In this document: positions 1-64,000 of the stretch, piece after piece | Layout of the letters: each line of letters begins with the position of its first letter | How positions within the stretch are numbered: position 1 is the stretch's first letter | Origin: an uncultured Dehalococcoidia bacterium | GTDB lineage: Bacteria; Chloroflexota; Dehalococcoidia; Lucifugimonadales; GCA-2712585 | Assembly (NCBI GenBank): GCA_958295715.1 | Contig: OY282371.1 | Span: 710,133-774,132 of the forward strand | Length of the DNA stretch: 64,000 nucleotides | Direction: 5' to 3' | The notes under the pieces: model-generated | Told to the model about the DNA's origin: nothing | Database searches by the model: none | The model's input: only the letters and a program-made list of their open reading frames with translations | Position numbers and translations under genes: made by a program

Positions 1-425
1 TGGGAGAGTGAGACAAGCGGATCGTGTAGGTGTCTTGTCCAGAGATCGGCCGCCACGGAGCGAAGATTAAACTGCTCGGCGGTCCCCACCTGATTAGCGT
101 GGAAGCGCGCGATGGGATCATCCAGAGTTGCGGGACGAAGGCTCATTTCCACGACGTTGCTGGTCGTCCCATCAGTGAAAGCAACTTTCACAGTCGGGTA
201 CGTTTGGTTGGGCACGATAGCAAGCACTACACCAGTAACGCCATCACCACGCATGACCAGATCTCCAACGGCAAAAGGCATCGCCTCAATCACACCGGAA
301 CTGAGGCTGAAAACCTTTTCTGATCCATTATAGAATATGACGTGGACCTTCTGCCCATCGATCCCATTGACATAGCCATCCATGCCTCCGGCTGCCCAGC
401 GAACTCGTCCACCCGTTCGTATCAT
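1..425 (-). CDS. N-terminal part of a probable RapA/SNF2-type helicase (cut by window edge)
   Basis: The minus strand is open from an ATG at 425 to the left edge, giving 141 residues without a stop. GGGAG lies six bases before the ATG and a promoter lies about 60 bases upstream. Residues 1-48 and 49-100 look like two successive small beta-barrel units (GGRVRWAAGG..., VGDLVMRGDG...GVV), followed by LRPATLDDP, an NQVG-EQFNLR stretch and HDPLVSLS. From memory, this order of tandem Tudor/KOW-like barrels, LRP, dP, then PL-SLS just before the helicase core is seen in large RapA-like SNF2 helicases, including DpdE and other defence-associated ones. The ATPase motifs themselves lie outside the window, so the call is an inference. 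Base composition is visibly less GC-rich than in the housekeeping genes. Confidence 0.5.
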   Translation of the reverse strand, partial: MIRTGGRVRWAAGGMDGYVNGIDGQKVHVIFYNGSEKVFSLSSGVIEAMPFAVGDLVMRGDGVTGVVLAIVPNQTYPTVKVAFTDGTTSNVVEMSLRPATLDDPIARFHANQVGTAEQFNLRSVAADLWTRHLHDPLVSLS

Positions 426-836
426 TCGGCGCTCCCAGAGCGTGATATTCAGACCATGACCACGCAAATCCCCGTATTCCGAGGTTATCGGTTAGTATAC
501 ACACCGCCTATGGGTATTGTCATACAACTCCTCGTATCCCAGGGGCCACCCTTCGCATAACGGCCCACGGCTGCCCGCCGGTTCCGGGGCATCGGCTCGG
601 TAGAGCCGTTTCTTAAGTAGGCGCTATTCTATGATGCTCGCGCGTAAGAGTCGCAAGTGGCTCAACAAGGAGAACGCGCCTGGCGCGTAACGGTCAACGT
701 CATAGGCCGACCAACTCCTTCCACCTCCCGCTCCATGCTGAGCGCGCATACGAGCAGGACGCCGTGGCGGGTTTCAGCTTGTGGCGCTGGCTACGCCGCC
801 TGTCCTCCGGCGGTGGCGGCTCCTGACGCCGCGACT
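426..836. other. Intergenic region with one promoter, no supported gene
   Basis: About 410 bases between the left-edge gene, which reads out of the window, and the stop of the membrane-protein gene. Apart from the minus-strand promoter at 494-523 I see no convincing gene. The plus-strand reading frame from 657 is the antisense shadow of the membrane-protein gene and has no ribosome-binding site. Confidence 0.5.
494..523 (-). promoter_or_regulatory. Sigma-70-like promoter of the left-edge helicase gene
   Basis: On the minus strand there is ATGACA (-35, 518-523), an 18-base spacer and TATACT (-10, 494-499). The predicted transcript would start near 487, about 60 bases before the ATG at 425. 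Match to consensus is 5 of 6 in each hexamer. Confidence 0.5.
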
Positions 837-2921
837 TCACCGCCGTGGGGTGAACTCCGCCTCCCAGAGTCTGCCCTCGCCGGGCACGTACTGGCCGGTG
901 CGGATTCGTTTGATGGGATAGGCCGGCAGCTGGCGCACGGCGATGCATTTCCCGCCGCCAATGGCGCCATAAGTCGCAAAGTCGAAGTCCAAGTTGTTGA
1001 AGCCGTGCTGCGACCAGCTGGAGAGGTCCTTCTCGTCGTCGGGAATCAGGTGCAGGAAGACGGTCGCCTCCGCGTCGGCCGGGGCGCAGGGATCCTTGAC
1101 ATAGTACAAGGCGCGCTCGTCTAGGTACACGACGAAATGGTCGTGCGCCGCCGGCTCTCCCGCCTCCTCAATGCGCGCCAGCACGTCGACGCCGTTCCGT
1201 CGGAATTGGGTGAGGTCGTGGTTGTAGACGTGCCAGATTGGCATGTGGACGCCAGTGTCCTTTACCCGGTACGGGTTCCCCCCTTGAAGGACTCCCGCCA
1301 CCGTCTCGGCATACGACAATAAACGGTACTCATTGGGCAGGTCGTCTTGTTCTCTGACAAGTTTGACGGTGTAGTAGGGCCGACCGGCTTCCTCCGGCGG
1401 GGTGTAATGCGCCTCGTATTCTCGGCCGTAAAACCGTGAGAGAAAGCCGCTATAGCCATAGTAACGGACCAGGTAAAGCGTCGGTTCGACGGCGCCTTCA
1501 TAGTGGACGTGGACGTAGTGGCCCTGGTCGTAGAGGGAGGTGACGTCGGCCAGAAGGTCGGCTTCGGTGTGGCGGATGCTGTGCTGGGCGACGGTCTGAA
1601 ACAGGAAGTTGTAGTAGTTGACCGCGATAAAGAAGGTTATGAAGGAAGCTAACCCAATGGCCGCTAAGGGTCGTGGGCGCCAACGCCCAAGGCGCCACTG
1701 GGTCAGCCGCTCCTCCCCGGCGAACTCCAAGGCGAACTTGGCGGAGAAGGCCAACAGCGTAGTGAAGACCGGTATGAGCATGTACCAGTAGCGTAGAACC
1801 TGAAGCCAGGAGAAGGAGATGGTGAGGCACATGCTCGCAAACAGGCCGAGGAGGAACAGCGCGAAGATAAACTCATTGCTGAACCGGCCCTTGACCGCTT
1901 TGCGAACGATGAAGAGCAGCAGAGACGCCGAGAGGAGGACAAGGCCGGCAGTGATGAGAAGGGACGTCTCAACCTGGAAGAGCTGACCGGAAATCCATCT
2001 CGCGTTCTCCCAGATTAGCCCGGGCGTTACGTCGGGGACGTAGTAGCTGCCCCCGTTATCCGATGCGACTCTCAGTCTGTAGAGGGTGTGGAGAAAGACC
2101 AGGACCAGCAGCAGACCGCCCAGGAACTTCCACCGGTCGACCCTTTTCAGGATATGGGCTGCGCCCACGAAGGAGCGTTTCTGCCCCTGATTCCCGTGTC
2201 CTTCTCGCCGCGCCGCCTCTATCAGGAGCAGGGCAAAATAGGAGACTAGGAGCCATAGCGCGACGGCGACGTTCACTTCCTTGGACCAGACAAGGCCTAT
2301 GAATCCTGCGTAAAACGCGCCGTATATGAGCATTGCGCTCCAGAGGTCATCCTTCCTGCCCGTTCTCAGGAGCATCAGGGCCATCATCCAGGTGGACAGG
2401 CCCAGGAAGAAGACGGTGTAGAGTTCCACCGGCGAGAGCCGGGCGGCCGGTTGATTGGGGAAGAACAGCCACAGGTATACCAATACCGCCAAGGGCAGGA
2501 GGTAAACTAGCCGGTTCCTCAAGCCGCTCCAAGACGTCGTTTCCGTGGATGAGGAATCCCCGTTTGGGCGGGAATGACGTTGGCGCGAGTCGCGGGAGAT
2601 GCAGACGAAGGCGGCGGCGAAAGCGAAGACGGAACCGAAATGCACAACCCACCGGGCCAGGTGATGCAGCCACGGAGTGGGGCCAAAGGTCCTCCAGGCG
2701 ACTGCGTTGTAGAACTCCCAGAAGGGCTTATACCTCTCGAGGTCAAAATTGAGGAACTGTTCGTTGACCCATCCGAAGAACGCCCCCGGGCTGTCGAAGA
2801 TGCGAACAGTCCACAAGTCGCCATAGTCGTCCACCAGGGCGAAGGGCGTGTTCAGGGAGTAGTAGAACACGGGGATGAACAGCAGGCACGGGATAGCCGC
2901 GAAGATAACGGCCTCCGGCAT
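837..2921 (-). CDS. Polytopic membrane protein, glycosyltransferase-like (unassigned)
   Basis: About 694 residues with roughly ten to twelve hydrophobic segments, then a soluble C-terminal third. The N-terminal half has an acidic loop after the first membrane segment (LVDDYGDLW), as in GT-C fold sugar or mannosyl transferases, but I do not recognise a defined family. The frame stays open upstream to a GTG at 3101. I prefer ATG 2921 because the extra 60 residues are partly encoded by the 105-bp repeat that also forms the end of the DUF1801 gene, and are not membrane-like. No good ribosome-binding site marks either start. A VIPAKAGIH-type palindrome (2547-2580) sits inside the coding sequence and encodes a Ser/Thr-rich loop between membrane segments. 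Confidence 0.7.
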   Translation of the reverse strand: MPEAVIFAAIPCLLFIPVFYYSLNTPFALVDDYGDLWTVRIFDSPGAFFGWVNEQFLNFDLERYKPFWEFYNAVAWRTFGPTPWLHHLARWVVHFGSVFAFAAAFVCISRDSRQRHSRPNGDSSSTETTSWSGLRNRLVYLLPLAVLVYLWLFFPNQPAARLSPVELYTVFFLGLSTWMMALMLLRTGRKDDLWSAMLIYGAFYAGFIGLVWSKEVNVAVALWLLVSYFALLLIEAARREGHGNQGQKRSFVGAAHILKRVDRWKFLGGLLLVLVFLHTLYRLRVASDNGGSYYVPDVTPGLIWENARWISGQLFQVETSLLITAGLVLLSASLLLFIVRKAVKGRFSNEFIFALFLLGLFASMCLTISFSWLQVLRYWYMLIPVFTTLLAFSAKFALEFAGEERLTQWRLGRWRPRPLAAIGLASFITFFIAVNYYNFLFQTVAQHSIRHTEADLLADVTSLYDQGHYVHVHYEGAVEPTLYLVRYYGYSGFLSRFYGREYEAHYTPPEEAGRPYYTVKLVREQDDLPNEYRLLSYAETVAGVLQGGNPYRVKDTGVHMPIWHVYNHDLTQFRRNGVDVLARIEEAGEPAAHDHFVVYLDERALYYVKDPCAPADAEATVFLHLIPDDEKDLSSWSQHGFNNLDFDFATYGAIGGGKCIAVRQLPAYPIKRIRTGQYVPGEGRLWEAEFTPRR
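2547..2580 (-). repeat. Dispersed palindromic repeat inside a coding sequence
   Basis: On the minus strand it reads ACGTCATTCCCGCCC, a short loop, then GGGGATTCCTCATCC. This is a diverged copy of the element found intergenically at 11093-11122, 29730-29760 and elsewhere. It keeps the membrane-protein frame open and encodes RHSRPNGDSSSTE-like residues in a loop. Confidence 0.7.
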
Positions 2922-2954
2922 GGGGCTGCGCCAGGGCTGCTTGAGGCGGCTGAT

Positions 2955-3059
2955 TAGGCCTCGCAACCGGTGAATTCGCAGGCGGCGCTTGGCGATGTTA
3001 CGCCCCGGCTTTGCGGGGGTCCCAGCCGGGCAGGGCTGCCGCCTGCCGGACCCACGCCG
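2955..3059. repeat. 105-bp direct repeat, distal copy (downstream of pycC)
   Basis: Matches 4425-4529 at 103 of 105 positions by my reading, in the same orientation; the offset is 1470 bases. On the minus strand it encodes the last residues of a DUF1801 protein (WVRQAAALPGWDPRKAGA and stop), here preceded by an unrelated or decayed stretch. It looks like a tail remnant left when the intervening Pycsar cassette was inserted or recombined in. Confidence 0.9.
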
Positions 3060-3188
3060 ACATGAGGTTGATGGGGGCTTGGCCCGCATCGCGTCAGGCA
3101 CTGAGTTTGGCTGCCCCCGGCGGCAGGTCGCGGCTCGCCATAGCAGTTCTGCGGGGCCGAAGCGAAATCGGGCGATCCACCACCACAG

Positions 3189-3881
3189 CTACACCTTCAA
3201 GTACCAGGATGACGTGTATATCTTCTTATTCCCTATCTCTGGGGCCTTCGTTAATTTCCATATCTTCTGCTCGTTGGAACCGATCTTCAAACCCTGATTT
3301 AGCCGCTGGTAGACTTTGTCTGTGATCTGTGTAGCCGGCCCGGGCCGCGCAGATAGTTTGGCCGCATAGTTGGCTGCGCGGCCTACCCAGACGCGTTCGT
3401 TGGCCCCCCGGATGCCTGTCCGCGCCACGAAGAGAGGGCTAGTATCGATACCTACCGTGTGCTTTATCGGATATCTATCACCGGGATACTCGTCCCGTAT
3501 CGCAGGATTGATGATCTTCTTCACGGCGAAGTTGATTTTGAGAGCTGACCTGGCCGCACTGCGATCCTTTGCGTTGCCGATGAACACCGCCATGATGCGG
3601 TCGCCGTCATATGAGGTGATTTCTCCACCTTCATCGCGGATAATCCTGGCAGCGCACGCCAGATAACACTTGTAGACCTCTGCCGCGAACCAGGGCTCCT
3701 CCGTGTCTACCAATTTGGTCGAGTCATCTAGGTCTGCATAGAGAACTGTGCCCTCCAGAGCGACTGCGTGATTGCCGAGTTGCAGGTCGTCTGACTCTGG
3801 CACAACTCGACCGTCGCGTCGAGTCCACTTCTCTTGGAGTATCTTCCGCACTTCTGAGTTGAGGTTGTCTCCGAGTCCCAT
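3189..3881 (-). CDS. pycC: PycC-like pyrimidine (uridylate) cyclase, Pycsar defence
   Basis: A 230-residue class III nucleotide cyclase domain. In Pycsar such enzymes make cUMP or cCMP on phage infection to trigger a partner effector. Visible motifs are LYADLDDST with the first metal-binding Asp at about residue 50, SYDGDR with the second Asp at about 94, and VGRAANYAAKL at 166-176, the cyclase N-x-x-A segment with Lys where most class III enzymes have Arg. There is no membrane, HAMP or receiver domain, as expected for PycC. It follows the effector gene by 37 bases and has GGAGG before the ATG. The Pycsar assignment rests mainly on this neighbour. A stand-alone adenylate cyclase is the alternative. 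Composition is less GC-rich than the flanking genes. Confidence 0.85.
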   Translation of the reverse strand: MGLGDNLNSEVRKILQEKWTRRDGRVVPESDDLQLGNHAVALEGTVLYADLDDSTKLVDTEEPWFAAEVYKCYLACAARIIRDEGGEITSYDGDRIMAVFIGNAKDRSAARSALKINFAVKKIINPAIRDEYPGDRYPIKHTVGIDTSPLFVARTGIRGANERVWVGRAANYAAKLSARPGPATQITDKVYQRLNQGLKIGSNEQKIWKLTKAPEIGNKKIYTSSWYLKV

Positions 3882-3918
3882 ATCAAACGCCTCCTCGACT
3901 GGTTTTAACGACTGAGCC

Positions 3919-4425
3919 CTAGCCCATGGTTCCCCAGGCCAACAGCACGACCCATAACACGCTTGCGGGAGCGCTTAGTATGAATGCCCAGCGGACCCGG
4001 CGCATCTTGAGGCTAGCTATCTTCGACACCCTGTGAATCTGGTCTAGGAGGTTGCTCTCAATCGTCGCCGCGCTCATGTCCTTGGCCTGGGATTCAAAAT
4101 CCTTGTAATCCATGGCTCCTATATCTTCAAAGTATATGAGGGACTTCCCGGTTCTTGGATTGACCGGGACGTATACCAAAGCTGCTAACGTGACCACCGC
4201 CACCAGAAAGAGGATGTAGAGCGCTATCAGGGTGACAAGTATCATGCTCTCTACGCGCCATGACTCCCCGACAATGTTCAGCAGCCTATCGGACCTGGCT
4301 GCCAGCGTGCCCACGAGAGCGATCTGAAGACCGAGGACGGGGGCCGCCTTGGTGTCTGCCATCCTCACAAACCTAATCGCGCGGGTCAGAGACTCGTAAT
4401 GGGATTTGATACGTTCTTCTGTCAT
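3919..4425 (-). CDS. pycTM: PycTM-like membrane effector of Pycsar defence
   Basis: A 168-residue membrane protein: an N-terminal helix with the family-like MADTKAAPVLGL motif (about 22-33), hydrophobic segments near 28-44, 60-86 and 145-165, and a cytosolic stretch (87-142). PycTM effectors bind the cyclic pyrimidine made by the adjacent cyclase and disrupt the inner membrane, stopping phage growth by killing or arresting the cell. Its ATG begins at the last base of the 105-bp repeat, which also supplies the GAGG ribosome-binding site. The DUF1801 stop is only 42 bases upstream, so read-through transcription is likely. Effector first, cyclase second. Confidence 0.85.
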   Translation of the reverse strand: MTEERIKSHYESLTRAIRFVRMADTKAAPVLGLQIALVGTLAARSDRLLNIVGESWRVESMILVTLIALYILFLVAVVTLAALVYVPVNPRTGKSLIYFEDIGAMDYKDFESQAKDMSAATIESNLLDQIHRVSKIASLKMRRVRWAFILSAPASVLWVVLLAWGTMG

Positions 4426-4529
4426 AGGCCTCGCAGCCGGTGAATTCGCAGGCGGCGCTTGGCGATGTTACGCTCCGGCTTTGCGGGGGTCCCAGCCGGG
4501 CAGGGCTGCCGCCTGCCGGACCCACGCCG
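4425..4529. repeat. 105-bp direct repeat, proximal copy (3' end of DUF1801 gene)
   Basis: Covers the last 20 codons and stop of the DUF1801 gene (4468-4529) plus the 42 bases up to the PycTM start codon. Nearly identical to 2955-3059. The two copies frame the Pycsar genes like attachment-site duplications at the 3' end of a gene, but no integrase is present in the cassette. Confidence 0.9.
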
Positions 4530-4959
4530 CCATCTGCGCCGCGTCAAGCTCCCCTTCGTGGATGTCTATCCAGCGCGCGTCTTTGTCCTTGCCTGAGCCT
4601 GGCGGGACGGGTTGAAGCGACGCGCCCCGGAAGAAGGTCACCTTGACGTAGCGGGTGAAGACGTGAAACGACACGAACCACCCCTTGCCCTCGACGCCGT
4701 AGAAGGGTGAGTTCCACCTCACGGCCTTGAGCGCGTCGGGCGCGTTTTGCATGATGAGGTCGTCTAGGCAACGGCCGAGGTCGCTCTTCCAGCCGGGCAT
4801 AGCCGCGATGTAGGCCTGCACGGGCGCGTCGCCGTCGCCCTTCGCAATCTGCGGGTTGCCGCCTGAGAGGAGCCGCGGCCCTGGGCTGGGCTGTCTGGCG
4901 GCGGTCTTCTTCGCGGCCTTCGTTGGTTTCTGCGCGTCTTTGCCGGATTTTGCGTTCAA
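4468..4959 (-). CDS. DUF1801 family protein
   Basis: 163 residues. A Lys/Ala/Pro-rich N-terminal tail (1-35) precedes a DUF1801 (YdhG-like) domain: VQAYIAAMPGWKSDLGRCLDDLI, then KAVRWNSPFYGVEGKGWFVSFHVFTRYVKV, the usual W-x-x-P-x-Y core. The molecular function of this family is not established. The gene is intact. Its final 20 codons lie inside the repeat that is copied on the far side of the Pycsar genes, so it appears to have served as the insertion or recombination site for that cassette. Confidence 0.85.
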   Translation of the reverse strand: MNAKSGKDAQKPTKAAKKTAARQPSPGPRLLSGGNPQIAKGDGDAPVQAYIAAMPGWKSDLGRCLDDLIMQNAPDALKAVRWNSPFYGVEGKGWFVSFHVFTRYVKVTFFRGASLQPVPPGSGKDKDARWIDIHEGELDAAQMAAWVRQAAALPGWDPRKAGA

Positions 4960-5031
4960 GCCAACCTCGCGCTTGGCGCGGACGGGGCCGTTGTCACGCT
5001 GGCTCCCAATCCACCTTCCCGGCTGTCCTTG

Positions 5032-5052
5032 GCCCTCCTCTGTGAGGAGGGC
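5032..5052 (-). terminator. Hairpin downstream of tRNA-Ile
   Basis: GCCCTCCTC, a three-base loop and GAGGAGGGC form a perfect 9-bp stem between the tRNA 3' end and the DUF1801 gene. There is no T-run after it on the minus strand, so intrinsic termination is only a possibility. Confidence 0.4.
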
Positions 5053-5076
5053 ATTAGAACTTCAATAGACAAAATC

Positions 5077-5153
5077 TGGTGGGCCCGGATAGACTCGAAC
5101 TATCGACCTCGGTCTTATCAGGACCGCGCTCTAACCACCTGAGCTACGGGCCC
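5077..5153 (-). tRNA. tRNA-Ile (GAT)
   Basis: The minus strand folds as a full cloverleaf: acceptor GGGCCCG/CGGGCCC, D-arm GCTCAGGTGGTTAGAGC, anticodon stem CGGTC/GACCG with loop CTGATAA (anticodon GAT), T-loop TTCGAGT, discriminator A and an encoded CCA. Confidence 0.97.
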
Positions 5154-5243
5154 CACGCCACGATTATACCCCCGCGCAAATGGGGACACAAGCAGGCATA
5201 AGCAATCGCCCCGCCCGCGCCTTCCCCAAAGCCTGCGGTTGAC

Positions 5244-5273
5244 TTGAAAAGGCCGGCCCTCTTGAGGTATCTT
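5244..5273 (+). promoter_or_regulatory. Candidate promoter of the iscA-ygfZ pair
   Basis: TTGAAA (5244-5249), 18 bases, TATCTT (5268-5273), about 40 bases before the IscA start. Each hexamer matches consensus at four or five of six positions, so this is tentative. Confidence 0.35.
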
Positions 5274-5312
5274 ATAAGTAGTCCCACTAGCCGCGACTAA
5301 CAGAGGGAAACA

Positions 5313-5675
5313 ATGGTAACTGCAACTCACCACAAGTCCATAGGCATTCAGGTGACTGACAAGGCGTCTAAGGCCGTGCGCCGCATCGCCGTTAAGGAGG
5401 GCCGTCCGGAGGACGATTTTGGACTGCGCGTTGGCGTCAAGGGCGGCGGATGCTCCGGCCTTCTCTACGTGCTATCCATTGAGGAGAACCTGCCCCTCGG
5501 CACGGACCGGGTGGTGGACGACAACGGCCTGCGCATCTTCATCGACAAGAAGAGCTACGTCTATCTGGCCGGGACGGAACTCGACTTCTCCGACGGTTTG
5601 AACGGCAAGGGCTTCGTCTTCCAGAACCCCAACGCCACGAGGGCCTGCGGCTGTGGAAACTCCTTCGGCGTTTAG
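5313..5675 (+). CDS. IscA/ErpA-type iron-sulfur cluster carrier
   Basis: A 120-residue A-type carrier that receives Fe-S clusters and passes them to apo-enzymes in the cytosol. The three family cysteines are present: C47 in GGGCSG and C112/C114 in ACGCGNSF near the C-terminus. Length is normal for the HesB/IscA family. The ribosome-binding site is AGAGGG. It overlaps the following YgfZ gene by 23 bases, consistent with co-expression of two Fe-S maturation proteins. Which A-type subfamily (IscA, SufA, ErpA) it is cannot be decided from the sequence. Confidence 0.93.
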   Translation: MVTATHHKSIGIQVTDKASKAVRRIAVKEGRPEDDFGLRVGVKGGGCSGLLYVLSIEENLPLGTDRVVDDNGLRIFIDKKSYVYLAGTELDFSDGLNGKGFVFQNPNATRACGCGNSFGV

Positions 5676-6741
5676 CGGCCCTCGCCCCGGCTCTTTGGCG
5701 CCGCCCGCCGAACCCACCGGGCGGCGTTTCGCTTTTCCCGACGCAGGAGCCCAGTTCCGCGCGGCGAGAGAGGCCACGGCCATATACGACGCCTCCAGCC
5801 TGGGCAGGATCAGGGCCACCGGCGCCGACGTTCTGGACCTCCTCAACCGCCTCTCGACCAACAAGGTGGACCACCTGGCCCCGGGCCAGGGCGCGCCCAC
5901 TATCCTGACCAACGAGAAGGGGCGCGTCATCGACCTGGTCCGCGTGTTCAACTGCGGCGGCTACGTCCTCATGCTCACCAGCGCGGGGGCTGAGGCCAAG
6001 GTCGCTGAGTGGGTGGACAAGTACACCATCATGGAAGACTCGGTTCTGGAGAGTCTGGCTTCCTCCACGGCCCTGATTACCGTTGCCGGGCCGGAGGCGC
6101 GGGGCAGCCTTGAAGCCCTGTCAGGCGCCAGTCTGAAGGACGTGGGAACCTGCCAATGCGAGCGGCTTTCTATTGACGGGTTGGACGTCCTGGTAATGCG
6201 TATGGACCTGGGCGATCTTCCAAGCTGGCAACTGATGCTCCCGTCGGAAGGAGCGGAGCAGACTTGGGATGCCCTGGTCGAAGCCGGCGTCGTTCCCGTG
6301 GACGCCGGGGCGCAGGAAGCCCTGCGAATCGACGCCGGGATACCCCTCTACGGCCGCGAGATGGGCGATGGGGTAAATCCGCTAGAGGCGGGGCTTATTG
6401 GGGCCATCGATTTTGCCAAGGGCTGCTACATCGGCCAGGAGGTTATCGCCCGGCTGGACACCTACGACAAGGTGCAGCGGGCGTTGGCGCGCCTTGAGCT
6501 TTTTGTTGATGGCCAGTGGCAAGAAGGTGATGGCCGGTGGCAAGAGGGCGTTGAGCTTGTCTGGGACGGCCGGGCCGTGGGGCGCCTCACGTCTTTTGCG
6601 CGGCTGCCCGGCTCCGACCGGTCCGTGGGGCTGGCCCTCATCCGGACCAGCGCCGCCGAGGTGGGAAACCGGCTCACCCTGGCGGGAAGCGGCCAGGCCT
6701 ACGCAGAGGTCACGGCCATTCCCCGGCTCTTCGGCCCTTAG
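5653..6741 (+). CDS. ygfZ: YgfZ/GcvT-family folate-binding protein
   Basis: 362 residues with the YgfZ signature KGCYIGQEVIARLDTYDKVQR near residues 256-276; the Cys in that motif is the conserved family residue. YgfZ proteins bind tetrahydrofolate and help maintain [4Fe-4S] enzymes such as MiaB; the fold is that of the glycine-cleavage T protein. The N-terminal half carries the GcvT-like strand LGRIRATGADVLDLLNRLSTN. It starts within the end of iscA. An extra repetitive stretch, QWQEGDGRWQEG, lies after the signature. Confidence 0.9.
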   Translation: METPSAFSGPRPGSLAPPAEPTGRRFAFPDAGAQFRAAREATAIYDASSLGRIRATGADVLDLLNRLSTNKVDHLAPGQGAPTILTNEKGRVIDLVRVFNCGGYVLMLTSAGAEAKVAEWVDKYTIMEDSVLESLASSTALITVAGPEARGSLEALSGASLKDVGTCQCERLSIDGLDVLVMRMDLGDLPSWQLMLPSEGAEQTWDALVEAGVVPVDAGAQEALRIDAGIPLYGREMGDGVNPLEAGLIGAIDFAKGCYIGQEVIARLDTYDKVQRALARLELFVDGQWQEGDGRWQEGVELVWDGRAVGRLTSFARLPGSDRSVGLALIRTSAAEVGNRLTLAGSGQAYAEVTAIPRLFGP

Positions 6742-7487
6742 ATAGCCAGCCCGCCGTCGATTCTGAAGACCTGCCCCGTGATGTAGGCGGCCTCGTCGCT
6801 GCACAGAAACGCGGTCATTCCCGCAACGTCCTCCGGGACGCCCAGGCGGTTCATGGGAATCCGGGACAGGACCTGTTGCTTCAGGTCCTCCGAAAGCTCC
6901 TCGACCATTCCTGTCACGATATATCCAGGCGCGAGGGCGTTGACGGTTATGTTGCGCCGGGCGACCTCCTTGGCGACGCTCTTGGTCAGGCCGACAAGCC
7001 CGGCCTTGGATGCCGCGTAGTTGGCCTGCCCCGGATTTCCCGCCAGCCCCACCACCGATGACATGTTGATGATGCGGCCCCGGCGCTGCCGGACCATCTG
7101 GGGCAGGACGGCCTTGGCGCACAGGTAGGCCCCCTTTAGATTGACGCTGACGACGGATTCCCACTCCTCGGCCGTCATGCGCATGGCGAGGCGGTCTTGG
7201 CGGACGCCGGCGTTGTTCACGAGGATGTCCACCCGCCGCCACTCCTCAATGAGCCGGGCTGTCATGGCCGTCACCTGGGCCTCGTCGGAAACATCCGCTT
7301 GAAGGGCGATAGCCTCGCCGCCCAAGGAGCGGATCTCCTCCACCACCCGCTCAGCGCTGGCGGCCCCGGCGTTATAATTCACGGCAACCCTGACCCCCTC
7401 CCTCGCCAGCCTGAGGGCGATGGCCCGCCCGATGCCCCTGCTGGCCCCGGTGACCAGGGCCGCGTGTCCCTCAAGATTCAGCGACAT
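6738..7487 (-). CDS. fabG: 3-oxoacyl-ACP reductase FabG
   Basis: A 249-residue classical SDR that reduces 3-oxoacyl-ACP with NADPH in type II fatty acid synthesis. It has TGASRGIG (13-20), NNAG (91-94), catalytic Ser near 143 and Y157-x-x-x-K161. I chose ATG 7487 because MSLNLEGHAALVTG fits the family; the frame opens nine codons earlier. The start lies inside the last codons of plsX, so translation is probably coupled. The operon order on the minus strand is MaoC-like, MaoC, plsX, fabG. The 3' end overlaps the end of the convergent ygfZ by four bases. Confidence 0.93.
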   Translation of the reverse strand: MSLNLEGHAALVTGASRGIGRAIALRLAREGVRVAVNYNAGAASAERVVEEIRSLGGEAIALQADVSDEAQVTAMTARLIEEWRRVDILVNNAGVRQDRLAMRMTAEEWESVVSVNLKGAYLCAKAVLPQMVRQRRGRIINMSSVVGLAGNPGQANYAASKAGLVGLTKSVAKEVARRNITVNALAPGYIVTGMVEELSEDLKQQVLSRIPMNRLGVPEDVAGMTAFLCSDEAAYITGQVFRIDGGLAI

Positions 7488-8523
7488 TTTGCCCCGTTGC
7501 GATGGCCTCCTCAAAGAGGACCAACTCCTCCTTTATGCTGTTGGCGAAGTCAAGCTCAACGCACAGCTTGGCGGTCTCAATGGCCCCGGCGACCTCCTCG
7601 CTCTTCGACGCCCCGTGGCCCACAATGACGTTGCCCTTCACGCCAAAGAGGGGGCCGCTGGTCTTGCGCGACGTGTTGGTGAGCCCCCAAATGCTTTGGG
7701 CCAAGGCGTCAACCTCCTCGTCAGGAAGCCTGCCGCGCAGCTGCTCCTTCACGAACTTGGCGGTGGCGTCTCCCATGCCCTCGGCGAACTTCAGCAGGGC
7801 GTTGCCCACAAAGCCGTCGCAGACAATCACGTTAACGGCCCCCGTGAGGAGGTCCATTCCCTCCACGTTGCCCACAAAGTTGAGGTTGCTCTCCTTGAGC
7901 AGAGGATAGGTCTCTCTGACGAGACGGTTTCCCTTCCCCTCCTCGCCCCCGACGCTTAGGAGGCCCACGGTGGGGTTCTCGGCGCCGAGGAACTTGCGCG
8001 CGAAGACGCATCCCATGATGGCGAAGCTGATAAGCTGGTGGGGTCGGCAATCGATGTTGCTGCCCAGGTCTAGGATGGCCGTTTGAGGCGCGAAGCCCAG
8101 GAAAGGGCCACCGACGCAGGGCCTCTCCAGCCCCTTGAAAAGCCCCAAGCCCAGGGCCGCGCTGGCCATGGCCCCGCCGGTGGACCCCATGGACACCATC
8201 GCGTCGGCCTTGCCGCCCTTCAGAAGCCCCGTGGCCACCGACACCGAGGCCTTGGGGTTCTTTCGCAATGCCATGGCCGGGTGCTGCCCCTCGGTGATGC
8301 GACCCTCCGACGGGACGACCACCACGCCGTCGCCACCGGCTCCCAGCCGCCGCAGTTCGGCATCGATGACCGGTTTGTCGCCGACCAGGATGGCCTGGAC
8401 TCCGTGCCGTTGAGCGCCCTCCACGGCGCCCTTCACGACTTCAGAGGGGGCGAAGTCGCCACCCATGGCGTCCACGGCCACCCGGCAAAGGCCATCCCGC
8501 CTCACGCTGTCGGAACCGGTCAT
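7471..8523 (-). CDS. plsX: Phosphate acyltransferase PlsX
   Basis: A 350-residue PlsX that converts acyl-ACP to acyl-phosphate for phosphatidic acid synthesis. It shows the N-terminal VAVDAMGGDFAP motif, GDKP and GSTGGAMASAALGLG, and the C-terminal HGASK segment. ATG 8523 overlaps the preceding MaoC stop as ATGA, which decides the start over an upstream ATG at 8535. Coupling with fabG downstream is typical of plsX-fabD-fabG clusters. Confidence 0.95.
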   Translation of the reverse strand: MTGSDSVRRDGLCRVAVDAMGGDFAPSEVVKGAVEGAQRHGVQAILVGDKPVIDAELRRLGAGGDGVVVVPSEGRITEGQHPAMALRKNPKASVSVATGLLKGGKADAMVSMGSTGGAMASAALGLGLFKGLERPCVGGPFLGFAPQTAILDLGSNIDCRPHQLISFAIMGCVFARKFLGAENPTVGLLSVGGEEGKGNRLVRETYPLLKESNLNFVGNVEGMDLLTGAVNVIVCDGFVGNALLKFAEGMGDATAKFVKEQLRGRLPDEEVDALAQSIWGLTNTSRKTSGPLFGVKGNVIVGHGASKSEEVAGAIETAKLCVELDFANSIKEELVLFEEAIATGQNVAES

Positions 8524-8948
8524 CGCTTCTCCCACTCTCTAGGCAGCCGGACCGTCGCGGCGCCGGCGATTACCTCCTCGTTGTTCTTGGCGTCGAGCAG
8601 GGCTACCGAGCAGTTGACCACCACGAGCCCTTGAGCCGCCTCCTCGCTGGTAATCTTCCCCCAGGTGCGCAGCACGTCGCCGGGATAGGCGGGCCTCTTG
8701 AACCGCGCCTTGAGGTGGCCCGTTTCAAGCCAACTGGTCCCGAAGGCCGCGGCGAGCATCTCCGACAGAAAGGCCAGCGTCAACATGCCGTGGGCCACCA
8801 GCCGGCCAAAAGAACTGCCGGCGGCGAACTCCTCGTCCAGGTGAACCGGGTTGAAGTCGCCGGAGGCTTGGCTGTACCGCTTAATCTGTTCGCGGGTAAG
8901 CGCCTTTTCGATGACCGGCAGGGTTTTGTTGGAATCGGAACCGGGCAC
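8520..8948 (-). CDS. MaoC-family (R)-specific enoyl hydratase
   Basis: A 142-residue single hotdog-fold protein with the hydratase-2 motif DFNPVHLDEEFAAGSSFGRLVAHGM (about 31-55), containing the catalytic Asp and His. The family hydrates trans-2-enoyl-CoA or -ACP to (R)-3-hydroxyacyl thioesters. The probable start is GTG at 8948. It ends in an ATGA overlap with plsX. The neighbouring short protein upstream looks like the partner half-hydratase, a common arrangement in mycobacterial HadAB-type and actinobacterial dehydratases. Confidence 0.88.
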   Translation of the reverse strand: MPGSDSNKTLPVIEKALTREQIKRYSQASGDFNPVHLDEEFAAGSSFGRLVAHGMLTLAFLSEMLAAAFGTSWLETGHLKARFKRPAYPGDVLRTWGKITSEEAAQGLVVVNCSVALLDAKNNEEVIAGAATVRLPREWEKR

Positions 8949-8952
8949 CCGT

Positions 8953-9336
8953 CTACCCTTCCACCGGGCTCATAACCGTGGTCTTGCCCGTAAGGGCCTC
9001 TTCCCCGTCGCATCGCAGGGCGAAGCTGACGGAAAGGAACTGCCACTGGCCCTTCGTGAAGGGACGCGACGTTTTCGCCCACCCGCTCACCTCCTGACCC
9101 AGGGCCACGGCCTTCTGAGAACGGGTCTCTTGGGAGGTGTGCACCGTGCCCGGGGGCAGTTCCAGCTTCTCTATAAGCAGGCCCAGGGTCCGGGCCGCCA
9201 GGGCCATGGGCGGGGCCAGCCCCTTCTCGCGGTACAAGCCGCCGCCGTCCTCCACCGCCGCCAGGTAGTCGTTGACGAACTCCGGCGTAACAGTCCACCT
9301 TCCCAGGTCCACCTCTTGGGCGGCCTTCAATGGCAT
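8953..9336 (-). CDS. MaoC-like dehydratase N-terminal-domain protein (HadA-like half hydratase)
   Basis: 127 residues; resembles the N-terminal MaoC-like domain that lacks the hydratase motif (VTPEFVNDYLAAVEDGGGLYREKGLAPPMALAARTLG), later TVHTSQETRSQKAVALGQEVSGWAK. In HadAB-type enzymes such a subunit pairs with a catalytic MaoC subunit, which here is the next gene four bases downstream. ATG 9336 is chosen because AAGGGGA stands seven bases upstream; the frame extends 20 codons further but without support. Weaker recognition than its partner. Confidence 0.75.
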   Translation of the reverse strand: MPLKAAQEVDLGRWTVTPEFVNDYLAAVEDGGGLYREKGLAPPMALAARTLGLLIEKLELPPGTVHTSQETRSQKAVALGQEVSGWAKTSRPFTKGQWQFLSVSFALRCDGEEALTGKTTVMSPVEG

Positions 9337-9475
9337 AGGTTCCCCTTCCTTGTCGCGGGTAAACTGCATTATAGGAACCGCCGCCTTCGGAATCAATAAG
9401 CTGCGATGCGCAAGTGGCCCTATCCCGACTCCCCTTCCCGCGCGGAGGGAATCAGGAGTCCTTCACGCCAACCCT

Positions 9476-9548
9476 GCCGCTACTGGGCTACCCACCCGCC
9501 GTCGATGACCAACTCCGCCCCGGTCACGTAGGAGGACTCGTCGGAGGC
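9476..9548. repeat. 73-bp segment identical to 10229-10301
   Basis: The 3' ends of the two tandem SDR genes and the first bases after their stops are identical over 73 bases, while the genes otherwise differ substantially. Gene conversion or recent recombination is the simplest reading. Confidence 0.85.
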
Positions 9549-10226
9549 CAGGTACAGCGATCCCGCCGCCACCTCCTCCGGGTTCCCTCGCCTGCCCAAG
9601 GGGACCATGGAATGCACCCATTCCAGCTTCTTGGGGTCGTGGTAGATGGCGTCGGCCATGGGCGTGTCGATGGGGCCGGGGTGAACCGAGTTGCACCGTA
9701 TCCCCTGCCTGGCGTACTGCATGGCGACGGCCTTGGTGAGGCTTCTCACCGCTCCCTTGGACGCGTTGTAGGCGGGATGGGTCGCTCCTGAGCCGACGAT
9801 TCCCATCTGCGACGATATGTTTATGATGGAACCGCCGCCGGCCTTTAGCATCTCCCCGACCGCCGCCCGCGTCCCCAGGAACACCCCGGTGACGTTCACC
9901 TCCATAATGGCGTCCCACGCCTCCGGGGTCAGACTGTCGCCCCACTGGGAACCGCTTATCCCGGCGTTGTTCACCAGCACGTTCAGCCTTCCGGGGCCGA
10001 CGGCCTCCGCTATGGCGCGGCGCCAGTCATCCTCATTGGAAACGTCCAGCCTAACGAACCGGGCCTTCCCGCCGGCCTGCTGGATCTCTGCGGCGACCAT
10101 GTTTCCCTCATCCAAAAGGTCGCCGATAACCACCTCGGCCCCCTCTTTGGCGAAGAGCCGGGCGTGAGCGGCGCCAATTCCCCTGGCCCCGCCGCTAATG
10201 AGCGCAACCTTGCCTTGCAGTCTCAT
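9480..10226 (-). CDS. SDR-family oxidoreductase (copy 2)
   Basis: A 248-residue classical short-chain dehydrogenase: SGGARGIG (11-18), NNAG, Ser in NISSQMG, YNASKGA catalytic Tyr/Lys, and the C-terminal SSYVTGAELVIDGGWVAQ common in glucose or hydroxysteroid dehydrogenase-like SDRs. The substrate is unknown. It is a tandem paralogue of the next upstream gene, separated by six bases. The last 73 bases of the two genes are identical, much more alike than the rest. Confidence 0.88.
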   Translation of the reverse strand: MRLQGKVALISGGARGIGAAHARLFAKEGAEVVIGDLLDEGNMVAAEIQQAGGKARFVRLDVSNEDDWRRAIAEAVGPGRLNVLVNNAGISGSQWGDSLTPEAWDAIMEVNVTGVFLGTRAAVGEMLKAGGGSIINISSQMGIVGSGATHPAYNASKGAVRSLTKAVAMQYARQGIRCNSVHPGPIDTPMADAIYHDPKKLEWVHSMVPLGRRGNPEEVAAGSLYLASDESSYVTGAELVIDGGWVAQ

Positions 10227-10232
10227 AGGCCG

Positions 10233-10985
10233 CTACTGGGCTACCCACCCGCCGTCGATGACCAACTCCGCCCCGGTCACGTAGGAGGACTCGTCGGAGG
10301 CAAGGTAGAGAACGCCAGTGGCCACCTCCTCAGGCCGCCCGATGCGTCCCATGGGAATTTTGGAAAGCATCCTCTCGTTAAACTCCGCGTCGTCGCGCTT
10401 AGGCGCCGTCATGGGTGTGTCGATGGGCCCGGGATGAACCGAGTTGCACCGTATGCCGTCCTTGGCGTGCTGGATGGCGATGGCCTTGGTGAGGATGCGC
10501 ACCGACCCCTTGGAAGCCTGGTAGGCCGGGTGGCTCGTGTCGGCCCCAACTATTCCAAGCTGGGAGGATATGTTTATGATGGAACCGCCGCCGGCCCTCT
10601 GCATGGCTGGCACGACGGCCACGGTTCCCAGGTACACCCCGGTGGAGTTCACATCCATTATGCGCTCCCAAGCGGCCCGCGACGTGTCGCCCAGATGTCC
10701 GGAGCCGCCTATCCCGGCGTTGTTCACCAGCACGTCGAGTTTGCCGAAGCGGGCCAAGGCCGTCTCCACGACGCGGCGCCAGTCATCTTCACTGGTGACG
10801 TCCAGCTTCAGGAAGATGGCCTCGCCGCCGGCCGCGGCGATGTCGGCCTCCACGGCGCGCCCCTCCTCCTCCAGCACGTCCCCGAAGACCACCTTGGCGC
10901 CCTCCTGGGCGAACAGCTTGGCCTCCACGGCCCCCATGCCTCGCGCCCCGCCGCTAATCAGAGCAACCTTGCCTTCTAATCTCAT
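10233..10985 (-). CDS. SDR-family oxidoreductase (copy 1)
   Basis: A 250-residue SDR with SGGARGMG (11-18), NNAG, NISSQLG and YQASKGS, paralogous throughout to the next gene. AGGAG precedes the ATG and a TATAAT hexamer lies about 30 bases upstream, so the pair is probably one transcript. It likely oxidises or reduces a hydroxy/keto group with NAD(P); the actual substrate cannot be read from sequence. Confidence 0.88.
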   Translation of the reverse strand: MRLEGKVALISGGARGMGAVEAKLFAQEGAKVVFGDVLEEEGRAVEADIAAAGGEAIFLKLDVTSEDDWRRVVETALARFGKLDVLVNNAGIGGSGHLGDTSRAAWERIMDVNSTGVYLGTVAVVPAMQRAGGGSIINISSQLGIVGADTSHPAYQASKGSVRILTKAIAIQHAKDGIRCNSVHPGPIDTPMTAPKRDDAEFNERMLSKIPMGRIGRPEEVATGVLYLASDESSYVTGAELVIDGGWVAQ

Positions 10986-11012
10986 AACCCGCTCCTACCG
11001 TTTATTTGAGGA

Positions 11013-11018
11013 ATTATA
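11013..11018 (-). promoter_or_regulatory. -10 element of the SDR pair
   Basis: A perfect TATAAT on the minus strand, 28 bases before the start of the first SDR. No good -35 hexamer at the right distance. Confidence 0.4.
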
Positions 11019-11092
11019 GCAAACTAATCTGCTTCCCGTTTACCGTTCCGTCATTCCCTCCTTTCATGTCCGTCATTCCCAACTCTCCATAT

Positions 11093-11122
11093 CCGTCATT
11101 CCCGCGAAGGCGGGAATCCATC
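11093..11122. repeat. VIPAKAGIH-type palindromic repeat
   Basis: CCGTCATTCCCGC, a short spacer and GCGGGAATCCA form an inverted repeat. Two half-copies (CGTCATTCCC) precede it at 11049 and 11071. The same family occurs at five or more places in the window. Confidence 0.85.
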
Positions 11123-11246
11123 TTCTCCCCGTTGAGCCGGGTGGGGAGGCGCCGCCCATAACGGACGCCTCCACAGTGGGATGAATGGAGGGCCGGCGCG
11201 CTCCGCGCCGCGGATTGCTTTGGCGCAACGGGGGCGGGAGGGGATG

Positions 11247-11424
11247 GATTCCCGCCTGCGCGGGAAGGGCACGCGTGCCCACTTAAGTTTTTAGGAGCGT
11301 TGGTTCCATGTTGATGGCTTTCTGGATTCCCGCCTGCGCGGGAAGGGCACGCGTGCCCACTTAAGTTTTTGGGAGCGTTGGTTCCATGTTGATGGCTTCC
11401 TGGATTCCCGCCTACGCGGGAAGG
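11247..11424. repeat. 78-bp tandem repeat containing two palindromes
   Basis: Two full units (11247-11324, 11325-11402) differ at two positions and a third is truncated. Each unit carries the GATTCCCGCCTGCGCGGGAA palindrome, then the perfect 14-bp palindrome GGGCACGCGTGCCC, then a conserved tail with GAGCGTTGGTTCC. A reading frame runs through it on the minus strand (HQHGTNAPKNLSGHACPSR repeated), but it is a by-product of the 78-bp (26-codon) period. Confidence 0.85.
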
Positions 11425-11538
11425 GCGAATGGAAGGCGTAGAATGATGGGAGGGGTGGCGGTAACGACGGTTATTCAGGGGTATCGATATGGGGGAGGAA
11501 ACCGTTCTGCTTTCCATAATATACCCGTAATCTGCGTC

Positions 11539-11566
11539 TTGATATAGCGTTTTTTTAGTGTATACT
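11539..11566 (+). promoter_or_regulatory. Promoter of the zinc-ribbon gene
   Basis: TTGATA, 16 bases including a run of seven T, then TATACT. The predicted leader is about 60 bases. Confidence 0.5.
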
Positions 11567-11635
11567 TAGCAACTAGCGCGTCAAGGGACGTGAGATTATA
11601 TATTGGCCACCGGCCTAAATTAGAGGTTGCACCCT

Positions 11636-11950
11636 GTGGAACTAGCGGACAAGACCCTAACCTGTGTGGACTGTGGCGCCCCATTCGCCTTTACTGCCGG
11701 AGAGCAGGAATTCTTCGCCTCACGAGGCTTCACCAACGAGCCCAAGCGCTGCGCCGGCTGTCGCTCCGCTCGCCGCTCCCAGCGCGGCGATGGCGGTGGC
11801 GGTGGTGGTGGCGGCGGCTTCCAGCGGGAGCGTTATCAGGCTATCTGCGCCGAGTGCGGAATTGAGACGACTGTCCCCTTCCAGCCGCGGGGGATTCGTC
11901 CCGTCTACTGCCAGGACTGCTTTAGCCGCCAGCGCTCCTCCGGCTTCTAG
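11636..11950 (+). CDS. Small protein with two zinc-ribbon CxxC pairs
   Basis: 104 residues. An N-terminal zinc ribbon (DKTLTCVDCGAPFAFTAGEQEFFASRGFTNEPKRCAGCR) is joined by a Gly-rich linker to a second (AICAECGIETTVPFQPRGIRPVYCQDCF). This two-ribbon architecture is common in Chloroflexota and relatives as the CxxC-x17-CxxC domain protein; its role is unknown, probably nucleic-acid or protein binding. I prefer GTG 11636, nine bases after AGAGG; a TTG at 11627 is the alternative. Confidence 0.85.
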   Translation: MELADKTLTCVDCGAPFAFTAGEQEFFASRGFTNEPKRCAGCRSARRSQRGDGGGGGGGGGFQRERYQAICAECGIETTVPFQPRGIRPVYCQDCFSRQRSSGF

Positions 11951-12029
11951 TCTCCACGCCTCCCGTGGTCAACTCTATGGCGCCGTAGTGTGCCTGCGTC
12001 TGCTGGCCGCTCCGCCTTGAGGCCAATCT

Positions 12030-12058
12030 ATGTCACGCGGCCCGCCTTGCGGTATAAT
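12030..12058 (+). promoter_or_regulatory. Promoter of the menaquinone gene cluster
   Basis: ATGTCA (12030-12035), 17 bases, perfect TATAAT (12053-12058), 33 bases before the UbiD start. Confidence 0.5.
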
Positions 12059-12063
12059 GTCAA

Positions 12064-12080
12064 CGTCATATCTTATGACG
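12064..12080. promoter_or_regulatory. Inverted repeat at the UbiD transcription start
   Basis: CGTCATA, three bases, TATGACG: a perfect 7-bp inverted repeat lying on the predicted start site, placed like an operator. No regulator is encoded next to it. Confidence 0.4.
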
Positions 12081-12090
12081 CGTATGCGCC

Positions 12091-13545
12091 ATGAAGTATA
12101 AAGACCTGCGCGACTTCATATCCTTCCTTGAGAGCAGGGGCGAGTTGCGCCGCGTCACCGAGCCCGTCACTTGGGACTTGGAGATAACCGAGATCTGCGA
12201 CCGGGTCGTCAAGAGCGGCGGCCCGGCCCTCCTGTTCGAGAACGTTGAAGGTTCCAACATCCCCGTTCTCATCAACATGTACGGCTCCGAGCGGCGGATG
12301 GCCTGGGCCTTGGGTTCCGAGAGCTTGGACGACCTGGTCGGGCGGGTTAAAGACCTCCTTGGCCTCATGCAAGGGCCTCCCCAGGGCATTATGGATAAGC
12401 TGCGCTCCCTCGGCCAACTGATGAAGATGGCCTCCTACCAGCCCAAGGTCGTGAAGAACGCGCCCTGCCAAGAGGTCGTCGTAGAGGGCGCCGGCGTGGA
12501 CTTGAACCGCTTCCCCATCCTGAAGTGTTGGCCGGAGGACGCCGGCCGCTACATTACGCTTCCCCTGGTAATCACCAAGGATCCCGTGACGGGCGTCCGG
12601 AACGTGGGCACCTACAGGATTCAGGTCTTTGACGGCCGCACCTGCGGTATGCACTGGCAGACTCATAAGGTGGGAACCCAGCACTACCGCGCCAGCCAAG
12701 AGGGGGGCTTGGGGCGTTTGGACGTGGCCGTGGCCCTGGGCGGCGACCCGGCCTCCATCTGGACGGGCTCCGCGCCTCTGCCCCCCAACATGGACGAGAT
12801 GATGGCGGCGGGCTTCCTGAGGGGCGAGGCTGTTGAGATGGTGAAGGCCAAGACGGTGGACTTGGAGGTCCCCGCCCACGCCGAGATAGTCTTGGAGGGT
12901 TACGTCACCCCGGGAGACGAGAGGGTGGAGGGGCCTTTCGGCGACCACACCGGCTACTACTCCATGGCCGACGTCTACCCCGTCTTTCACGTCACCTGCG
13001 TCACCCACCGGCGGGACCCCATCTACCCCACCACCATCGTGGGCCGGCCGCCCATGGAGGACTACTACATGGGCAAGGTCACCGAGCGGATATTCCTGCC
13101 CATCATTCAGATGGTCCTCCCCGAAGTGGTCGACATGAACATGCCCGCCGAAGGGGTGTTTCACAACCTGGTCATCGTGTCGGTGAAAAAGGAGTACCCC
13201 GGCCAGGCTCGCAAGGTTATTCACGGGCTGTGGGGTCTGGGGCTAATGACCCTGGCCAAGGCCATCATCGCCGTTGACCACTCGGTGAACGTCCACGACC
13301 TGTCGGAGGTGGCTTGGCGGGTGACCAACAACCTGGACGCTTCCCGCGACATATTCTTCGCAACCGGCCCCGTGGACGATCTGGACCACGCTTCCCCCAC
13401 CCCCAAATTCGGCAGCAAGGTTGGGATTGACGCCACGGCCAAGGGGCCGGGGGAGGGCTACCACCGGGGTTGGCCGCCGGACATTGTGATGAGCGGTGAG
13501 ATGAAGGCCTTGGTGGACGCCAAGTGGAGCCGGTACGGCCTTTGA
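12091..13545 (+). CDS. UbiD-family prenyl-FMN decarboxylase (menaquinone, MqnL-like)
   Basis: 484 residues, standard UbiD length, with the family start MKYKDLRDFISFLESRGELRRV, the prFMN/metal region (ITKDPVTGVRNVGTYRIQVFDG...MHWQTHKVG) and the catalytic E-x-P-F-G-D-H-T-G-Y segment (VEGPFGDHTGYYS, about 280-292). It decarboxylates an aromatic acid using prenylated FMN. Followed by UbiA, UbiX and UbiE homologues, it fits the late steps of the futalosine menaquinone route, in which MqnL/MqnM/MqnP act before MenG. No Shine-Dalgarno is visible before the ATG. Confidence 0.9.
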   Translation: MKYKDLRDFISFLESRGELRRVTEPVTWDLEITEICDRVVKSGGPALLFENVEGSNIPVLINMYGSERRMAWALGSESLDDLVGRVKDLLGLMQGPPQGIMDKLRSLGQLMKMASYQPKVVKNAPCQEVVVEGAGVDLNRFPILKCWPEDAGRYITLPLVITKDPVTGVRNVGTYRIQVFDGRTCGMHWQTHKVGTQHYRASQEGGLGRLDVAVALGGDPASIWTGSAPLPPNMDEMMAAGFLRGEAVEMVKAKTVDLEVPAHAEIVLEGYVTPGDERVEGPFGDHTGYYSMADVYPVFHVTCVTHRRDPIYPTTIVGRPPMEDYYMGKVTERIFLPIIQMVLPEVVDMNMPAEGVFHNLVIVSVKKEYPGQARKVIHGLWGLGLMTLAKAIIAVDHSVNVHDLSEVAWRVTNNLDASRDIFFATGPVDDLDHASPTPKFGSKVGIDATAKGPGEGYHRGWPPDIVMSGEMKALVDAKWSRYGL

Positions 13546-13593
13546 CCCGGCCCCCATGCGCCTTTTCTCCGGGCCGGTAGCGGGGCCATAGCC

Positions 13594-14451
13594 TTGAATC
13601 TCCTCGCCAAGCTGCGCCTGTTCTCGGCGGCCATACGGCTGGAGCACACCCTCTTTGCCCTGCCCTTCGCCTACGTGGGCATGTTTCTGGGGGCCGGCGG
13701 GCTGCCCACCCTGAGCCAGTTCATCTGGATATCGGTGGCCATGGTGGGAGCCCGCACCGTGGCGATGACGGCCAACCGGCTGGTCCACGCCAAGGAGGAC
13801 GCCTCCAATCCCCGCACCGCCGCCCGCCACCTGCCTGCCGGCCTGCTCCGGCGCAGGGACATGCTTGCGGCGATGCTTATATCCATGGGCGTCTTCGTCT
13901 TTGCCGCCTCCCAACTCAACACCCTGGCCCTTATCCTATCGCCCCTTGTGGTGGCGGTCCTTTTCCTTTATACCTATGCCAAATACTTCACTTGGGGCAG
14001 CCACTTCGTTCTGGGGTGGGCCGACGCCATCGCCCCGGCGGGGGCTTGGATAGGCGTGACGGGAACCCTCGACCCCCAGGCGGTGGTCCTATCCCTGGCG
14101 GTGGCCTCCTGGGTGGCGGGGTTTGACATAATCTACGCCTGCATGGACTACGACTTCGACAAGGGTTACGGCATTCGCTCCGTGCCGCAAAGGTTCGGGA
14201 TAGCCGCGGCCCTGCGTTGGGCCAAGGTTATGCACCTCATAACCTCGGCGTCCCTGTTGGCGGTGGGAATATGGATGGACCTGGGCCTCTTCTACTATGT
14301 GGGATGGGCCATCGCCTCGGCGGCCATGATCTATCAGAACTCCCTGGTCAAGCCCGGCGACCTGTCGAAGGCGCAGAAGGCCGCCCTGCAACTGAACCCC
14401 TACGTGGCCGTTCTTCTGCTAGTCACGACTTCCCTGGCCGTGTTCACGTGA
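13594..14451 (+). CDS. UbiA-family prenyltransferase (MqnP-like)
   Basis: A 285-residue multi-pass membrane enzyme that attaches a polyprenyl tail to an aromatic quinone precursor. The first polyprenyl-diphosphate motif is NRLVHAKEDASNPRT (about residues 61-75) and the second Asp-rich motif is DIIYACMDYDFD (about 185-196). It starts at TTG and ends in a GTGA overlap with the UbiX gene. Genomic company with UbiD and UbiX homologues supports MqnP rather than a haem or chlorophyll transferase. Confidence 0.9.
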   Translation: MNLLAKLRLFSAAIRLEHTLFALPFAYVGMFLGAGGLPTLSQFIWISVAMVGARTVAMTANRLVHAKEDASNPRTAARHLPAGLLRRRDMLAAMLISMGVFVFAASQLNTLALILSPLVVAVLFLYTYAKYFTWGSHFVLGWADAIAPAGAWIGVTGTLDPQAVVLSLAVASWVAGFDIIYACMDYDFDKGYGIRSVPQRFGIAAALRWAKVMHLITSASLLAVGIWMDLGLFYYVGWAIASAAMIYQNSLVKPGDLSKAQKAALQLNPYVAVLLLVTTSLAVFT

Positions 14452-15038
14452 AGCCGGTCATAGTCGGCATCTCCGGGGCCAGCGGCTCGCTCATCGCCCG
14501 CCAAACGGTGGACGCCCTCCTCGACCGGCGGATTCCCACCATAGTGGTCTGCTCCAACTACGCCAAGCTGGTGTGGCAGGAGGAGATGGACGAGACCTTT
14601 TCCGCCCGCCTCTCCGTCTGGCGGGAGACCCCTCACTTCACCTACCACGGCGCCCAGGAGATGGCGGCCCCCATAGCCAGCGGCACCTTCCCAACTTCGG
14701 GCATGGTCATCGCGCCTTGCAGCATGAGCAGCGCCGCGTCCCTGGCCCACGGCGTCGCCAACAACCTGCTCCTGAGAGCCGCCGACGTGTGTCTGAAGGA
14801 GCGGCGGAACCTGGTCCTGGTTCCCCGCGAGACGCCCCTCCACGCCATCCATCTGGAAAATCTGGCGCGGCTGGCCCGCATGGGGGCCGTGATTATGCCT
14901 CCCGACCCGCCCTTCTACCTCAAACCGGAGGGCATTGAGGATATCGTCGCCTTCTTCGTTGACCGCATTCTCGTGTCCCTGGGCGTGGAGGAGTCTCTGC
15001 CCGAAAGGAGCCAATACGGGGGCCGGCCTCCCACCTAG
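14448..15038 (+). CDS. UbiX-family flavin prenyltransferase (MqnM-like)
   Basis: 196 residues from GTG 14448, overlapping the UbiA stop as GTGA. It has the UbiX N-terminus KPVIVGISGASGSLIA, the middle motif MVIAPCSMSSAASLAHGVANNLLLRAADV and the ERRNLVLVPRETPL segment. UbiX makes prenyl-FMN from dimethylallyl phosphate and FMN, the cofactor of the UbiD enzyme encoded three genes upstream. Confidence 0.94.
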   Translation: MKPVIVGISGASGSLIARQTVDALLDRRIPTIVVCSNYAKLVWQEEMDETFSARLSVWRETPHFTYHGAQEMAAPIASGTFPTSGMVIAPCSMSSAASLAHGVANNLLLRAADVCLKERRNLVLVPRETPLHAIHLENLARLARMGAVIMPPDPPFYLKPEGIEDIVAFFVDRILVSLGVEESLPERSQYGGRPPT

Positions 15039-15040
15039 TC

Positions 15041-15760
15041 ATGGTTGAGTTGAAGGGGGAGGAGAAGCGCCGCTACGTGGGCGACATGTTCTCGCGCATA
15101 GCGGGCCGCTACGACCTGATGAACGCCCTTATGACCTTTGGAATGGACCGGCGTTGGCGCAGACAGGCGGCCCGCCGTGCCACGGAGGGACTGCGAGGCC
15201 CTGTCTTGGACGTGGCCACGGGCACCGGGGACCTGGCCTTGGAGCTTGAACGAATGGCGGCCCCGGCGGAGGTGGTGGGCGTGGACCTCCTGGACCCGAT
15301 GATATCTAGGGCGGCCCGCAAGGGGGCGCGTGGTTCCCGGCCCCGCCGCCTCACCTTCATGGTTGGCGACGCCCTCTCCCTTCCCTTTCCTGACGGCAGC
15401 TTCGGATGCGTCACCTCCGCCTTCAGCCTGAGGAACATGCCCGACCTTGAGCTTGCGCTCAGGGAGATGGTGAGGGTTACGAGGCCGGGGGGCCGGGTCC
15501 TGTCGCTGGAGACTATGCCCGGGACCAAGGGCGTTCTGCGTCCCCTGGCGGGGTTCTACTTCCGGCGGATTGTGCCCATCGTTGGGGCCGTTGTCACCCT
15601 TGACGTAGCCGCCTACTCCTATCTGCCCAGGTCCGTTGACCGGTTCCTGTCGCCCGACGCCCTGTCCCGCCTGTTCACGGCGGTGGGTCTTGAGGAGACG
15701 CGCCACCAGCCCATGGCCCTGGGCGCCGTTCATCTCCACTGGGGAGACAAGCCCCTTTAG
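15041..15760 (+). CDS. Demethylmenaquinone methyltransferase (UbiE/MenG family)
   Basis: A 239-residue class I SAM methyltransferase with family motifs MFSRIAGRYDLMNALMTFGMDRRWRR, the SAM loop LDVATGTGDLALELE (about 57-71) and the C-terminal RPGGRVLSLETMPGTKGVLRPL. It catalyses the last methylation of menaquinone. Two bases separate it from UbiX, making it the fourth gene of a quinone operon. Confidence 0.92.
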   Translation: MVELKGEEKRRYVGDMFSRIAGRYDLMNALMTFGMDRRWRRQAARRATEGLRGPVLDVATGTGDLALELERMAAPAEVVGVDLLDPMISRAARKGARGSRPRRLTFMVGDALSLPFPDGSFGCVTSAFSLRNMPDLELALREMVRVTRPGGRVLSLETMPGTKGVLRPLAGFYFRRIVPIVGAVVTLDVAAYSYLPRSVDRFLSPDALSRLFTAVGLEETRHQPMALGAVHLHWGDKPL

Positions 15761-16015
15761 ACCGCCGCGTCCTATTGGGAAACGAAGCCGGGCCCGGTCT
15801 GAGCCGGCGCGTGAAGGGCTTATCCCATTTGACAAGGGCCAACGCCGCAATGCGTGGGGCGTTAAGCGTTTGGCGTGCGCCTAGGGGCGGCGGTATTGCC
15901 GGTAAGAACCTGGCGCTGGACTGACCGCGCCGCCGCTCTCAGACGTCTCGTGAACCCCCGCTAGGAGTAGACTAAAGTTGCGCTAATAGTGAGTCGGGTT
16001 GCCGCGGGGAGGTTC

Positions 16016-16159
16016 CTACGAGCTCTTGCCTATGCGGAACATCTTGGTGCCGCAAACGGGGCAGGTTCCTCGAGTCGCCGGTCGACCGTTCTTCATCGTT
16101 ATCGGCTCAGGGTCGTTCATCTCCTGAGACACTCGGCACTTGACGCAATAGGCTTTCAT
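16016..16159 (-). CDS. DUF5679-like 47-residue zinc-ribbon protein
   Basis: A complete small gene: ATG at 16159 eight bases after GGGAGGAG, stop at 16016. MKAYCVKCR (C5, C8) and GTCPVCGTKMFRIG (C33, C36) form one zinc ribbon, with the conserved ITMKNGRPATRG between them. This matches a small family seen widely in Chloroflexota and Patescibacteria as DUF5679; the function is unknown. It is easily missed because of its size. Confidence 0.85.
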   Translation of the reverse strand: MKAYCVKCRVSQEMNDPEPITMKNGRPATRGTCPVCGTKMFRIGKSS

Positions 16160-16345
16160 GGCTCCTCCCACCTGATAGTTTGAGATACCATGTTACCTTA
16201 CGCAGTCCCGTTAGTCACCGTAATACGCTACGGATAAGCATGGATTTTCGCCTTTTTACGCACAAACCGCCCTTTTCACCGCCTAGCCGCCCCCGACGCC
16301 ATCGCCAACCTCGCGTTCCCGCGCCGCACAGGCCCTTTCTGGGCT

Positions 16346-17950
16346 TCAGCCGCGCCGGTGGACAGTCTCCCCGCCGACGATGGTGAGCTCAACGGGTATG
16401 TCCTCTATCTCGCGGGGGTCAACCCTCGTCGGGTCTTCCCCAAGGACCACCAGGTCGGCCAGCTTCCCAACCTCAATGGACCCCTTGATACCCTCCTCAA
16501 AGGAGGCGTAAGCCCCGTTGATGGTGTAAACCCGCAAGGCCTCCTCAACGGAAATCCGTTGGTTCACGCCCAAGGGACGCCTGCTCCCGTCCTCGCGGGT
16601 CACGCAGCTCTGTATCCCCATGAGGGGCGAAAGGGGGCTGCACGGGTAGTCCGCGGCCCCCGTGGAATTTATCCCGTAGTCGATGAAGGACCTCTGGGCG
16701 AACATCCACTTCACGCGCTCCTCGCCGTAGAACCGCATCTTCTCCCCGTGATGTCTGATGTAGGAACAGAAGGGCGTCACCACGCAGCCCAGGGCCTTAA
16801 TCCGCTTGAGCAGTCCGGGGTTGACCACGCTGCAATGCTCAATCCTGTGCCTGGGGTCCTTCCTGGGATAGGCGCGCTGGGCCTTCTCGTAGGCGGTCAG
16901 CACCATGTCGATGGCCCGGTCTCCGTTGGAGTGGATGCACACCTGGAACCCGGCGCGGTGCATCTCGGCCACCTTGCTTTCCGTCTCCGCGGCGTCCATC
17001 ACCGCCAACCCGTGGTCGCAGGGGCTGCCCACGTAAGGCTCCGACAGGTAGGCGGTGCGGGTGGCGATGGCCCCGTCGGCGACCATCTTGATGCCGCCAA
17101 TCCTCAGCCGTTCGTCCCCCAAACCGCTCCGCACGCCCGCGTCCCGGAGGGCGGGGAAGTGGTCGCGGTACATCAGCAGATACACCCGCAGCGGCAGGTC
17201 GCCCTCCTCCTTCGCCTGCTGGTACACCCGCAGGTCCTCATTGGAGACCATGGCGTCGTGGACGCTGGTCAACCCCGCCTCGGCGAACATGCGGCATATC
17301 AGGCGCAGGCCGCGCCGCCGCTCATCAGCCGTAGGCCCCGGCAGGGCCTCCTCGAAGGCCCCGTCGATGGCCCTGCCGTAGACTCGCCCGTTCAACTCCC
17401 CGGTTCCCGGCTCCCGGCCCAACCTCCCGCCCTGGGGGTCCTCCACGTCCCTGTGGAACCCGGCGGCCTCCAGCCCCGCCGAGTTGAAGAAGTAGACGTG
17501 GCCCGCCTGGTGAGCGACCATTAGCGGATGCTCCGTGGTCACCGCGTCTAGGTCGGCGCGGTGAAGGAACCGCTCCTCGCGGGTCTTCGTGTCGTCGTAC
17601 TTGAACCCTAGGACCCACTCCCCGGGCGCCTTGCCCGCCGCCCGCCGTCTGAGGGCCTGTTGGACGTCGCCTATGGACCTGAGGTCGCAGTCCTCCTGAT
17701 TCACGTGACGGACGCCGCTGCTCATGACGTGGGTATGAGCGTCGATGAAGCCTGGCAGTACGGTTTTGCCCCTGAGGTCCAGGGCCTCGGCTCCGTTGCC
17801 CAGCATCTCGGACGCCTCGCTTCTAGACCCCACCGCAACGAACCGGCCGTCCCTTATCGCCAGGGCCTCCGCTCTTGGACGCCGCCGGTCCATCGTTATA
17901 ATGTTGGCGTTTAGAATAACCGTGTCTGCGCTAACCCCTAGCCCGGCCAT
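16346..17950 (-). CDS. YtcJ-like metal-dependent amidohydrolase
   Basis: 534 residues of amidohydrolase family 3: DTVILNANIITMD at the N-terminus, GKTVLPGFIDAHTHVMSSG with the H-x-H metal ligands, then HSNGDRAIDMVLTAYE and RHRIEHCSVV downstream, and a C-terminal IEVGKLADLVVLGEDP beta-sandwich strand. The family hydrolyses amide-like bonds or deaminates; substrate unknown. ATG 17950 is decided by a perfect GGAGGTGA five bases upstream; the frame extends 15 codons further. Confidence 0.9.
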   Translation of the reverse strand: MAGLGVSADTVILNANIITMDRRRPRAEALAIRDGRFVAVGSRSEASEMLGNGAEALDLRGKTVLPGFIDAHTHVMSSGVRHVNQEDCDLRSIGDVQQALRRRAAGKAPGEWVLGFKYDDTKTREERFLHRADLDAVTTEHPLMVAHQAGHVYFFNSAGLEAAGFHRDVEDPQGGRLGREPGTGELNGRVYGRAIDGAFEEALPGPTADERRRGLRLICRMFAEAGLTSVHDAMVSNEDLRVYQQAKEEGDLPLRVYLLMYRDHFPALRDAGVRSGLGDERLRIGGIKMVADGAIATRTAYLSEPYVGSPCDHGLAVMDAAETESKVAEMHRAGFQVCIHSNGDRAIDMVLTAYEKAQRAYPRKDPRHRIEHCSVVNPGLLKRIKALGCVVTPFCSYIRHHGEKMRFYGEERVKWMFAQRSFIDYGINSTGAADYPCSPLSPLMGIQSCVTREDGSRRPLGVNQRISVEEALRVYTINGAYASFEEGIKGSIEVGKLADLVVLGEDPTRVDPREIEDIPVELTIVGGETVHRRG

Positions 17951-18024
17951 GTTCACCTCCATGATTGCCCTCGCGGAATGGCCATATCCCCTCACGACTC
18001 ATAGGCGCCAAGGCCCCGCTGCGT

Positions 18025-18053
18025 TTGACCGTGTCCACACCGGCGAATATACT
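18025..18053 (+). promoter_or_regulatory. Strong promoter of the hydroxyacid/CoA-transferase operon
   Basis: TTGACC, 17 bases, TATACT, 33 bases before the oxidase start. One of the closest matches to the sigma-70 consensus in the window. Confidence 0.65.
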
Positions 18054-18085
18054 CCAAATCCAGCCTCTAAAGGGAGTCTCCAATC

Positions 18086-19168
18086 ATGCCAGACTCGCCG
18101 GTAAATCTCTACGACTACGAACGGCTGGCCAAAGACCGCCTCTCCCACAGCCAGTACGACTTCATAGCCGGCGGCGCGACGGACGAGATAACCCTGCGCC
18201 GGACACGCCACATCCTCGACTCCATAATGCTGCGGCCCCTGGTGATGACGGACGTTAGCCGCATCGACACCGCGACCACGGCGTTGGGCAGCCGGATAAG
18301 CCTTCCCGTCATGCTGGCCCCCTCCGGCGCCCACGGGCGGGCGCATCCCGACGCTGAGTTGGCCACCGTCCGAGCGGCGGCGGCCGCCGGGACCCTCACG
18401 GCCCTGAGTTCAGGGTCAAGCTACACGCTGGAGGAGGTGGCCCAGGCCGCTTCCGGCCCCATCTGGTTCCAGCAGTACTTCTACCAGGACCGCGGCCTGA
18501 CCCTTGAGATGGCCCGCCGCGCTGAGGAGGCGGGCTACAGCGCCATCTGCCTGACCCTTGACGTGAAGGCGAACTCCAAGCGCGAGAGGAACATCCGGAA
18601 CGGCTACAGATCCCTCCAGTCGGCCAACCACCGGTGGGCCAGCAGCCTGCCGCGGGACACCGCCGCCACCTTTGAATACCTCGAGTGGGTCGCCTCCCGC
18701 GTCCCTCTGCCCCTAGCCCTCAAGGGGATAATGACCGGCGAGGAGGCGGGGCAAGCGGCGCGGTCCGGGGCCAAGGCCGTCATAGTATCCAACCACGGAG
18801 CCAGGCAGCTAGACACGACATTTTCCACCATCGAAGTCCTGCCCGAAGTGGTGGACGCGGTGGAGGGGCGCGCCGAGGTCTATATGGATGGCGGCATCCG
18901 CCGCGGCGCCGACGTGGTCAAGGCCATCGCCCTGGGCGCCCGGGCCGTTTTCATTGGCAGACCCCTCTTTTGGGGCCTCGCCGTCAACGGCCGGGATGGA
19001 CTGCTGAACGTGTTGGACATCCTCCGCGAGGAGTTGGAAATGACCATGGCCCTATGCGGCCGGCCCACCCTCGACAGCCTGGACCGCGGCATGTTGGGCT
19101 TCGCCTCCCCCCTTCTTTCCATCCTTTCGCCCTCAGCCCAGACCTCAAGGGTTCCCCCGTTTGACTAG
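18086..19168 (+). CDS. FMN-dependent alpha-hydroxyacid oxidase/dehydrogenase
   Basis: A 360-residue TIM-barrel FMN enzyme of the lactate/glycolate oxidase family, oxidising 2-hydroxyacids to 2-keto acids. Visible residues: YDFIAGGATDE, LPVMLAPSGAHG, LALKGIMTGEEA (flavin Lys), the active-site SNHGARQLD (His base and substrate-binding Arg), and DGGIRRGADVVKA...FIGRPLFWG for the FMN phosphate. Gly of the usual SNHGGRQLD is replaced by Ala. GGGAG precedes the ATG. First gene of a seven-gene run. Confidence 0.9.
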   Translation: MPDSPVNLYDYERLAKDRLSHSQYDFIAGGATDEITLRRTRHILDSIMLRPLVMTDVSRIDTATTALGSRISLPVMLAPSGAHGRAHPDAELATVRAAAAAGTLTALSSGSSYTLEEVAQAASGPIWFQQYFYQDRGLTLEMARRAEEAGYSAICLTLDVKANSKRERNIRNGYRSLQSANHRWASSLPRDTAATFEYLEWVASRVPLPLALKGIMTGEEAGQAARSGAKAVIVSNHGARQLDTTFSTIEVLPEVVDAVEGRAEVYMDGGIRRGADVVKAIALGARAVFIGRPLFWGLAVNGRDGLLNVLDILREELEMTMALCGRPTLDSLDRGMLGFASPLLSILSPSAQTSRVPPFD

Positions 19169-19292
19169 GACCCATCGTCCAACTATAATCCCGTTCGTTG
19201 CGTGTGGCCCTGGCCGCTTCACCCAGCCCCAGTTTCCCAGCGCGTCCGGGGCGCCGCAGAGCCAACTCCCTTGCAGGAGCGCCTCGGCCCCA

Positions 19293-19535
19293 GTGGACCC
19301 TACGAAAATCGGAATCTACCTCAAGGCCGCAGAGGGCAAGCTGGCGCGGGTCACCTCGCCCTACTGGCTGCCCCCGGCGCCGGAGTGGGCCTTGGTCACC
19401 AACGACCCCAACGTCACCCTCACAGAGGCGAGGGACATCATCGCAAGCAGGGGACTGATGAAGGACCCTGCCAACGTCTGCTGGACGGCCTTGCCATTGT
19501 TGGAGGAGGGCGGCTCTACTGGAGAGGACCGGTGA
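19293..19535 (+). CDS. Small conserved-looking protein of unknown function
   Basis: About 80 residues from GTG 19293 (VDPTKIGIYLKAAEGKLARVTSPYWLPPAPEWALVTNDPNVTLTEARDIIASRG...). I do not recognise a family. The coding nature is supported by its position between the oxidase and the MaoC gene, by a GTGA overlap with the latter, and by a coherent amphipathic sequence. The start is uncertain: AGGAG lies 13 bases upstream, a little far. The longer frame upstream to 19161 has low-complexity residues and is unlikely to be translated. Confidence 0.55.
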   Translation: MDPTKIGIYLKAAEGKLARVTSPYWLPPAPEWALVTNDPNVTLTEARDIIASRGLMKDPANVCWTALPLLEEGGSTGEDR

Positions 19536-20704
19536 CAGCCATGAATGAGAGGATCGCGGAGTTCATTGAGTACTCCAAGGAGTACGTGGGATACGGCGCG
19601 TCGGACGTTCCGGAGGGCGCGCCCCTCGCCGACTGGTTGACCATAAGGCGGTTCTGCGCCGCCCTAGGAGACGCCAACCCCCTCTACAAAGACCCGGCCG
19701 GCGGCGTCTCCACCAAGTACCACAGCATGATAGCCCCGCCCACCTTCATCGCCGCCATCCGGACCCCGACCGCCGCCGGGGCCTACGAGTTCAGGGACTT
19801 CGGCGTCACCAAGATGACCCGGCGGGTGTCCATGGAGTGGGTGGACGTCATCCGCGTTGGCGACCGGCTCAGGAGCAGTCTTGATACCGAGGGCGTGGGG
19901 CCCGGCCCGAACCGGTGGGGCCGTCCCACCGCCGAGGTGGACTGCTCCGCGGCCTATTTCAACTCCTACGGCGGCCTCATCGCCACCGCCGAGGCCACCA
20001 CCGCCCTCGTCCCCTACCGCCAAGGCGAGGAGATGATTTGCGATAGGGAGATTTACGCCTACTCCGATGACGAGATAGCCCGCATCGAAAGGGGCATAGA
20101 GGATGAGGCCCCGCCCCGGGGCAGGCTCCTCCGGTACCAGGGGGACGTTTCCCTTGGCGAGCGGCTTCCCACCCTCGTCAAAGGCCCTCTGAACCTCTCC
20201 GACATGATGGCCTGGACCGTCGCGGAGCAGAAGACCATGCCCTTGGGCAAACCGGTCTACGAAGACCTGAAGCGGATGCCGGGACGCAAGCGCGTCAACC
20301 CCTCCACCAACTGGCCTTTCTGGGACGCCGACCAGGAGTATGAAGACATCCTTTCGTGCAGGGACGCCGGTTTCTCCGCGCCCTTCAGCCGGGGGATGCA
20401 CGTTGTCTGCCTGGCGGGTCAGGTGGTGACCCACTGGATGGGGGACGACGGCTTCCTCCGCTCCCTCGACGTTGAGCTTTTCAACCCCTTCCTGTACGGG
20501 GACACCCTGTGGCTGACGGGGGAGGTGAGCGACAAGTTCAGGGAGCGGGTGGGCGGTGAGACCTACTTTGCGGTGAAGGTCCGCGTCAACGGAGTCAACC
20601 AGCTGGGGGAGACGGTGGCGGCAGGCGACGCCGTGGCCTATCTGCCGGCGCCCGGACGCCCGCCGCGCCTACCCATCCCCCACAGAAGGAGACGCCAAAA
20701 GTGA
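19532..20704 (+). CDS. Double-hotdog MaoC-family dehydratase
   Basis: About 390 residues. An N-terminal MaoC-like domain (LTIRRFCAALGDANPLYKDP, then APPTFIAAI) and a C-terminal one (MQ-like segment ending SRGMHVVCLAGQVVTHWMGDDGFLRSLDVELFNPFLYGDTLWLTGEVSDKF). This resembles acyl dehydratases acting on hydroxyacyl-CoA. It starts at GTG in a GTGA overlap with the small upstream protein (ATG 19541 is the alternative) and itself ends in a GTGA overlap with its paralogue. Confidence 0.82.
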   Translation: MTAMNERIAEFIEYSKEYVGYGASDVPEGAPLADWLTIRRFCAALGDANPLYKDPAGGVSTKYHSMIAPPTFIAAIRTPTAAGAYEFRDFGVTKMTRRVSMEWVDVIRVGDRLRSSLDTEGVGPGPNRWGRPTAEVDCSAAYFNSYGGLIATAEATTALVPYRQGEEMICDREIYAYSDDEIARIERGIEDEAPPRGRLLRYQGDVSLGERLPTLVKGPLNLSDMMAWTVAEQKTMPLGKPVYEDLKRMPGRKRVNPSTNWPFWDADQEYEDILSCRDAGFSAPFSRGMHVVCLAGQVVTHWMGDDGFLRSLDVELFNPFLYGDTLWLTGEVSDKFRERVGGETYFAVKVRVNGVNQLGETVAAGDAVAYLPAPGRPPRLPIPHRRRRQK

Positions 20705-22047
20705 CTACGCAACAGGGCTTTGAAGAGGCCGTAGCCGAGTACCTGGAGCGCACCAGGGGGATGATTGGCGAGGAGGTGATGGAGAACCTGCCTCCCACCC
20801 CGCCATCGCCCATCGACAACTCCGGGCCGCCCTTTGAGGCCACCCTGCGCCTGGACGAGCGCACCGTTAGAAACTACGCCTTGAGCATCGGCGACGACAA
20901 CCCCTTGTTCATTAACCCGGAGTACGGCCAGCGCTCCCGCTACGGCTGCCAGTTGGCCCCCGGCCCCATTCTGGCCCTCATCCGCTACCCCTCAGCCCAC
21001 GGCGCCAAGCGGCCCCAGGGCTACCCCTTCGCCAACTTCATCTCAGGCACGGCCTGGGAGTTCTACGACGTTATCCGCGCAGGCTCCAAGTTCCGCTCCT
21101 CCAAGGTGACGAAAGAGGTCATAGAGCGGGAGGGTTCACAGGGGAAGCTGGTCTTCCTCATATCCGAGGTCAACTACTGGGACTTCCACGGCGACCTGCC
21201 CGCCAAGTGCTACGGCACCCAGATAATGGTTCCACAGAAGAGCATGGAGTCCTCCCGCGCCGTGCCGCCGGAGAGGCTGGGCCGGCACATGATGTACGAG
21301 CGCAAGGCCTCCCTCTACACCCCGGAGCAGATAGAGGAGTACGTTGGCCTTATGGAGGGGTTCCAGCGACGGGGCGCCGAGCCTCTCTACTGGGAGGACG
21401 TGCAGGTCGGCGACAAGATAGGCCCCATGGTCCTGCCGCCCTGGTCCCTCCAAGACCAGGTCTCGCGCCACTTTATGGACTACTGCACCAAGGCGGCTGA
21501 GAACCTGCCCGGCGACGAACTGGCCTTCGAGCCTTCCTACCACCACTCGCGCAAGACGGGGGAATGGGTGCGGGTGCATCCCATCACCCGGTGGCCCTGG
21601 ACCCCCGGCTCCGAGCACGAGGACGCCCTGCTGGCCATATACCGCGGCCTCCCCGGCCCCTTCGACTTTGGCGTCCAGCGTGTCCAGATACCCGCCCAAC
21701 TCCTCACCAACTGGATGGGCGACGAGGGGTTCATTCGCCGGCTCTACATCGCCCTGAGAAAGCCCGTGTTCTACGGCGACGTGACCATCTACACGGGTAC
21801 TGTTGTGAAGAAGTTCAAGGAGACGCAGACGGGCGAGGACGGCCCCGGGGCCGCGCCCGGCCAGGCGGAATACAACGCCGTGGGCATAAGCATTGAAGGC
21901 GAGAACCAGGTTGGCGAGGCCCAAGCCCCCGGCTCCGCCACCGTCTACCTGCCCTCCAGGGAGACCGGGCCGGTGAAGCTGCCCGTGCCCCATCCGGCGA
22001 GGCCCCCCTTCGTCAGCTACAGCGAATATCGTAAAGACTGGTACTAG
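20701..22047 (+). CDS. Double-hotdog MaoC-family dehydratase, second copy
   Basis: 448 residues, paralogous to the gene before it: LRLDERTVRNYALSIGDDNPLFINP, LAPGPILALIRYP, then LYWEDVQVGDKIGPMVLPPWSLQDQVSRHFMDY and LLTNWMGDEGFIRRLYIALRKPVFYGDVTIYTGTVVKKF. Starts at GTG, coupled to the previous stop. Two adjacent fused-domain members suggest a heteromeric hydratase for a bulky or substituted acyl-CoA; this is inference from arrangement. Confidence 0.82.
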   Translation: MTTQQGFEEAVAEYLERTRGMIGEEVMENLPPTPPSPIDNSGPPFEATLRLDERTVRNYALSIGDDNPLFINPEYGQRSRYGCQLAPGPILALIRYPSAHGAKRPQGYPFANFISGTAWEFYDVIRAGSKFRSSKVTKEVIEREGSQGKLVFLISEVNYWDFHGDLPAKCYGTQIMVPQKSMESSRAVPPERLGRHMMYERKASLYTPEQIEEYVGLMEGFQRRGAEPLYWEDVQVGDKIGPMVLPPWSLQDQVSRHFMDYCTKAAENLPGDELAFEPSYHHSRKTGEWVRVHPITRWPWTPGSEHEDALLAIYRGLPGPFDFGVQRVQIPAQLLTNWMGDEGFIRRLYIALRKPVFYGDVTIYTGTVVKKFKETQTGEDGPGAAPGQAEYNAVGISIEGENQVGEAQAPGSATVYLPSRETGPVKLPVPHPARPPFVSYSEYRKDWY

Positions 22048-22050
22048 CCG

Positions 22051-23010
22051 GTGGCCCTGCTTCTAGGCGATAACGAAACGCGGCAGGTCATGTCCATGAA
22101 GGACTGCGTTCAGGTCATGGACGACGCCTTTCGCCAGGTTGGAAGGGGAGACACCTGGAACCGCCCCCGCTCCCGCATTCGCCTGCCCAAAGGCTTCCAT
22201 CACCTGATGGCGGCCTCCGTTTTGGGGAGCGGAGTTTTCGGTCTGAAGACCTACACCAGCTTCCGCGCCGGGACACGGTTCCTCACCCTCCTCTACGACA
22301 GCGACACCGGCGACCTCCTGGCGATGGTTCAGGGTTCCCACTGCTCCCTCCTCCGCACCGGGGCCGTCAGCGCCGTGGCCGCCGACCACATGGCCCGCCG
22401 CGACGCCTCCACCGTGGGCGTCATCGGCGCCGGGTTCCAGGGCCGGGGGCAGTTGGAAGGCCTGTGCGCCGTCCGAGGCGTCAAGTCCGTCAAGGCCTTC
22501 GACCTGAACGCCGAGATATGCAGGGACTTCTGCGCCGAGATGTCACGCTCCCTGAACGTGGAGGTGTCCCAGGCCGCCAGCGCGGAGGAGTGCGTCCGCG
22601 GGGCCGACGTCGTTATAACAATGACCACCTCCCGCCGGCCCGTCCTCCTGGGCGAGTGGCTGGAACCCGGCGTCCACGTCAACGCCGCCGGCAGCAACCA
22701 TTGGATGCGCCAAGAGGTGGACTCCAACGTCCTGCGCCGCGCCGACAACATTATCGTGGACAGCCTGGAGGACGCCCGCGTGGAGGCTGGCGATCTCCTG
22801 TACGCCATCGAGCGGGGAGTCATCCGGTGGGACCAGGTCCACGACCTGGCCTCCGTGGTCGTCGGACGCGTTCCGGGCCGCGCGTCGGACCAGGATATAA
22901 CCCTGTTCGAGTCCCAAGGCATCGCGGTCAGCGACGTGGCCGCCGCCACCTACGTCTATCAGAAAGCCAAGGAGCAGGGGCTGGGCGTCCACGTGCCCCT
23001 GGACCTGTAG
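22051..23010 (+). CDS. Ornithine cyclodeaminase / mu-crystallin family protein
   Basis: 319 residues. Rossmann motif VGVIGAGFQGRGQLEGL (about 128-144) binds NAD(P); SGVFGLKTYTSF and SLLRTGAVSAVAADHMARRDAS are family segments. Members include ornithine cyclodeaminase, alanine dehydrogenase and ketimine reductases, which act on imino or amino acids. It starts at GTG three bases after the previous stop (TAGCCGGTG), with no clear Shine-Dalgarno, so coupling is likely. Confidence 0.88.
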   Translation: MALLLGDNETRQVMSMKDCVQVMDDAFRQVGRGDTWNRPRSRIRLPKGFHHLMAASVLGSGVFGLKTYTSFRAGTRFLTLLYDSDTGDLLAMVQGSHCSLLRTGAVSAVAADHMARRDASTVGVIGAGFQGRGQLEGLCAVRGVKSVKAFDLNAEICRDFCAEMSRSLNVEVSQAASAEECVRGADVVITMTTSRRPVLLGEWLEPGVHVNAAGSNHWMRQEVDSNVLRRADNIIVDSLEDARVEAGDLLYAIERGVIRWDQVHDLASVVVGRVPGRASDQDITLFESQGIAVSDVAAATYVYQKAKEQGLGVHVPLDL

Positions 23011-23013
23011 CCG

Positions 23014-24375
23014 GTGGACGCGCGACCCACCGGCAAGCGCGGCCCCCTGGCCGGCCTGCGAATCATAGACTCCACCACTATGGTGGCCATGCCGACGGGA
23101 CTTCACATAATGGCCGACATGGGGGCTGAGGTCATAAAGGTGGAGACCCATACCCTGTTCCGCACCGAGGCCGCCCGCCTCATGTACGCCGACAACGACC
23201 CCGGCGACCAGCCTTGGAACCGGGACGGCTCCTTCAACACCCTCCAGCGCGGCAAGCTGGGCGTGACCCTCAACCTCAAGCTGCCGGAGGGCGTCCAGGC
23301 CTTCAAAGAGTTGACCCGGATAAGCGACGTTGTCGTTGAAAACAACCGCGCCGGGACCATGGACCGTTTGGGCCTCTCCTACGAAGCCCTTCGCAGGGAA
23401 AAGCCTGACCTCATCTACGTTTCAAACACCGGTTTCGGGCACACCGGCCCCTGGCGGACCTACGCCGGAATCGGCAGGATGTTTGAGCTCACCTGCGGCC
23501 TCAGCCAGTTCACCGGCTACCCCGACGAAGGCCCCCGCAGGGTGGGCAAGGCCTTCTTCGACCTCCACGTGGGATGGACTGCCGTGTTCGCCATCCTTGC
23601 GGCCCTTCACTACCGCCAGAAAACGGGCAAGGGCCAGTGGATTGACCTGGCCATGTACCAGATAGGCGTGTCCACCATGGGAGACGCCATCCTGGATTAC
23701 GAGGTCAACGGGCGCAACGGCCGCCTCATGGGGAACCGCCACCCGTCCCACGCCCCCCACGGCGTCTACCCCTGCCGCGGCGACGACAAGTGGATAGCCA
23801 TAGCCGTGGAGAACGACGGCCAGTGGGACGCCCTCTGCCGAATCATGGGCGAACCGGCGTGGACCCGGGAGGAGCGGTTCGCCGACCCCCTTTCGCGATG
23901 GCGCGGCCAGGATGAGTTGGACGGTCTTATCGGCCAATGGACCGCGGGCCACGACCATCTGGAGCTTATGGCCCGGCTGCAACAGGCCGGGGTCCCGGCC
24001 GCCGCGGTGATGAACAGCAAGGAGATTGTCACCGACCCTCACGTCAAGGCCCGCAAGTTCTACGAGCGCGTGTCCCACCCCTCAAGCGCGGGCATCGGCG
24101 ACAAGACCTACTTTGGGCGCCCGTGGAAGATGTCCAAGACGCCCAGCTTCATCCGGCGGCCCGCCCCCAGTCTGGGGGAGCACAACGAACTGGTAATGGA
24201 GGACCTCCTCGGCCGCAGCGCGGAGGAGGTCCAGGGCCTCTACCGCGCCGGCGTCCTGGGCAAGACCCCCACCGACCCGCCCGACTTCAAGCCGCCTTCC
24301 TACCAAAAGCAGTTGGAGGACGGCTCCCTGGCGGGCTACGACCCCGACTACGCCGAGATTGTGGGGACGGAGTAG
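23014..24375 (+). CDS. Family III CoA transferase (CaiB/BaiF-like)
   Basis: 453 residues: GPLAGLRIIDSTTMVAMPTGLHIMADMGAEVIKVE at the N-terminus, LGVTLNLKLPEGVQAFKEL, NNRAGTMDRLGLSYEALRREKPDLIYVSNTGFGHTGPW, and KTGKGQWIDLAM in the large domain. The family moves CoA between carboxylic acids through an Asp-linked intermediate. The junction TAGCCGGTG before its GTG start repeats the junction before the preceding gene. Confidence 0.93.
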   Translation: MDARPTGKRGPLAGLRIIDSTTMVAMPTGLHIMADMGAEVIKVETHTLFRTEAARLMYADNDPGDQPWNRDGSFNTLQRGKLGVTLNLKLPEGVQAFKELTRISDVVVENNRAGTMDRLGLSYEALRREKPDLIYVSNTGFGHTGPWRTYAGIGRMFELTCGLSQFTGYPDEGPRRVGKAFFDLHVGWTAVFAILAALHYRQKTGKGQWIDLAMYQIGVSTMGDAILDYEVNGRNGRLMGNRHPSHAPHGVYPCRGDDKWIAIAVENDGQWDALCRIMGEPAWTREERFADPLSRWRGQDELDGLIGQWTAGHDHLELMARLQQAGVPAAAVMNSKEIVTDPHVKARKFYERVSHPSSAGIGDKTYFGRPWKMSKTPSFIRRPAPSLGEHNELVMEDLLGRSAEEVQGLYRAGVLGKTPTDPPDFKPPSYQKQLEDGSLAGYDPDYAEIVGTE

Positions 24376-24376
24376 G

Positions 24377-25600
24377 ATGTTCGGCGCCGCTCTGGACCAG
24401 TTCAAGGTCGTAGACCTCAGCGGCCACATCGCAGGCCCCCTCTGCGCCAAGCTGTTCGCCGACTACGGAGCCGAGGTCATAAAGGTGGAGCCGCCTGGCG
24501 CCGGGGACCCTTCCCGCAGCATCGGCCCCTTCTTCAAAGACGACCCACACCCCGAAAAGAGCCTCCTGTTTTTCTACCTCAACTGCAACAAGCAGGGCGT
24601 GACCCTGAACCTGGATACGGTTTTGGGAAGGGACACGCTGCTCGCCATCGTAAAAGACGCCGACGTGCTCATAGAGAGCTTCCCGCCGGGACACATGGAC
24701 CGCCTGGGCCTGGGCTACTCAACGCTGGAGCGGCTGAATCCGGGGCTGGTGGTCACCTCCATAACCCCCTTTGGGCAGAACGGCCCCTACAGGGACTACC
24801 TGGGGAACGACCTCATCTACTACGCCATGAGCGGCATGATGTACGCCAGCGGGGCCTACCACCGGGAGCCGCTGAAGCACGGCCACCCCCAGAGCTACTA
24901 CATGGGGGGAATGATAGCGGCCTACGCCACATCCGCGGCCCTGTTTTCCAGGGCTTTGACGGGCCAGGGCCAGCACATAGACCTCTCCCTTCAGGAGTCG
25001 GTGGCCGCTCACCACTACGACAGCGCCACCCGCTACTCTTACACGGGAACGATAGAACGCCGCGCGCCCAAGGTGGAGAGCGGCTCCTTCAAGGGCGTCC
25101 GGTTTGAAGGCATCGTTCCGGGAAAAGACGGCTTCATCTCTCCCACCATGCAGCGCGGCCGGCCCACGGCCCCCTTCAGCGAATACGTGACCTTCCTCGG
25201 CCACCCGGAACTGGACGACGAGCGGTTCGCCGACCGCCAACTCATCGCGGAACACCGGCAGGAGCTCGACGACGTTCTCCTGCCCCTCATCCGGGAGTGG
25301 AAGAAGGCCGACTACTTCAACACCTTCATGTCCTCGGGGTTCGTCGCCGGCGTGGTGCAGACGTCGGAGGACCTGGCCAACTGCCCACAGCTTGAGGAGC
25401 GCGGCTACTTCACCGAAGTGGAGCACCCCGTTATCGGGCGCGTCAAGGTTCCCGGCGAGATATTCCGGCTGCCGGAGTGCCCCTGGTCCCTCCGCTCTCC
25501 CGCCCCGCTCCTGGGCCAGCACAACGAGGATGTTTACTGCGGGAAGCTGGGCTACGCCAAGGAGCGGCTGGTCGCCCTCCGGCAACTGGGCGTCATCTGA
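24377..25600 (+). CDS. Family III CoA transferase, second copy
   Basis: 407 residues from ATG 24377, one base after the previous stop. FKVVDLSGHIAGPLCAKLFADYGAEVIKVEPP, QGVTLNLDT, ESFPPGHMDRLGLGYSTLERLNPGLVVTSITPFGQNGPY and TGQGQHIDLSLQE mark the family. Distinct from its neighbour, so the two may form a heteromer or act on different acids of one pathway. Last gene of the seven-gene run. Confidence 0.93.
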   Translation: MFGAALDQFKVVDLSGHIAGPLCAKLFADYGAEVIKVEPPGAGDPSRSIGPFFKDDPHPEKSLLFFYLNCNKQGVTLNLDTVLGRDTLLAIVKDADVLIESFPPGHMDRLGLGYSTLERLNPGLVVTSITPFGQNGPYRDYLGNDLIYYAMSGMMYASGAYHREPLKHGHPQSYYMGGMIAAYATSAALFSRALTGQGQHIDLSLQESVAAHHYDSATRYSYTGTIERRAPKVESGSFKGVRFEGIVPGKDGFISPTMQRGRPTAPFSEYVTFLGHPELDDERFADRQLIAEHRQELDDVLLPLIREWKKADYFNTFMSSGFVAGVVQTSEDLANCPQLEERGYFTEVEHPVIGRVKVPGEIFRLPECPWSLRSPAPLLGQHNEDVYCGKLGYAKERLVALRQLGVI

Positions 25601-25604
25601 ACCT

Positions 25605-25694
25605 CCGGCCCTCGCCCGCCTCGTGACTCGCCTCCACCCGTAGAACGGCTTGACGAAGCGATTCCCGCCGGCCCTAGCCCGCCACGTGACTCGC
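25605..25694. repeat. Two 27-bp direct repeats after the CoA-transferase operon
   Basis: CCGGCCCTCGCCCGCCTCGT followed by GACTCGC at 25605-25631 recurs with two changes at 25668-25694. The stretch lies between convergent genes; function unknown. Confidence 0.6.
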
Positions 25695-25706
25695 GTCCTC
25701 GCTGTC

Positions 25707-25940
25707 CTAGTTAGTGGTGATGCACGTCACCGTGTCTCTCACCCCCACAATGCCCCGTATCTCCTCCTGCAAGATGCGAAGAATCGACTCTATGTCCACC
25801 GCCTGAACCTCAGCCACAATGTCGTAGGGTCCCAGCACCTCGTGAGCCTCCGATAGGCCGCTCACCTCCCGCAGCTGCTCCACCACCTGTTTCGTGTAGG
25901 CTATCTCGGAGTTTATCAGCACGTAAGCCTTGGTCATCAT
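25707..25940 (-). CDS. Stand-alone Lrp/AsnC ligand-binding (RAM) domain protein
   Basis: 77 residues: MMTKAYVLINSEIAYTKQVVEQLREVSGLSEAHEVLGPYDIVAEVQAVD, the alpha/beta sandwich of Lrp regulators without a DNA-binding domain. Such proteins can sense amino acids and may pair with a full Lrp elsewhere. GGAGGTGA stands directly before the two ATGs (25940, 25937), which decides the start over a frame extending to 26081. Placed at the end of the acid-catabolism operon on the opposite strand. Confidence 0.88.
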   Translation of the reverse strand: MMTKAYVLINSEIAYTKQVVEQLREVSGLSEAHEVLGPYDIVAEVQAVDIESILRILQEEIRGIVGVRDTVTCITTN

Positions 25941-26158
25941 CTTCACCTCCGTATGGGGGAAAAGGCGGCGCCCCGCTTCAAGCCTCGGCAAGCGTCCTGA
26001 GCCGCCGCGCCGCCGGCCTTCAGCCTCTCCCCGTTCCATGCAATTTAGCATTACATAACCGACAATGCCATTGACGCCCAAATCCGCGGCGCTACAGAAT
26101 AGCCCTTCCTACGACCACGCCGTCCCACCCATAGACTACCGACCCTTGGAGCGCGCCG

Positions 26159-27466
26159 GTGCCGACTCCCCCTTCAGACAACGCCACACCCGACGCAGGG
26201 GCAAGCAAGGGTATATTCTATGGCTGGTGGATAGTCGTCATAAGCGTTCTCGTGAACATGGTCCCCGCCGGCCTCTACTTCATCGGGTTCTCGGTCCTGT
26301 TCCTCCCCATAAGCCGGGAACTGGGCATCAGCAGGGCCGCCGCCTCCCTGCCCTTCTCCCTCACCAGGGGCATCTCCGCCATCCAAAGCCCCATAATCGG
26401 CATCGTCATCGACCGCCTGGGCCCCAAGCGGGTGCTGTTCTTCTGCTCGCTGATGGCGGGGTTGGGATACACCCTGCTCAGCTTCACCAACGGCTACCTC
26501 ATGTTCCTGCTGGTAGTCCTGCTGGTCCTGTCCCCGCCCATCATCGGCGGTTACGACTCCACGTCCATCGCCGCCACGTGCCAGTGGTTCGTTCGCAAGC
26601 GGGGCACGGCCCTTTCGATAATAGTCATGGGATTCGCCCTCGGCGGCGCGGTCCTGCCCCCTCTGCTGGCCGCGTCCAGCGACGCCTTCGGCTGGAGGAA
26701 CACGGTTCTAGGGGTTGGACTGCTCCTGTGGGCCATCTACCTGCCCCTTAGCGCCTTCCTTCACCGCTCACCGGAGGAACGGGGACTGCTGCCCGACGGC
26801 GACCCGGCGCCTCCCGAAGTCGAAGGCGGCCCCAGGCCGGGGGGCAGAATCGTGGTTCCTCCCCCACCCGGCATGTCTCCCGGCGAGGCCTTCAGGACCC
26901 CCGCCTACTGGATTCTGTCCTTCAGCCTAGCGATGAGGGGGATGGTCTTCACCGCCGTGTCGGTTCACCTGGTGGCCATGATGGTGTCGAAGGGGTTGGA
27001 TGAAGGAACCGCCGGGCTTCTGATAGGCGCATTCGCCCTGCCCTGGATACCCATTTCGCTGTTCATGGGCTGGTGGGGCGACCGGTGGGACAAGGAGCGC
27101 GTGTCATGCGTGGGGGGACTCGTGAGCGGCCTGGGGATGTTCACCCTGGCCCTCTTAGACCAGGTGGCGATATGGCAGATGATAGGCGTCTTCGTCCTCT
27201 GGGCCTTCAGCGAGGGGAGCCTGCCCCTGGGCTGGGCCATGCTGGCCGACCGGTTCGGGCGCAGAAACTTCGGAGTGCTGCGCGGCGGCATCATGGCCCT
27301 ATTCAGCGTTCTGAGCCTGGGCACCCCTCTATACGCGGGATGGGTCTTCGACGCCTTCCAGAGCTACCAGTGGCTGATAATCCCCGCGGGAGTCATCCTG
27401 ACCTCCGCCGGGCTCCTCAGCCTCATAATGCCCCGAGCAAAGGCGGCGCCTGCGCCCGGCGCCTAG
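26159..27466 (+). CDS. MFS transporter, OFA/monocarboxylate-like
   Basis: A 435-residue twelve-segment MFS carrier. The FYGWWIVVISVLVN start of TM1 is typical of oxalate/formate antiporter-like and monocarboxylate porters; the DRLGPKRVLF loop between TM2 and TM3 is the MFS signature. Starts at GTG. Beside a CoA-transferase/hydroxyacid operon, import of a carboxylic acid is plausible. A paralogue with the same start motif lies at 61994-63295. Its last four bases overlap the convergent ligase gene. Confidence 0.88.
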   Translation: MPTPPSDNATPDAGASKGIFYGWWIVVISVLVNMVPAGLYFIGFSVLFLPISRELGISRAAASLPFSLTRGISAIQSPIIGIVIDRLGPKRVLFFCSLMAGLGYTLLSFTNGYLMFLLVVLLVLSPPIIGGYDSTSIAATCQWFVRKRGTALSIIVMGFALGGAVLPPLLAASSDAFGWRNTVLGVGLLLWAIYLPLSAFLHRSPEERGLLPDGDPAPPEVEGGPRPGGRIVVPPPPGMSPGEAFRTPAYWILSFSLAMRGMVFTAVSVHLVAMMVSKGLDEGTAGLLIGAFALPWIPISLFMGWWGDRWDKERVSCVGGLVSGLGMFTLALLDQVAIWQMIGVFVLWAFSEGSLPLGWAMLADRFGRRNFGVLRGGIMALFSVLSLGTPLYAGWVFDAFQSYQWLIIPAGVILTSAGLLSLIMPRAKAAPAPGA

Positions 27467-29598
27467 AGTTCTTCTAGCTTCTCCTGCTGTTCGATTGCCC
27501 TCGTGACGAAGCGCGCGTTGGGGGCCAGGGCCTGGGCCGCGTCCAGGTGCCGCCGGGCGTCCTTCAGATACTCCCTGTCCCGGCTCCCGGCGATGTGGTA
27601 AAACTCCACCAAGGCTATGTGCACACGCCAATTCTGCGGTTCGCTCTCCAAGGCCTTGGCTCCCTCTGTGGCGACCAGTTCCACCGCGTCGAGAAACTCC
27701 GAGTCCTCCATAGTGGGAACACCGCGGCCGGCCTGCACCATCAGGTAGCGTCTGGGGATTAGGGCCAGCGCGGGGAAGCCCTCGATGGCTTCCTCGATAT
27801 GCGCCCTCCTTTCCTGCCACGGCAGCGAGGAATCCACGCCGGTTATCATGGCTTGGGCCGCGCTATAGGGCCTGTAGCCGAAGAGATAGACCAAGCTGCC
27901 GGTCAGGACTGCCAGAATCACTAAAGCCAAGGCGCCCACCCAGGCCTTATGCAAGGAGCGAGACGCCCATCGCGCGGCGGGCTCCAGCCGCTTTCCCCAT
28001 GTCTCTAACGCCGAGGCAAGGGATGCGAGGCTTGTTCTTATTTTCTGTGCCGGCCCCTTGCAAGCGGCGGCGAAGGCTGTTACGGCGGCTAACGACGCGA
28101 GGCGCGTTCTGATTCTCTGTACTGTCCCCTGCGCCGGCGCGGGGTCAAGGGCGCGGCCCCGCCACTCCTCCGACACCGCGAATCCGACCAGGAGCGCAAA
28201 CAGGATGGTCGTGGCCGCCGTGTCGAACAGAAACAGGTTCTGGGTGAAGTAGGCCACCATGGCGGCTCCAACCACCAGGAAAAGCATCTGCTCAATGCCC
28301 TCCCGCCGTCTAACGGCTCGGACGAGGACCGCGGCCATTCCCAGCCATATGAGCATGTAGCTAACCAAGCCGAGGGTTCCCGACGCCGTTAACTCTTCAA
28401 TGGGCTTGCTGTGGGCTAGGTCGAACTGCTCTCTGATGCCGGCTTCCCCGTCGAAATGCTTGCCCCAGGCGACCATGAAGTTCTGAGGCCCCCATCCCAG
28501 CAGCGGCTTATCAAGATACGCCCTTACGCCCACGCGCACGGTTGATAGGCGCCCCTGAAAGCTTCTGTCATCAACGCCCAGCGAGGTTAGACGCTCCAGC
28601 GTTTCGCTGGACTCTATCACCGGGTCGTAGAAGTCGGTTGACCTTGCAGCCATAATGAACGAGACGGAGAGGAAGGCTGCGGCCAGAATCCCAAATGCGG
28701 CCCACTGCACCCGAGGGAAGGTTCCCCAAAGCATGTACACGGCGGAGAACACGACCACCCCGGCCCAAAGGCCGACAATCGAGCCGCGAGTCCCCGTGAG
28801 CCAGAGGGCCACCAGACAGGTCAGAATCATGGCCGCCCAGAAAGCCCTGAGCCAGGGCAGGAGGTCTAACTGCTGGCCCCCTTGCCTGCGCCGCCGCCGC
28901 CGTTCCGCCCTTCTCATCCTTCCTTGCCGCCGCTCCTCCCGCGCCCTTGGGCTGAAGGAGTGAACTAGGAGGGCCGCTCCAATCACGGCGCTTATCGTGG
29001 CGTAAGCGGCCAGATAGGTGCTGTTGCCCAGGGTGGAGCTTATCCTATCCTCGCCCCCTACAATGACTAGGCCCAAGACTTCGAAGCGCTGCAAAATCCC
29101 CAGGGCCGACACCAGCCCGGCCACCCCCAGGTTAACGCTGAACAGCAGACGCCAGTCCGCGAGGCTTCGGAACACGGAGACCGTTACCAGCGTGAAGACA
29201 AGCCAATGGGCGCGGTCAATAACCCCCTGCATCCTCTCGAAGTTCGACCAGAGACTCCTCTCCAAGCTCGCGCCCGTGAAGCTGGTGACCAGTGAAACGA
29301 GGAGCCACAGCCCGAAGGCCAGGAGTATCCAGGACTTGGATAGCCGGTACTGCGGGTAAAGGAATATCAGGGCCAGCCACAGGGCGAAGGTGGCCGTTAT
29401 GACCGACCGGGAGAATAGGGCCTTGCCAACCACAAAGGGGAACAGCGCGTCGGCCGTCACGATTAGGGGCGTCACCAGAACCAGGAAGACGCCGCCCCTG
29501 ACCGCCCAAAGCAGAAGCGGGTTGGGGTCCCCTTGCCGGTGAGGGCCGGTCGGCCGCTCGACTGCCGGGGTCGCTGCCTTTGATGATTGCCTGGTCAC
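27463..29598 (-). CDS. O-antigen ligase/polymerase-like membrane protein with C-terminal TPR-like region
   Basis: 711 residues. Around ten to twelve hydrophobic segments (37-480) enclose a Wzy_C/WaaL-type periplasmic loop (STVRVGVRAYLDKPLLGWGPQNFMVAWGKHFD... then ELTASGTLGLVSYMLIWLG). After a further membrane segment near 560-580, a soluble tail (about 590-711) with ARRHLDAAQALAPN looks TPR-like. The family joins or polymerises surface glycans at the outer face of the membrane. The Arg-rich loop RMRRAERRRRRRQGG is notable. Confidence 0.82.
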   Translation of the reverse strand: MTRQSSKAATPAVERPTGPHRQGDPNPLLLWAVRGGVFLVLVTPLIVTADALFPFVVGKALFSRSVITATFALWLALIFLYPQYRLSKSWILLAFGLWLLVSLVTSFTGASLERSLWSNFERMQGVIDRAHWLVFTLVTVSVFRSLADWRLLFSVNLGVAGLVSALGILQRFEVLGLVIVGGEDRISSTLGNSTYLAAYATISAVIGAALLVHSFSPRAREERRQGRMRRAERRRRRRQGGQQLDLLPWLRAFWAAMILTCLVALWLTGTRGSIVGLWAGVVVFSAVYMLWGTFPRVQWAAFGILAAAFLSVSFIMAARSTDFYDPVIESSETLERLTSLGVDDRSFQGRLSTVRVGVRAYLDKPLLGWGPQNFMVAWGKHFDGEAGIREQFDLAHSKPIEELTASGTLGLVSYMLIWLGMAAVLVRAVRRREGIEQMLFLVVGAAMVAYFTQNLFLFDTAATTILFALLVGFAVSEEWRGRALDPAPAQGTVQRIRTRLASLAAVTAFAAACKGPAQKIRTSLASLASALETWGKRLEPAARWASRSLHKAWVGALALVILAVLTGSLVYLFGYRPYSAAQAMITGVDSSLPWQERRAHIEEAIEGFPALALIPRRYLMVQAGRGVPTMEDSEFLDAVELVATEGAKALESEPQNWRVHIALVEFYHIAGSRDREYLKDARRHLDAAQALAPNARFVTRAIEQQEKLEEL

Positions 29599-30176
29599 TT
29601 GCCCATCCTGGATGCCGATTATAGGAACGGCCTTGTTCTCTAGTCAACCGCGCCACGCTGGGAAGGGCGCCGGGAGGCAACCAACGCTCTTCAAACCTAA
29701 GCGGGCACGCGTGCCCTTCCCGCCCCCCTCCGTCATTCCCGCGAAGGCGGGAATCCATCCCCCTTCCCTCGCCGCGCCAACCGCGCCACAGCCCGCGCTT
29801 CCATCCAGTCCCTACCGCCGCCAACCTCCCGTCACCCCCACCTCTCTCCTGTCCGTCATTCCCGCGCAGGCGGGAATCCATGAAGGCCACAACCCGGAAC
29901 AGCGAATGTGTCGCTTTAATGCCTTCCTATCAATTTGCTGCGCTGTCAGAGTGGTACGATGGCGTTAGGAGGGAACCGGGAAAGATGGATTCCCGCCTAC
30001 GCGGGAATGACGGATGGTAGGACGCGGGAATGACGGACAGGGGGGAAGGGCGCCGGCTTCCGGATTCCCCGCAAAAGCCCCTCACTTGCGCCCGGTGTAT
30101 ACTTGACAGTAAACGGGCCTATCCTGGAAAAATGACCCATGCCCAGGACGCCGATACTGAAGGAGGCCTTTCCTTG
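29599..30176. other. Repeat-rich intergenic region
   Basis: About 580 bases between the divergent ligase and glycosyltransferase genes. It holds a reverse copy of the composite element with GGGCACGCGTGCCC (29677-29720), three full VIPAKAGIH-type palindromes (29730-29760, 29853-29882, 29984-30015), a half-copy near 30020-30037 and a TATACT hexamer near 30098. I see no gene. Confidence 0.7.
29730..30015. repeat. Three VIPAKAGIH-type palindromic repeats
   Basis: CCGTCATTCCCGCGAAGGCG with GGAATCCAT at 29730-29760, a variant with a GCAGG centre at 29853-29882, and a reverse-orientation copy at 29984-30015. Each can fold as an inverted repeat of about 10-12 bp. Confidence 0.8.
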
Positions 30177-31334
30177 ATGCCTGACCCCCTCCGAGTCACC
30201 CTGGTTGTGGATGAACTGAACACCGGCGAGGCCCATCGACACCTGTTGCTGCTTGCCGTGGGACTCAAGGAACGAGGCTGCCACGTCGAGACCCTGCTTC
30301 ACCGCAACGAGCGGTACTCCCTCGGCGTCCTGGAGCAGGAGGGTATTCCCGTCGTCCGCGTGGGCTCCATAAACAGGCTCCACCGCATCGCGGCCATGCG
30401 CGGGGCCATCCGCCGGAGCAGGCCCAACGTTGTAATCTCCCTACAGCCCGGGGCCAACATACCGGCGGAGATGTCGGGCCTGCCCACCCGCGATTTCGTG
30501 GTCATCGCTTCGGAGCGCAACCTGGATTACGCGTCCAAGAGCCTTCGGGGAAGCGCCCGCCGCGGCCTCCACCGGTTCGCCGACGCCGTGGTCACCAACT
30601 CCCACTCCCAGCGCCAGCACATCCTGGAGCTGGCCCCCCATCTCAAAGACCGGGTTCACGTTATCGTCAACGCCGTCGACTTGGGAAAGTTCGCGCCCCA
30701 GCCCCGTCCTGCGCCGGGACCCTACGGCCAGCTTCAAATCCTAGTTCTGGGCCAACTGCGGCCTGAGAAGAACCCCTTCGGACTCCTCGAGGCCCTCCAG
30801 TCCGTGCGGCAGAGGCGCCCCGACCTTGACGTCGTGGTGGACTGGTACGGAGACCCGGTCGGCGCGCCGGGACGCCCCGTTTCCCAGTGGCCCCGCTACT
30901 ACCGGCGGCTCCAAGACGCCATCTCCCAAATGGCGATGGGCGACCGGTTCAGGCTTCACAGGGCGGTGCAGGACGTGGTTCCCCTCTACCAGGCGGCCCA
31001 CGGGGTCTGCCTCCCGGCTTTCTATGAGGACTCCTCCAACGTCATATGCGAAGCCATGGCCTGCGGCGCGCCGGTCCTGGCCAGCCGCACCGGGGACAAC
31101 CCGCGGCTGGTGAGGCAGGCGTGGAACGGCCTTCTCTTTGACCCCCTCTCCCTTCAGGACATGGCCGGCGTCATTACCCGCTTCGCGTCGCTGCCCGATG
31201 GCGAGCGGCGCGAGATGGGACAGGCGGCCCGCGAGACAGCTGAGGAGCTTCTCGCCCCCGGCCTGCTCATCGACAGCTACCGGGACATGATAAGCCGCCT
31301 TCTGTTCGACCGGGCCAGGAGCCGCCGCGGGTAG
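30177..31334 (+). CDS. GT4-family glycosyltransferase
   Basis: 385 residues, GT-B fold: N-terminal VTLVVDELNTGEAHRHLLLLAVGLKERGCHVETLL, then LGQLRPEKNPFGLLEALQSVRQRRPDLDVVV and the C-terminal nucleotide-sugar site LPAFYEDSSNVICEAMACGAPVLASRTGDNPRLV (E-x7-E type). It adds a sugar to a growing glycan on the cytosolic face. ATG 30177 follows AGGAGG by ten bases; the frame opens further upstream into repeat DNA and that part is not credible. Confidence 0.9.
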   Translation: MPDPLRVTLVVDELNTGEAHRHLLLLAVGLKERGCHVETLLHRNERYSLGVLEQEGIPVVRVGSINRLHRIAAMRGAIRRSRPNVVISLQPGANIPAEMSGLPTRDFVVIASERNLDYASKSLRGSARRGLHRFADAVVTNSHSQRQHILELAPHLKDRVHVIVNAVDLGKFAPQPRPAPGPYGQLQILVLGQLRPEKNPFGLLEALQSVRQRRPDLDVVVDWYGDPVGAPGRPVSQWPRYYRRLQDAISQMAMGDRFRLHRAVQDVVPLYQAAHGVCLPAFYEDSSNVICEAMACGAPVLASRTGDNPRLVRQAWNGLLFDPLSLQDMAGVITRFASLPDGERREMGQAARETAEELLAPGLLIDSYRDMISRLLFDRARSRRG

Positions 31335-31361
31335 ACACCGGTTTGCGGCCGGCCCTGGGGG

Positions 31362-31392
31362 GATGGATTCCCGCCTGCGCGGGAATGACGGA
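31362..31392. repeat. VIPAKAGIH-type palindromic repeat
   Basis: GATGGATTCCCGCCTGCGCG then GGAATGACGG, followed by a half-copy at 31400-31417. It lies between convergent glycosyltransferase and sugar-transferase genes. Confidence 0.8.
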
Positions 31393-31440
31393 TTAAGAGG
31401 GCGGGAATGACGGACAGGCGCGCGCCCTTCCCCCCCCGTC

Positions 31441-32067
31441 CTAGCTCCTGACGAAGAGGCGGCTAAGGGCCACCCAGGTCGATAGGAAGACCAGCTTGAA
31501 GTCCATCCACGGGCTCATCCTCCTGATATACAGGAGGTCGTACCTCAGCTTGTTGCGAGGGTTGGTCGAGTACTTGCCCCGGACCTGGGCCAACCCGGCG
31601 ATGCCGGGCTTCACCGAGAGGCGCCGCGGGAAATCGGGTATCTTGGCGCTGAACCGCTCAGCCAGAACCGGGCGCTCCGGCCTAGGCCCCACCAGGCTGA
31701 TATCCCCTTTCAGGATGTTTATCACCTGCGGCATTTCGTCCAGGCCCGCCCGCCGCAGGACCCTGCCTACCGCCGTCACCCGCGCGTCGCCTTTCGACGC
31801 CCAAACCGGCCCCACCTCCGACTCGGCGTCCTCTATCATGGTGCGGAACTTTATGATGTTGAAGGGCTTCCCGTTGAGGCCGAGCCGCGTTTGCGTATAG
31901 AAGACGGGGCCTCCGTCTCCCAACTTTATGGCCAGGGGAATCAGCGCCCAGAGGGCCGCCCATATGGGCAGCAGCAGGAGGTGGGACAGGACTAGGAATG
32001 CCAGGTCAAAGGGCCGCTTGTATCTGCGGCGCACCACTGGAACTCCGGCGGGTTCAGCCACTCCCAA
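31441..32067 (-). CDS. Initiating sugar-1-phosphate transferase (WbaP/WcaJ C-terminal type)
   Basis: 208 residues, the short form of the bacterial sugar-transferase family: RPFDLAFLVLSHLLLLPIWAAL membrane helix, FNIIKFRTMIEDAE, GLDEMPQVINILKGDISLVGPRPERP and KPGIAGLAQVRGK. It transfers hexose-1-phosphate to undecaprenyl phosphate to begin a glycan. With the GT4 and ligase-like genes it supports a local surface-polysaccharide locus. Confidence 0.93.
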   Translation of the reverse strand: MGVAEPAGVPVVRRRYKRPFDLAFLVLSHLLLLPIWAALWALIPLAIKLGDGGPVFYTQTRLGLNGKPFNIIKFRTMIEDAESEVGPVWASKGDARVTAVGRVLRRAGLDEMPQVINILKGDISLVGPRPERPVLAERFSAKIPDFPRRLSVKPGIAGLAQVRGKYSTNPRNKLRYDLLYIRRMSPWMDFKLVFLSTWVALSRLFVRS

Positions 32068-32260
32068 CGCCCCAGGCCCCGGCCCTTGGCGGCAGGGCCG
32101 GCGCCAACCCGTTAGACAACCGGGGTCTGGCTGACGCCGGCCCCCTTGACCTGCCGACCATGCTATTGACGACGCCTATAACCTTCAATCCTCTGCCCGC
32201 CGGAGTTCGGATGTTATCCCAAGGGGCGGCTTCTTTCAACGTTGAGCGCCAAGCCGTCTC

Positions 32261-33976
32261 CTACGCCGCCGCCTTCACAAATCCCTTTCTCCGCAGCTCC
32301 TCCAGTATCAGGCGGGCGTTGGACTCGCGGCTGTGGCTAACGGTTTCGATCTCCAGGTCCGGACTCGTTGGGGCCTCGTAGGGGTCGTCAATGCCGGTGA
32401 AGCCCTTAATCTCACCCCGCCGCGCCTTGGCGTAGGCCCCCTTCGTGTCGCGCTCCTCGCACACCTCAAGAGGCGTGTTGACGTACACCTCCACAAACCG
32501 CTCGGCCCCCACCATGCTTCGCACGGCTTCGCGGGTGGCGGCGTAGGGACTTATTGCGGCGCAGACCACAATCCCGCCTGCCCGCGCCACCTCCGACGCC
32601 ACAAACCCTATGCGGAGGATGTTGGTGTCCCTGTCCTCCTTACTGAACCCCAGCCCTTTGGACAGATGGGTGCGCACAACGTCGCCGTCCAGGGCCGTGA
32701 CAGTCCGGCCGTGTTCCACCAGAAGCTCCGTCAGGGTCTCCGCCGTCGCCGACTTGCCGGCCCCGCTCAGACCCGTAAACCAGACGCAGGCCCCCTGGCG
32801 GTGACGCGGCGGGTAACTCTCCGCCAGGATATCCGCCACCTCGGGCCGGGTGAACCACTCCGGCAATTTGATTCCCTTGTTCAGGTACTCCTCGCGCACC
32901 TGGGTTCCGGATATAGCCGTCGTCTCCGTGCCGGGGGCCACCTTGCTCGACTCCTCGTAGCGGCCCTCCTTCGTCAGGTAGACCATCTCCGAGAAGGACA
33001 CGACCTTGACGCCCGTTTCGGCGCTGTGCTTCTCCACAAGTTCCTGGGCGTCGTAGGGGCCGTAGAAGGGCTTCCCGGAGGAGTCCATCCCGGGCCCGGC
33101 GTGGTCTCGCCCCACGATGAGGTGGTTGGCGCCGTGGTTCCGGCGAATTATCGCGTGCCAAAGGGCCTCTCTGGGCCCGCCCATCCGCATGGCCAGCGAC
33201 AGAAGGGCCAGGACCACCTCTGTTGACTTGTACCGCTTTTCCGTGAGGACGCGGTAGGTCCTCACCCTCGTGTAGTGGTCCACGTCGCCGGCCTTGGTCA
33301 GCCCCACCACGGGATGCAGGAGCAGGGGGCCGCGCACCCGCTCGGCGGCCCGTTTGGTCAACTCCTCGTGGGCGCGGTGCAGGGGATTTCGGGTCTGGAA
33401 GGCGACCACGTTCGCGGCGCCTATCTCCTTTAGCCGGGCGCGGCACTGGGCGGGGGTGAGGCGCAGGTCCTTGAAATCGAAGCGGTTAGGAAGCTCTATC
33501 ACCCTGATACGACCGGAAAGGTTGACGCCTCCCCACTGCTCCATCTCCGCGATTATGGGATGCCGTTGGTCCGTCGTGCCGAAGACCGCCTGCCCAACCT
33601 CCCGCCTGTCCCACTCGTAGGCCTCCTCCACCCGCATGATTGCCAGCAGTTCGTTGCGGGGGTCTCGCAGGGCGACCTCACTGTCCAAGCGCGCGTCGCC
33701 GGGGAGCGCGGGCAGGGTGATGGGAATGGGCGACAGGCTGCCGTCGGACAGCCGCATCTCCTCCACCACCCGCCGGTGGTCCTCCTTGTCCATGAACCTG
33801 TCCAGAGGGGAGAAGGCCCCCGTGGCCAGCAGTTCAAGGTCGCATACCGCCCGGTCCGAAAGCTGTATGGACGGCAGCGTCCAGGCGCGCCGCTTCAACT
33901 CCTCCCGCTCTTCCGGCGCCGCCACCAGGTCCACCAGCTTCCCGCCGTACGGCTCAATAATTGTTTCCTGCTTCAT
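32261..33976 (-). CDS. Bifunctional ATP sulfurylase / APS kinase (PAPS synthase)
   Basis: 571 residues. The sulfurylase half (1-390) has QTRNPLHRAHE (194-204) and the second active-site motif GRDHAGPG (289-296). The APS kinase half (395-571) has the P-loop GLSGAGKS (402-409) and the DGD segment. The protein makes APS from sulfate and ATP and then PAPS, the sulfuryl donor. A functional kinase domain points to PAPS, used for assimilation or for sulfation; next to glycan genes the latter is plausible. No sulfotransferase is seen in the window. AGGAGG stands before the ATG. Confidence 0.94.
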   Translation of the reverse strand: MKQETIIEPYGGKLVDLVAAPEEREELKRRAWTLPSIQLSDRAVCDLELLATGAFSPLDRFMDKEDHRRVVEEMRLSDGSLSPIPITLPALPGDARLDSEVALRDPRNELLAIMRVEEAYEWDRREVGQAVFGTTDQRHPIIAEMEQWGGVNLSGRIRVIELPNRFDFKDLRLTPAQCRARLKEIGAANVVAFQTRNPLHRAHEELTKRAAERVRGPLLLHPVVGLTKAGDVDHYTRVRTYRVLTEKRYKSTEVVLALLSLAMRMGGPREALWHAIIRRNHGANHLIVGRDHAGPGMDSSGKPFYGPYDAQELVEKHSAETGVKVVSFSEMVYLTKEGRYEESSKVAPGTETTAISGTQVREEYLNKGIKLPEWFTRPEVADILAESYPPRHRQGACVWFTGLSGAGKSATAETLTELLVEHGRTVTALDGDVVRTHLSKGLGFSKEDRDTNILRIGFVASEVARAGGIVVCAAISPYAATREAVRSMVGAERFVEVYVNTPLEVCEERDTKGAYAKARRGEIKGFTGIDDPYEAPTSPDLEIETVSHSRESNARLILEELRRKGFVKAAA

Positions 33977-34022
33977 TTTACGTCCTCCTTAGCGCTCATG
34001 TTATTTGATGATTAGTTTCCCG

Positions 34023-34997
34023 TTATGCCGACGCCCCCGCGCCTGCGATAAACAACCCGCCGTCCTCCTCATCCCCCGGCTCCTCCTCAACGAGGTCCTC
34101 CAGCGACGGGGCGCCGCTCTTGGGAAGGGCCACGTCGTCCATGTCGAGGATCCCTTCAATGACGTTGACCAGGAACCAGGCGTTGGAGGCGCCCATCCCG
34201 AAGGCCTCCGGCTTTGCCCTCGCGGTGTCCCGCATAATGCCGACGCCGTCCTTGTAGGGGTCGAAGGACACTATCTTTTCCAGCCTAACCCTGAAGCCCT
34301 TGACGGCGCCCTTGAAGTAGATGTGCTTGGTGGTGACGCCCAGCAGCCCGGTGTCGGTGTGCTCCATGGAGGTGGAATCCACCGCTCGGCCCTTGAAGGT
34401 TCCCGGGCGCACGTACACGCCCTTGGCGACCTTGAAACTCATGCCCATGGAACTGCCCTGGTACTCGCGCCGCGTCACCTGCTCCCGGTACTCGACGTCT
34501 GGGAAGACCCACATCAACTCCTCGCTCTTCATCAGGTTGAAGGGCAGGCGTCCGAACTTGGCCCTCGCCGCCTTCCGGTCATACCGGGGGATGACGCCCT
34601 CGTCGACCAGGGACCTGAGCAGCGTCATCATCCTGAATAGCTCGAAGTGGCCGCTCTCGTCCAGTTCCCGCTCCCCCAGTCCGAACCGCCTGCGATACAG
34701 GTTCAGCCCCCGCTTCTCATCCGTGGATAGCGAGTGATCCTCCATGGCGGCCTCGACGGCCCCGCGCCACCCCTCCGCCAGCGTTCTGGACATCTCCGCG
34801 TCAGACAACACGATGCCGGCCGTCGCCGCGGCGTCCCTGACCCGGTCGGGGAGCGCGTCTAACCCGGCGCCGCGCAGGGCGGCGTCCACGCACAACTCCC
34901 GCATAGAGCCCAAGGCCCGCTCGTGCCTATCCGCGCACTCCTTGTGCTGCCTGCGCAGGAAGCCGGCCGACTTCCCGCAGTACCTGCAATCTCCCAC
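34023..34997 (-). CDS. Unknown protein with N-terminal zinc finger
   Basis: 324 residues. Residues 3-21 (CRYCGKSAGFLRRQHKEC) form a C-x2-C...H-x3-C zinc site. A helical middle follows, then a strand-rich domain (about 195-275: GVYVRPGTFKGRAVD...LLGVTTKHIYFKGAVKGFRVRLEKIVSFDPYKDGV) resembling a bacterial PH-like fold, and an acidic tail (ual-like EDLVEEEPGDEEDGG). Family not recognised. GGAGG is close to the ATG. It sits at the edge of the accessory island, on the strand opposite the four-gene operon, with a small membrane gene beside it. Confidence 0.7.
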   Translation of the reverse strand: MGDCRYCGKSAGFLRRQHKECADRHERALGSMRELCVDAALRGAGLDALPDRVRDAAATAGIVLSDAEMSRTLAEGWRGAVEAAMEDHSLSTDEKRGLNLYRRRFGLGERELDESGHFELFRMMTLLRSLVDEGVIPRYDRKAARAKFGRLPFNLMKSEELMWVFPDVEYREQVTRREYQGSSMGMSFKVAKGVYVRPGTFKGRAVDSTSMEHTDTGLLGVTTKHIYFKGAVKGFRVRLEKIVSFDPYKDGVGIMRDTARAKPEAFGMGASNAWFLVNVIEGILDMDDVALPKSGAPSLEDLVEEEPGDEEDGGLFIAGAGASA

Positions 34998-35041
34998 TAC
35001 TCAAAGCCTCCTAACGTGTTCAGCGCGCGCCCGGCTCCCCG

Positions 35042-35449
35042 CTACCTGCGCAGCAACCGGAGGGCGGCGGGCACAAGCAGGATTGGGAACAGGGTGTTGA
35101 GGAGTATCCAGAGGGGGCCGTAGTCCTTTTCGGGAGTGGCCCACGCGTCGCCCACCCAATTGTACACGAGGGCTATCAGGAAGGCCGACCCGAAGTAGAA
35201 GATGCAGTTCGCCTCCAGATACTCCTTGCCAACGGGGCCGATGGACCCATTCAGCTTCAGCTTTCTTTCGAATGCCACCGCTAGGGCCATGACCACGCCC
35301 ACCACCATCATCGGGTTCAGGATGGCCCATATGGTTGGCGACATTCCCGTCGACTCCGGGTCGTATATCGGGTCGGCGATGAAATGCGCCGTGACCGCCG
35401 CCGCAAGGCAGAGCATATACACCGCAGAAAGCTTCTTCAACGCATCCAC
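35042..35449 (-). CDS. Small four-helix membrane protein, unknown
   Basis: 135 residues with hydrophobic segments near 7-25, 40-62, 82-102 and 112-132, separated by charged loops (FERKLKLNGSIGP, GDAWATPEKDYGP). No family recognised. GGAGGTGA is placed before the ATG. It is divergent from the four-gene operon and 44 bases upstream of the zinc-finger gene on the same strand, so the two may be co-transcribed. Confidence 0.65.
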   Translation of the reverse strand: MDALKKLSAVYMLCLAAAVTAHFIADPIYDPESTGMSPTIWAILNPMMVVGVVMALAVAFERKLKLNGSIGPVGKEYLEANCIFYFGSAFLIALVYNWVGDAWATPEKDYGPLWILLNTLFPILLVPAALRLLRR

Positions 35450-35490
35450 AAGTCACCTCCGCGTTCTAAGATACCCCCGCCAATTCTATA

Positions 35491-35528
35491 CCAATCGCCA
35501 ACCTTCTTGCATGGTCTACAGTGAAGCC
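35491..35528 (+). repeat. First copy of duplicated promoter-region segment
   Basis: CCAATCGCCAACCTTCTTGC and the 18 bases after it match 35612-35649 at 34 of 38 positions. This copy has TACAGT where the downstream copy has the -10 hexamer TATAAT. Confidence 0.75.
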
Positions 35529-35540
35529 TTGCGGTCAGTG

Positions 35541-35613
35541 CGGAAATGGGAACCCGCCCCGTCTGCTCTGGGCGACGAATGAGCCGGGCCACGGCTCCAG
35601 CGCCCGCCGCGCC
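35541..35613 (+). pseudogene. Fragment of the SNF2 helicase gene (residues 119-143)
   Basis: 73 bases identical at 70 positions to 39112-39184 inside the helicase gene of the operon that starts just downstream. In the matching frame it still encodes GNGNPPRLLWATNEPGHGSSARRA. It lies between two copies of the operon promoter segment, as expected if a tandem duplication of the operon has collapsed. Confidence 0.85.
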
Positions 35614-35649
35614 AATCGCCAGCCTTCTTGCATAGTCTATAATGAAGCC
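35612..35649 (+). promoter_or_regulatory. Promoter segment (second copy) of the four-gene operon
   Basis: Carries a perfect TATAAT at 35638-35643, about 30 bases before the first start codon; no convincing -35 hexamer. Duplicate of 35491-35528. Confidence 0.45.
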
Positions 35650-35674
35650 GTATATTCACTGTGAGGAGTGAACC

Positions 35675-36472
35675 ATGACCACCTTTGAACGGGCTTTCAA
35701 TGATGCGGAACAGGCCGCGGCCTCGACCATAAAGTCGGCGGCGGCCCTGACCTCCCTTGCCAAGCAGATGGAGAAGGCGGCCAAAACCGGTAACATCGCC
35801 CACATTAAGCGCGCCCAGACCAGCCTCAACGAAGCCTTGAGCTCCCTTGGTCAGGAGGTGTCCAACGCCGTCCATGTCTGGCCCTTCCGTGACGATGAGG
35901 AGGAGCAGCGCCTCCGTGACGACTACGCCGCCGAACTGACCGGCGTGGCCGCTTCAAAGGGCCTCAAAATTTACGAGCAGGACTCCCGGCTCATATCCCA
36001 CCCCTCCATCGTGCGAATCATGCCGGGCGAAAGGGCCGTGAGAGTCGACAAAAAGAAAGTCCCCACCATCAGACCCTCCCACTTGACAAAGCTTCTTATA
36101 GAGAATCAGGAGAAGCCCGGTCGCTACCGTTCCAACGCCTTTCTCGAGTCCCTTTACTCCGTCTACTCAGACATCGTGACCAGAGACTCCGACAATCGTC
36201 TTATCAGAGGCGGTGAGCGCGTCGTGCCCCTTAAAAGGATATACGAGCTTTTGACCGCTCTTCCTGGCGCCAGACGTGACTATAGCGCCATGGACTTCGC
36301 TAGGGACCTGTACGTCTTGGATGACAACGGCCCTAGGTGCACGAGAAAAGGCGCCGTCGTATCATTCTCGGCCTCCACCGCCACGCGGGGTTCCAGCGGC
36401 CGATTCTCCTTCGTCGGGCCCGACGGCCAGAGCGTTGATTATTACGGCATCAAGTTTACGGCAGGCGGATAA
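35675..36472 (+). CDS. Unknown protein, first gene of candidate defence operon
   Basis: 265 residues, no recognised family. Residues 1-75 are a helical, Ala/Lys-rich segment likely to be coiled coil or a helical bundle (ASTIKSAAALTSLAKQMEKAAKTG). After an acidic linker (DDEEEQRLRDD) comes an alpha/beta region with LISHPSIVRIMPGERAVRVDKKKVPTIRPSHLTKLLIENQ, then YSAMDFARDLYVLDDNGP and a Ser/Gly-rich C-terminal beta stretch. GGAG precedes the ATG. The stop overlaps the next start by one base (TAATG), so it belongs to the operon with the ATPase and helicase genes. Confidence 0.75.
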   Translation: MTTFERAFNDAEQAAASTIKSAAALTSLAKQMEKAAKTGNIAHIKRAQTSLNEALSSLGQEVSNAVHVWPFRDDEEEQRLRDDYAAELTGVAASKGLKIYEQDSRLISHPSIVRIMPGERAVRVDKKKVPTIRPSHLTKLLIENQEKPGRYRSNAFLESLYSVYSDIVTRDSDNRLIRGGERVVPLKRIYELLTALPGARRDYSAMDFARDLYVLDDNGPRCTRKGAVVSFSASTATRGSSGRFSFVGPDGQSVDYYGIKFTAGG

Positions 36473-37428
36473 TGTCGGACACCATACCTATTCAAGACTG
36501 GTTGCAAATCATTGACAGGGAATACCTGTCCACCTTCATCAAGGATGGCGGCGCGTCGGTAAAGTTTGCCGTCACCCCTGATCCGCTGAAATCCAACTTG
36601 GACGCGGAAGTGAGCGGCTATTGCCAGAGGATGGACTACCGCTTCGTGAAGCTGGATGCCGTGACAATCAGGGTCCACATGCCCCAGGATATCTTCTTCG
36701 GCCTAGCCCGGCAGATTGACTGGCGGTTGCTCGCCCGCCGTATGATAATGAAGCTGGCTGCCCGTGGAAGTTATACGTTGGAAGGTGTGGATCCAGCCGC
36801 TTGTGGCAATATCTTCGACGCTATCGCTAAAGCCAACGACCTGGAACCGGATTCGGTTCTCAGGGAAATCCGACCTAACATAGAAAATGCTATCCTCAAA
36901 GACACCCAGATGGCCAGGGACTTCCGAGTAGCCATGAGTCACCTCTGTTGGCTGGAGAATACCCATGAAGACGGCCATTATCAAGGGGAACCCATTCTCG
37001 ACTGGCTTACCGGCGTCAACACCCGGATAAGCAACGTCAGATCCTTCTCCATCTATACGCCCATCAACCGCGCCACCGCGAGATACTTCATTGAGTCGGC
37101 CCTGTACTGGGTCCGCCACGCGGGATACCCTGGAACGGTTATACTTCTAGATAACTCCCGCGTCACCGTTGCCCGTAACCCCAAGGACGGGCTGAGATTT
37201 TACACAAGACCCACGGCCATGGACCACTATGAGTTGTTGCGTGAATTTATAGACGACCTGGACCGGCTGGCGGGAATGCTGCTTGTGGTGGTTACAAATC
37301 AGGATTTCGCTGAGGAAAACAAACCCAGGAGCTATAGGATCTACCAAGCCCTTCGCTACAGGATAATGAACGACGTTAGAGATAGGAACCGGGTCAATCC
37401 CATCGCATCGCTGGTTGGGCTGGAGTAA
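36472..37428 (+). CDS. Probable BrxD-related protein with degenerate P-loop
   Basis: 318 residues. The start WLQIIDREYLSTFIKDGGASVKFAVTPDP resembles the beginning of BrxD/DUF2791-type ATPases, where the GG-x-KF strand leads into a GxGSGKTH loop; here that loop reads AVTPDPLKSN, without Gly-Lys-Thr. Later GYPGTVILLDNSRV is placed like Walker B but lacks the DE pair. I infer an inactive ATPase-fold partner for the next protein; the family relation is from memory of motif layout, not a search. Coupled by one-base overlap to the previous gene. Confidence 0.6.
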   Translation: MSDTIPIQDWLQIIDREYLSTFIKDGGASVKFAVTPDPLKSNLDAEVSGYCQRMDYRFVKLDAVTIRVHMPQDIFFGLARQIDWRLLARRMIMKLAARGSYTLEGVDPAACGNIFDAIAKANDLEPDSVLREIRPNIENAILKDTQMARDFRVAMSHLCWLENTHEDGHYQGEPILDWLTGVNTRISNVRSFSIYTPINRATARYFIESALYWVRHAGYPGTVILLDNSRVTVARNPKDGLRFYTRPTAMDHYELLREFIDDLDRLAGMLLVVVTNQDFAEENKPRSYRIYQALRYRIMNDVRDRNRVNPIASLVGLE

Positions 37429-37443
37429 GGAGGGACTTGTTTG

Positions 37444-38730
37444 ATGGGGCCTCACACTGATATAGACCTGGTCTCCCGTCGCGCCATAGAAGCCCTGCGC
37501 AGTGGCGTGCCCAACAGGGATGCGGTCAAGATTCTTGGTTGCAACCAGCCCCAGGCGGAAGAACGGTTCGATAAGATGTTGGCTCTGGCAACGGACGTGG
37601 ACAACCCGCCGGGCGACGCTCTGGGGATGCTGGTCACTGGCGGCTTCGGGACTGGCAAGTCCCATCTGCTCACCTATTTGGAAGACAAAGCCCTCTCTGA
37701 AGGGTTCGTTTGCAGCAGGGTGACCATCAGCAAGGAAACGCCTCTCTACGACCTAGGCAAGGTCTTCAAGTCGGCGGTGGAGAACGGGCAGGTCCCTGGC
37801 CGCAGAGGCCAGATGATGGAAGAGCTTGGACAGGTTATGGAAAAGTCCCAGCGTTACCCCGGGTTCTTCGCGTGGGCCAACGGAGCGGCTTCCGATGGCC
37901 TGCTCAACCAGATATTTCCCGCCACCTTGAGCGTCCATGAATACTCGAGGGACCTTGAACTCAATACTGAGTTGGAGCGCTTTTGGGGTGGAGATAGGAT
38001 AAAGGTCAAGACAGTCAAGGATGGCCTCAGACAGATAGGGCAGCTCCTGAACTACACCTTTCGCGCCCCCAAGGCCGCGGACCTGCCTCCCCAGCGCCTG
38101 CGGTTCGTCACCGAACTTATCAAGGGCGCCGGCTATAACGGTTGGGTTGTGCTTCTCGACGAGATAGAGTTGGTCAGCCACTACACGCTGTTGCAGCGCG
38201 GCAGGTCTTACGCGGAGTTGGCCCGGTGGATGGGCCAGACTTTTAGCGAAGTCTATCCGGGCCTCGTTGTCGTTGGCGCCGTTACCGATGACTTCGCTTC
38301 AGCCGTCATTAGCCCGGACGGTCAGAAGAAGGACGAGGATAACATCGTGCACAAAATGGTGAGTACCGCGAGGTACCGTGCTATAGCCCCGCAAGCCAAG
38401 ACGGGAATGCAGCTTCTGGTGGGGGAATGCCAACCCTTGGGCGCTCCCAGCGACGACGACGTGAGGGATGTCTTGGAAATGCTGCGCCAGATTTATACTG
38501 AAGCCTATTCATGGCCGGCCCAATCCACTCAAATCAAGACCAGCGGCGTAGGTTATGAGAGAACGATGCGTTACAAGGTGCGCGCCGCCGTCAACGAGTG
38601 GGACCTGCTGCGACTATACCCCGGATTCCGCCCCGAGCCCGTCAGCACCGAATTTCTCCATAATTATGAAGAAGATTCTGCCTTGGAGGGAGATCCCAAG
38701 GATGATGACGCCTCCACCGACGCCCGGTAG
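37444..38730 (+). CDS. BrxD-like P-loop ATPase (DUF2791-type)
   Basis: About 428 residues. Walker A is GGFGTGKSH (about 66-74) and Walker B LLDEIEL (about 240), followed by RGRSYAELARWMG and KVRAAVNEWDLLRLYPGFRP. This matches the BrxD ATP-binding proteins of BREX types that pair with a helicase, but none of the other BREX genes (pglZ, pglX, brxC, brxL) is present. GGAGG lies ten bases before ATG 37444; a TTG one codon earlier is possible. Third gene of the operon. Confidence 0.8.
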   Translation: MGPHTDIDLVSRRAIEALRSGVPNRDAVKILGCNQPQAEERFDKMLALATDVDNPPGDALGMLVTGGFGTGKSHLLTYLEDKALSEGFVCSRVTISKETPLYDLGKVFKSAVENGQVPGRRGQMMEELGQVMEKSQRYPGFFAWANGAASDGLLNQIFPATLSVHEYSRDLELNTELERFWGGDRIKVKTVKDGLRQIGQLLNYTFRAPKAADLPPQRLRFVTELIKGAGYNGWVVLLDEIELVSHYTLLQRGRSYAELARWMGQTFSEVYPGLVVVGAVTDDFASAVISPDGQKKDEDNIVHKMVSTARYRAIAPQAKTGMQLLVGECQPLGAPSDDDVRDVLEMLRQIYTEAYSWPAQSTQIKTSGVGYERTMRYKVRAAVNEWDLLRLYPGFRPEPVSTEFLHNYEEDSALEGDPKDDDASTDAR

Positions 38731-38755
38731 CCGCCGTCGCCTCAAGGACTTGTGA

Positions 38756-40849
38756 ATGCCCATTCCCTTCCAGGACCTGTCTGAGAACGACCATGCCGAC
38801 GCCGTTGCATGGCTGCGCCTCATCAGAGAGGAAGGCGGCGGCGGGGTCAGGGCGGCCCTCTTTCACACCTCCATCCAAGGTCAACCCCTGGCCTTCTCTT
38901 TCACCCGAGCAGAGACCCCACGCCCTTATTCCACCCAGCCGGATAACGCCGACGCCTTCCGGACAACCCTAGCCAAGTCCCTGTTTCAAGCGGCCGCCCT
39001 GTCGCCGGCCCTCATCCTCTCCCTAGCCGAAGAAATGCCCCATCCAGCGTTCGCCGGACATCTGCGGCTGGGCATACCTCTGTGTCGCGTCAAGGGGGCA
39101 AGTCCCCCATTCGGAAACGGGAACCCGCCACGTCTGCTCTGGGCGACGAATGAGCCGGGCTACGGCTCCAGCGCCCGCCGCGCCCTTGACCGGATAATGG
39201 AAGGCGTCAGTCCCTTCGAGCCCTTTGAGCGCGTCGCGAAAGCCCTATCCGAAGCCTTCGCCGACCAGAGAGCACTGGCCTTGACCTCCGTTCCCGGCAT
39301 GACCACCGTGGTCAGCCTAGACTCGCCCGGTGAACGCGCCGAGCATCCGGCGGACTCTACTATGGAGGCCGGCGGAGGGCCAGGAGCGTCAACGCGGGAG
39401 GAACGCCTTCCTCCCGGACTGGCAAACCGCTTGTGGGCGGCGCTGTCGGCTCCCGGCCACGCCGGAGCCAGGAGGCGGGACTTCCAACTGGAGTGGCCCG
39501 GCACCCTGATGCCCTTCCAACTGGACGGCGTCCAAGCCCTCCTTGAAAGGGATAGGCTGCTTCTGGCCGATGACATGGGCTTGGGGAAAACCCTTCAAGC
39601 CATTGCCGCCCTGCGGATTCTGCGGAAGCGGCGCGCCATCAGGTCGTGCCTGGTGGTGGCCCCGGCCAGCCTCTTGGACCAGTGGCGGCGGGAAATCGCC
39701 AAGTGGGGGCCGGAACTATCCGCCATCATCATCCGAGGGTCGAGCTCCGACCGGGCATGGCAGTGGGCCGCGGCGGTTGACATAACCCTTGTCAGCTACG
39801 ACACCCTCCGCTCCGACTTCGGCGCCAACGCCCAGTCACCGGTGCGGCGGAAGATCTGGGACGTGGTTGTCGCCGACGAAGCCCAGCGGGTTAAGAACCG
39901 CAACGACACCAGCCAATCCCTCAAAGGTCTGCAACGGCTCCGCTCGTGGGCCCTGACCGGCACGCCCATTGAGAACCGCGAAGAGGAGTTGGCCTCAATT
40001 CTGGAGTTCGTCGACCATAACGGGCAGGGGCCACGCAAAGGCTTCTCCTCAATCCCGGCCCTTTTGGAGCGACACCGGGAGTTGCAACTCCGGCGCAAGA
40101 AGGGCGACGTGCTGGCAGACCTTCCACCCAAGCAAACAACCAAGCTCACCCTTGAGCTACACGCCAATCAGCGCAGCAGCTACGATAAGGCCGAGAATGA
40201 TGGCGTTGTCTATCTGAAGTCACTTGGGGCCGAGGTTAAGGTCCGGCACATCCTTGAGCTAATCTCCCGGCTGAAGCAGATATGCAACGCGGACCCCAAG
40301 ACGGGCGAGTCCAGCAAGCTGGCCGACATTAGGGAGCGGCTTGAGCGCCTGATAGCCCAGGGGCACAGGGCGCTGGTATTTTCCCAGTACGTCCGCGACA
40401 CCTCAGGCGTGGCCGCCGCCGCCAACTACCTGCGGGAATTCAACCCGCTCACCATTACGGGAGAGACCCCGCTAGAAGAGCGGGCCGCCGTTATCGACCG
40501 GTTCAAGACTCGGAAGGAACACGGGGCGCTGGTGCTGTCCCTGCGCGCCGGCGGCCTCGGGCTGAACCTGCAAGAGGCCTCATACGTCTTTCACCTTGAC
40601 CGTTGGTGGAACCCCGCCGTGGAGCGGCAGGCGGAAGACAGGACCCACCGGATTGGCCAAACGGTGAAGGTCAACGTTATTAAGTACGCCTGCGCCGATA
40701 CCATTGAGGAGCGGATAGACCGGGCGTTGGAGCGCAAGCAGGGCATCTTTGACCGGCTGATAGACGACGTGTCGTTGGACCTGTCGACTCAGCTGGACCG
40801 GCAGGAGTTGCTGAGCCTCTTTGGCCTCGGCGATGACGGGGTGGCGTAG
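38756..40849 (+). CDS. SNF2-family helicase with novel N-terminal region
   Basis: 697 residues. The ATPase core begins near 245: LMPFQLDGVQALLE, Walker A DMGLGKT (273-279), motif II VVADEAQRVKN, motif III ALTGTPIENR, then LVFSQYVRD, SLRAGGLGLNLQEASYVFHLDRWWNPAVERQAEDRTHRIGQ. SNF2 proteins translocate on duplex DNA. Residues 1-240 match nothing I know. Residues 119-143 are the part copied upstream of the operon. It ends 62 bases before the truncated first CRISPR repeat. Confidence 0.9.
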   Translation: MPIPFQDLSENDHADAVAWLRLIREEGGGGVRAALFHTSIQGQPLAFSFTRAETPRPYSTQPDNADAFRTTLAKSLFQAAALSPALILSLAEEMPHPAFAGHLRLGIPLCRVKGASPPFGNGNPPRLLWATNEPGYGSSARRALDRIMEGVSPFEPFERVAKALSEAFADQRALALTSVPGMTTVVSLDSPGERAEHPADSTMEAGGGPGASTREERLPPGLANRLWAALSAPGHAGARRRDFQLEWPGTLMPFQLDGVQALLERDRLLLADDMGLGKTLQAIAALRILRKRRAIRSCLVVAPASLLDQWRREIAKWGPELSAIIIRGSSSDRAWQWAAAVDITLVSYDTLRSDFGANAQSPVRRKIWDVVVADEAQRVKNRNDTSQSLKGLQRLRSWALTGTPIENREEELASILEFVDHNGQGPRKGFSSIPALLERHRELQLRRKKGDVLADLPPKQTTKLTLELHANQRSSYDKAENDGVVYLKSLGAEVKVRHILELISRLKQICNADPKTGESSKLADIRERLERLIAQGHRALVFSQYVRDTSGVAAAANYLREFNPLTITGETPLEERAAVIDRFKTRKEHGALVLSLRAGGLGLNLQEASYVFHLDRWWNPAVERQAEDRTHRIGQTVKVNVIKYACADTIEERIDRALERKQGIFDRLIDDVSLDLSTQLDRQELLSLFGLGDDGVA
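39112..39184 (+). repeat. Source copy of the 73-bp helicase-gene fragment
   Basis: In-frame coding segment of the SNF2 gene that recurs upstream of the operon at 35541-35613 with three differences. Confidence 0.85.
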
Positions 40850-40911
40850 CGGCAAGGGGATTCCTTGGCGTGGCGGCAAGGCGCAGACGCCTCGGAGGAC
40901 GGCGGCTGGAG

Positions 40912-40923
40912 AGCCACGGATAC
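40912..40923 (-). repeat. Truncated CRISPR repeat at the distal end of the array
   Basis: AGCCACGGATAC, the last 12 bases (plus-strand sense) of the repeat, followed by a 32-base spacer-length gap (40924-40955) before the first full repeat. The rest of this repeat is missing. Confidence 0.65.
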
Positions 40924-40955
40924 TTGGGCGTTGATGTTCCACGGGTTGGACGTCC

Positions 40956-42770
40956 GCTTCAATGGGGCCGTGACTCTTCAGCCACGGATACTCGCAACAG
41001 CCGTAGGCAACTTCATGCAGACCAATAGGCTTCAATGGGGCCGTGACTCTTCAGCCACGGATACGCGACCCTCAGGCCGCCGGCCTGTGGGCCTATGGTA
41101 TGTCGCTTCAATGGGGCCGTGACTCTTCAGCCACGGATACTGGCGGCGGACATAATGGCGGAGAACCCGCGCATGGGGCTTCAATGGGGCCGTGACCCTT
41201 CAGCCACGGATACAAGTTGCACCTACCGCCCTGACGAGGCCGGGTGGCTCCTGGCCGGCTTCAATGGGGCCGTGACTCTTCAGCCACGGATACGAGGGTC
41301 GTGGTAGCCGAGTATGACACGGCGAACCTCCAACTTCAATGAGGCCGTAGCCTCTTCAGCCAAGGATACGCAGCCGGCAACATAGCCGGAGTAAGCAAGA
41401 AAACAATGCTTCAATGGGGCCGTGGGTTTTAAGCCACGGATACGATGATAATATCCTCAACAGTCTCTCCTGGAACTAGTAAGCTTCAATGGGGCCGTGA
41501 CTCCTCAGCCACGGATACGCCGCCAGACAAAGAGGGCGCGGCAATCCACAGTCAGGCTTCAATGGGGCCGTGACTCTTCAGCCACGGATACTGCATGAAG
41601 AGCCTAGGCAACTTGAAGCCCCCAATCTGCTTCAATGAGGCCGTAGCCTCTTCAACCACGGAGACGCGGGCAACGGCGTCAACACCGGCCGAATCCTCTG
41701 CGTGCTTCAATGGGGCCGTGACTCTTCAGCCACGGATACGCGGGTCGTGGTGGCCGAGTATGACACGGCGAACCTCCAACTTCAATGGGGCCGTGGCTCT
41801 TCAGCCACGGATACCTCGCGACTGTGGCCGGCTTCCTCGCCGCCGAGCAGGGGCTTCAATGGGGCCGTGACTTCTCAGCCACGGATACTCGCTGGGTACT
41901 GGTCTCTCTTACTGGCATGGTCTAGTGCTTCAATGGGGCCGTAACTTTTCAGCCACGGATACGCGGGTCGTGGTAGCCGAGTATGACACGGCGAACCTCC
42001 AACTTCAATGAGTCCGTAGCCTCTTCAGCCACGGATACTGGGCAGCGTGATGGACGCCCTCCAGGGGGTAGTCTGGCTTCAATGGGGCCGTGACTCTTCA
42101 GCCACGGATACGTGTCAACTCCAACAACACGTTTACCGTGCACGGCTAGCTTCAATGGGGCCGTGACTCTTCAGCCACGGATACGAGGACTCGCGCATGA
42201 AACTCGAGCTGAACCTTTACGCGCTTCAATGGGGCCTTGGCTCTTCAGCCACGGATACATCAGGCTTGGAATGAGGATGATACTGTCTTTATGGTGCTTC
42301 AATGGGGCCGTGACTCTTCAGCCACGGATACCCTTAATCAAGGAACATAAGCAACGCAACGATACCCTATGCTTCAATGGGGCCGTGACCCTTCAGCCAC
42401 GGATACTCGCTAGATGACGCGACACTCTCAAGCCAAGTAGGGGCACTTCAATGGGGCCGTGACTCTTCAGCCACGGATACATCATACAGGGCTTCACCCA
42501 CAACTTCGAGGCCACGCTTCAATGGGGCCGTGACTCTTCAGCCACGGATACTGACGGAACGAGTCTGATTTTCCTGGACGGCTTGACGCTTCAATGGGGC
42601 CGTGACTCTTCAGCCACGGATACGGCGCACACGGCTATCGCCTGGATTCTTGAGCAGCTGATGCTTCAATGGGGCCGTGGGTTTTAAGCCACGGATACCA
42701 GCAAAGGGAGAAAGATACGGAGGGTTTTAAATGAGCTTCAATGGGGCCGTGACTCTTCAGCCACGGATAC
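40956..42770 (-). CRISPR. CRISPR array, 25 repeats, type I-G associated
   Basis: Twenty-five repeats and 24 spacers of 35-44 bases. The plus-strand consensus repeat is 36 bases, from GCTTCAATGGGGCCGTGACT to CTTCAGCCACGGATAC. On the minus strand it starts GTATCCGTGGCTGAAG and ends ATTGAAGC, the usual type I 5' handle, so crRNAs are probably made from the minus strand, as are the cas genes. CCGTGACT/AGCCACGG can form a hairpin. Three repeats (41333, 41629, 42002) are a 37-base variant with GAGGCCGTAGCC or GAGTCCGTAGCC; two (41408, 42663) share CCGTGGGTTTTAAGCC. Spacers at 41294, 41740 and 41963 are near-identical. Confidence 0.98.
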
Positions 42771-42843
42771 AGATATTTTAACACAGCTACAGTATCCGAT
42801 GGACTAGCAAGTTGGTTGTGGAGCTTCATTGGGTTTCCTCCCT
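42771..42843 (-). promoter_or_regulatory. Short leader-side region between csb2 and the array
   Basis: 73 bases, A/T-rich next to the last full repeat (AGATATTTTAACACAG on the plus strand). It includes a degenerate repeat end (GCTTCATTGGG at 42823) touching the csb2 stop. If crRNA is transcribed from the minus strand this is the leader side, although it is shorter than most leaders and transcription may come from the cas operon. Confidence 0.45.
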
Positions 42844-44334
42844 TCACGCCGGCCCCGCAGGAACGAAGAGGCCCAGCCCGTAGTGGCATCCAAACCCCAG
42901 GACCACAGGACCGGAGACCTCCTCGTCAAACTCCAGCGTGAAGTTGAAGACCCCGCCGCCGGAGGAGCCGCCCCCGCTCTTTTTGTGGGTGTGGAAGTCG
43001 AAGGGCCTGAACCCGTTTGAGGCCCCCGTTATGGGTGGAATCTTTATCCTTGGGTCTTTTTCAAACTGAGCGCTGATTCGGCTCTGGCCCTGCGAAAAGC
43101 GCAGCGACGCCTCCCGCTTTATCTGCTCCTGAGGACTGTCCACCATGCGCTTGGAACCGTTCCCGTCCCGCGGGCCGCGGAACTTTACGTGGCGCGGCAG
43201 GACGTAGGGCGTCAACGAACGCCATCGATTCGACCGGCAGAACAGTGGCGAAACGCCAACGAAATCTTCCGCGCGGCCGTGCCCTTGGTACACCAACTGG
43301 AGTGGCTCCCGTCCCCTTCTTGGGTTCAAGGCGTCCACCGAAACCACGGCCCTAAACTCCGATGCGTCCAGCCTTCCCGGCGCCCATACCGTTAGGTGGT
43401 CCAACCGCCCGTCGCCATCCTCGTCGGTGGGCAGGTAGAAGGCGTGTCGATGCCCTTCCAACGGGTTCCCCGACTCGCCGTCCCTGCCCGAAAGGGTCGC
43501 AGACTTGCCCTTCTTGTTCTGCCTGCCATACATGGACATTGCGGACCATCGCGCCAGTTCGCCCCACCGCAGCGTGTCGAGGGCCATCGGCAATACCCTG
43601 CCCGCCAGCGCGAACCTGACCACCGTGGCCCCCTCTCCCCGCGCCTCCGGTTCCTTATCCTTAGGCTTATCGCGGAACCGGGTGAAGCAGTCCCGTTTGC
43701 GAAGGTAGGGCCACCACTGGGCCCCCACCGGTTCCATGCTTCCTCCACCCCGCATTTCGTCAATCTCCACCATCAGGTCTTTTAGCTTGATGGGATGGCG
43801 CGGGACCAGGGCGTTGACTATATCCCACTTGCCCTCCGGCAAAACCCTCGGTTCCAGGGCAAAGGAGTTCTCCTCGGGGGGATTCGACGCTATCTCTGCG
43901 TCCACCCAGGACTCCGCCCGCCCCAGATAGGGCATGTTGCGCAGAATGTTATTCAAGTCGGCCTGCTGCGACGGGTCCAGCTCCACCTCCGGCCACGTGG
44001 CGAACAGAGGGGCGTTGGGCTTTACGGCCACGAAGGAGTCAAACACCAACGTGGTCTTTTCCCTTCCGCTCTCAATAATTGGCATGTAGTGTCGCGTGTG
44101 CCCGGTTGACGCCGGCGGCAGGTGGTACTTGGGCATCCCCGACGCCAGGGCATCCAGTATGGGAACCACGCGGTCCGGGGCCAACTCCGGCAGGGTGCGC
44201 TTCCACGTGGCCACAAGGCCTCTGAGTATGCGCCACGGCGACGGCGGCCACTCCGGGACTCCCTCGTTCACTTGCCGGCCCCACTGGGTGGCGTGATACC
44301 GGTTGGCGGTGAACCTGAACTTGATTGTAAGCAT
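42844..44334 (-). CDS. csb2: Type I-G CRISPR protein Csb2 (Cas5-Cas6 type RAMP)
   Basis: 496 residues. N-terminus MLTIKFRFTANRYHATQWGRQVNEGVPEWPPSPWRILRGLVATWKR is the Csb2/GSU0054 signature. The C-terminal LGFGCHYGLGLFVPAG is the RAMP glycine-rich loop, consistent with the Cas6-like half that processes pre-crRNA. ATG 44334 lies eight bases after the csb1 stop; the frame continues upstream inside csb1 without meaning. Last gene of the cas operon, directly before the array. Confidence 0.93.
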   Translation of the reverse strand: MLTIKFRFTANRYHATQWGRQVNEGVPEWPPSPWRILRGLVATWKRTLPELAPDRVVPILDALASGMPKYHLPPASTGHTRHYMPIIESGREKTTLVFDSFVAVKPNAPLFATWPEVELDPSQQADLNNILRNMPYLGRAESWVDAEIASNPPEENSFALEPRVLPEGKWDIVNALVPRHPIKLKDLMVEIDEMRGGGSMEPVGAQWWPYLRKRDCFTRFRDKPKDKEPEARGEGATVVRFALAGRVLPMALDTLRWGELARWSAMSMYGRQNKKGKSATLSGRDGESGNPLEGHRHAFYLPTDEDGDGRLDHLTVWAPGRLDASEFRAVVSVDALNPRRGREPLQLVYQGHGRAEDFVGVSPLFCRSNRWRSLTPYVLPRHVKFRGPRDGNGSKRMVDSPQEQIKREASLRFSQGQSRISAQFEKDPRIKIPPITGASNGFRPFDFHTHKKSGGGSSGGGVFNFTLEFDEEVSGPVVLGFGCHYGLGLFVPAGPA

Positions 44335-44342
44335 CTGCGCGC

Positions 44343-45305
44343 CTACTTCCTCTGAAACTTCAGCTTGGTGATGGGCGGGTCGGCGAAAAGGCCCGCCTTG
44401 GCGCACTCGCCAATGATCCCCGGTAGGTCTGCTTCCAACTCCGGCGTCGCAGGGATGCTGAACCCTTTGGGCCGCGTCGCTTTGACGCGCACCAGGTCGA
44501 GGTCGCAGGCAGTCCGGAGTCGCAGCCCCGTGTCCAAAAACCGCCTGACCTTCCACAAGGCCAGAGTGACCAGGAACCGCTCGGCGCTTTCGCCCAAGCG
44601 GTAGGCCCGTATCTGGGCCAGGTCCAGGTTGAAGTAGGCGACAATCCGCTCCGCCGTGTACTCCGTGCGATGGAAGGGCACGTTGCCGAATCCTTTGCTA
44701 GTGTCTCCGCTGGGGTTCACAGGGTCATTCTTGACACCGCCGCTATCTACGGTTCGGACGTCTATCGCTTCTATAAACGCGGACAGAGCTCGTGGCAGGC
44801 GGTATCTTCCTCCCGCTAGCTCCCTCTTTGCGAGGAAGACCCCGTGCAGAAGCGAATTCGCGTCTATCTCCGCCAAGACGCCAGCGAGCTTGCGGAGGTC
44901 CACCTGGCCTTGAGTAGGCAAGCGATTGGTGAGTATATTCAATACTGTCTTGTCAGCGCCCTCAAGTATGTAGGGTGAGTTGAGCCTGTGTGGCTCTATT
45001 ATCGAATTGGTGGTCTGGTCTTCTTCCGTCAACTTAACGTGAACGTACGGCATACCCGTCAACGCGGGGTGCAGATTGTCGTTTGCCTCGTCCCAGCATA
45101 CGGCCTCCATGCGGTTGGCCACCGACTGGGCCGACTCCACCAGAACCATTTGCGTTCTGCCGCCGTTCTCGCCGGGGGCCTCATAGCTTGCGGCGCCCAA
45201 GTCTGGGAAGCCGGTGGGCTGGAACCGCTTGCCCTGGGCCGGTTGAAGTTCAGCCTCCATTAGAAGCCGCGGCTCCTTGGCCAGTCTCTGCCAATCAATC
45301 GTCAT
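44343..45305 (-). CDS. csb1: Type I-G CRISPR protein Csb1 (Cas7)
   Basis: 320 residues, the backbone subunit that coats crRNA in the type I-G Cascade complex. Family features: LLMEAELQPAQGKRFQPTGFPDLG at the start, VESAQSVANRMEAVCWD, and SNRLN-like SIIEPHRLNSPYI. AGGAGG precedes the ATG. Order csx17-csb1-csb2 is standard for the subtype. Confidence 0.93.
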   Translation of the reverse strand: MTIDWQRLAKEPRLLMEAELQPAQGKRFQPTGFPDLGAASYEAPGENGGRTQMVLVESAQSVANRMEAVCWDEANDNLHPALTGMPYVHVKLTEEDQTTNSIIEPHRLNSPYILEGADKTVLNILTNRLPTQGQVDLRKLAGVLAEIDANSLLHGVFLAKRELAGGRYRLPRALSAFIEAIDVRTVDSGGVKNDPVNPSGDTSKGFGNVPFHRTEYTAERIVAYFNLDLAQIRAYRLGESAERFLVTLALWKVRRFLDTGLRLRTACDLDLVRVKATRPKGFSIPATPELEADLPGIIGECAKAGLFADPPITKLKFQRK

Positions 45306-45331
45306 ATCAAGTCCTCCTAACGTTTCGGTGT

Positions 45332-47494
45332 TTATGGGTTGTCCGAAATCGCTTCTGCGGACTGCGGTTGAGCCTCTAGCCTCTCCGGCTTGCGCAAAGC
45401 CCTTTGGGCAAGGGCGCAGTGCAGCGCCTCATCCACTGGAAACAGCAGGGCCGCCGCCAGCCGCCGCCCCTGTTCTGACCCGTCCGGTATGCCGGGGTCA
45501 TCCGACAACGGCTGGAACCCGGACGCTATCAGCCGGCGGCGCGCCACCTTGTAGGCGTCCTTTACCCTGCCGGCCCGCAGAAGCGCCAGCATAGACGGCT
45601 CCATCGCAATGTCGACGTCGTCGGCTGCGAACTCCCGGCATTTGAACTTGCCGGGAAGCAGCGTCAGCTTCATCACCGCGTAAGCCATCGGCAAGTCACG
45701 GGGAGCCGTGAACCTTCGCGGGTTCTCCTCATCCTTGCGAGGCGAGAACCGCACAAAGGATAGCCCCAGGGCCAAGTCTGCCATCCTTTGAACATCCACC
45801 CTGCCGTTCAAGAAATCCACAACGTCATTCAAACGCGTCGAATAGGCCCCCTTGAGGGGTGGATGGCTCAGGTCCCGCATCCGTCCGTCAAGGCTGCGCC
45901 GCTCAAGGACCGCAAGCATGTTGGCGAGGGTGCCCCCCGCTCGCCAAACAAAGGACCTGCTCTCCTCGCTCCATTTCACGGGCCTCTGTTGAGCGTCCAC
46001 CGGCTCCAGGTTCTCGCGAACCGGCCCAACTTTCCCTTCACCAAGTATTGACGCCATGGCCCGGGCCAGCCTGAACTCGGCGGAGACGTCAGCGGCGTGA
46101 GTGGCCCACTCCCACGACAGGTTGCCCAGTGGCCGCACGTCTTTTCTAAGGCCGGACCTTGACAGCCATCGTTGGGCCCGGCCAACGGCGATTACGACAT
46201 CCTGAAGGTCCTGTTCCCGCCCCTGCTGGCAGAACTCCATGATGGCGCCCTCCAGCTGCCGCAGCGCGCCGCGCAGTCCCGCCCGGGCGTTGTTTCTTGA
46301 TGCTTCACTCCGCAGCCTATTTAGCCACGCGTCCAGGTCGAACAGGACGTTGGCCTTTGGCTGAAGCTTAACCGCGAATCTGCCGATAGGCGTTGCAAAT
46401 ACCCCGTCATTCCCCGTGCGTTGTAAGAACCCGAATCGTTGAAAAGATGATATCCCTTTCTCAACCCCAAGGCCGACAATTGCCCGAGAAAACTCTGCGC
46501 CATTAGATGCCTGCCGTCTGCCAAGTTGCGCTCTCCCCTCCATTGCAGTGTGGCTCACCTCTGCGAGAGTTGATGGCAGTTCCCACAACGGCGCCCAGAA
46601 CTCCGCTCTTCTACTACTATGTTCGGAAGATGCAGCCGTGCCGTATCCAGCAGCTGAGGGGTCGACTGTGAATGGAAACGCTGCCTTTCCGCGACTTTCC
46701 GGCGACAGTCTGCGAACCGATGCTCCCGCAAAGACCAGGGCTCCCTCTATGGCAAACAGGAAGTCCCAAGGGTTGACCATAGGGCCTGAATCAAAGCCTA
46801 CGGATGAGTTTGGCCCCCACGCTCCAGGGCCCCACTGACCACTTGGACTCCTATCCAACTGTGGATTCGTATCACCAAATATCGCTGCGCTTAGCAAATC
46901 GCGGGACCTATTCTCCTTCTTATTACGACGCTTGTTGTGACCAAGCGCGCTCACAAGGTTCTTGGCAAAGTTCATCGAAACGTCCCCGCTAGACGATGTT
47001 CCTAAAGTTCCTCCATTGCTTGTTAGAGGAGGATATTGAGGTTTCTCGCTGGTCAGTATGTATACGGCGTCAATCCAGTCCAGGGCTATGTCTGGGAAGA
47101 ACGCACGACACTTTTGCAAGATGCGATTCTTGTCCTTTTCTTGCTTGAGTATCTCGGCACTTTGCTTAATGACGTGGCGATAATCCGAGAAGCGTTCCTG
47201 AGATGACGACAAGATTGCATCTAACCCGTGCTTGTCACCCTTCGTTACGCCTGTTTTGAATCTGCCGTTCCACGGCGACACGATTGGCGTTGGCCGGTAC
47301 TCATCCAGGAAGAACCGCTCAATAGCCTCCCTGTCCAGCGTCGAACGCAGGAGGAACGCGTCGTTTCGCCACCGTGCGCGGGCGTCGGGGTCCTTCTGCT
47401 CCGACACCAGGCGAAACACGCCCAAGGCCTTCAGATACGCCATCAGCGGCTCCGGCGCGCAACCCATTAGCTCAAGTTCAAAGACTTTAGTCAC
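45332..47494 (-). CDS. csx17: Type I-G CRISPR protein Csx17 (Cas8-like large subunit)
   Basis: 720 residues. N-terminus ELELMGCAPEPLMAYLKALGVFRLVSEQKDPDARARW is diagnostic of Csx17; YPPLTSNGGTLGTSSSGDVSMNFAKN and the PWDFLFAIEGALVFAGASVRRL segment are also family-typical. It is the large subunit thought to read the PAM in I-G interference. Starts at GTG and overlaps the end of cas3 by eight bases. Confidence 0.92.
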   Translation of the reverse strand: MTKVFELELMGCAPEPLMAYLKALGVFRLVSEQKDPDARARWRNDAFLLRSTLDREAIERFFLDEYRPTPIVSPWNGRFKTGVTKGDKHGLDAILSSSQERFSDYRHVIKQSAEILKQEKDKNRILQKCRAFFPDIALDWIDAVYILTSEKPQYPPLTSNGGTLGTSSSGDVSMNFAKNLVSALGHNKRRNKKENRSRDLLSAAIFGDTNPQLDRSPSGQWGPGAWGPNSSVGFDSGPMVNPWDFLFAIEGALVFAGASVRRLSPESRGKAAFPFTVDPSAAGYGTAASSEHSSRRAEFWAPLWELPSTLAEVSHTAMEGRAQLGRRQASNGAEFSRAIVGLGVEKGISSFQRFGFLQRTGNDGVFATPIGRFAVKLQPKANVLFDLDAWLNRLRSEASRNNARAGLRGALRQLEGAIMEFCQQGREQDLQDVVIAVGRAQRWLSRSGLRKDVRPLGNLSWEWATHAADVSAEFRLARAMASILGEGKVGPVRENLEPVDAQQRPVKWSEESRSFVWRAGGTLANMLAVLERRSLDGRMRDLSHPPLKGAYSTRLNDVVDFLNGRVDVQRMADLALGLSFVRFSPRKDEENPRRFTAPRDLPMAYAVMKLTLLPGKFKCREFAADDVDIAMEPSMLALLRAGRVKDAYKVARRRLIASGFQPLSDDPGIPDGSEQGRRLAAALLFPVDEALHCALAQRALRKPERLEAQPQSAEAISDNP

Positions 47495-49931
47495 AGCTCC
47501 CCTCCTCTTTTGCGCTTGCCCTCCAGTCGGCGGCGCGCACTATCGCCTCCAGATAGGCCAACCTGAAGGGCCCCAGCCATTTCAGCAGGCCCAAGCTCCG
47601 GTCCATCCATGACCGCCGCTCCCCGTCTCCAAGCCCAACGTGGGAAATGGTCATGTCCAGCTCCGTTTCAGGTATCAGCAGTCCATTGCCCAGGTCCACC
47701 GGCGGGAGTACCTCCGGCTCCAAAACCCGGTATCCGAGCAGCAGGTCGGGGTCCGGGTTGCTGTCCTTCCCTCCGGCGCGCCTTCCCGGCAAAGACCTGA
47801 CGCTCAGCCTAACCCTGCCGTGATGGGCCATTGCCAGATACGCGGCCAAATCGCGAACTCTGCCCTCCGGCAGCGTTGAGTGTTTCAGCACGGCCAGGGC
47901 GCTGCCTAGCTCGTGGCGGAAGTGGCGGCGGTCCGGGCCGTATCCTCCACCGGACCGCTCTCTGAGTGGACTCTTCGCCATTAGTTCATCTTTGCCAGGC
48001 GCCTTCCCGCTGCCTCCCTCTCCCTTTCGCAGCATCTCCTGAAAGGCGGAGTGGGCCTTGCCCGCGTCGTGGCGCTGAGCGGCCTGTTTCACGGCCTCTC
48101 TGATGTCAGGATCGCTAATCGACTCAGACAGCGCGTCCAGAATGTCCTTCGTTTCCGACTCCACGTGGCGAGAATGGTCTGCCAGAGTCACCCATCCCTT
48201 CCGGCCCGTGTTGGTGTCTTCCGATTCGTAGCCTTCCTCCGGCTCACTCGGTTCACTCCGCTTTTCCGGAATCGATACAGTGTCCTTGCTGGAGGGGTCC
48301 CATCCGGTATCCGGTGAATACCAGCCTTGCTCAGCGTCCAGCAGCAGCGTCATGCCTGGGTGGATGTCGCTTGCCTGGACTCTTCGCCACTCCCTATCCA
48401 GAAAATCCCATCTCCAGGCCTTCCGCTTGTCGTCTCCAAGATAACCCTTTCTGCCCTTGGAGGACCCTTTGAAATCGCCAAGAGGGACTCTAACGGTTTC
48501 CCGGTGGCGAGGCTTCGGCGTATCTTTGTTGGGACCCTCTGGGGCAACATCGCGCCAAAACGCCAAAACGTCATTCTCGTCCGTTCCCCTCACGTACTGC
48601 GACACGTCGAGGTAGCTCCCCGACAGGTCAGGCGTCGTGTCGAACAGCCCCACCACGTCGCGCCTCCGAATCACTGTGAGATGGTCCGCGTCGCCCACCG
48701 CGTCACTCAACGCCTCCAGGTCCGACGGCCCCACGGAATGGCCTTCCCGTCCCCTCATAATCTCACGAGCGCGCTTCATGTCTTCCGCTTCATAGGGCGC
48801 CGCGTCCTTCTCCCCGACGTCAATCCAAAGGACGTCGCCCTTCTTGTATTCGCCTTTGCGGTTGCACCGGCCGAACCGCTGCACGAGGGACGCCCAAGGC
48901 GCAAGCTCCGTGATAAGCGTGCGAGCTGATATGTCCACCCCCGCTTCCACTGCCTGGGTAGCCACCACAATCAGGCCGGAAGGGTTTGGAGCCTTGGATA
49001 TCCGGTTGTTCTTTTCCCTCCGGTCGCATTCCCTGAACCGGGAGTGCACGAGAACGGCCTCCGCGTCCGGCGAGGCCTTTTTCACCTCCGCGTAGACCTT
49101 TTGCGCCCGGTCGACGGTATTGACTATCGCCAGAGTCAGGGCGCCGGGCTGGTGGCGGCTGGCAATCAGCTTGGCCATTTCCTTGGGTTTCTTGACGTCT
49201 ACCGATTCCTCGCGCGCGATCTTTTGCGCCCTGTGACGCTTGCTGAGGCGCGGGTCGGCCAAGTCGTCGTCTCCAAGCTCAAGTACCCGGTCGCCGGTGG
49301 GGGCGGGATGGTCAAAGGCGCCAAGCCAGTCGGGGCGCGCCGTGGCCGACATCCATACGCTGCCGGCAGGGCCATAGGTTGACAGCTTCTCCCGGAGCCC
49401 GGCCAACTGGGTCGACGTGGGCAACCCGTTGGCCATCAACTGCGCCTCGTCCATCACCCACAGGCAGTCGTTGTTCAGCAAACCGTACTCCACCGGCCAC
49501 GCGAAGGGGCTGTTTCCGTACCCTCGGTTGAGGGCGCGTGACAGCAGCATGTCCTGGACGCCTATGATGACGCACGGCCTTTCGGGCTTCAGGCTCCACC
49601 GGTCGCGCGGCTCCCCGCCCATCAGGGTGACCACGCCAACGCCGCCTTTCAGATTCAACCGCTCAAGCCAGCCCTCAACCCGCTTCACCGTCTGCTCCAC
49701 CAACGACCGCGTCGGCAGGCAGTAGACCAGACGCCGGGGCGTGGCGGCGCGCACGGCCGGGTCAGGATGTTGGAACCGCCTGTACAGCCATCCCAGGGCC
49801 GCGGCCTCCGTCTTCCCGGCCCCCGTCGGTATCCTCAGCAGGGTTCTAAGCTCCGGCTCCTCGGCAAACGACGCTTGGTACGGGTAGGGATGGAATCCCG
49901 TCGCCTTCTTGAAAAAGGCTTTGTAGCTCAT
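47487..49931 (-). CDS. cas3: Type I-G Cas3 helicase with C-terminal HD nuclease
   Basis: 814 residues. SF2 helicase motifs: IPTGAGKT (34-41), CLWVMDEAQ (157-164), SATARPD, VATQAVEAGVDIS and QRFGRCNRKG. A C-terminal HD domain (about 610-780) has HSRHVESETKD, RHDAGKAHSAF, HFRHELGSALAVL and MAHHGRVR, the order typical of I-U/I-G Cas3, in contrast to the N-terminal HD of other subtypes. It unwinds and degrades target DNA recruited by Cascade. First gene of the operon, with its own promoter. Confidence 0.95.
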   Translation of the reverse strand: MSYKAFFKKATGFHPYPYQASFAEEPELRTLLRIPTGAGKTEAAALGWLYRRFQHPDPAVRAATPRRLVYCLPTRSLVEQTVKRVEGWLERLNLKGGVGVVTLMGGEPRDRWSLKPERPCVIIGVQDMLLSRALNRGYGNSPFAWPVEYGLLNNDCLWVMDEAQLMANGLPTSTQLAGLREKLSTYGPAGSVWMSATARPDWLGAFDHPAPTGDRVLELGDDDLADPRLSKRHRAQKIAREESVDVKKPKEMAKLIASRHQPGALTLAIVNTVDRAQKVYAEVKKASPDAEAVLVHSRFRECDRREKNNRISKAPNPSGLIVVATQAVEAGVDISARTLITELAPWASLVQRFGRCNRKGEYKKGDVLWIDVGEKDAAPYEAEDMKRAREIMRGREGHSVGPSDLEALSDAVGDADHLTVIRRRDVVGLFDTTPDLSGSYLDVSQYVRGTDENDVLAFWRDVAPEGPNKDTPKPRHRETVRVPLGDFKGSSKGRKGYLGDDKRKAWRWDFLDREWRRVQASDIHPGMTLLLDAEQGWYSPDTGWDPSSKDTVSIPEKRSEPSEPEEGYESEDTNTGRKGWVTLADHSRHVESETKDILDALSESISDPDIREAVKQAAQRHDAGKAHSAFQEMLRKGEGGSGKAPGKDELMAKSPLRERSGGGYGPDRRHFRHELGSALAVLKHSTLPEGRVRDLAAYLAMAHHGRVRLSVRSLPGRRAGGKDSNPDPDLLLGYRVLEPEVLPPVDLGNGLLIPETELDMTISHVGLGDGERRSWMDRSLGLLKWLGPFRLAYLEAIVRAADWRASAKEEGSCD

Positions 49932-49952
49932 GTGCGTCAGACCTCGTGGGCA

Positions 49953-49982
49953 ATTCTAGAATATAAGTTTTAGACATGTCAA
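49953..49982 (-). promoter_or_regulatory. Promoter of the cas operon
   Basis: On the minus strand a perfect TTGACA (49977-49982), 18 bases, TAGAAT (49953-49958), leaving a leader of about 15 bases before the cas3 ATG. Confidence 0.65.
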
Positions 49983-50122
49983 CGTCTATCGCAATGATAG
50001 GCGGGGAGGTTCGTCGAGTCTGTGTGGGAACCGGCCAGTCCCGGCGGCGGACGACACATTTCTGCGACATTTCATCGCTATTGTGAGTAGAGTTATAGAT
50101 ACTCCACGGAGGAGGCGAGAGG

Positions 50123-51226
50123 ATGATTCACAAGGGACTGACGGCAAGGAAAATCCTGGTTTGGTCGTTCCTGTTGTCTATACTCTCCGCGATGGTAATC
50201 ACCGGCTGCGCGGGCGACGACGGACACGAAGACAGCGGAGATTCTGACCGCGCCACGGTAAATCAGGGCGTCGCGGAGCCGGAAAGCGGAGGCTCCGAAG
50301 GTGGACGCGAGGGCTCCGAATCTGGTGGAGAGTGGAGCGGCGACGGGGGTGGTGAGAGCAGTGAAGCCGCGATGTCGAGCCCGGTCATTCCTCTCGGACG
50401 GTCGTGGAACGGCGTTCTCGGCGGACTAGCCGTTTCTATGCAGTACGACGTAATGCCCCAAGCTATCCACGGAACTGTGCGAAACACGCTCTCACGGAAA
50501 CTTTGCTACGTACAGGCCGAACCTCACCTAAAGTCGGGAACGACGACGGTGGGGGAGTTGGGTCCCGACAAGCTGGGAGACCTGAACCCTGGACAGGAAG
50601 CGACGACAAGCCTTACCGTGGCCAGCGAACCGGGACTTGCCGGGGTTTCTTACGATGGATACGTCGTCCACGTGGAGGTCTTCGACTGCGGCGGTCCCGG
50701 CCCGGCGCCTCACACGGGAGGGGAAAGCGCTGAAGGGAGCGGGGAGCATGGCCGCGGCGCGGAATTCGGTAGTGAGTCCGGCGGCGGTGGTGGCGAAGAG
50801 GGAAGCGGCGCTAATACCTTAGGCCTGGATGAGACCTTTGATACAGTTCGCAGCGGGGCCCGGCTGGTCCTGAAATACGACGCTGCAAGCAACTCCTTCA
50901 AGGGCGCTGTGGAGAACACGACCAACGGCGTCCTGTACCGGGTCAGGGTCGAAGTGCACCTTTCCAATGGAGCGGAGCTAGGGCCGACGACTCCGACGGA
51001 CATGGCGCCGGGCGAGGTGGCGCTTATCAACCTGCCTGCGACGCCGGCATCGTTCACCGGATGGACGGCCCACGCCGAGGTCGGCGGCGGAGGGGAGGGG
51101 AGCGAACATGAGGGCGGTGGAGAATCCGGCGGGGAGTCCAGTGGGGAACACGGCTCTAATAGTGAAAGCGGCGGCGAGTCGGGCGGGGAGCACGGCAGCA
51201 GTGGCGAGAGGCGAGGTGACGGCTAG
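50123..51226 (+). CDS. Lipoprotein with two FxLYD-like domains and Gly/Ser/Glu-rich linkers
   Basis: 367 residues. A signal peptide ends in the lipobox ITGCAG (Cys about residue 29). Two related beta domains (about 92-195 and 235-325) share an order: hydrophobic strand, ...I-x-G-x-V-x-NT..., LCYVQAEPHL or LYRVRVEVHL, ELGP, then D-x-x-PG. This resembles FxLYD domains of surface proteins. The linkers and tail are simple repeats of ESGGE-type residues. GGAGG stands before the ATG. It precedes a two-component system and may be its target or sensor partner; that is inference. Confidence 0.75.
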   Translation: MIHKGLTARKILVWSFLLSILSAMVITGCAGDDGHEDSGDSDRATVNQGVAEPESGGSEGGREGSESGGEWSGDGGGESSEAAMSSPVIPLGRSWNGVLGGLAVSMQYDVMPQAIHGTVRNTLSRKLCYVQAEPHLKSGTTTVGELGPDKLGDLNPGQEATTSLTVASEPGLAGVSYDGYVVHVEVFDCGGPGPAPHTGGESAEGSGEHGRGAEFGSESGGGGGEEGSGANTLGLDETFDTVRSGARLVLKYDAASNSFKGAVENTTNGVLYRVRVEVHLSNGAELGPTTPTDMAPGEVALINLPATPASFTGWTAHAEVGGGGEGSEHEGGGESGGESSGEHGSNSESGGESGGEHGSSGERRGDG

Positions 51227-51302
51227 GGCCAATGGGATTCCGACCGGGGGAAGACGCCATAGCTTCAAGTAAGATAATCTCAGCTTGGACGTATCCGCAG
51301 CT

Positions 51303-51333
51303 AGACGCGGCGTCTATATGAGGCGTCGCGTCT
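51303..51333. promoter_or_regulatory. Imperfect inverted repeat upstream of the response regulator
   Basis: AGACGCGGCGTC (51303-51314) and GGCGTCGCGTCT (51322-51333) pair at 10 of 12 positions around TATATGA, 26 bases before the regulator gene. Its position suits an autoregulatory site. Confidence 0.45.
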
Positions 51334-51358
51334 AAGATGGCTTCTTAGAGGAGTGGCG

Positions 51359-52036
51359 ATGAGCGGCGCCGTGCTAATAATCGAAGACGACGCGAGGATA
51401 GCGAACTGGGTCAAGGTGTACTTCGAGCGTGCCGGATTCTCTGCTGAGGTTGCTCATGGCGGTGAGTCCGGTCTGGCCCTGGCCCGCAATCTGGCTCCAG
51501 ACCTGATAATCCTCGATCTGACCCTTCCTCGCATTGATGGGGTGGACCTGTGCAGAATCCTGCGTCGAGAGTCGGACGTTCCGATAATTATGCTGACGGC
51601 AAGGGAGGCCCACGCCGAGCGAATCATGGGACTCGATAGCGGGGCCGACGACTACATCGTCAAGCCCTTCGACCCGGAGGAGGTCATCGCGCGCGCCGAG
51701 GCCGTCCTCCGGCGCGTCAAGGGCAAGGTCCAGCGGGTCCTGACGCGGGGCGACATCACACTGAACGAGACCACCAGGAGCGTGACCGTCAATGAAGAAC
51801 CCGTAGACCTGAGCCAGTCGCAAATCGATCTGCTGTCTACGTTCATGCGTCATCCCAACCAGGCCCTCACCCGCGAGCAGCTAATCTCGCTGACCTTCAG
51901 CCACGAATTCGACGGGTTCGACCGCGCCATCGACAGCCAGGTGGCCCGGCTGCGAAGGCAGATCAGCCGCACCGGCAGACAGCCCATTCAGACGGTATAC
52001 GGCGTTGGCTACAAATTCGTGGTGGAGGGCGAATGA
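51359..52036 (+). CDS. OmpR-family response regulator
   Basis: About 225 residues. Receiver domain with acidic pair ED near the N-terminus (IIEDDAR), phospho-acceptor Asp in DLIILDLTLP (about 52), Thr in MLTAREAHAE and Lys in DDYIVKPFDP. C-terminal winged-helix domain (about 125-222) with the OmpR-type RLRRQISRTGRQPIQTVYGVGYKF. ATG 51359 has GGAG six bases upstream; a GTG two codons earlier is the alternative. ATGA overlap with the kinase gene. Confidence 0.93.
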   Translation: MSGAVLIIEDDARIANWVKVYFERAGFSAEVAHGGESGLALARNLAPDLIILDLTLPRIDGVDLCRILRRESDVPIIMLTAREAHAERIMGLDSGADDYIVKPFDPEEVIARAEAVLRRVKGKVQRVLTRGDITLNETTRSVTVNEEPVDLSQSQIDLLSTFMRHPNQALTREQLISLTFSHEFDGFDRAIDSQVARLRRQISRTGRQPIQTVYGVGYKFVVEGE

Positions 52037-53439
52037 TGTCGCTGCGCTGGCGAATCATGGTCTCGATTGTCTTTGTCATCCTTCTTACCGTCTTTATCAC
52101 CGTTGGCCTGGGCTACTACGCCACCCAGTCCCGCCTGGGCGTGTTCGTAAACGAGATAGGTGGTGATGAGGCCAGCCGGTTGGCCCAGAACCTGAGCCGG
52201 GAGCACACCGCCGCCGGCGGTTGGGAAACGGTGGACAGACCGCTGTCTGAGGCGGGATATCTCTACGATGGGGTTCCCTTGGCGGAGCGGCATGAAGAAG
52301 GTGAGGGCGAATCCCGGGATAGGTTCCACAAAGACCCGGTGCGAGTCGTCATCACCGGCGTCGATGGGCGTGTGGTGAGGGACAACCTATCCCAGTTGCT
52401 GCCCGGGACCATCGCGCGCGACCTGGACGGGCATAGAGAGACGGTGTTCGATTTGACCACGGACCAGCCCGTCGGCCACGTCTACGTGGACGTGAACCAT
52501 GAGCTTCTATCGGCTGAGTCCAACGGGTTCCTCAACACGCTCCTGTACATCACGGCCATTGGCGGGGCGCTGACGGCCGGCGTCGCCATGCTGCTGGCCC
52601 TCTGGTTATCCAAACGCGTGACGGCCCCGGTGACGGCCTTGACGGAGGCGACTCAGGCGATTGTTCAGGGGGAAACGGCCCGGCTGCCCGTCACGTCCTC
52701 CGATGAGTTGGGACGGATGAGCGCGGCCTTCAACCGGATGACCGCCGCCTTGGAAACCCAGCGCGGCCTCCGCAGGCGGCTGATAAACGACGTGTCCCAC
52801 GAGTTGAATACTCCCCTGACCGTCATACAGCTGGAGGCGAAGGGGCTGCGCGATGGACTTCAGACGCCTGAGAGCGCGTCGGAGCACATCGTTCAGGAGG
52901 TGGACAGGCTGCGCGGTCTCGTAACCGATCTTGACTGGCTCGCGGAGACCGACCACGGTGAGTTGCGGCTCGCCCTTGAGGCGAGTTCGATTCACGAACT
53001 GCTTACCACGGAGGCGGAACGGTGGCAGCCACAATCGCAGAGCCGGCAGGTCGAACTGTCTGTGGAGGCGCCCGCCGGCCTGCCGGACGTGGATATCGAC
53101 CGGATGCGCATGAGCCAGGCGTTGGGAAACGTCCTGAGCAACGCCATTCATAGCGCCGAGGCCGGCGGGAGCGTCGCGGTCAGGGCGGAGTTAGACGCCG
53201 AGGCGTTGGCCATCTCGGTTATAGACGACGGGGTAGGCATCCATGCGGCAGACCTTCCCCACGTCTTCGAGCGGTTCTACCGCGCCGGCCAGTCCCGCAG
53301 TCGTGGGACAGGCGGCAAGGGTCTGGGGCTGGCCATCACGCGGGCGATAGTCGAGGCCCACGGCGGCACAGTCACTGTAAGGAGCGACGGGCTTGGACGG
53401 GGCGCGGTGGCGACCTTGCGCCTTCCTCTAAAAAAGTGA
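52033..53439 (+). CDS. Sensor histidine kinase
   Basis: 468 residues: TM1 about 8-28, an extracytoplasmic sensor (30-165) with a charged insert (RHEEGEGESRDRFHKDP), TM2 about 170-195, HAMP (195-250), HisKA with LINDVSHELNTPL (phospho-His about 257), and HATPase_c with NVLSNAIHSA, DDGVGI and GTGGKGLGLAI. Typical partner of OmpR regulators. The signal is unknown; the adjacent lipoprotein is a candidate. Confidence 0.93.
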   Translation: MMSLRWRIMVSIVFVILLTVFITVGLGYYATQSRLGVFVNEIGGDEASRLAQNLSREHTAAGGWETVDRPLSEAGYLYDGVPLAERHEEGEGESRDRFHKDPVRVVITGVDGRVVRDNLSQLLPGTIARDLDGHRETVFDLTTDQPVGHVYVDVNHELLSAESNGFLNTLLYITAIGGALTAGVAMLLALWLSKRVTAPVTALTEATQAIVQGETARLPVTSSDELGRMSAAFNRMTAALETQRGLRRRLINDVSHELNTPLTVIQLEAKGLRDGLQTPESASEHIVQEVDRLRGLVTDLDWLAETDHGELRLALEASSIHELLTTEAERWQPQSQSRQVELSVEAPAGLPDVDIDRMRMSQALGNVLSNAIHSAEAGGSVAVRAELDAEALAISVIDDGVGIHAADLPHVFERFYRAGQSRSRGTGGKGLGLAITRAIVEAHGGTVTVRSDGLGRGAVATLRLPLKK

Positions 53440-53495
53440 GGAACATCGTTGGCGGTGAACTCACCCGGGAGGACGGCGACCGCCGCGGCCGGGAA

Positions 53496-53572
53496 TGGTG
53501 GGCGATACAGGACTCGAACCTGTGACCCCCTGCGTGTAAAGCAGGCGCTCTAACCAGCTGAGCTAACCGCCC
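53496..53572 (-). tRNA. tRNA-Val (TAC)
   Basis: Minus-strand cloverleaf: acceptor GGGCGGT with ATCGCCC (one G-T pair), anticodon stem CCTGC/GCAGG with loop TTTACAC (anticodon TAC), T-loop TTCGAGT, encoded CCA. Confidence 0.96.
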
Positions 53573-53672
53573 GACGGCCCTATTTTACACCATGGGGCAA
53601 CGGGGGTAGCCTTCCCGCCGTCAAAGGCGTAAAATAAATCAATTAGGCGATAAAATAGCGGGAGGACTTACG

Positions 53673-54797
53673 GTGGCCAACTACAAAGTTATCTCTTCTG
53701 ACTCCCACGTGGTCGAACCCCCGGACGTTTGGACCGACAGGATGGACCGCGCCAAGTTCGGCGACAGGATCCCCCACCTGGTGAAGGGCCAGCCCATCGA
53801 CACCTGGTACGTGGACAACAAGCCCACCGGCGGCGTCGGGGCCATAGCCCAGGCGGGACTGCGATTCGACAGGCCTGAAGACATCGTTCAGGAGGGCAGC
53901 TTCGGCGACGTGCGCCCGGGAGGCTACATCCCCAGCGAACACGTCAAGGACATGGACGTCGACGGCGTCTACGGCGGCCTCGTCTACCCGTCTATCGGCC
54001 TCGCCCTCTACCGGGACGTTGAGGACTTGGAACTGACCAGGGCCATATTCGCCGCCTACAACGACTGGCTCGCCGAGTTCTGCTCTCCCTACCCCAGCCG
54101 GCTCAAGGGGGCCGCCATGTTGGTGATAGAGGAGGACGTTCAGCCGGCCATCGACGAGCTCAAGCGGGTCGCCGCCATGGGCCTCAACAGCGTCATGTTG
54201 AGCAGCTACCCCAGGGCGGACCTCACCTACGACAACCCGATGTACGAGCCTTTTTGGGCCGCGGCTGAGGAGAACGACGTCACCCTTAACCTCCACGTCA
54301 CCACCAACCGCCCCGGGGCCGACCCAATTCCCAGGGGGATGGAGACGTCTAAGACCGCCTCCTACGTGCAGCATGACTACTGGGTGCGGATGTCGCTGTG
54401 CCACATCATCTTCTCAGGCGTCCTGGAACGTTACCCCCGGCTCAGGTTCGCTAACGTTGAGCACGAGCTCGGATGGCTGCCCTACTTCATCGGCCGCATC
54501 GACATCGCCTACAAGGAGAAGCAGGAGTCCCTCGGCTACCGCTTCAAGAACGACGCCATGCCCAGCGACTTCATGTACAGCAGCGTCTACCACAGCTTCC
54601 AGGAGGACGCTCTCGGCATAGAGTTGCGGCGGCTCATCGGCATTGAAAACCTCATGTGGGGGTCCGACTATCCCCACTCCGAGTCCACCTTCCCCAAGTC
54701 CCTGGAGATCTTGGACAGCATTTTGGAGGGAGTGCCTGAGGAGGAAAAGGCCCTGATAGTGGGTGGAAACGCGGCCAGGGTCTATGACTTCGACTAA
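53673..54797 (+). CDS. Amidohydrolase-2 family metal-dependent hydrolase
   Basis: 374 residues. VISSDSHVVEPPDVW at the N-terminus (D-x-H metal ligands), YNDWLAEFCSPYPSRLKGAAMLVIEEDV, NLHVTTNRPG, FANVEHELGWLP and LMWGSDYPHSESTFP near the C-terminus are the family set. Such enzymes decarboxylate or hydrolyse aromatic and other acids. Starts at GTG with GGGAGG upstream. Substrate unknown. Confidence 0.9.
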   Translation: MANYKVISSDSHVVEPPDVWTDRMDRAKFGDRIPHLVKGQPIDTWYVDNKPTGGVGAIAQAGLRFDRPEDIVQEGSFGDVRPGGYIPSEHVKDMDVDGVYGGLVYPSIGLALYRDVEDLELTRAIFAAYNDWLAEFCSPYPSRLKGAAMLVIEEDVQPAIDELKRVAAMGLNSVMLSSYPRADLTYDNPMYEPFWAAAEENDVTLNLHVTTNRPGADPIPRGMETSKTASYVQHDYWVRMSLCHIIFSGVLERYPRLRFANVEHELGWLPYFIGRIDIAYKEKQESLGYRFKNDAMPSDFMYSSVYHSFQEDALGIELRRLIGIENLMWGSDYPHSESTFPKSLEILDSILEGVPEEEKALIVGGNAARVYDFD

Positions 54798-54866
54798 CCC
54801 GGCCGCCCCTCGCCAAGCCTAGGCGCGCACGCCGGGGCGTCCGGCGCGGCGGGCCTGTTTAACGCT

Positions 54867-55436
54867 ATGAAGTTCACCGTTATTCTGGCTGCCCTGGCCC
54901 TGTTGCTTGGCGCGGCGGCGTGCGGCGGGAGCTTCGACCCTGAGCCCACGGCCTTTCCCTCTGCAACGCCTACCGCGGCGGTTCCGGACATCCCCCTGCT
55001 CACCGCCATAAGCTACGACAACTTGGAAATGGTGCGGACCCACATGAAGTTTGGGACGGACCCCAACGAGGCGTTTATACCCGCCGAACTCCCCTTCGAG
55101 GGGGCCTCGGCCCTCCACCTGGCCGTGCTGAAGAACAACCGTCAAATTGCGCAGACGCTTTTGGACAACGGCGCAGACATCGACATCCCGTCGAAGGACG
55201 CCTACAAGTCCACGCCGCTAATCTGGGCGGCCTTCTGGGGCATACCGGACATGGCGCGGCTGCTCCTCGACGCCGGGGCCGACGTCAACGCCAAGGACGC
55301 CTTCGGCTCCACTCCCTTGGACGCGGCCAACGCGGAGAACCCCTTTATCGGCCAGGACGACGTCGACTCCTTTGTCGAGAACCGGGCCGCCGTCAGGAGC
55401 CTGCTAACCAGCCGGGGCGGTCAGTCCGGCAGGTAG
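54867..55436 (+). CDS. Ankyrin-repeat lipoprotein
   Basis: 189 residues. Signal peptide MKFTVILAALALLLGAAACGG with a lipobox Cys near residue 20, a Pro/Thr-rich linker, then about four ankyrin repeats from residue 45 (LLTAISYDNLEMVRTHMKFG; ALHLAVLKNNRQIAQTLLDNGADID; TPLIWAAFWGIPDMARLLLDAGADVN; TPLDAANAEN). Likely a membrane-anchored protein-binding scaffold outside the cell membrane. Confidence 0.88.
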   Translation: MKFTVILAALALLLGAAACGGSFDPEPTAFPSATPTAAVPDIPLLTAISYDNLEMVRTHMKFGTDPNEAFIPAELPFEGASALHLAVLKNNRQIAQTLLDNGADIDIPSKDAYKSTPLIWAAFWGIPDMARLLLDAGADVNAKDAFGSTPLDAANAENPFIGQDDVDSFVENRAAVRSLLTSRGGQSGR

Positions 55437-55639
55437 CGGCTCCTCCCCGCCCCGGTTTCCCTGAGCGAAGGTGAACTCCCGCCGCAAGCCGACGCTAAAG
55501 ATACGCCCACCCCTGCGGCAGACGCCGGAACCGTGGGGACACGGCGTCCCAAAGGCGCAGTCGCGCCGGGCCGGGGTTCTAACACGGCCAGAGCGTAGGC
55601 AGTCGAGCTAGACTCGCGCAGCCCCGCCGGGCCGGGGTC

Positions 55640-56668
55640 CTACCCTTGGCTGTTCGCCTGGACCATGGCCATGGCCCTGTCCTCGATATGCGGCAGGGTG
55701 GCGTCAATGAGGTCGAGGTCCAGTTCAGCCACCACACCCGGATATCCGGCCCTCTCCAGCATCGCCGGCAGCCTCCTGCTGTTGAACTGGTCGAGGGTCC
55801 ACCGCAGCGTGTCGGGGACTATGGTCTGGTCCCAGTACAGTCGGATGTTCTTGTTGCGCGGGCCGTAGTGGTAGTGGGGGTTGTTGTCGAAGCAGTCGAA
55901 GGCCAGCAGTTCAACCTCTTGGCCCGCCACGTCGCCCAGAACGTGGATAGCAAGCCCCTGGCCTATGGACAGTTGGCGGAACTCCAACCCGAACCGGATG
56001 TTTCCGGTCTCGATTATCTCCGTTCCCCTGTTGTGAGTGACGGTGCTCCTCTGGCTTGCCGCCATCTCCCTGGCCGTGGCCTCGACCTCATCCAGACGCT
56101 CCTTCATCTCCCGCGACAGCCGGAGCTCCAAGCTCGTGGCGCGCAGCCACTTGTAGTCCCTGTCGCTTCCCCCCAAGAGGGCCACCTTGTAGTCCAGATC
56201 GTCCAATCGGGTGTCCGTCACCTCACCGTAGCGGCCGTGCCAGTCCTCACCGCGGGCCGATGGGGTGATCTGCACCGTGGCGCCGACCCCGAGCTCGCCG
56301 GCCTCCACATGCTCCGCTAGCTCACCGGCCCCCGCGCGCTTAAGCATGGCGCCGAAGTTCCGGCGAAGCTGGCTCATCGTCCAGCCAATGGGGTTGCCCG
56401 CCGTGGTCTTGTCCAGGTCGTGCCTCTCGTTTCGACCGCTGGGCGCGTAGTGGTAGTGGGGGGTCTGGTCGAAGCAGTCAAACCTGAGCAGCTCCGTGTC
56501 CTTCCCGTCCACCTCACCCATCACCTGAACGCAAACCCCCTGGTCGTGCATGAGGTCGCGATGCCGGAGTTCAAACCTAACGGGACCCGCTTGAATGGAT
56601 GCCCTGTTCCTCCTGCCGCCGCCGCCATCCATGGCGTTAGTCTTCTGCATATCGTCCATCTGCGCCAT
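55640..56668 (-). CDS. Unknown protein with tandem FDCFDxxPHYHY domains
   Basis: 342 residues made of two copies of one domain (about 24-160 and 215-330), each with a strand-rich start (VRFELRHRDLMHDQGVCVQVMGEV; IRFGLEFRQLSIGQGLAIHVLGDV), the motif FDCFDQTPHYHYAP or FDCFDNNPHYHYGP, and a W-x-x-x-Q/L-F/R helix with AMLxRAG. A helix with coiled-coil character joins them. The invariant Cys, Asp and His residues suggest metal binding or catalysis, but I do not know the function. Confidence 0.8.
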   Translation of the reverse strand: MAQMDDMQKTNAMDGGGGRRNRASIQAGPVRFELRHRDLMHDQGVCVQVMGEVDGKDTELLRFDCFDQTPHYHYAPSGRNERHDLDKTTAGNPIGWTMSQLRRNFGAMLKRAGAGELAEHVEAGELGVGATVQITPSARGEDWHGRYGEVTDTRLDDLDYKVALLGGSDRDYKWLRATSLELRLSREMKERLDEVEATAREMAASQRSTVTHNRGTEIIETGNIRFGLEFRQLSIGQGLAIHVLGDVAGQEVELLAFDCFDNNPHYHYGPRNKNIRLYWDQTIVPDTLRWTLDQFNSRRLPAMLERAGYPGVVAELDLDLIDATLPHIEDRAMAMVQANSQG

Positions 56669-56872
56669 TGCTCACCCTCCCTTTAGCGTTGTTCTCGCTT
56701 CACCTAGGGGCCATTCGGGAATTAACCCCTCCGCTAAGCCCCCGAGAGCGGCCTTTACCGTTGGGCACATTATACCCTACGGCCTGATACTGGTAAACAT
56801 AACTATTAAGCGAAATCGGAGGAAAAAGGCGCGGCTAACCCGTGGTTTCGCAGTAAGTTCCGTAGTGAAAAG

Positions 56873-56949
56873 TGGCGCGCTTGGCGGGACTCGAACCCAC
56901 GGCCTCAGCCTCCGCAGGGCTGCGCTCTATCCGTCTGAGCTACAAGCGC
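56873..56949 (-). tRNA. tRNA-Arg (GCG)
   Basis: Minus-strand cloverleaf: acceptor GCGCTTG/CAAGCGC, anticodon stem CAGCC/GGCTG with loop CTGCGGA (anticodon GCG), T-loop TTCGAGT, discriminator G, encoded CCA. Most bacteria use ACG for this codon family, so the GCG anticodon is noteworthy. Confidence 0.95.
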
Positions 56950-56964
56950 TTGCTATCCGTATAG

Positions 56965-57050
56965 TGGTGCCGAGGGTGGGATTTGAACCCACACGCCCAT
57001 AAGGACACTACGCCCTGAACGTAGCGCGTCTGCCGTTCCGCCACCTCGGC
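56965..57050 (-). tRNA. tRNA-Leu (CAG)
   Basis: 86-base class II tRNA with a long variable arm: acceptor GCCGAGG/CCTCGGC, anticodon loop TTCAGGG (anticodon CAG), T-loop TTCAAAT, encoded CCA. Confidence 0.95.
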
Positions 57051-57065
57051 CCGTCTGTTTCCTAA

Positions 57066-57141
57066 TGGTGGGCGGTGATGGATTTGAACCAACGACCTCC
57101 TCGGTGTGAACGAGGCGCTCTAACCACTGAGCCAACCGCCC
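57066..57141 (-). tRNA. tRNA-Val (CAC)
   Basis: Minus-strand cloverleaf: acceptor GGGCGGT/ACCGCCC, anticodon stem CCTCG/CGAGG with loop TTCACAC (anticodon CAC), T-loop TTCAAAT, encoded CCA. Third of three clustered tRNAs on this strand. Confidence 0.95.
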
Positions 57142-57221
57142 CCAATCCGGAGAGCCGCAAGGCATCGACTCCGGACACCCACCAATTATATCAGCCAACT
57201 CACTTCATGCAAGGAGGGAAC

Positions 57222-57878
57222 CTAAGGCTCGCTGCGGTCCCACGTGTCCAGCGTCCAATAGCCTATGGGGGGAAGCTCCACCTTGGCCGCCAGCCCCTGG
57301 GCCCGCTTCAAACGCTGCACGTTGTACAAGTGGGTGACCAACTCCCCCTCGCTGTGATGGAAACATCCCTCCAGGGTCATTGTCTGAATGGATGGATTAT
57401 CCGGGTCCAGCGTCAGCGTGCCCGGATACCTATCGGATATCTGGTCGTAGAAGCTGGAACCCTCCGTGGTCAGTGTCTTGGCGTTCAGCGACCCGACGGT
57501 TTCTTTGGAGAGGATGTCGCGCGTCATCTGAAGGGCCTCCCCCAGCTTGCCCAACACCACGTCAATCTCCCACCACTGCTCCTTGTCCAACTGCCTGTGG
57601 GGTAGGGCGGCCAGGTAGTCCACCTCGTCCCTGAAGGGGATTCCTTCCGGAAAGATCTGGTCGCCCCAACGCAGGATGTACCACCGGAACAGGTGGGAGG
57701 CCACGTGGCTGATGTTGTTGCGGATGCTCCACTCCGACCAACCCCACCGTGGGCTGGTCCAGTCCAGTTGGGCGTCGGTAAGCCCTTCAACCTCCCTGGC
57801 GACCATCCCCTCGTAGCTGCTGAACAGGGGGAAGAGGGGCAGGGCCGGGTCGCCGGGATTCCCTATCTTTTCGACCAT
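57222..57878 (-). CDS. DinB-like four-helix protein
   Basis: 218 residues. EGMVAREVEGLTDAQLDWTSPRWGWSEWSIRNNISHVASHLFRWYILRWGDQ resembles the first helices of the DinB/YfiT metal-binding bundle, with a later His in GCFHHSEGELVTHLYNV supplying the metal triad. Members include thiol transferases; the role here is unknown. ATG 57878 has AGGAG eight bases before it; the frame opens 17 codons earlier. Confidence 0.75.
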   Translation of the reverse strand: MVEKIGNPGDPALPLFPLFSSYEGMVAREVEGLTDAQLDWTSPRWGWSEWSIRNNISHVASHLFRWYILRWGDQIFPEGIPFRDEVDYLAALPHRQLDKEQWWEIDVVLGKLGEALQMTRDILSKETVGSLNAKTLTTEGSSFYDQISDRYPGTLTLDPDNPSIQTMTLEGCFHHSEGELVTHLYNVQRLKRAQGLAAKVELPPIGYWTLDTWDRSEP

Positions 57879-57973
57879 GAAGCGCGCTCCTTGCGTTCCC
57901 GTTGTTCCGACAGAGTACCACCGCCCCAAGCGGCTGTCGAGTTGACCTCCCGTCCGCCCCTCGTGGGAGGAGG

Positions 57974-59221
57974 CTAGGCGGGTCGCCGGTTCCCCCTCTT
58001 GGCGAAAAGGGCCACCGCCGCCGCAACCCCCACCGCGCCAAGGGCCGTCACCACGATGGCCGGGGCTATTATGTCGCCTGAGACCCGCGACGCCATCACC
58101 CCCAAGACCTCCCCCACCAGGTCGCAGGCCTCACCGGGCAGATTCCCGCACTCCGTTAAGATTCTGCCGCTCACCTGGGACCTGACCGCCATTCCTGCCG
58201 CCAGCGCAAAGACCCCGATGACGAGCAGGGTCAGCGAGGGCCAGAGTATCGAGAACCGCCAGTAGGGCAGGTACAACAGGCCCATGGCCGCCGCCGCAAT
58301 CCCCATGACGACCAGCGACACCCAAGGCCCCACTCCCTGGGCCGCGTCAACCTGTCGCCTAACCGCGCCGGCGCCGTCCTGGAACTCCATTTCGCTCAGA
58401 TCGAGGCCATCACTTATGGCCGCCGTCACGTCCCACCTGTCGCCAGAGTCCAAGCCGCTCCGCAGTTCGGCGATGGACACGTCTATCTGTGGGCCGACCA
58501 CCGCGCGGGACGCCAGCTTGAATCCCTCCTTCTCGTCGCCCCGCATGACCGCCGCCTCTATGGAACCCCACCGCTCCTCCAGGCCCGACACCGCCGCAGA
58601 CGACAGGGTTGACGACCTCTTCAGCCCGTCCAGCGTCTCTCTTAGGGCTTCAGCCCGGTACTGCGATGGAACGTTTTCGAAGGATGGCGTCCTGTCGGGG
58701 AACCGCCCTGCCTGGAGCGTTCCCAGAAGGGCCTCTAGCTCCCTCACCATGTCCTCGTAGGAGCTAACGGACACGACCTCCGCGTCATCAATCTGCTTAT
58801 CCACGAAGTCCAGGACCGCCGGCCTTATCCTATCGATGGGCTGGCTCAGGTCGAGAAAGAGTTCCAACTCCTCAGTATCCCCCTTCAGAAACGACACAAC
58901 ATCCCCAATGGCCGTCTCCGTCTGCGACTGGGCGTACTCCGGGGGCACAACCTCTCGGATAAGCGTCACCGCGTCATCCCTAGGGACGTCGATATCCGCC
59001 ACCAGCGGCTGGATATCGTCCCAGATTCCGGGGTCCCGTAAGACCTCATCGTAGATACGGTTGTACACGTCGAGGGACGCCAGGGTCTCGGTGTAGAAAC
59101 CGGCGTCCAAAAGGGCGCTCCGGACCTGGCCGCTCAGCAGGAAGGCCACGAAGCCGGCGAACATCACGGCGGCCAGGAACAGAGAGCCTACGACGCGCAG
59201 CACGATCATTTTAGGCGACAC
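57974..59221 (-). CDS. Membrane protein with large extracytoplasmic domain, unknown
   Basis: 415 residues from GTG 59221, which has AAGGAG at good distance; an ATG eight codons earlier overlaps that site. One N-terminal membrane helix (about 7-32), a soluble helical region (35-300) with PREVVPPEYAQSQTE-like and PIDRIRPAVLDFVDKQID segments, then three to four C-terminal helices (about 305-410). I recall similar proteins in other Chloroflexota but no family name or function. Confidence 0.7.
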   Translation of the reverse strand: MSPKMIVLRVVGSLFLAAVMFAGFVAFLLSGQVRSALLDAGFYTETLASLDVYNRIYDEVLRDPGIWDDIQPLVADIDVPRDDAVTLIREVVPPEYAQSQTETAIGDVVSFLKGDTEELELFLDLSQPIDRIRPAVLDFVDKQIDDAEVVSVSSYEDMVRELEALLGTLQAGRFPDRTPSFENVPSQYRAEALRETLDGLKRSSTLSSAAVSGLEERWGSIEAAVMRGDEKEGFKLASRAVVGPQIDVSIAELRSGLDSGDRWDVTAAISDGLDLSEMEFQDGAGAVRRQVDAAQGVGPWVSLVVMGIAAAAMGLLYLPYWRFSILWPSLTLLVIGVFALAAGMAVRSQVSGRILTECGNLPGEACDLVGEVLGVMASRVSGDIIAPAIVVTALGAVGVAAAVALFAKRGNRRPA

Positions 59222-59456
59222 CTTGTCATCTCCTTTCAACGTCAACGTTAAGAGCGGCGCCCCGCTCGCCGCTTCCCCCCCGCGCCCCCGGGTAGGCGGG
59301 AATCACGGTGGCGACAGTCCCAGCGCGGGCGCCCCGCCAAGGGGGATCTCCGGCGCGTTTCCCGCGCAACTGGCAATATACAGGGTTGAGAGATTAAAAT
59401 CGCCCCATGCGCGCGGATATTATCAGATATGTTGGGCCAAACATGACGGGCCCAAC

Positions 59457-60761
59457 ATGATAGGCCAACCGGAGGCGTATCGCTCCTTCGTATCCAGATT
59501 TATCACTGCCCTCTACTACCCCGACTTCCGGCGCCTCTGGTTCGCCACCGCCTTCTCCCAGTCCTCAGCCTGGGCCCTCATCGTGGCCCGGGCCGCCTTG
59601 GCCCTGAACGAGACCGGCAGTTCCGGCGCCGCGGGAATGGTCACCTTCGCAGCCATGATACCCTCCGTGGCCATATCCCCCGTGGCCGGTTTCCTCGCCG
59701 ACCGGTTCGACCGCCGGAGGGTTCTCGCCGCGGCCTACTCGGTGAACGTGGCGCAAAACCTCATCCTAGCCCTGCTCGTCGTGACCGGCAACATCGAGGT
59801 CTGGCACCTGGTCCTCCTGTCCCTCCTCAGCGGCTCTGCCCGCGCCACCCAGATGCCGGCGTCCCAGGCCCTCCTTCCCAACCTTGTCCCCCGGAAGAAC
59901 CTGCTCAACGCCGTGGCCCTTCACCAGGCCATGCAGCAGAGCGGGAAGCTCATGGGGCCGCTCCTGATACTGCCCGTCGTAATCACCGGATACAGCCAGT
60001 GGGCCTTTGTGGTTTCCCTCGGCCTCTACCTTGTCGGGCTCATCCTGGTTCTCAGGATTCGCACCGTTTCCAGAGGCGTCGTCGACGCCGAAAGAAGCCC
60101 CCTGAGCAACCTGATACAGGGACTATCCTTTGTGTATCATCACGGGACGCTCCTGCCCCTCTTTGTCCTGGTGGTGGCCCACTGCGCCCTAACCATGTCC
60201 TACGAGACCCTATTCCCCGTCCTCTCCCGCGACCGCCTGGGTCTGGAACTGGGCGCGGATATCTACCGGGGCGGGAACCTGCTGATGATAAGCGTTGGCG
60301 CCGGGTCCCTCATCTCCTCCTTTGGGCTGGCCGGCATTGACAGCGACAGGATACGAGGCCGCGCCTTCTTTGCGCTGGGCATCCTCAGCGGCGTGGGGCC
60401 ACTGCTCCTGGGCCTCGCCACCGGACTACCCGCCGCCATGGCCGCCGCCTTTGCCGTGGGTTTTTCCCAGGCCGGATTCATGACCCTCAGCAGCGCCATG
60501 GTGCAGCGCATGGTCCCCGACCATGTGCGAGGCCGGGTCATGGCCGTCTACGCCTGGCACATCCAGGGGGCCATGGCCAGCTTCAACCTGGTCAACGGCA
60601 TCCTGGCCGACACCGCTTGGCTGAACGCCACCCGTGTTCTTGGCGGCCTGGGCAGCCTCTTTGGCGGCATGATGACCCTCAGCCTCCTCAAACGGCCGCT
60701 GCGGGACATCTACGGGAAGGGCGTGGCCGCCGCCGACACGAATTCCTCCGTTAGCCCCTAG
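59457..60761 (+). CDS. MFS transporter, enterobactin-exporter-like
   Basis: A 434-residue twelve-segment carrier: YPDFRRLWFATAFSQSSAWALIVARAALALNETGSS at TM1, ADRFDRRRVL loop signature, GSARATQMPASQALLPNLVPRKNLLNAVALHQAMQQSGKLMGPLL, and ERMV-type QRMVPDHVRGRVMAVYAW near TM10. This is the MFS_3/EntS-like type that exports small molecules. ATG 59457 is chosen; the frame to 59223 encodes Pro/Gly-rich residues unlikely to be translated. Confidence 0.88.
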   Translation: MIGQPEAYRSFVSRFITALYYPDFRRLWFATAFSQSSAWALIVARAALALNETGSSGAAGMVTFAAMIPSVAISPVAGFLADRFDRRRVLAAAYSVNVAQNLILALLVVTGNIEVWHLVLLSLLSGSARATQMPASQALLPNLVPRKNLLNAVALHQAMQQSGKLMGPLLILPVVITGYSQWAFVVSLGLYLVGLILVLRIRTVSRGVVDAERSPLSNLIQGLSFVYHHGTLLPLFVLVVAHCALTMSYETLFPVLSRDRLGLELGADIYRGGNLLMISVGAGSLISSFGLAGIDSDRIRGRAFFALGILSGVGPLLLGLATGLPAAMAAAFAVGFSQAGFMTLSSAMVQRMVPDHVRGRVMAVYAWHIQGAMASFNLVNGILADTAWLNATRVLGGLGSLFGGMMTLSLLKRPLRDIYGKGVAAADTNSSVSP

Positions 60762-60762
60762 G

Positions 60763-60842
60763 GCGCGCGCGCCCACTTTGTTTTGAAGAGCGCTGGTTCT
60801 GCATTGACGGCGCCCCTGTCCGTCATTCCCGCGCGCCCCTAA
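60763..60842. repeat. Diverged composite repeat element
   Basis: GCGCGCGCGCCCACTTTGTT, then GAAGAGCGCTGGTTCTGCAT and a half VIPAKAGIH unit (GTCCGTCATTCCCGCG). Same order of parts as the 78-bp units at 11247-11402. Confidence 0.65.
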
Positions 60843-60929
60843 TCCCTTCCTGCCGTGACAGCCCATTCCATTTCGGCTATCATTAACCCTTGGGCCTCTG
60901 CGCCCGCCAAACCGGACAGGGAGAAGCAT

Positions 60930-61310
60930 ATGAAGTTTGGAATGAACCACATCCACGTCAAGTCTGAGGACCCCAGGCAGGCGGCCCGGTGGTACGTTGA
61001 AAACCTTGGAGCTGAAATAGAGGGCGAAGCCGCTATCAACGACTCCCTCACCGTCCGCGCCAACCTGGGCGGCGTTAGAGTGAACATAACCCAGGCTCCT
61101 CCGGAGGGCCTCCCCGCCGGGACGTCGGAGCCGCGCATGGGCCTTGAGCACTTCGGCCTGGAAACCGGCGACCTCGACGAGGCCATGACCACCCTTCAGG
61201 CCAAGGGCGTTAAGGTGATAGAACCCATCCGCTCCCTCCCCAACGGGATGCGGATAGCCTTCATCGAGGCCCCGGACAACGTCCGGCTGGAGCTAATGCA
61301 GCTGCCCTGA
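60930..61310 (+). CDS. VOC (glyoxalase/dioxygenase-fold) protein
   Basis: 126 residues. GMNHIHVKSEDPRQAARWYVENLGAE, then LGLEHFGLETGDLDEAMTTLQAKGVK and FIEAPDNVRLELMQ, giving His and Glu metal ligands of the vicinal-oxygen-chelate fold. GGGAGAAG precedes ATG 60930. Enzymatic role not determinable. Followed by a second VOC gene after 23 bases. Confidence 0.87.
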   Translation: MKFGMNHIHVKSEDPRQAARWYVENLGAEIEGEAAINDSLTVRANLGGVRVNITQAPPEGLPAGTSEPRMGLEHFGLETGDLDEAMTTLQAKGVKVIEPIRSLPNGMRIAFIEAPDNVRLELMQLP

Positions 61311-61333
61311 ACCCAACCCTAGAGGTGACGCTT

Positions 61334-61711
61334 ATGACCACCGTTCTCGACCACACCATAGTCCCCGCCCACGACCAGGACGCCGCGGCCGAGTGGTATT
61401 GCCGCATCCTCGGCTTCGACAACCTTGGCAGGATGGGTCCCTTCTCAGCCGCCCGGGTCAACGACACCCTCGTCTTTGACTTCCGCGCCTCCGAAGACTT
61501 CCAGTCGGCCCACTACGCCTTCGCCATGGAGCCGGAGGAGTTTGAGGCCGCCTTCCGGCGCATTAAGGACGAGGCCATAACCTACGGAGACAGCCCCTTC
61601 GACATGGAAAACATGAAGGGGCCGGGAATGACCACCGGCGCCAAGGGCAAGGGAAAGGCCGTCTACTTCAGAGACCCCAGCGGTCACGTGCTGGAGATAA
61701 AGACCTATTAG
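61334..61711 (+). CDS. VOC (glyoxalase-fold) protein
   Basis: 125 residues: LDHTIVPAHDQDAAAEWYCRILGFDN, HYAFAMEPEEFEAAFRRIKDEAITYGD and YFRDPSGHVLEIKTY, the standard VOC pattern with terminal Glu ligand. AGAGGTGA precedes ATG 61334; a GTG three codons earlier is possible. Confidence 0.88.
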   Translation: MTTVLDHTIVPAHDQDAAAEWYCRILGFDNLGRMGPFSAARVNDTLVFDFRASEDFQSAHYAFAMEPEEFEAAFRRIKDEAITYGDSPFDMENMKGPGMTTGAKGKGKAVYFRDPSGHVLEIKTY

Positions 61712-61793
61712 GAGAACATCGCCTTCCTTGCCCGGCTCCTCAACGCGCTTAGAAGAGACCCCGGTTAAACCCCCTCGCCGCGCCCCGGCGGAA

Positions 61794-61942
61794 GGGGGCG
61801 TCCCGGCGCGCCGCGAGCATCCCCAAGCCGGGCAGATAGGCCGGCGTTGGTATGGGGGCGCCCCGCCGCGCCGCGAGCATCCTTGGCCTGAGCCAATGTC
61901 GCGTCGTCTAGCGCGGGGCGTACCGTTGCGCCGCGAACATCC
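61794..61942 (+). repeat. Three 28-29 bp repeats at exact 60-bp period
   Basis: GGGGCG, four to six variable bases, then GCGCCGCGAGCATCC at 61794-61822, 61854-61882 and 61914-61942. The intervening 31 bases are not conserved. In one frame the units read GVPARREHP, GAPPRREHP and GVPLRREHP. Confidence 0.7.
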
Positions 61943-61993
61943 CGCCCTCTCCTCTAGCCGCGCCGCAACCCCCCTTGGCAGGCCCTCTCTGCC

Positions 61994-63295
61994 TTGTTAG
62001 CCGCCTGGGCCCTGTCCCGCGCGCGCCGCGTCTTCTACGGATGGTGGGTAGTTCTGGCCGGCACCGTAAGCGTCGCCATCAGCGGCGGGATGTTCATGCA
62101 CGGTTTCCAGTTCTACTTCGAGCCGATGCGCCAGCAGTTCGGTTGGAGCCGCACCCTCCTATCCGGCGCCTACTCCCTGTCCAGGGTGGAGAGCGGGTTC
62201 CTTGGCCCCCTGGGTGGATACCTTGTCGAGCGGTTCGGCTCCAGAATCGTAATGGCCGCGGGATTCATCATACTGGCCCTCGGCCTCGTCATCCTCAGCC
62301 GGACCGGGTCCGTTCCCACCTTCTACATCGCCTTCCTGATACTCTCCGTCGGCTCAGGCCTTGCCGCCTGGACCCCGGTGGTCCCGGCCATCAACAACTG
62401 GTTCCGGCGCAAACGCGCCCGCGCCCTTAGCATTATGATGGTGGGCATGGGGCTTGGCGGCGTTGTCGTGGCCCCCGGGGTGGCCTTCTTCATCACCGCC
62501 TTCGGTTGGGAAAAGACCGCCCTGGGCTGTGGGATATTCGCCGCCGCCGTCGGAATCCCCCTCTCCATAGTCATGCGATACAGCCCCGAACCTTACGGAT
62601 ACCTACCCGACGGGGCCCAGCCCGCCACCGACCCGTCCCAAGGAGGCCCATCCAGGAGGGTCCCCCGGCCGTACTCGAGCCAGGAGGTCGACTTCACCGT
62701 TGGGGAGGCCCTCCGCACGCCGGCCTTCTGGCTCCTGTCCATCGGCCACTCCATATCCCTGCTGGTCATATCCTCCCTTGGACTCCACCTGGTGCCCTTC
62801 CTCGAAACCGACCTCAACTTCTCCGGCGTCTCGGCGGCCCAGGCCGTCATGGTGGTCAGCGGCTCCACCATGCTGGCCCAGCCCCTTGGCGGCTTGCTGG
62901 GAGACCGCTTCCCCAAGCAGTACATAGCGGCGGGAACCATCATCGGCCACGCCCTGGCCCTGTTCCTGCTGGCCACCGCCGACGGCTTCCCCCAGGTGAT
63001 GCTCGCCTCCGCCCTCCAGGGGATTTCCTGGGGAGTCCGGGGCCCCGTCCTCTCGGCCATGCGAGGCGACTATTTCGGCAGGAAGCATTTCCCAGTCATC
63101 CAAGGCTACTCCCACGTAGTGCTCATGGGCGGGCAGATAGTGGGGCCTCTCCTCATGGGCTACATGGCGGACAACTACAGCTACAGCGCGGGGTTCAAGA
63201 TTATCGCCGCCATCACCACCGTGGGATTCTTCCTATTCCTGTTCCTGAGGAGCCCCCAACCCCCCGTGCGAGGCGCCGCGGCCGTTGGCGGCTGA
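61994..63295 (+). CDS. MFS transporter, OFA/monocarboxylate-like, second copy
   Basis: 433 residues, starting at TTG. VFYGWWVVLAGTVSVAISGGMFMHGFQFYFEPMRQQFGWSRTLLSGAYSLSRVESG at TM1-TM2, VERFGSRIVMAAG loop and RKRARALSIMMVGMGLGG match the gene at 26159-27466. Probable importer of organic acids. Confidence 0.87.
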   Translation: MLAAWALSRARRVFYGWWVVLAGTVSVAISGGMFMHGFQFYFEPMRQQFGWSRTLLSGAYSLSRVESGFLGPLGGYLVERFGSRIVMAAGFIILALGLVILSRTGSVPTFYIAFLILSVGSGLAAWTPVVPAINNWFRRKRARALSIMMVGMGLGGVVVAPGVAFFITAFGWEKTALGCGIFAAAVGIPLSIVMRYSPEPYGYLPDGAQPATDPSQGGPSRRVPRPYSSQEVDFTVGEALRTPAFWLLSIGHSISLLVISSLGLHLVPFLETDLNFSGVSAAQAVMVVSGSTMLAQPLGGLLGDRFPKQYIAAGTIIGHALALFLLATADGFPQVMLASALQGISWGVRGPVLSAMRGDYFGRKHFPVIQGYSHVVLMGGQIVGPLLMGYMADNYSYSAGFKIIAAITTVGFFLFLFLRSPQPPVRGAAAVGG

Positions 63296-63338
63296 ACTAC
63301 CTAATCCACTACAATGAATCGAAGAAAGCGGGTGAAGA

Positions 63339-64000
63339 ATGACCGGTAGGAAGTCCTATGAGCGAGGGATGGTGGTGGTGGCTCACGCCGACGACGCCGA
63401 GTTCGGCTGCTCCGGCACGGTGGCGTCCTGGTGCCGCCAGGGTATGGAGGTGGTGTACGTGATTTGCACCGACGGCAGCAAGGGGACGAGCGACCCTTCC
63501 ATCACCTCCCAGGAGCTTGTTCAGATACGCAAACGGGAGCAGGAAGCGGCGGCCCGGGTCCTTGGCGTTAAGACCGTCGTGTTCCTCGGATACGAAGACT
63601 CCATGCTTGAGCCCACCCTGGCCCTGCGAAGGGATATTGCCAGGGAGATACGCCGCCACCGGCCCGACGTTGTTATCTGCCCCTCTCCCACGAGGAACCT
63701 CTCCCACCAGGGTTATATCGGACACCCCGACCACATAGCCGCCGGGGAGGCGGCGCTGTCAGCCGTCTTTCCCGCCGCCCGCGACCGCCTGACCTTCCCG
63801 GAACTGCTGGCGGAGGGGCTGGAACCCCACAAGGTCAGGGAGGTCCTGATTTCCGACCGCGACAACGCCGACACCTGGATAGACGTTTCCGACACCATCG
63901 AGACGGCCATAGAGGCCCTGCAACAGCACGTAAGCCAGGTGGGCGGCTGGGACGTGGCCAAGGGAATGCGGCAGTGGCGCGCCAACACGGGAAAGCCCAA
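63339..64000 (+). CDS. PIG-L family deacetylase (LmbE-like), cut by window edge
   Basis: 220 residues visible, open to the right edge. VVAHADDAEFGCSGT holds the H-x-D-D zinc/catalytic motif and GYIGHPDHIAAGEA the second H-P-D-H motif. The family removes N-acetyl groups from sugars such as GlcNAc conjugates or mycothiol/bacillithiol precursors. The sequence reads intact up to the edge; the C-terminal end is outside the window. Confidence 0.92.
   Translation, partial: MTGRKSYERGMVVVAHADDAEFGCSGTVASWCRQGMEVVYVICTDGSKGTSDPSITSQELVQIRKREQEAAARVLGVKTVVFLGYEDSMLEPTLALRRDIAREIRRHRPDVVICPSPTRNLSHQGYIGHPDHIAAGEAALSAVFPAARDRLTFPELLAEGLEPHKVREVLISDRDNADTWIDVSDTIETAIEALQQHVSQVGGWDVAKGMRQWRANTGKP

Follow-up and report, generated by a model that had tools for sequence, protein, structure and literature searches.

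The four genes studied here make up an undescribed bacterial cassette that is found repeatedly; it lies within the window, the 64,000-nucleotide stretch of DNA analyzed in this work, at positions 35675-40849 of the plus strand (Table 1). The same gene order recurs across many phyla, no named system matches it gene for gene, and no description of the four-gene cassette was found in the literature; the original prediction of an undescribed module is upheld on this point, and the recurrence that it proposed to test is seen. The core of the cassette is the triad g1-g2-g3, and its usual companion is the SNF2 motor encoded by g4. We give roughly even chances to the reading that the whole is a self-contained, horizontally spread anti-invader cassette in which a pair of ORC-like ATPases, one live and one dead, loads or gates a DNA motor.

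Table 1. Features of the cassette and its leader, in window coordinates
Feature	Position	Strand	Description
g1	35675..36472	+	265 aa; model with helical hairpin, alpha+beta middle, winged-helix-like C-terminus; cassette-specific
g2	36472..37428	+	318 aa; predicted pseudo-ATPase, BrxD/ORC-Cdc6 AAA+ class
g3	37441..38730	+	428-429 aa; predicted active BrxD-like AAA+ ATPase
g4	38756..40849	+	697 aa; SNF2 motor with fused N-terminal module
g4N module	38756..39280	+	about residues 1-175 of g4; own gene in relatives
73-nt duplicate	35541..35613	+	96% copy of internal g4 piece 39112-39184, in g1 leader

Gene organization and surroundings

All four open reading frames were confirmed at these coordinates, and they can be taken as genuine genes because their order is kept in relatives at about 50-64% protein identity. 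They are as tightly packed as originally described, with a one-base overlap between the g1 stop codon and the g2 ATG (TAATG) and a spacing of 25 nt between g3 and g4, where AAGGA precedes the g4 start codon. Since g2 is followed by TAAGGAGGG, the ATG at 37444 is a likelier start for g3 than the TTG at 37441. Two 38-bp direct repeats (35491-35528 and 35612-35649) flank the 73-nt duplicate of g4 in the leader of g1, and together they are probably the relic of a collapsed tandem duplication; none of the other cassettes checked showed such a duplicate in its upstream region.

The neighbors of the operon are genes for APS kinase/ATP sulfurylase, two uncharacterized proteins, and the cas genes. The CRISPR-cas locus, a type I-G array and cas genes, directly follows the cassette, as the original prediction had it, and this adjacency seems peculiar to the source genome: no CRISPR-cas neighbor was found at the relatives examined, and a functional link was dropped for that reason. 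The flanking gene at 34023-34997, sought in congeners for an empty-site comparison, was not found in them.

An intact ATPase and a decayed partner

The g3 protein matches PF10923, the BrxC/BrxD ATPase family, at 64 bits (gathering cutoff, 22.2), and its Walker A motif and the DE of its Walker B motif are invariant in 22 of 22 sequences. By sequence, it is an intact, predicted active BrxD-like (ORC/Cdc6-type) AAA+ ATPase, in keeping with the BrxD-like Walker motifs first noticed. Its match to SngB (1.2e-5) is weaker than that to BrxD.

The g2 protein had been called P-loop-less, and the Walker A motif is indeed lost, but the protein belongs to the BrxC/BrxD family itself (PF10923, 37 bits against the same cutoff). 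In a motif alignment of 37 homologs and 5 outgroups, both Walker A and the Walker B glutamate are lost in 37/37 homologs, and all 42 sequences keep R297, an arginine located where the arginine finger normally lies. The lid is also lost, and one locus, L067, is intermediate, with the P-loop still present. The best match of the g2 model (pLDDT 89) in the PDB is A. pernix ORC2 (1w5t; VIA-align Z 11.2 over 167 residues), with other ORC chains just under this value, the BrxC structure at 9.7, and other AAA+ proteins at about 9; the fold match with Foldseek alone is weak. Motifs and model together indicate that g2 is a relative of the BrxD/ORC-Cdc6-type AAA+ proteins with a decayed nucleotide site and a retained finger-position arginine. 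At locus L031, g2 and g3 share one open frame. The possibility that g3 has, conversely, lost its own arginine finger is not claimed, as nearby arginines persist in most g3 proteins. A Spo0A_C match of g2 fell below the cutoff and was taken as chance.

The g1 protein and the g4 motor

Profile searches with g1 found no family above cutoff, and in a comparison of its AlphaFold2 model (pLDDT 88) with the PDB, only the helical hairpin was matched, to unrelated coiled coils. From this model and an alignment of 21 rows, g1 is predicted to be a coiled-coil and winged-helix-like protein; a V-SNARE match lay below the cutoff and was taken as chance. The assignment of g4 to SNF2 is secure (PF00176, 155 bits; PF00271, 71 bits; alignment of 12 rows), and it aligns best to the SNF2 cores of ZorD and DpdE. 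The stretch in front of the motor, originally described as a 240-residue unknown N-terminus, proves to be mostly a module (g4N) that is encoded by a separate gene of about 190 residues at L056, L059, L060, L062, L064, L065, L104, L105, and L012, and because it has its own gene at these nine related loci, its arrangement here is a fusion to SNF2. Among 400 Chloroflexota genomes, the window included, all nine strong matches to g4N adjoin the triad.

Both g1 and g4N evolve fast and are specific to the cassette, as might be expected of a toxic effector hidden in either of them, with the ATPases acting as its trigger in an abortive infection system. We consider such a system highly improbable, as hardly any polar residue of g4N is invariant, family searches of g1 and g4N returned no nuclease, NADase, or membrane signature (nor did the rest of g4 match a nuclease family), and many triads without SNF2 also lack g4N.

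Distribution and choice of motor

The cassette is conserved as one unit, its gene distances correlating closely (r 0.88-0.94), and SNF2 accompanies the triad far more often than any other motor. About one-third of testable triads are nevertheless without SNF2; because about 13 triads have no adjoining SNF2 gene (9 of those genomes are without any g4N), the SNF2 motor is not obligatory. It is worth considering that the triad is a constant sensor-loader without a dedicated motor, for which SNF2, XPB-like, DruE/DpdE, DISARM DrmAB, and McrBC machines are swappable, restricting partners. The SNF2-less triads are scattered over several parts of the tree, those at L058, L024, L011, and L023 lie near other motor-type systems (XPB/PbeA-like, DruE plus DpdE, DrmA plus DrmB, or McrBC), and the plasmid cognates described below carry a BrxHI-like helicase, all of which would fit. 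However, the close coevolution of SNF2 with the triad, gaps of 0.1-3.4 kb between the triad and some of the other systems, and the several SNF2-less triads with no motor nearby make this unlikely in our judgment. A related proposal, which we advance only tentatively as a possible generalization, is that the obligate live/dead ORC/Cdc6-type pair is a prokaryotic immune motor-loader that places SNF2 and, when swapped, XPB-, DISARM/Druantia-, or McrBC-type machines on invading DNA, and is a general module shared between defense systems.

The cassette occurs in about 5% of sampled Chloroflexota and is absent from both sampled congeners and from the four sampled family members. Two scans of viral contigs found no relatives, phage genomes held no g3 relatives, and the sole g2 match in a plasmid search was the remote one of Aulosira.

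Evidence for a role in defense

An anti-invader role for the cassette is suggested by its kin families, its patchy distribution, and several defense-island neighborhoods. The kin families of the cassette are defense families; Shango lowers phage plating (PMC10250203). Defense islands are seen around individual loci: L104 neighbors GmrSD-like and Azaca systems, L106 neighbors SoFic and a type IV enzyme, similar neighborhoods surround L024, L011, L023, and L025, and cognate cassettes adjoin BREX and AbiE. When flanking genes were pooled and compared with those of control stretches, defense genes were not clearly enriched overall.

ORC-like ATPases and SNF2 motors perform repair, replication, and chromatin-type tasks elsewhere. 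This background, together with the several copies that lie amid ordinary metabolic genes, would suit a mobile housekeeping machine for DNA repair, replication restart, or a chromatin-type function. We find that explanation improbable given the defense kinship of the proteins, the patchy occurrence with absence from the sampled congeners and family members, and the interruption of g4 by a transposase in one genome.

If the cassette does act against invaders, g3 and g2 would assemble into a hetero-oligomer, with g2 completing the active site of g3 in trans by analogy with unequal ORC subunits, and g1, to judge from its predicted fold, may help this oligomer to sense DNA or keep hold of it. On invading DNA, ATP-dependent assembly would load or license the SNF2 motor through g4N, and the motor would then move along the DNA, where it would strip off proteins or block the invader's replication and transcription. 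The cassette as a whole showed no recognizable nuclease and no other toxic effector, and the destruction of DNA, if it occurs, would therefore need a host or neighboring nuclease. Other authors have suggested that BrxD loads BrxHI (PMC12839542).

BrxD-like ATPases adjoin helicases in both BREX and Shango, and the cassette reduces this arrangement to its core: two paired ATPases with a subunit of winged-helix type and a motor, and neither methylase nor phosphatase. The naturally dead ATPase leads to clear predictions, namely an arginine finger acting in trans and loader activity, and if these are correct, ORC-like motor loading would be a principle common to BREX, Shango, and the cassette. The triad also marks a class of defense candidates, from mostly uncultured lineages, that were missed by the 2023 defense models.

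Comparison with known systems

The cassette is not BREX, as PglZ (PF08665) was not found in the source genome (G000), in which controls were detected; the absence of the BREX phosphatase had been correctly foreseen, and BrxC and the PglX methylase are likewise missing among the neighbors checked. Scores with the NCBIfam BrxD equivalog are 60 and 32 bits against a cutoff of 350. The original alternative of a reduced module, read as a reduced BREX, is not supported: the cassette is complete in itself and has a specific g1 and g4N. It resembles the type 2 BREX BrxD-BrxHI pair in coupling PF10923 ATPases to a superfamily 2 motor and differs in having SNF2 in place of BrxHI and a pseudo-ATPase partner. 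Nor is it Shango, with which it shares a compact operon and a BrxD-like ATPase (SngB) adjoining a superfamily 2 helicase (SngC): no TerB or SngA match was found among the four proteins, the g1 profile had no detectable likeness to two SngA proteins (E above 1), and the motor is SNF2 rather than a BrxHI/SngC-type helicase. A divergent Shango offshoot or type 2 BREX auxiliary, doing the job of SngABC or BrxD-BrxHI with changed parts, would explain why g2 and g3 match the BrxD and SngB models and why the Aulosira cognate lies directly behind type 2 BREX. Such a descent is distinctly doubtful in view of the missing TerB protein and PglZ, a motor from another SF2 family, and two ATPases, one of them dead, instead of one.

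The cognate cassettes of Aulosira laxa plasmid3 and Desulfomonile tiedjei pDESTI.01 have the same order of a protein of about 280 aa, two BrxD-like ATPases, and a superfamily 2 helicase, and their g1 is weakly related to that of the cassette, but both of their ATPases are intact, the helicase is BrxHI-like, and g4N is lacking. The SNF2 motor domain is shared with ZorD, DpdE, DrmD, and BrxHII (of Zorya, Dpd, DISARM, and type 3 BREX, respectively); the likeness of g4 is confined to the SNF2 core and is far under the NCBIfam cutoffs (149 bits against 1500 for ZorD), the remaining domains and partner genes differ, and none of ZorA, ZorB, or ZorC of type I Zorya is among the four genes. Although the cassette has no MCM, uses an SNF2 motor, and contains a g2 without a lid, it resembles the ORC/Cdc6 initiators and helicase loaders in the AAA+ fold class of g2 and in the pairing of an active with an inactive subunit.

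Layout and family assignment of the four genes

The original prediction of a BrxD-like ATPase followed by an SNF2 helicase held for g3 and g4, and that of a preceding P-loop-less protein stood as regards the Walker A motif, which is gone from g2, yet g2 itself scores above the cut-off of the same BrxC_BrxD family. For g3, the likelier start is ATG 37444, with GGAGGG ahead of it. Among PADLOC (2023) models, g1 matched none, g2 matched BrxD alone, g3 mainly BrxD and SngB (the Shango ATPase), and g4 numerous SNF2 proteins. Scores fall far below the NCBIfam cut-offs of BrxD, ZorD, DrmD, and DpdE.

Features of the window, its genome (G000), and related loci (L-numbers)
Feature	Position	Strand	Description
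g1	35675-36472	+	265 aa; no family above cut-off
g2	36472-37428	+	318 aa; Pfam BrxC_BrxD, 37 bits (cut-off 22.2)
g3	37441-38730	+	429 aa; Pfam BrxC_BrxD, 64 bits (cut-off 22.2)
g4	38756-40849	+	697 aa; SNF2-rel_dom + Helicase_C
g1 leader	35491-35649		73-nt copy (96%) of g4 piece, flanked by two 38-bp direct repeats
g4 internal piece	39112-39184		copied in g1 leader
CRISPR array	40943-42770		type I-G; period about 73-75, some 22-25 repeats
cas genes	42844-49931		type I-G effector genes
Ankyrin-repeat protein	54867-55436		189 aa
Cas1-like match	G000:C1:126638-127282		sole match in genome; weak, distant
L007	4762-24287		Aulosira laxa plasmid3
L021 (= L009)	13949-15472		genome G045; split SNF2 gene
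L031	495-2969		Nitrospinota MAG; g2-g3 fusion
L108	2870-11100		weak g4N match

The g4 piece copied in the g1 leader has no further copy in the genome, and the other cassettes checked have no such leader copy; the copy is probably a collapsed tandem duplication, with a possible regulatory role.

A conserved pair of live and dead ATPases

Judging from its motifs, g2 is a pseudo-ATPase. In a motif alignment, Walker A is lost in all 37 window-type g2 proteins, with VTPD-PLKSN in the window at the position of the BrxD GGYGCGKT, and the Walker B glutamate is missing from 37 of 37 (LLDN, LDI, LDA, and similar instead). The L067 homologue retains GRPGSGKT and has DG as its Walker B, and both motifs are present in the cognates on Aulosira plasmid3 and Desulfomonile tiedjei pDESTI.01. 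The g2 protein is also without a lid (318 residues versus ~420). Its predicted structure (pLDDT 89, pTM 0.89) best matched A. pernix ORC2 (Z 11.2, 167 residues, 3.0 A), with further matches to other ORC/Cdc6 chains and BrxC (Z 9.7); Foldseek alone gave a weak result (E 7e-3).

One arginine of g2, R297, is kept in 42/42 sequences including BrxD and SngB; it lies in the helix that precedes the final core strand, which is where AAA+ proteins have their arginine finger. Since this residue is kept, Walker A and B of g3 are intact (22/22), and g2 and g3 are naturally fused in a single open frame at L031, it is reasonable to infer that the g2 arginine acts in trans for the g3 active site.

The model of g1 (pLDDT 88) has a helical hairpin and then an alpha+beta middle, and we read the C-terminal part, from the model's secondary structure, as winged-helix-like; against the PDB, the hairpin alone was matched. 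In profile comparisons, the C-terminal two thirds of g1 matched a small alignment with L067 and the plasmid cognates at E 3e-10, and the single Aulosira protein only at E 0.002.

Recurrence and motor partners

Among 60 relatives searched, g2 occurs at ~60% identity in three same-order genomes and is absent from both congeners and the four sampled family members. A g2 profile search of the GTDB genome collection found 23 loci, in Acidobacteria, Entotheonella, Nitrospira(les), Chloroflexota, Binatia, Vicinamibacteria, Desulfurellaceae, Alphaproteobacteria, Rhodobacteraceae, Nitrospinota, and Lapillicoccus, where single taxon calls, taken from the titles of the records (e.g., L013), may be wrong because the records are mostly MAGs and some contigs are short. 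Sampled Chloroflexota (301 genomes) gave 14 strong matches and weaker BrxD cross-matches, and the sampled phylum of Lapillicoccus (296 genomes) gave 3. As to whether the same genes recur together, the g1-g2-g3 order (the triad) is constant at every locus with a sufficiently long contig, pairwise identities of the four proteins are correlated across loci (r 0.88-0.94, permutation p 0.001), and no further gene family is widely recurrent in the flanks of the 23 loci. Thus, the genes of the cassette behave as a single unit, spread patchily across phyla.

The N-terminal ~175 residues of g4 (g4N), searched against 400 Chloroflexota genomes, gave nine strong matches, window included, all adjoined by the triad. 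In eight, g4N is its own gene of ~190 aa upstream of an SNF2 gene (at L065, the contig stops ahead of SNF2), the window being the exception, and the two are likewise split at Entotheonella locus L012. By this comparison, the window g4 is a fusion of g4N with the SNF2 motor, and, as g4N is separate in relatives, the full layout is g1-g2-g3-g4N-SNF2. At L106 (G444), SNF2 follows the triad with g4N not detectable. A tenth, weak g4N match, L108, has a g4N-like gene and SNF2 adjoining a type I restriction enzyme subunit, with the triad absent, and may represent another relative of the motor half. In G045, a transposase-like gene splits the SNF2 gene and the triad is intact.

About 13 triads, among those with downstream sequence, are without SNF2; they are scattered over several parts of the tree, and in nine such genomes g4N was found nowhere. 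The neighbours of these triads vary, in a possible swapping of motors. An XPB/PbeA-like helicase lies immediately 3' of the triad at L058, DruE-like and DpdE-like helicases lie nearby at L024, DrmA and DrmB lie 5' at L011, and McrB/McrC-like genes lie nearby at L023 (McrB, McrC, and DUF3800 named by eye); others have nothing recognizable in the vicinity. The helicase of the plasmid cognates is BrxHI-like or DEAD-box.

A probable role in defence

We consider it quite probable that the cassette acts in defence, because its ATPase families are known from BREX and Shango, its distribution is patchy, and several loci resemble defence islands. Shango (TerB protein, ATPase, and helicase) lowers plating of several Pseudomonas phages (PMC10250203). 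L104 has a GmrSD-like gene on one side and Azaca ZacABC on the other; SoFic, PDC-S11, and a type IV enzyme adjoin L106; TIR-like proteins occur near L025; a type 2 BREX precedes the Aulosira cognate; and AbiE genes lie near the Desulfomonile cognate. The CRISPR locus adjoining the window cassette, with an array beginning at ~40.96 kb, was also counted for defence. In pooled flanks (129 proteins), defence models were not clearly commoner than among 130 control proteins, a set that contained one restriction-modification cluster by chance.

The type I-G repeats are unusually variable, with recurrent variants (e.g., ...GTGGGTTTTAAGCC... in place of ...GTGACTCTTCAGCC...), and no cas1/cas2/cas4 adjoins the effector genes within the window. 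On Aulosira plasmid3, type 2 BREX-like PglZ, BrxD, and BrxHI are directly followed by the four-gene cognate, which adds another BrxHI-like helicase to the first and also holds two more BrxD-like ATPases.

Proposed mechanism and relation to known systems

A 2026 comparative study put forward BrxD as a possible loader or activator of BrxHI, by analogy with the loading of replicative helicases (PMC12839542), and the cassette suits this idea well because few other genes are present. The g3 and g2 proteins would form an ORC-like hetero-ATPase, g1 would contact DNA or protein, and all three in complex would deliver the SNF2 motor or turn it on through g4N; candidate routes of harm to an invader are protein stripping, fork block, or nuclease recruitment.

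We found no description of the cassette in the open-licence papers searched. Shango was ruled out, as the cassette differs from it in having no TerB protein, a different motor, and an additional dead ATPase; BREX was ruled out by the absence of PglZ from the cassette's genome, and Zorya, DISARM, and Dpd by a resemblance limited to the SNF2 core of g4. The general kind, a BrxD-type ATPase with an SF2 motor, is already known; the unusual feature of the cassette is its conserved live/dead ATPase pair.
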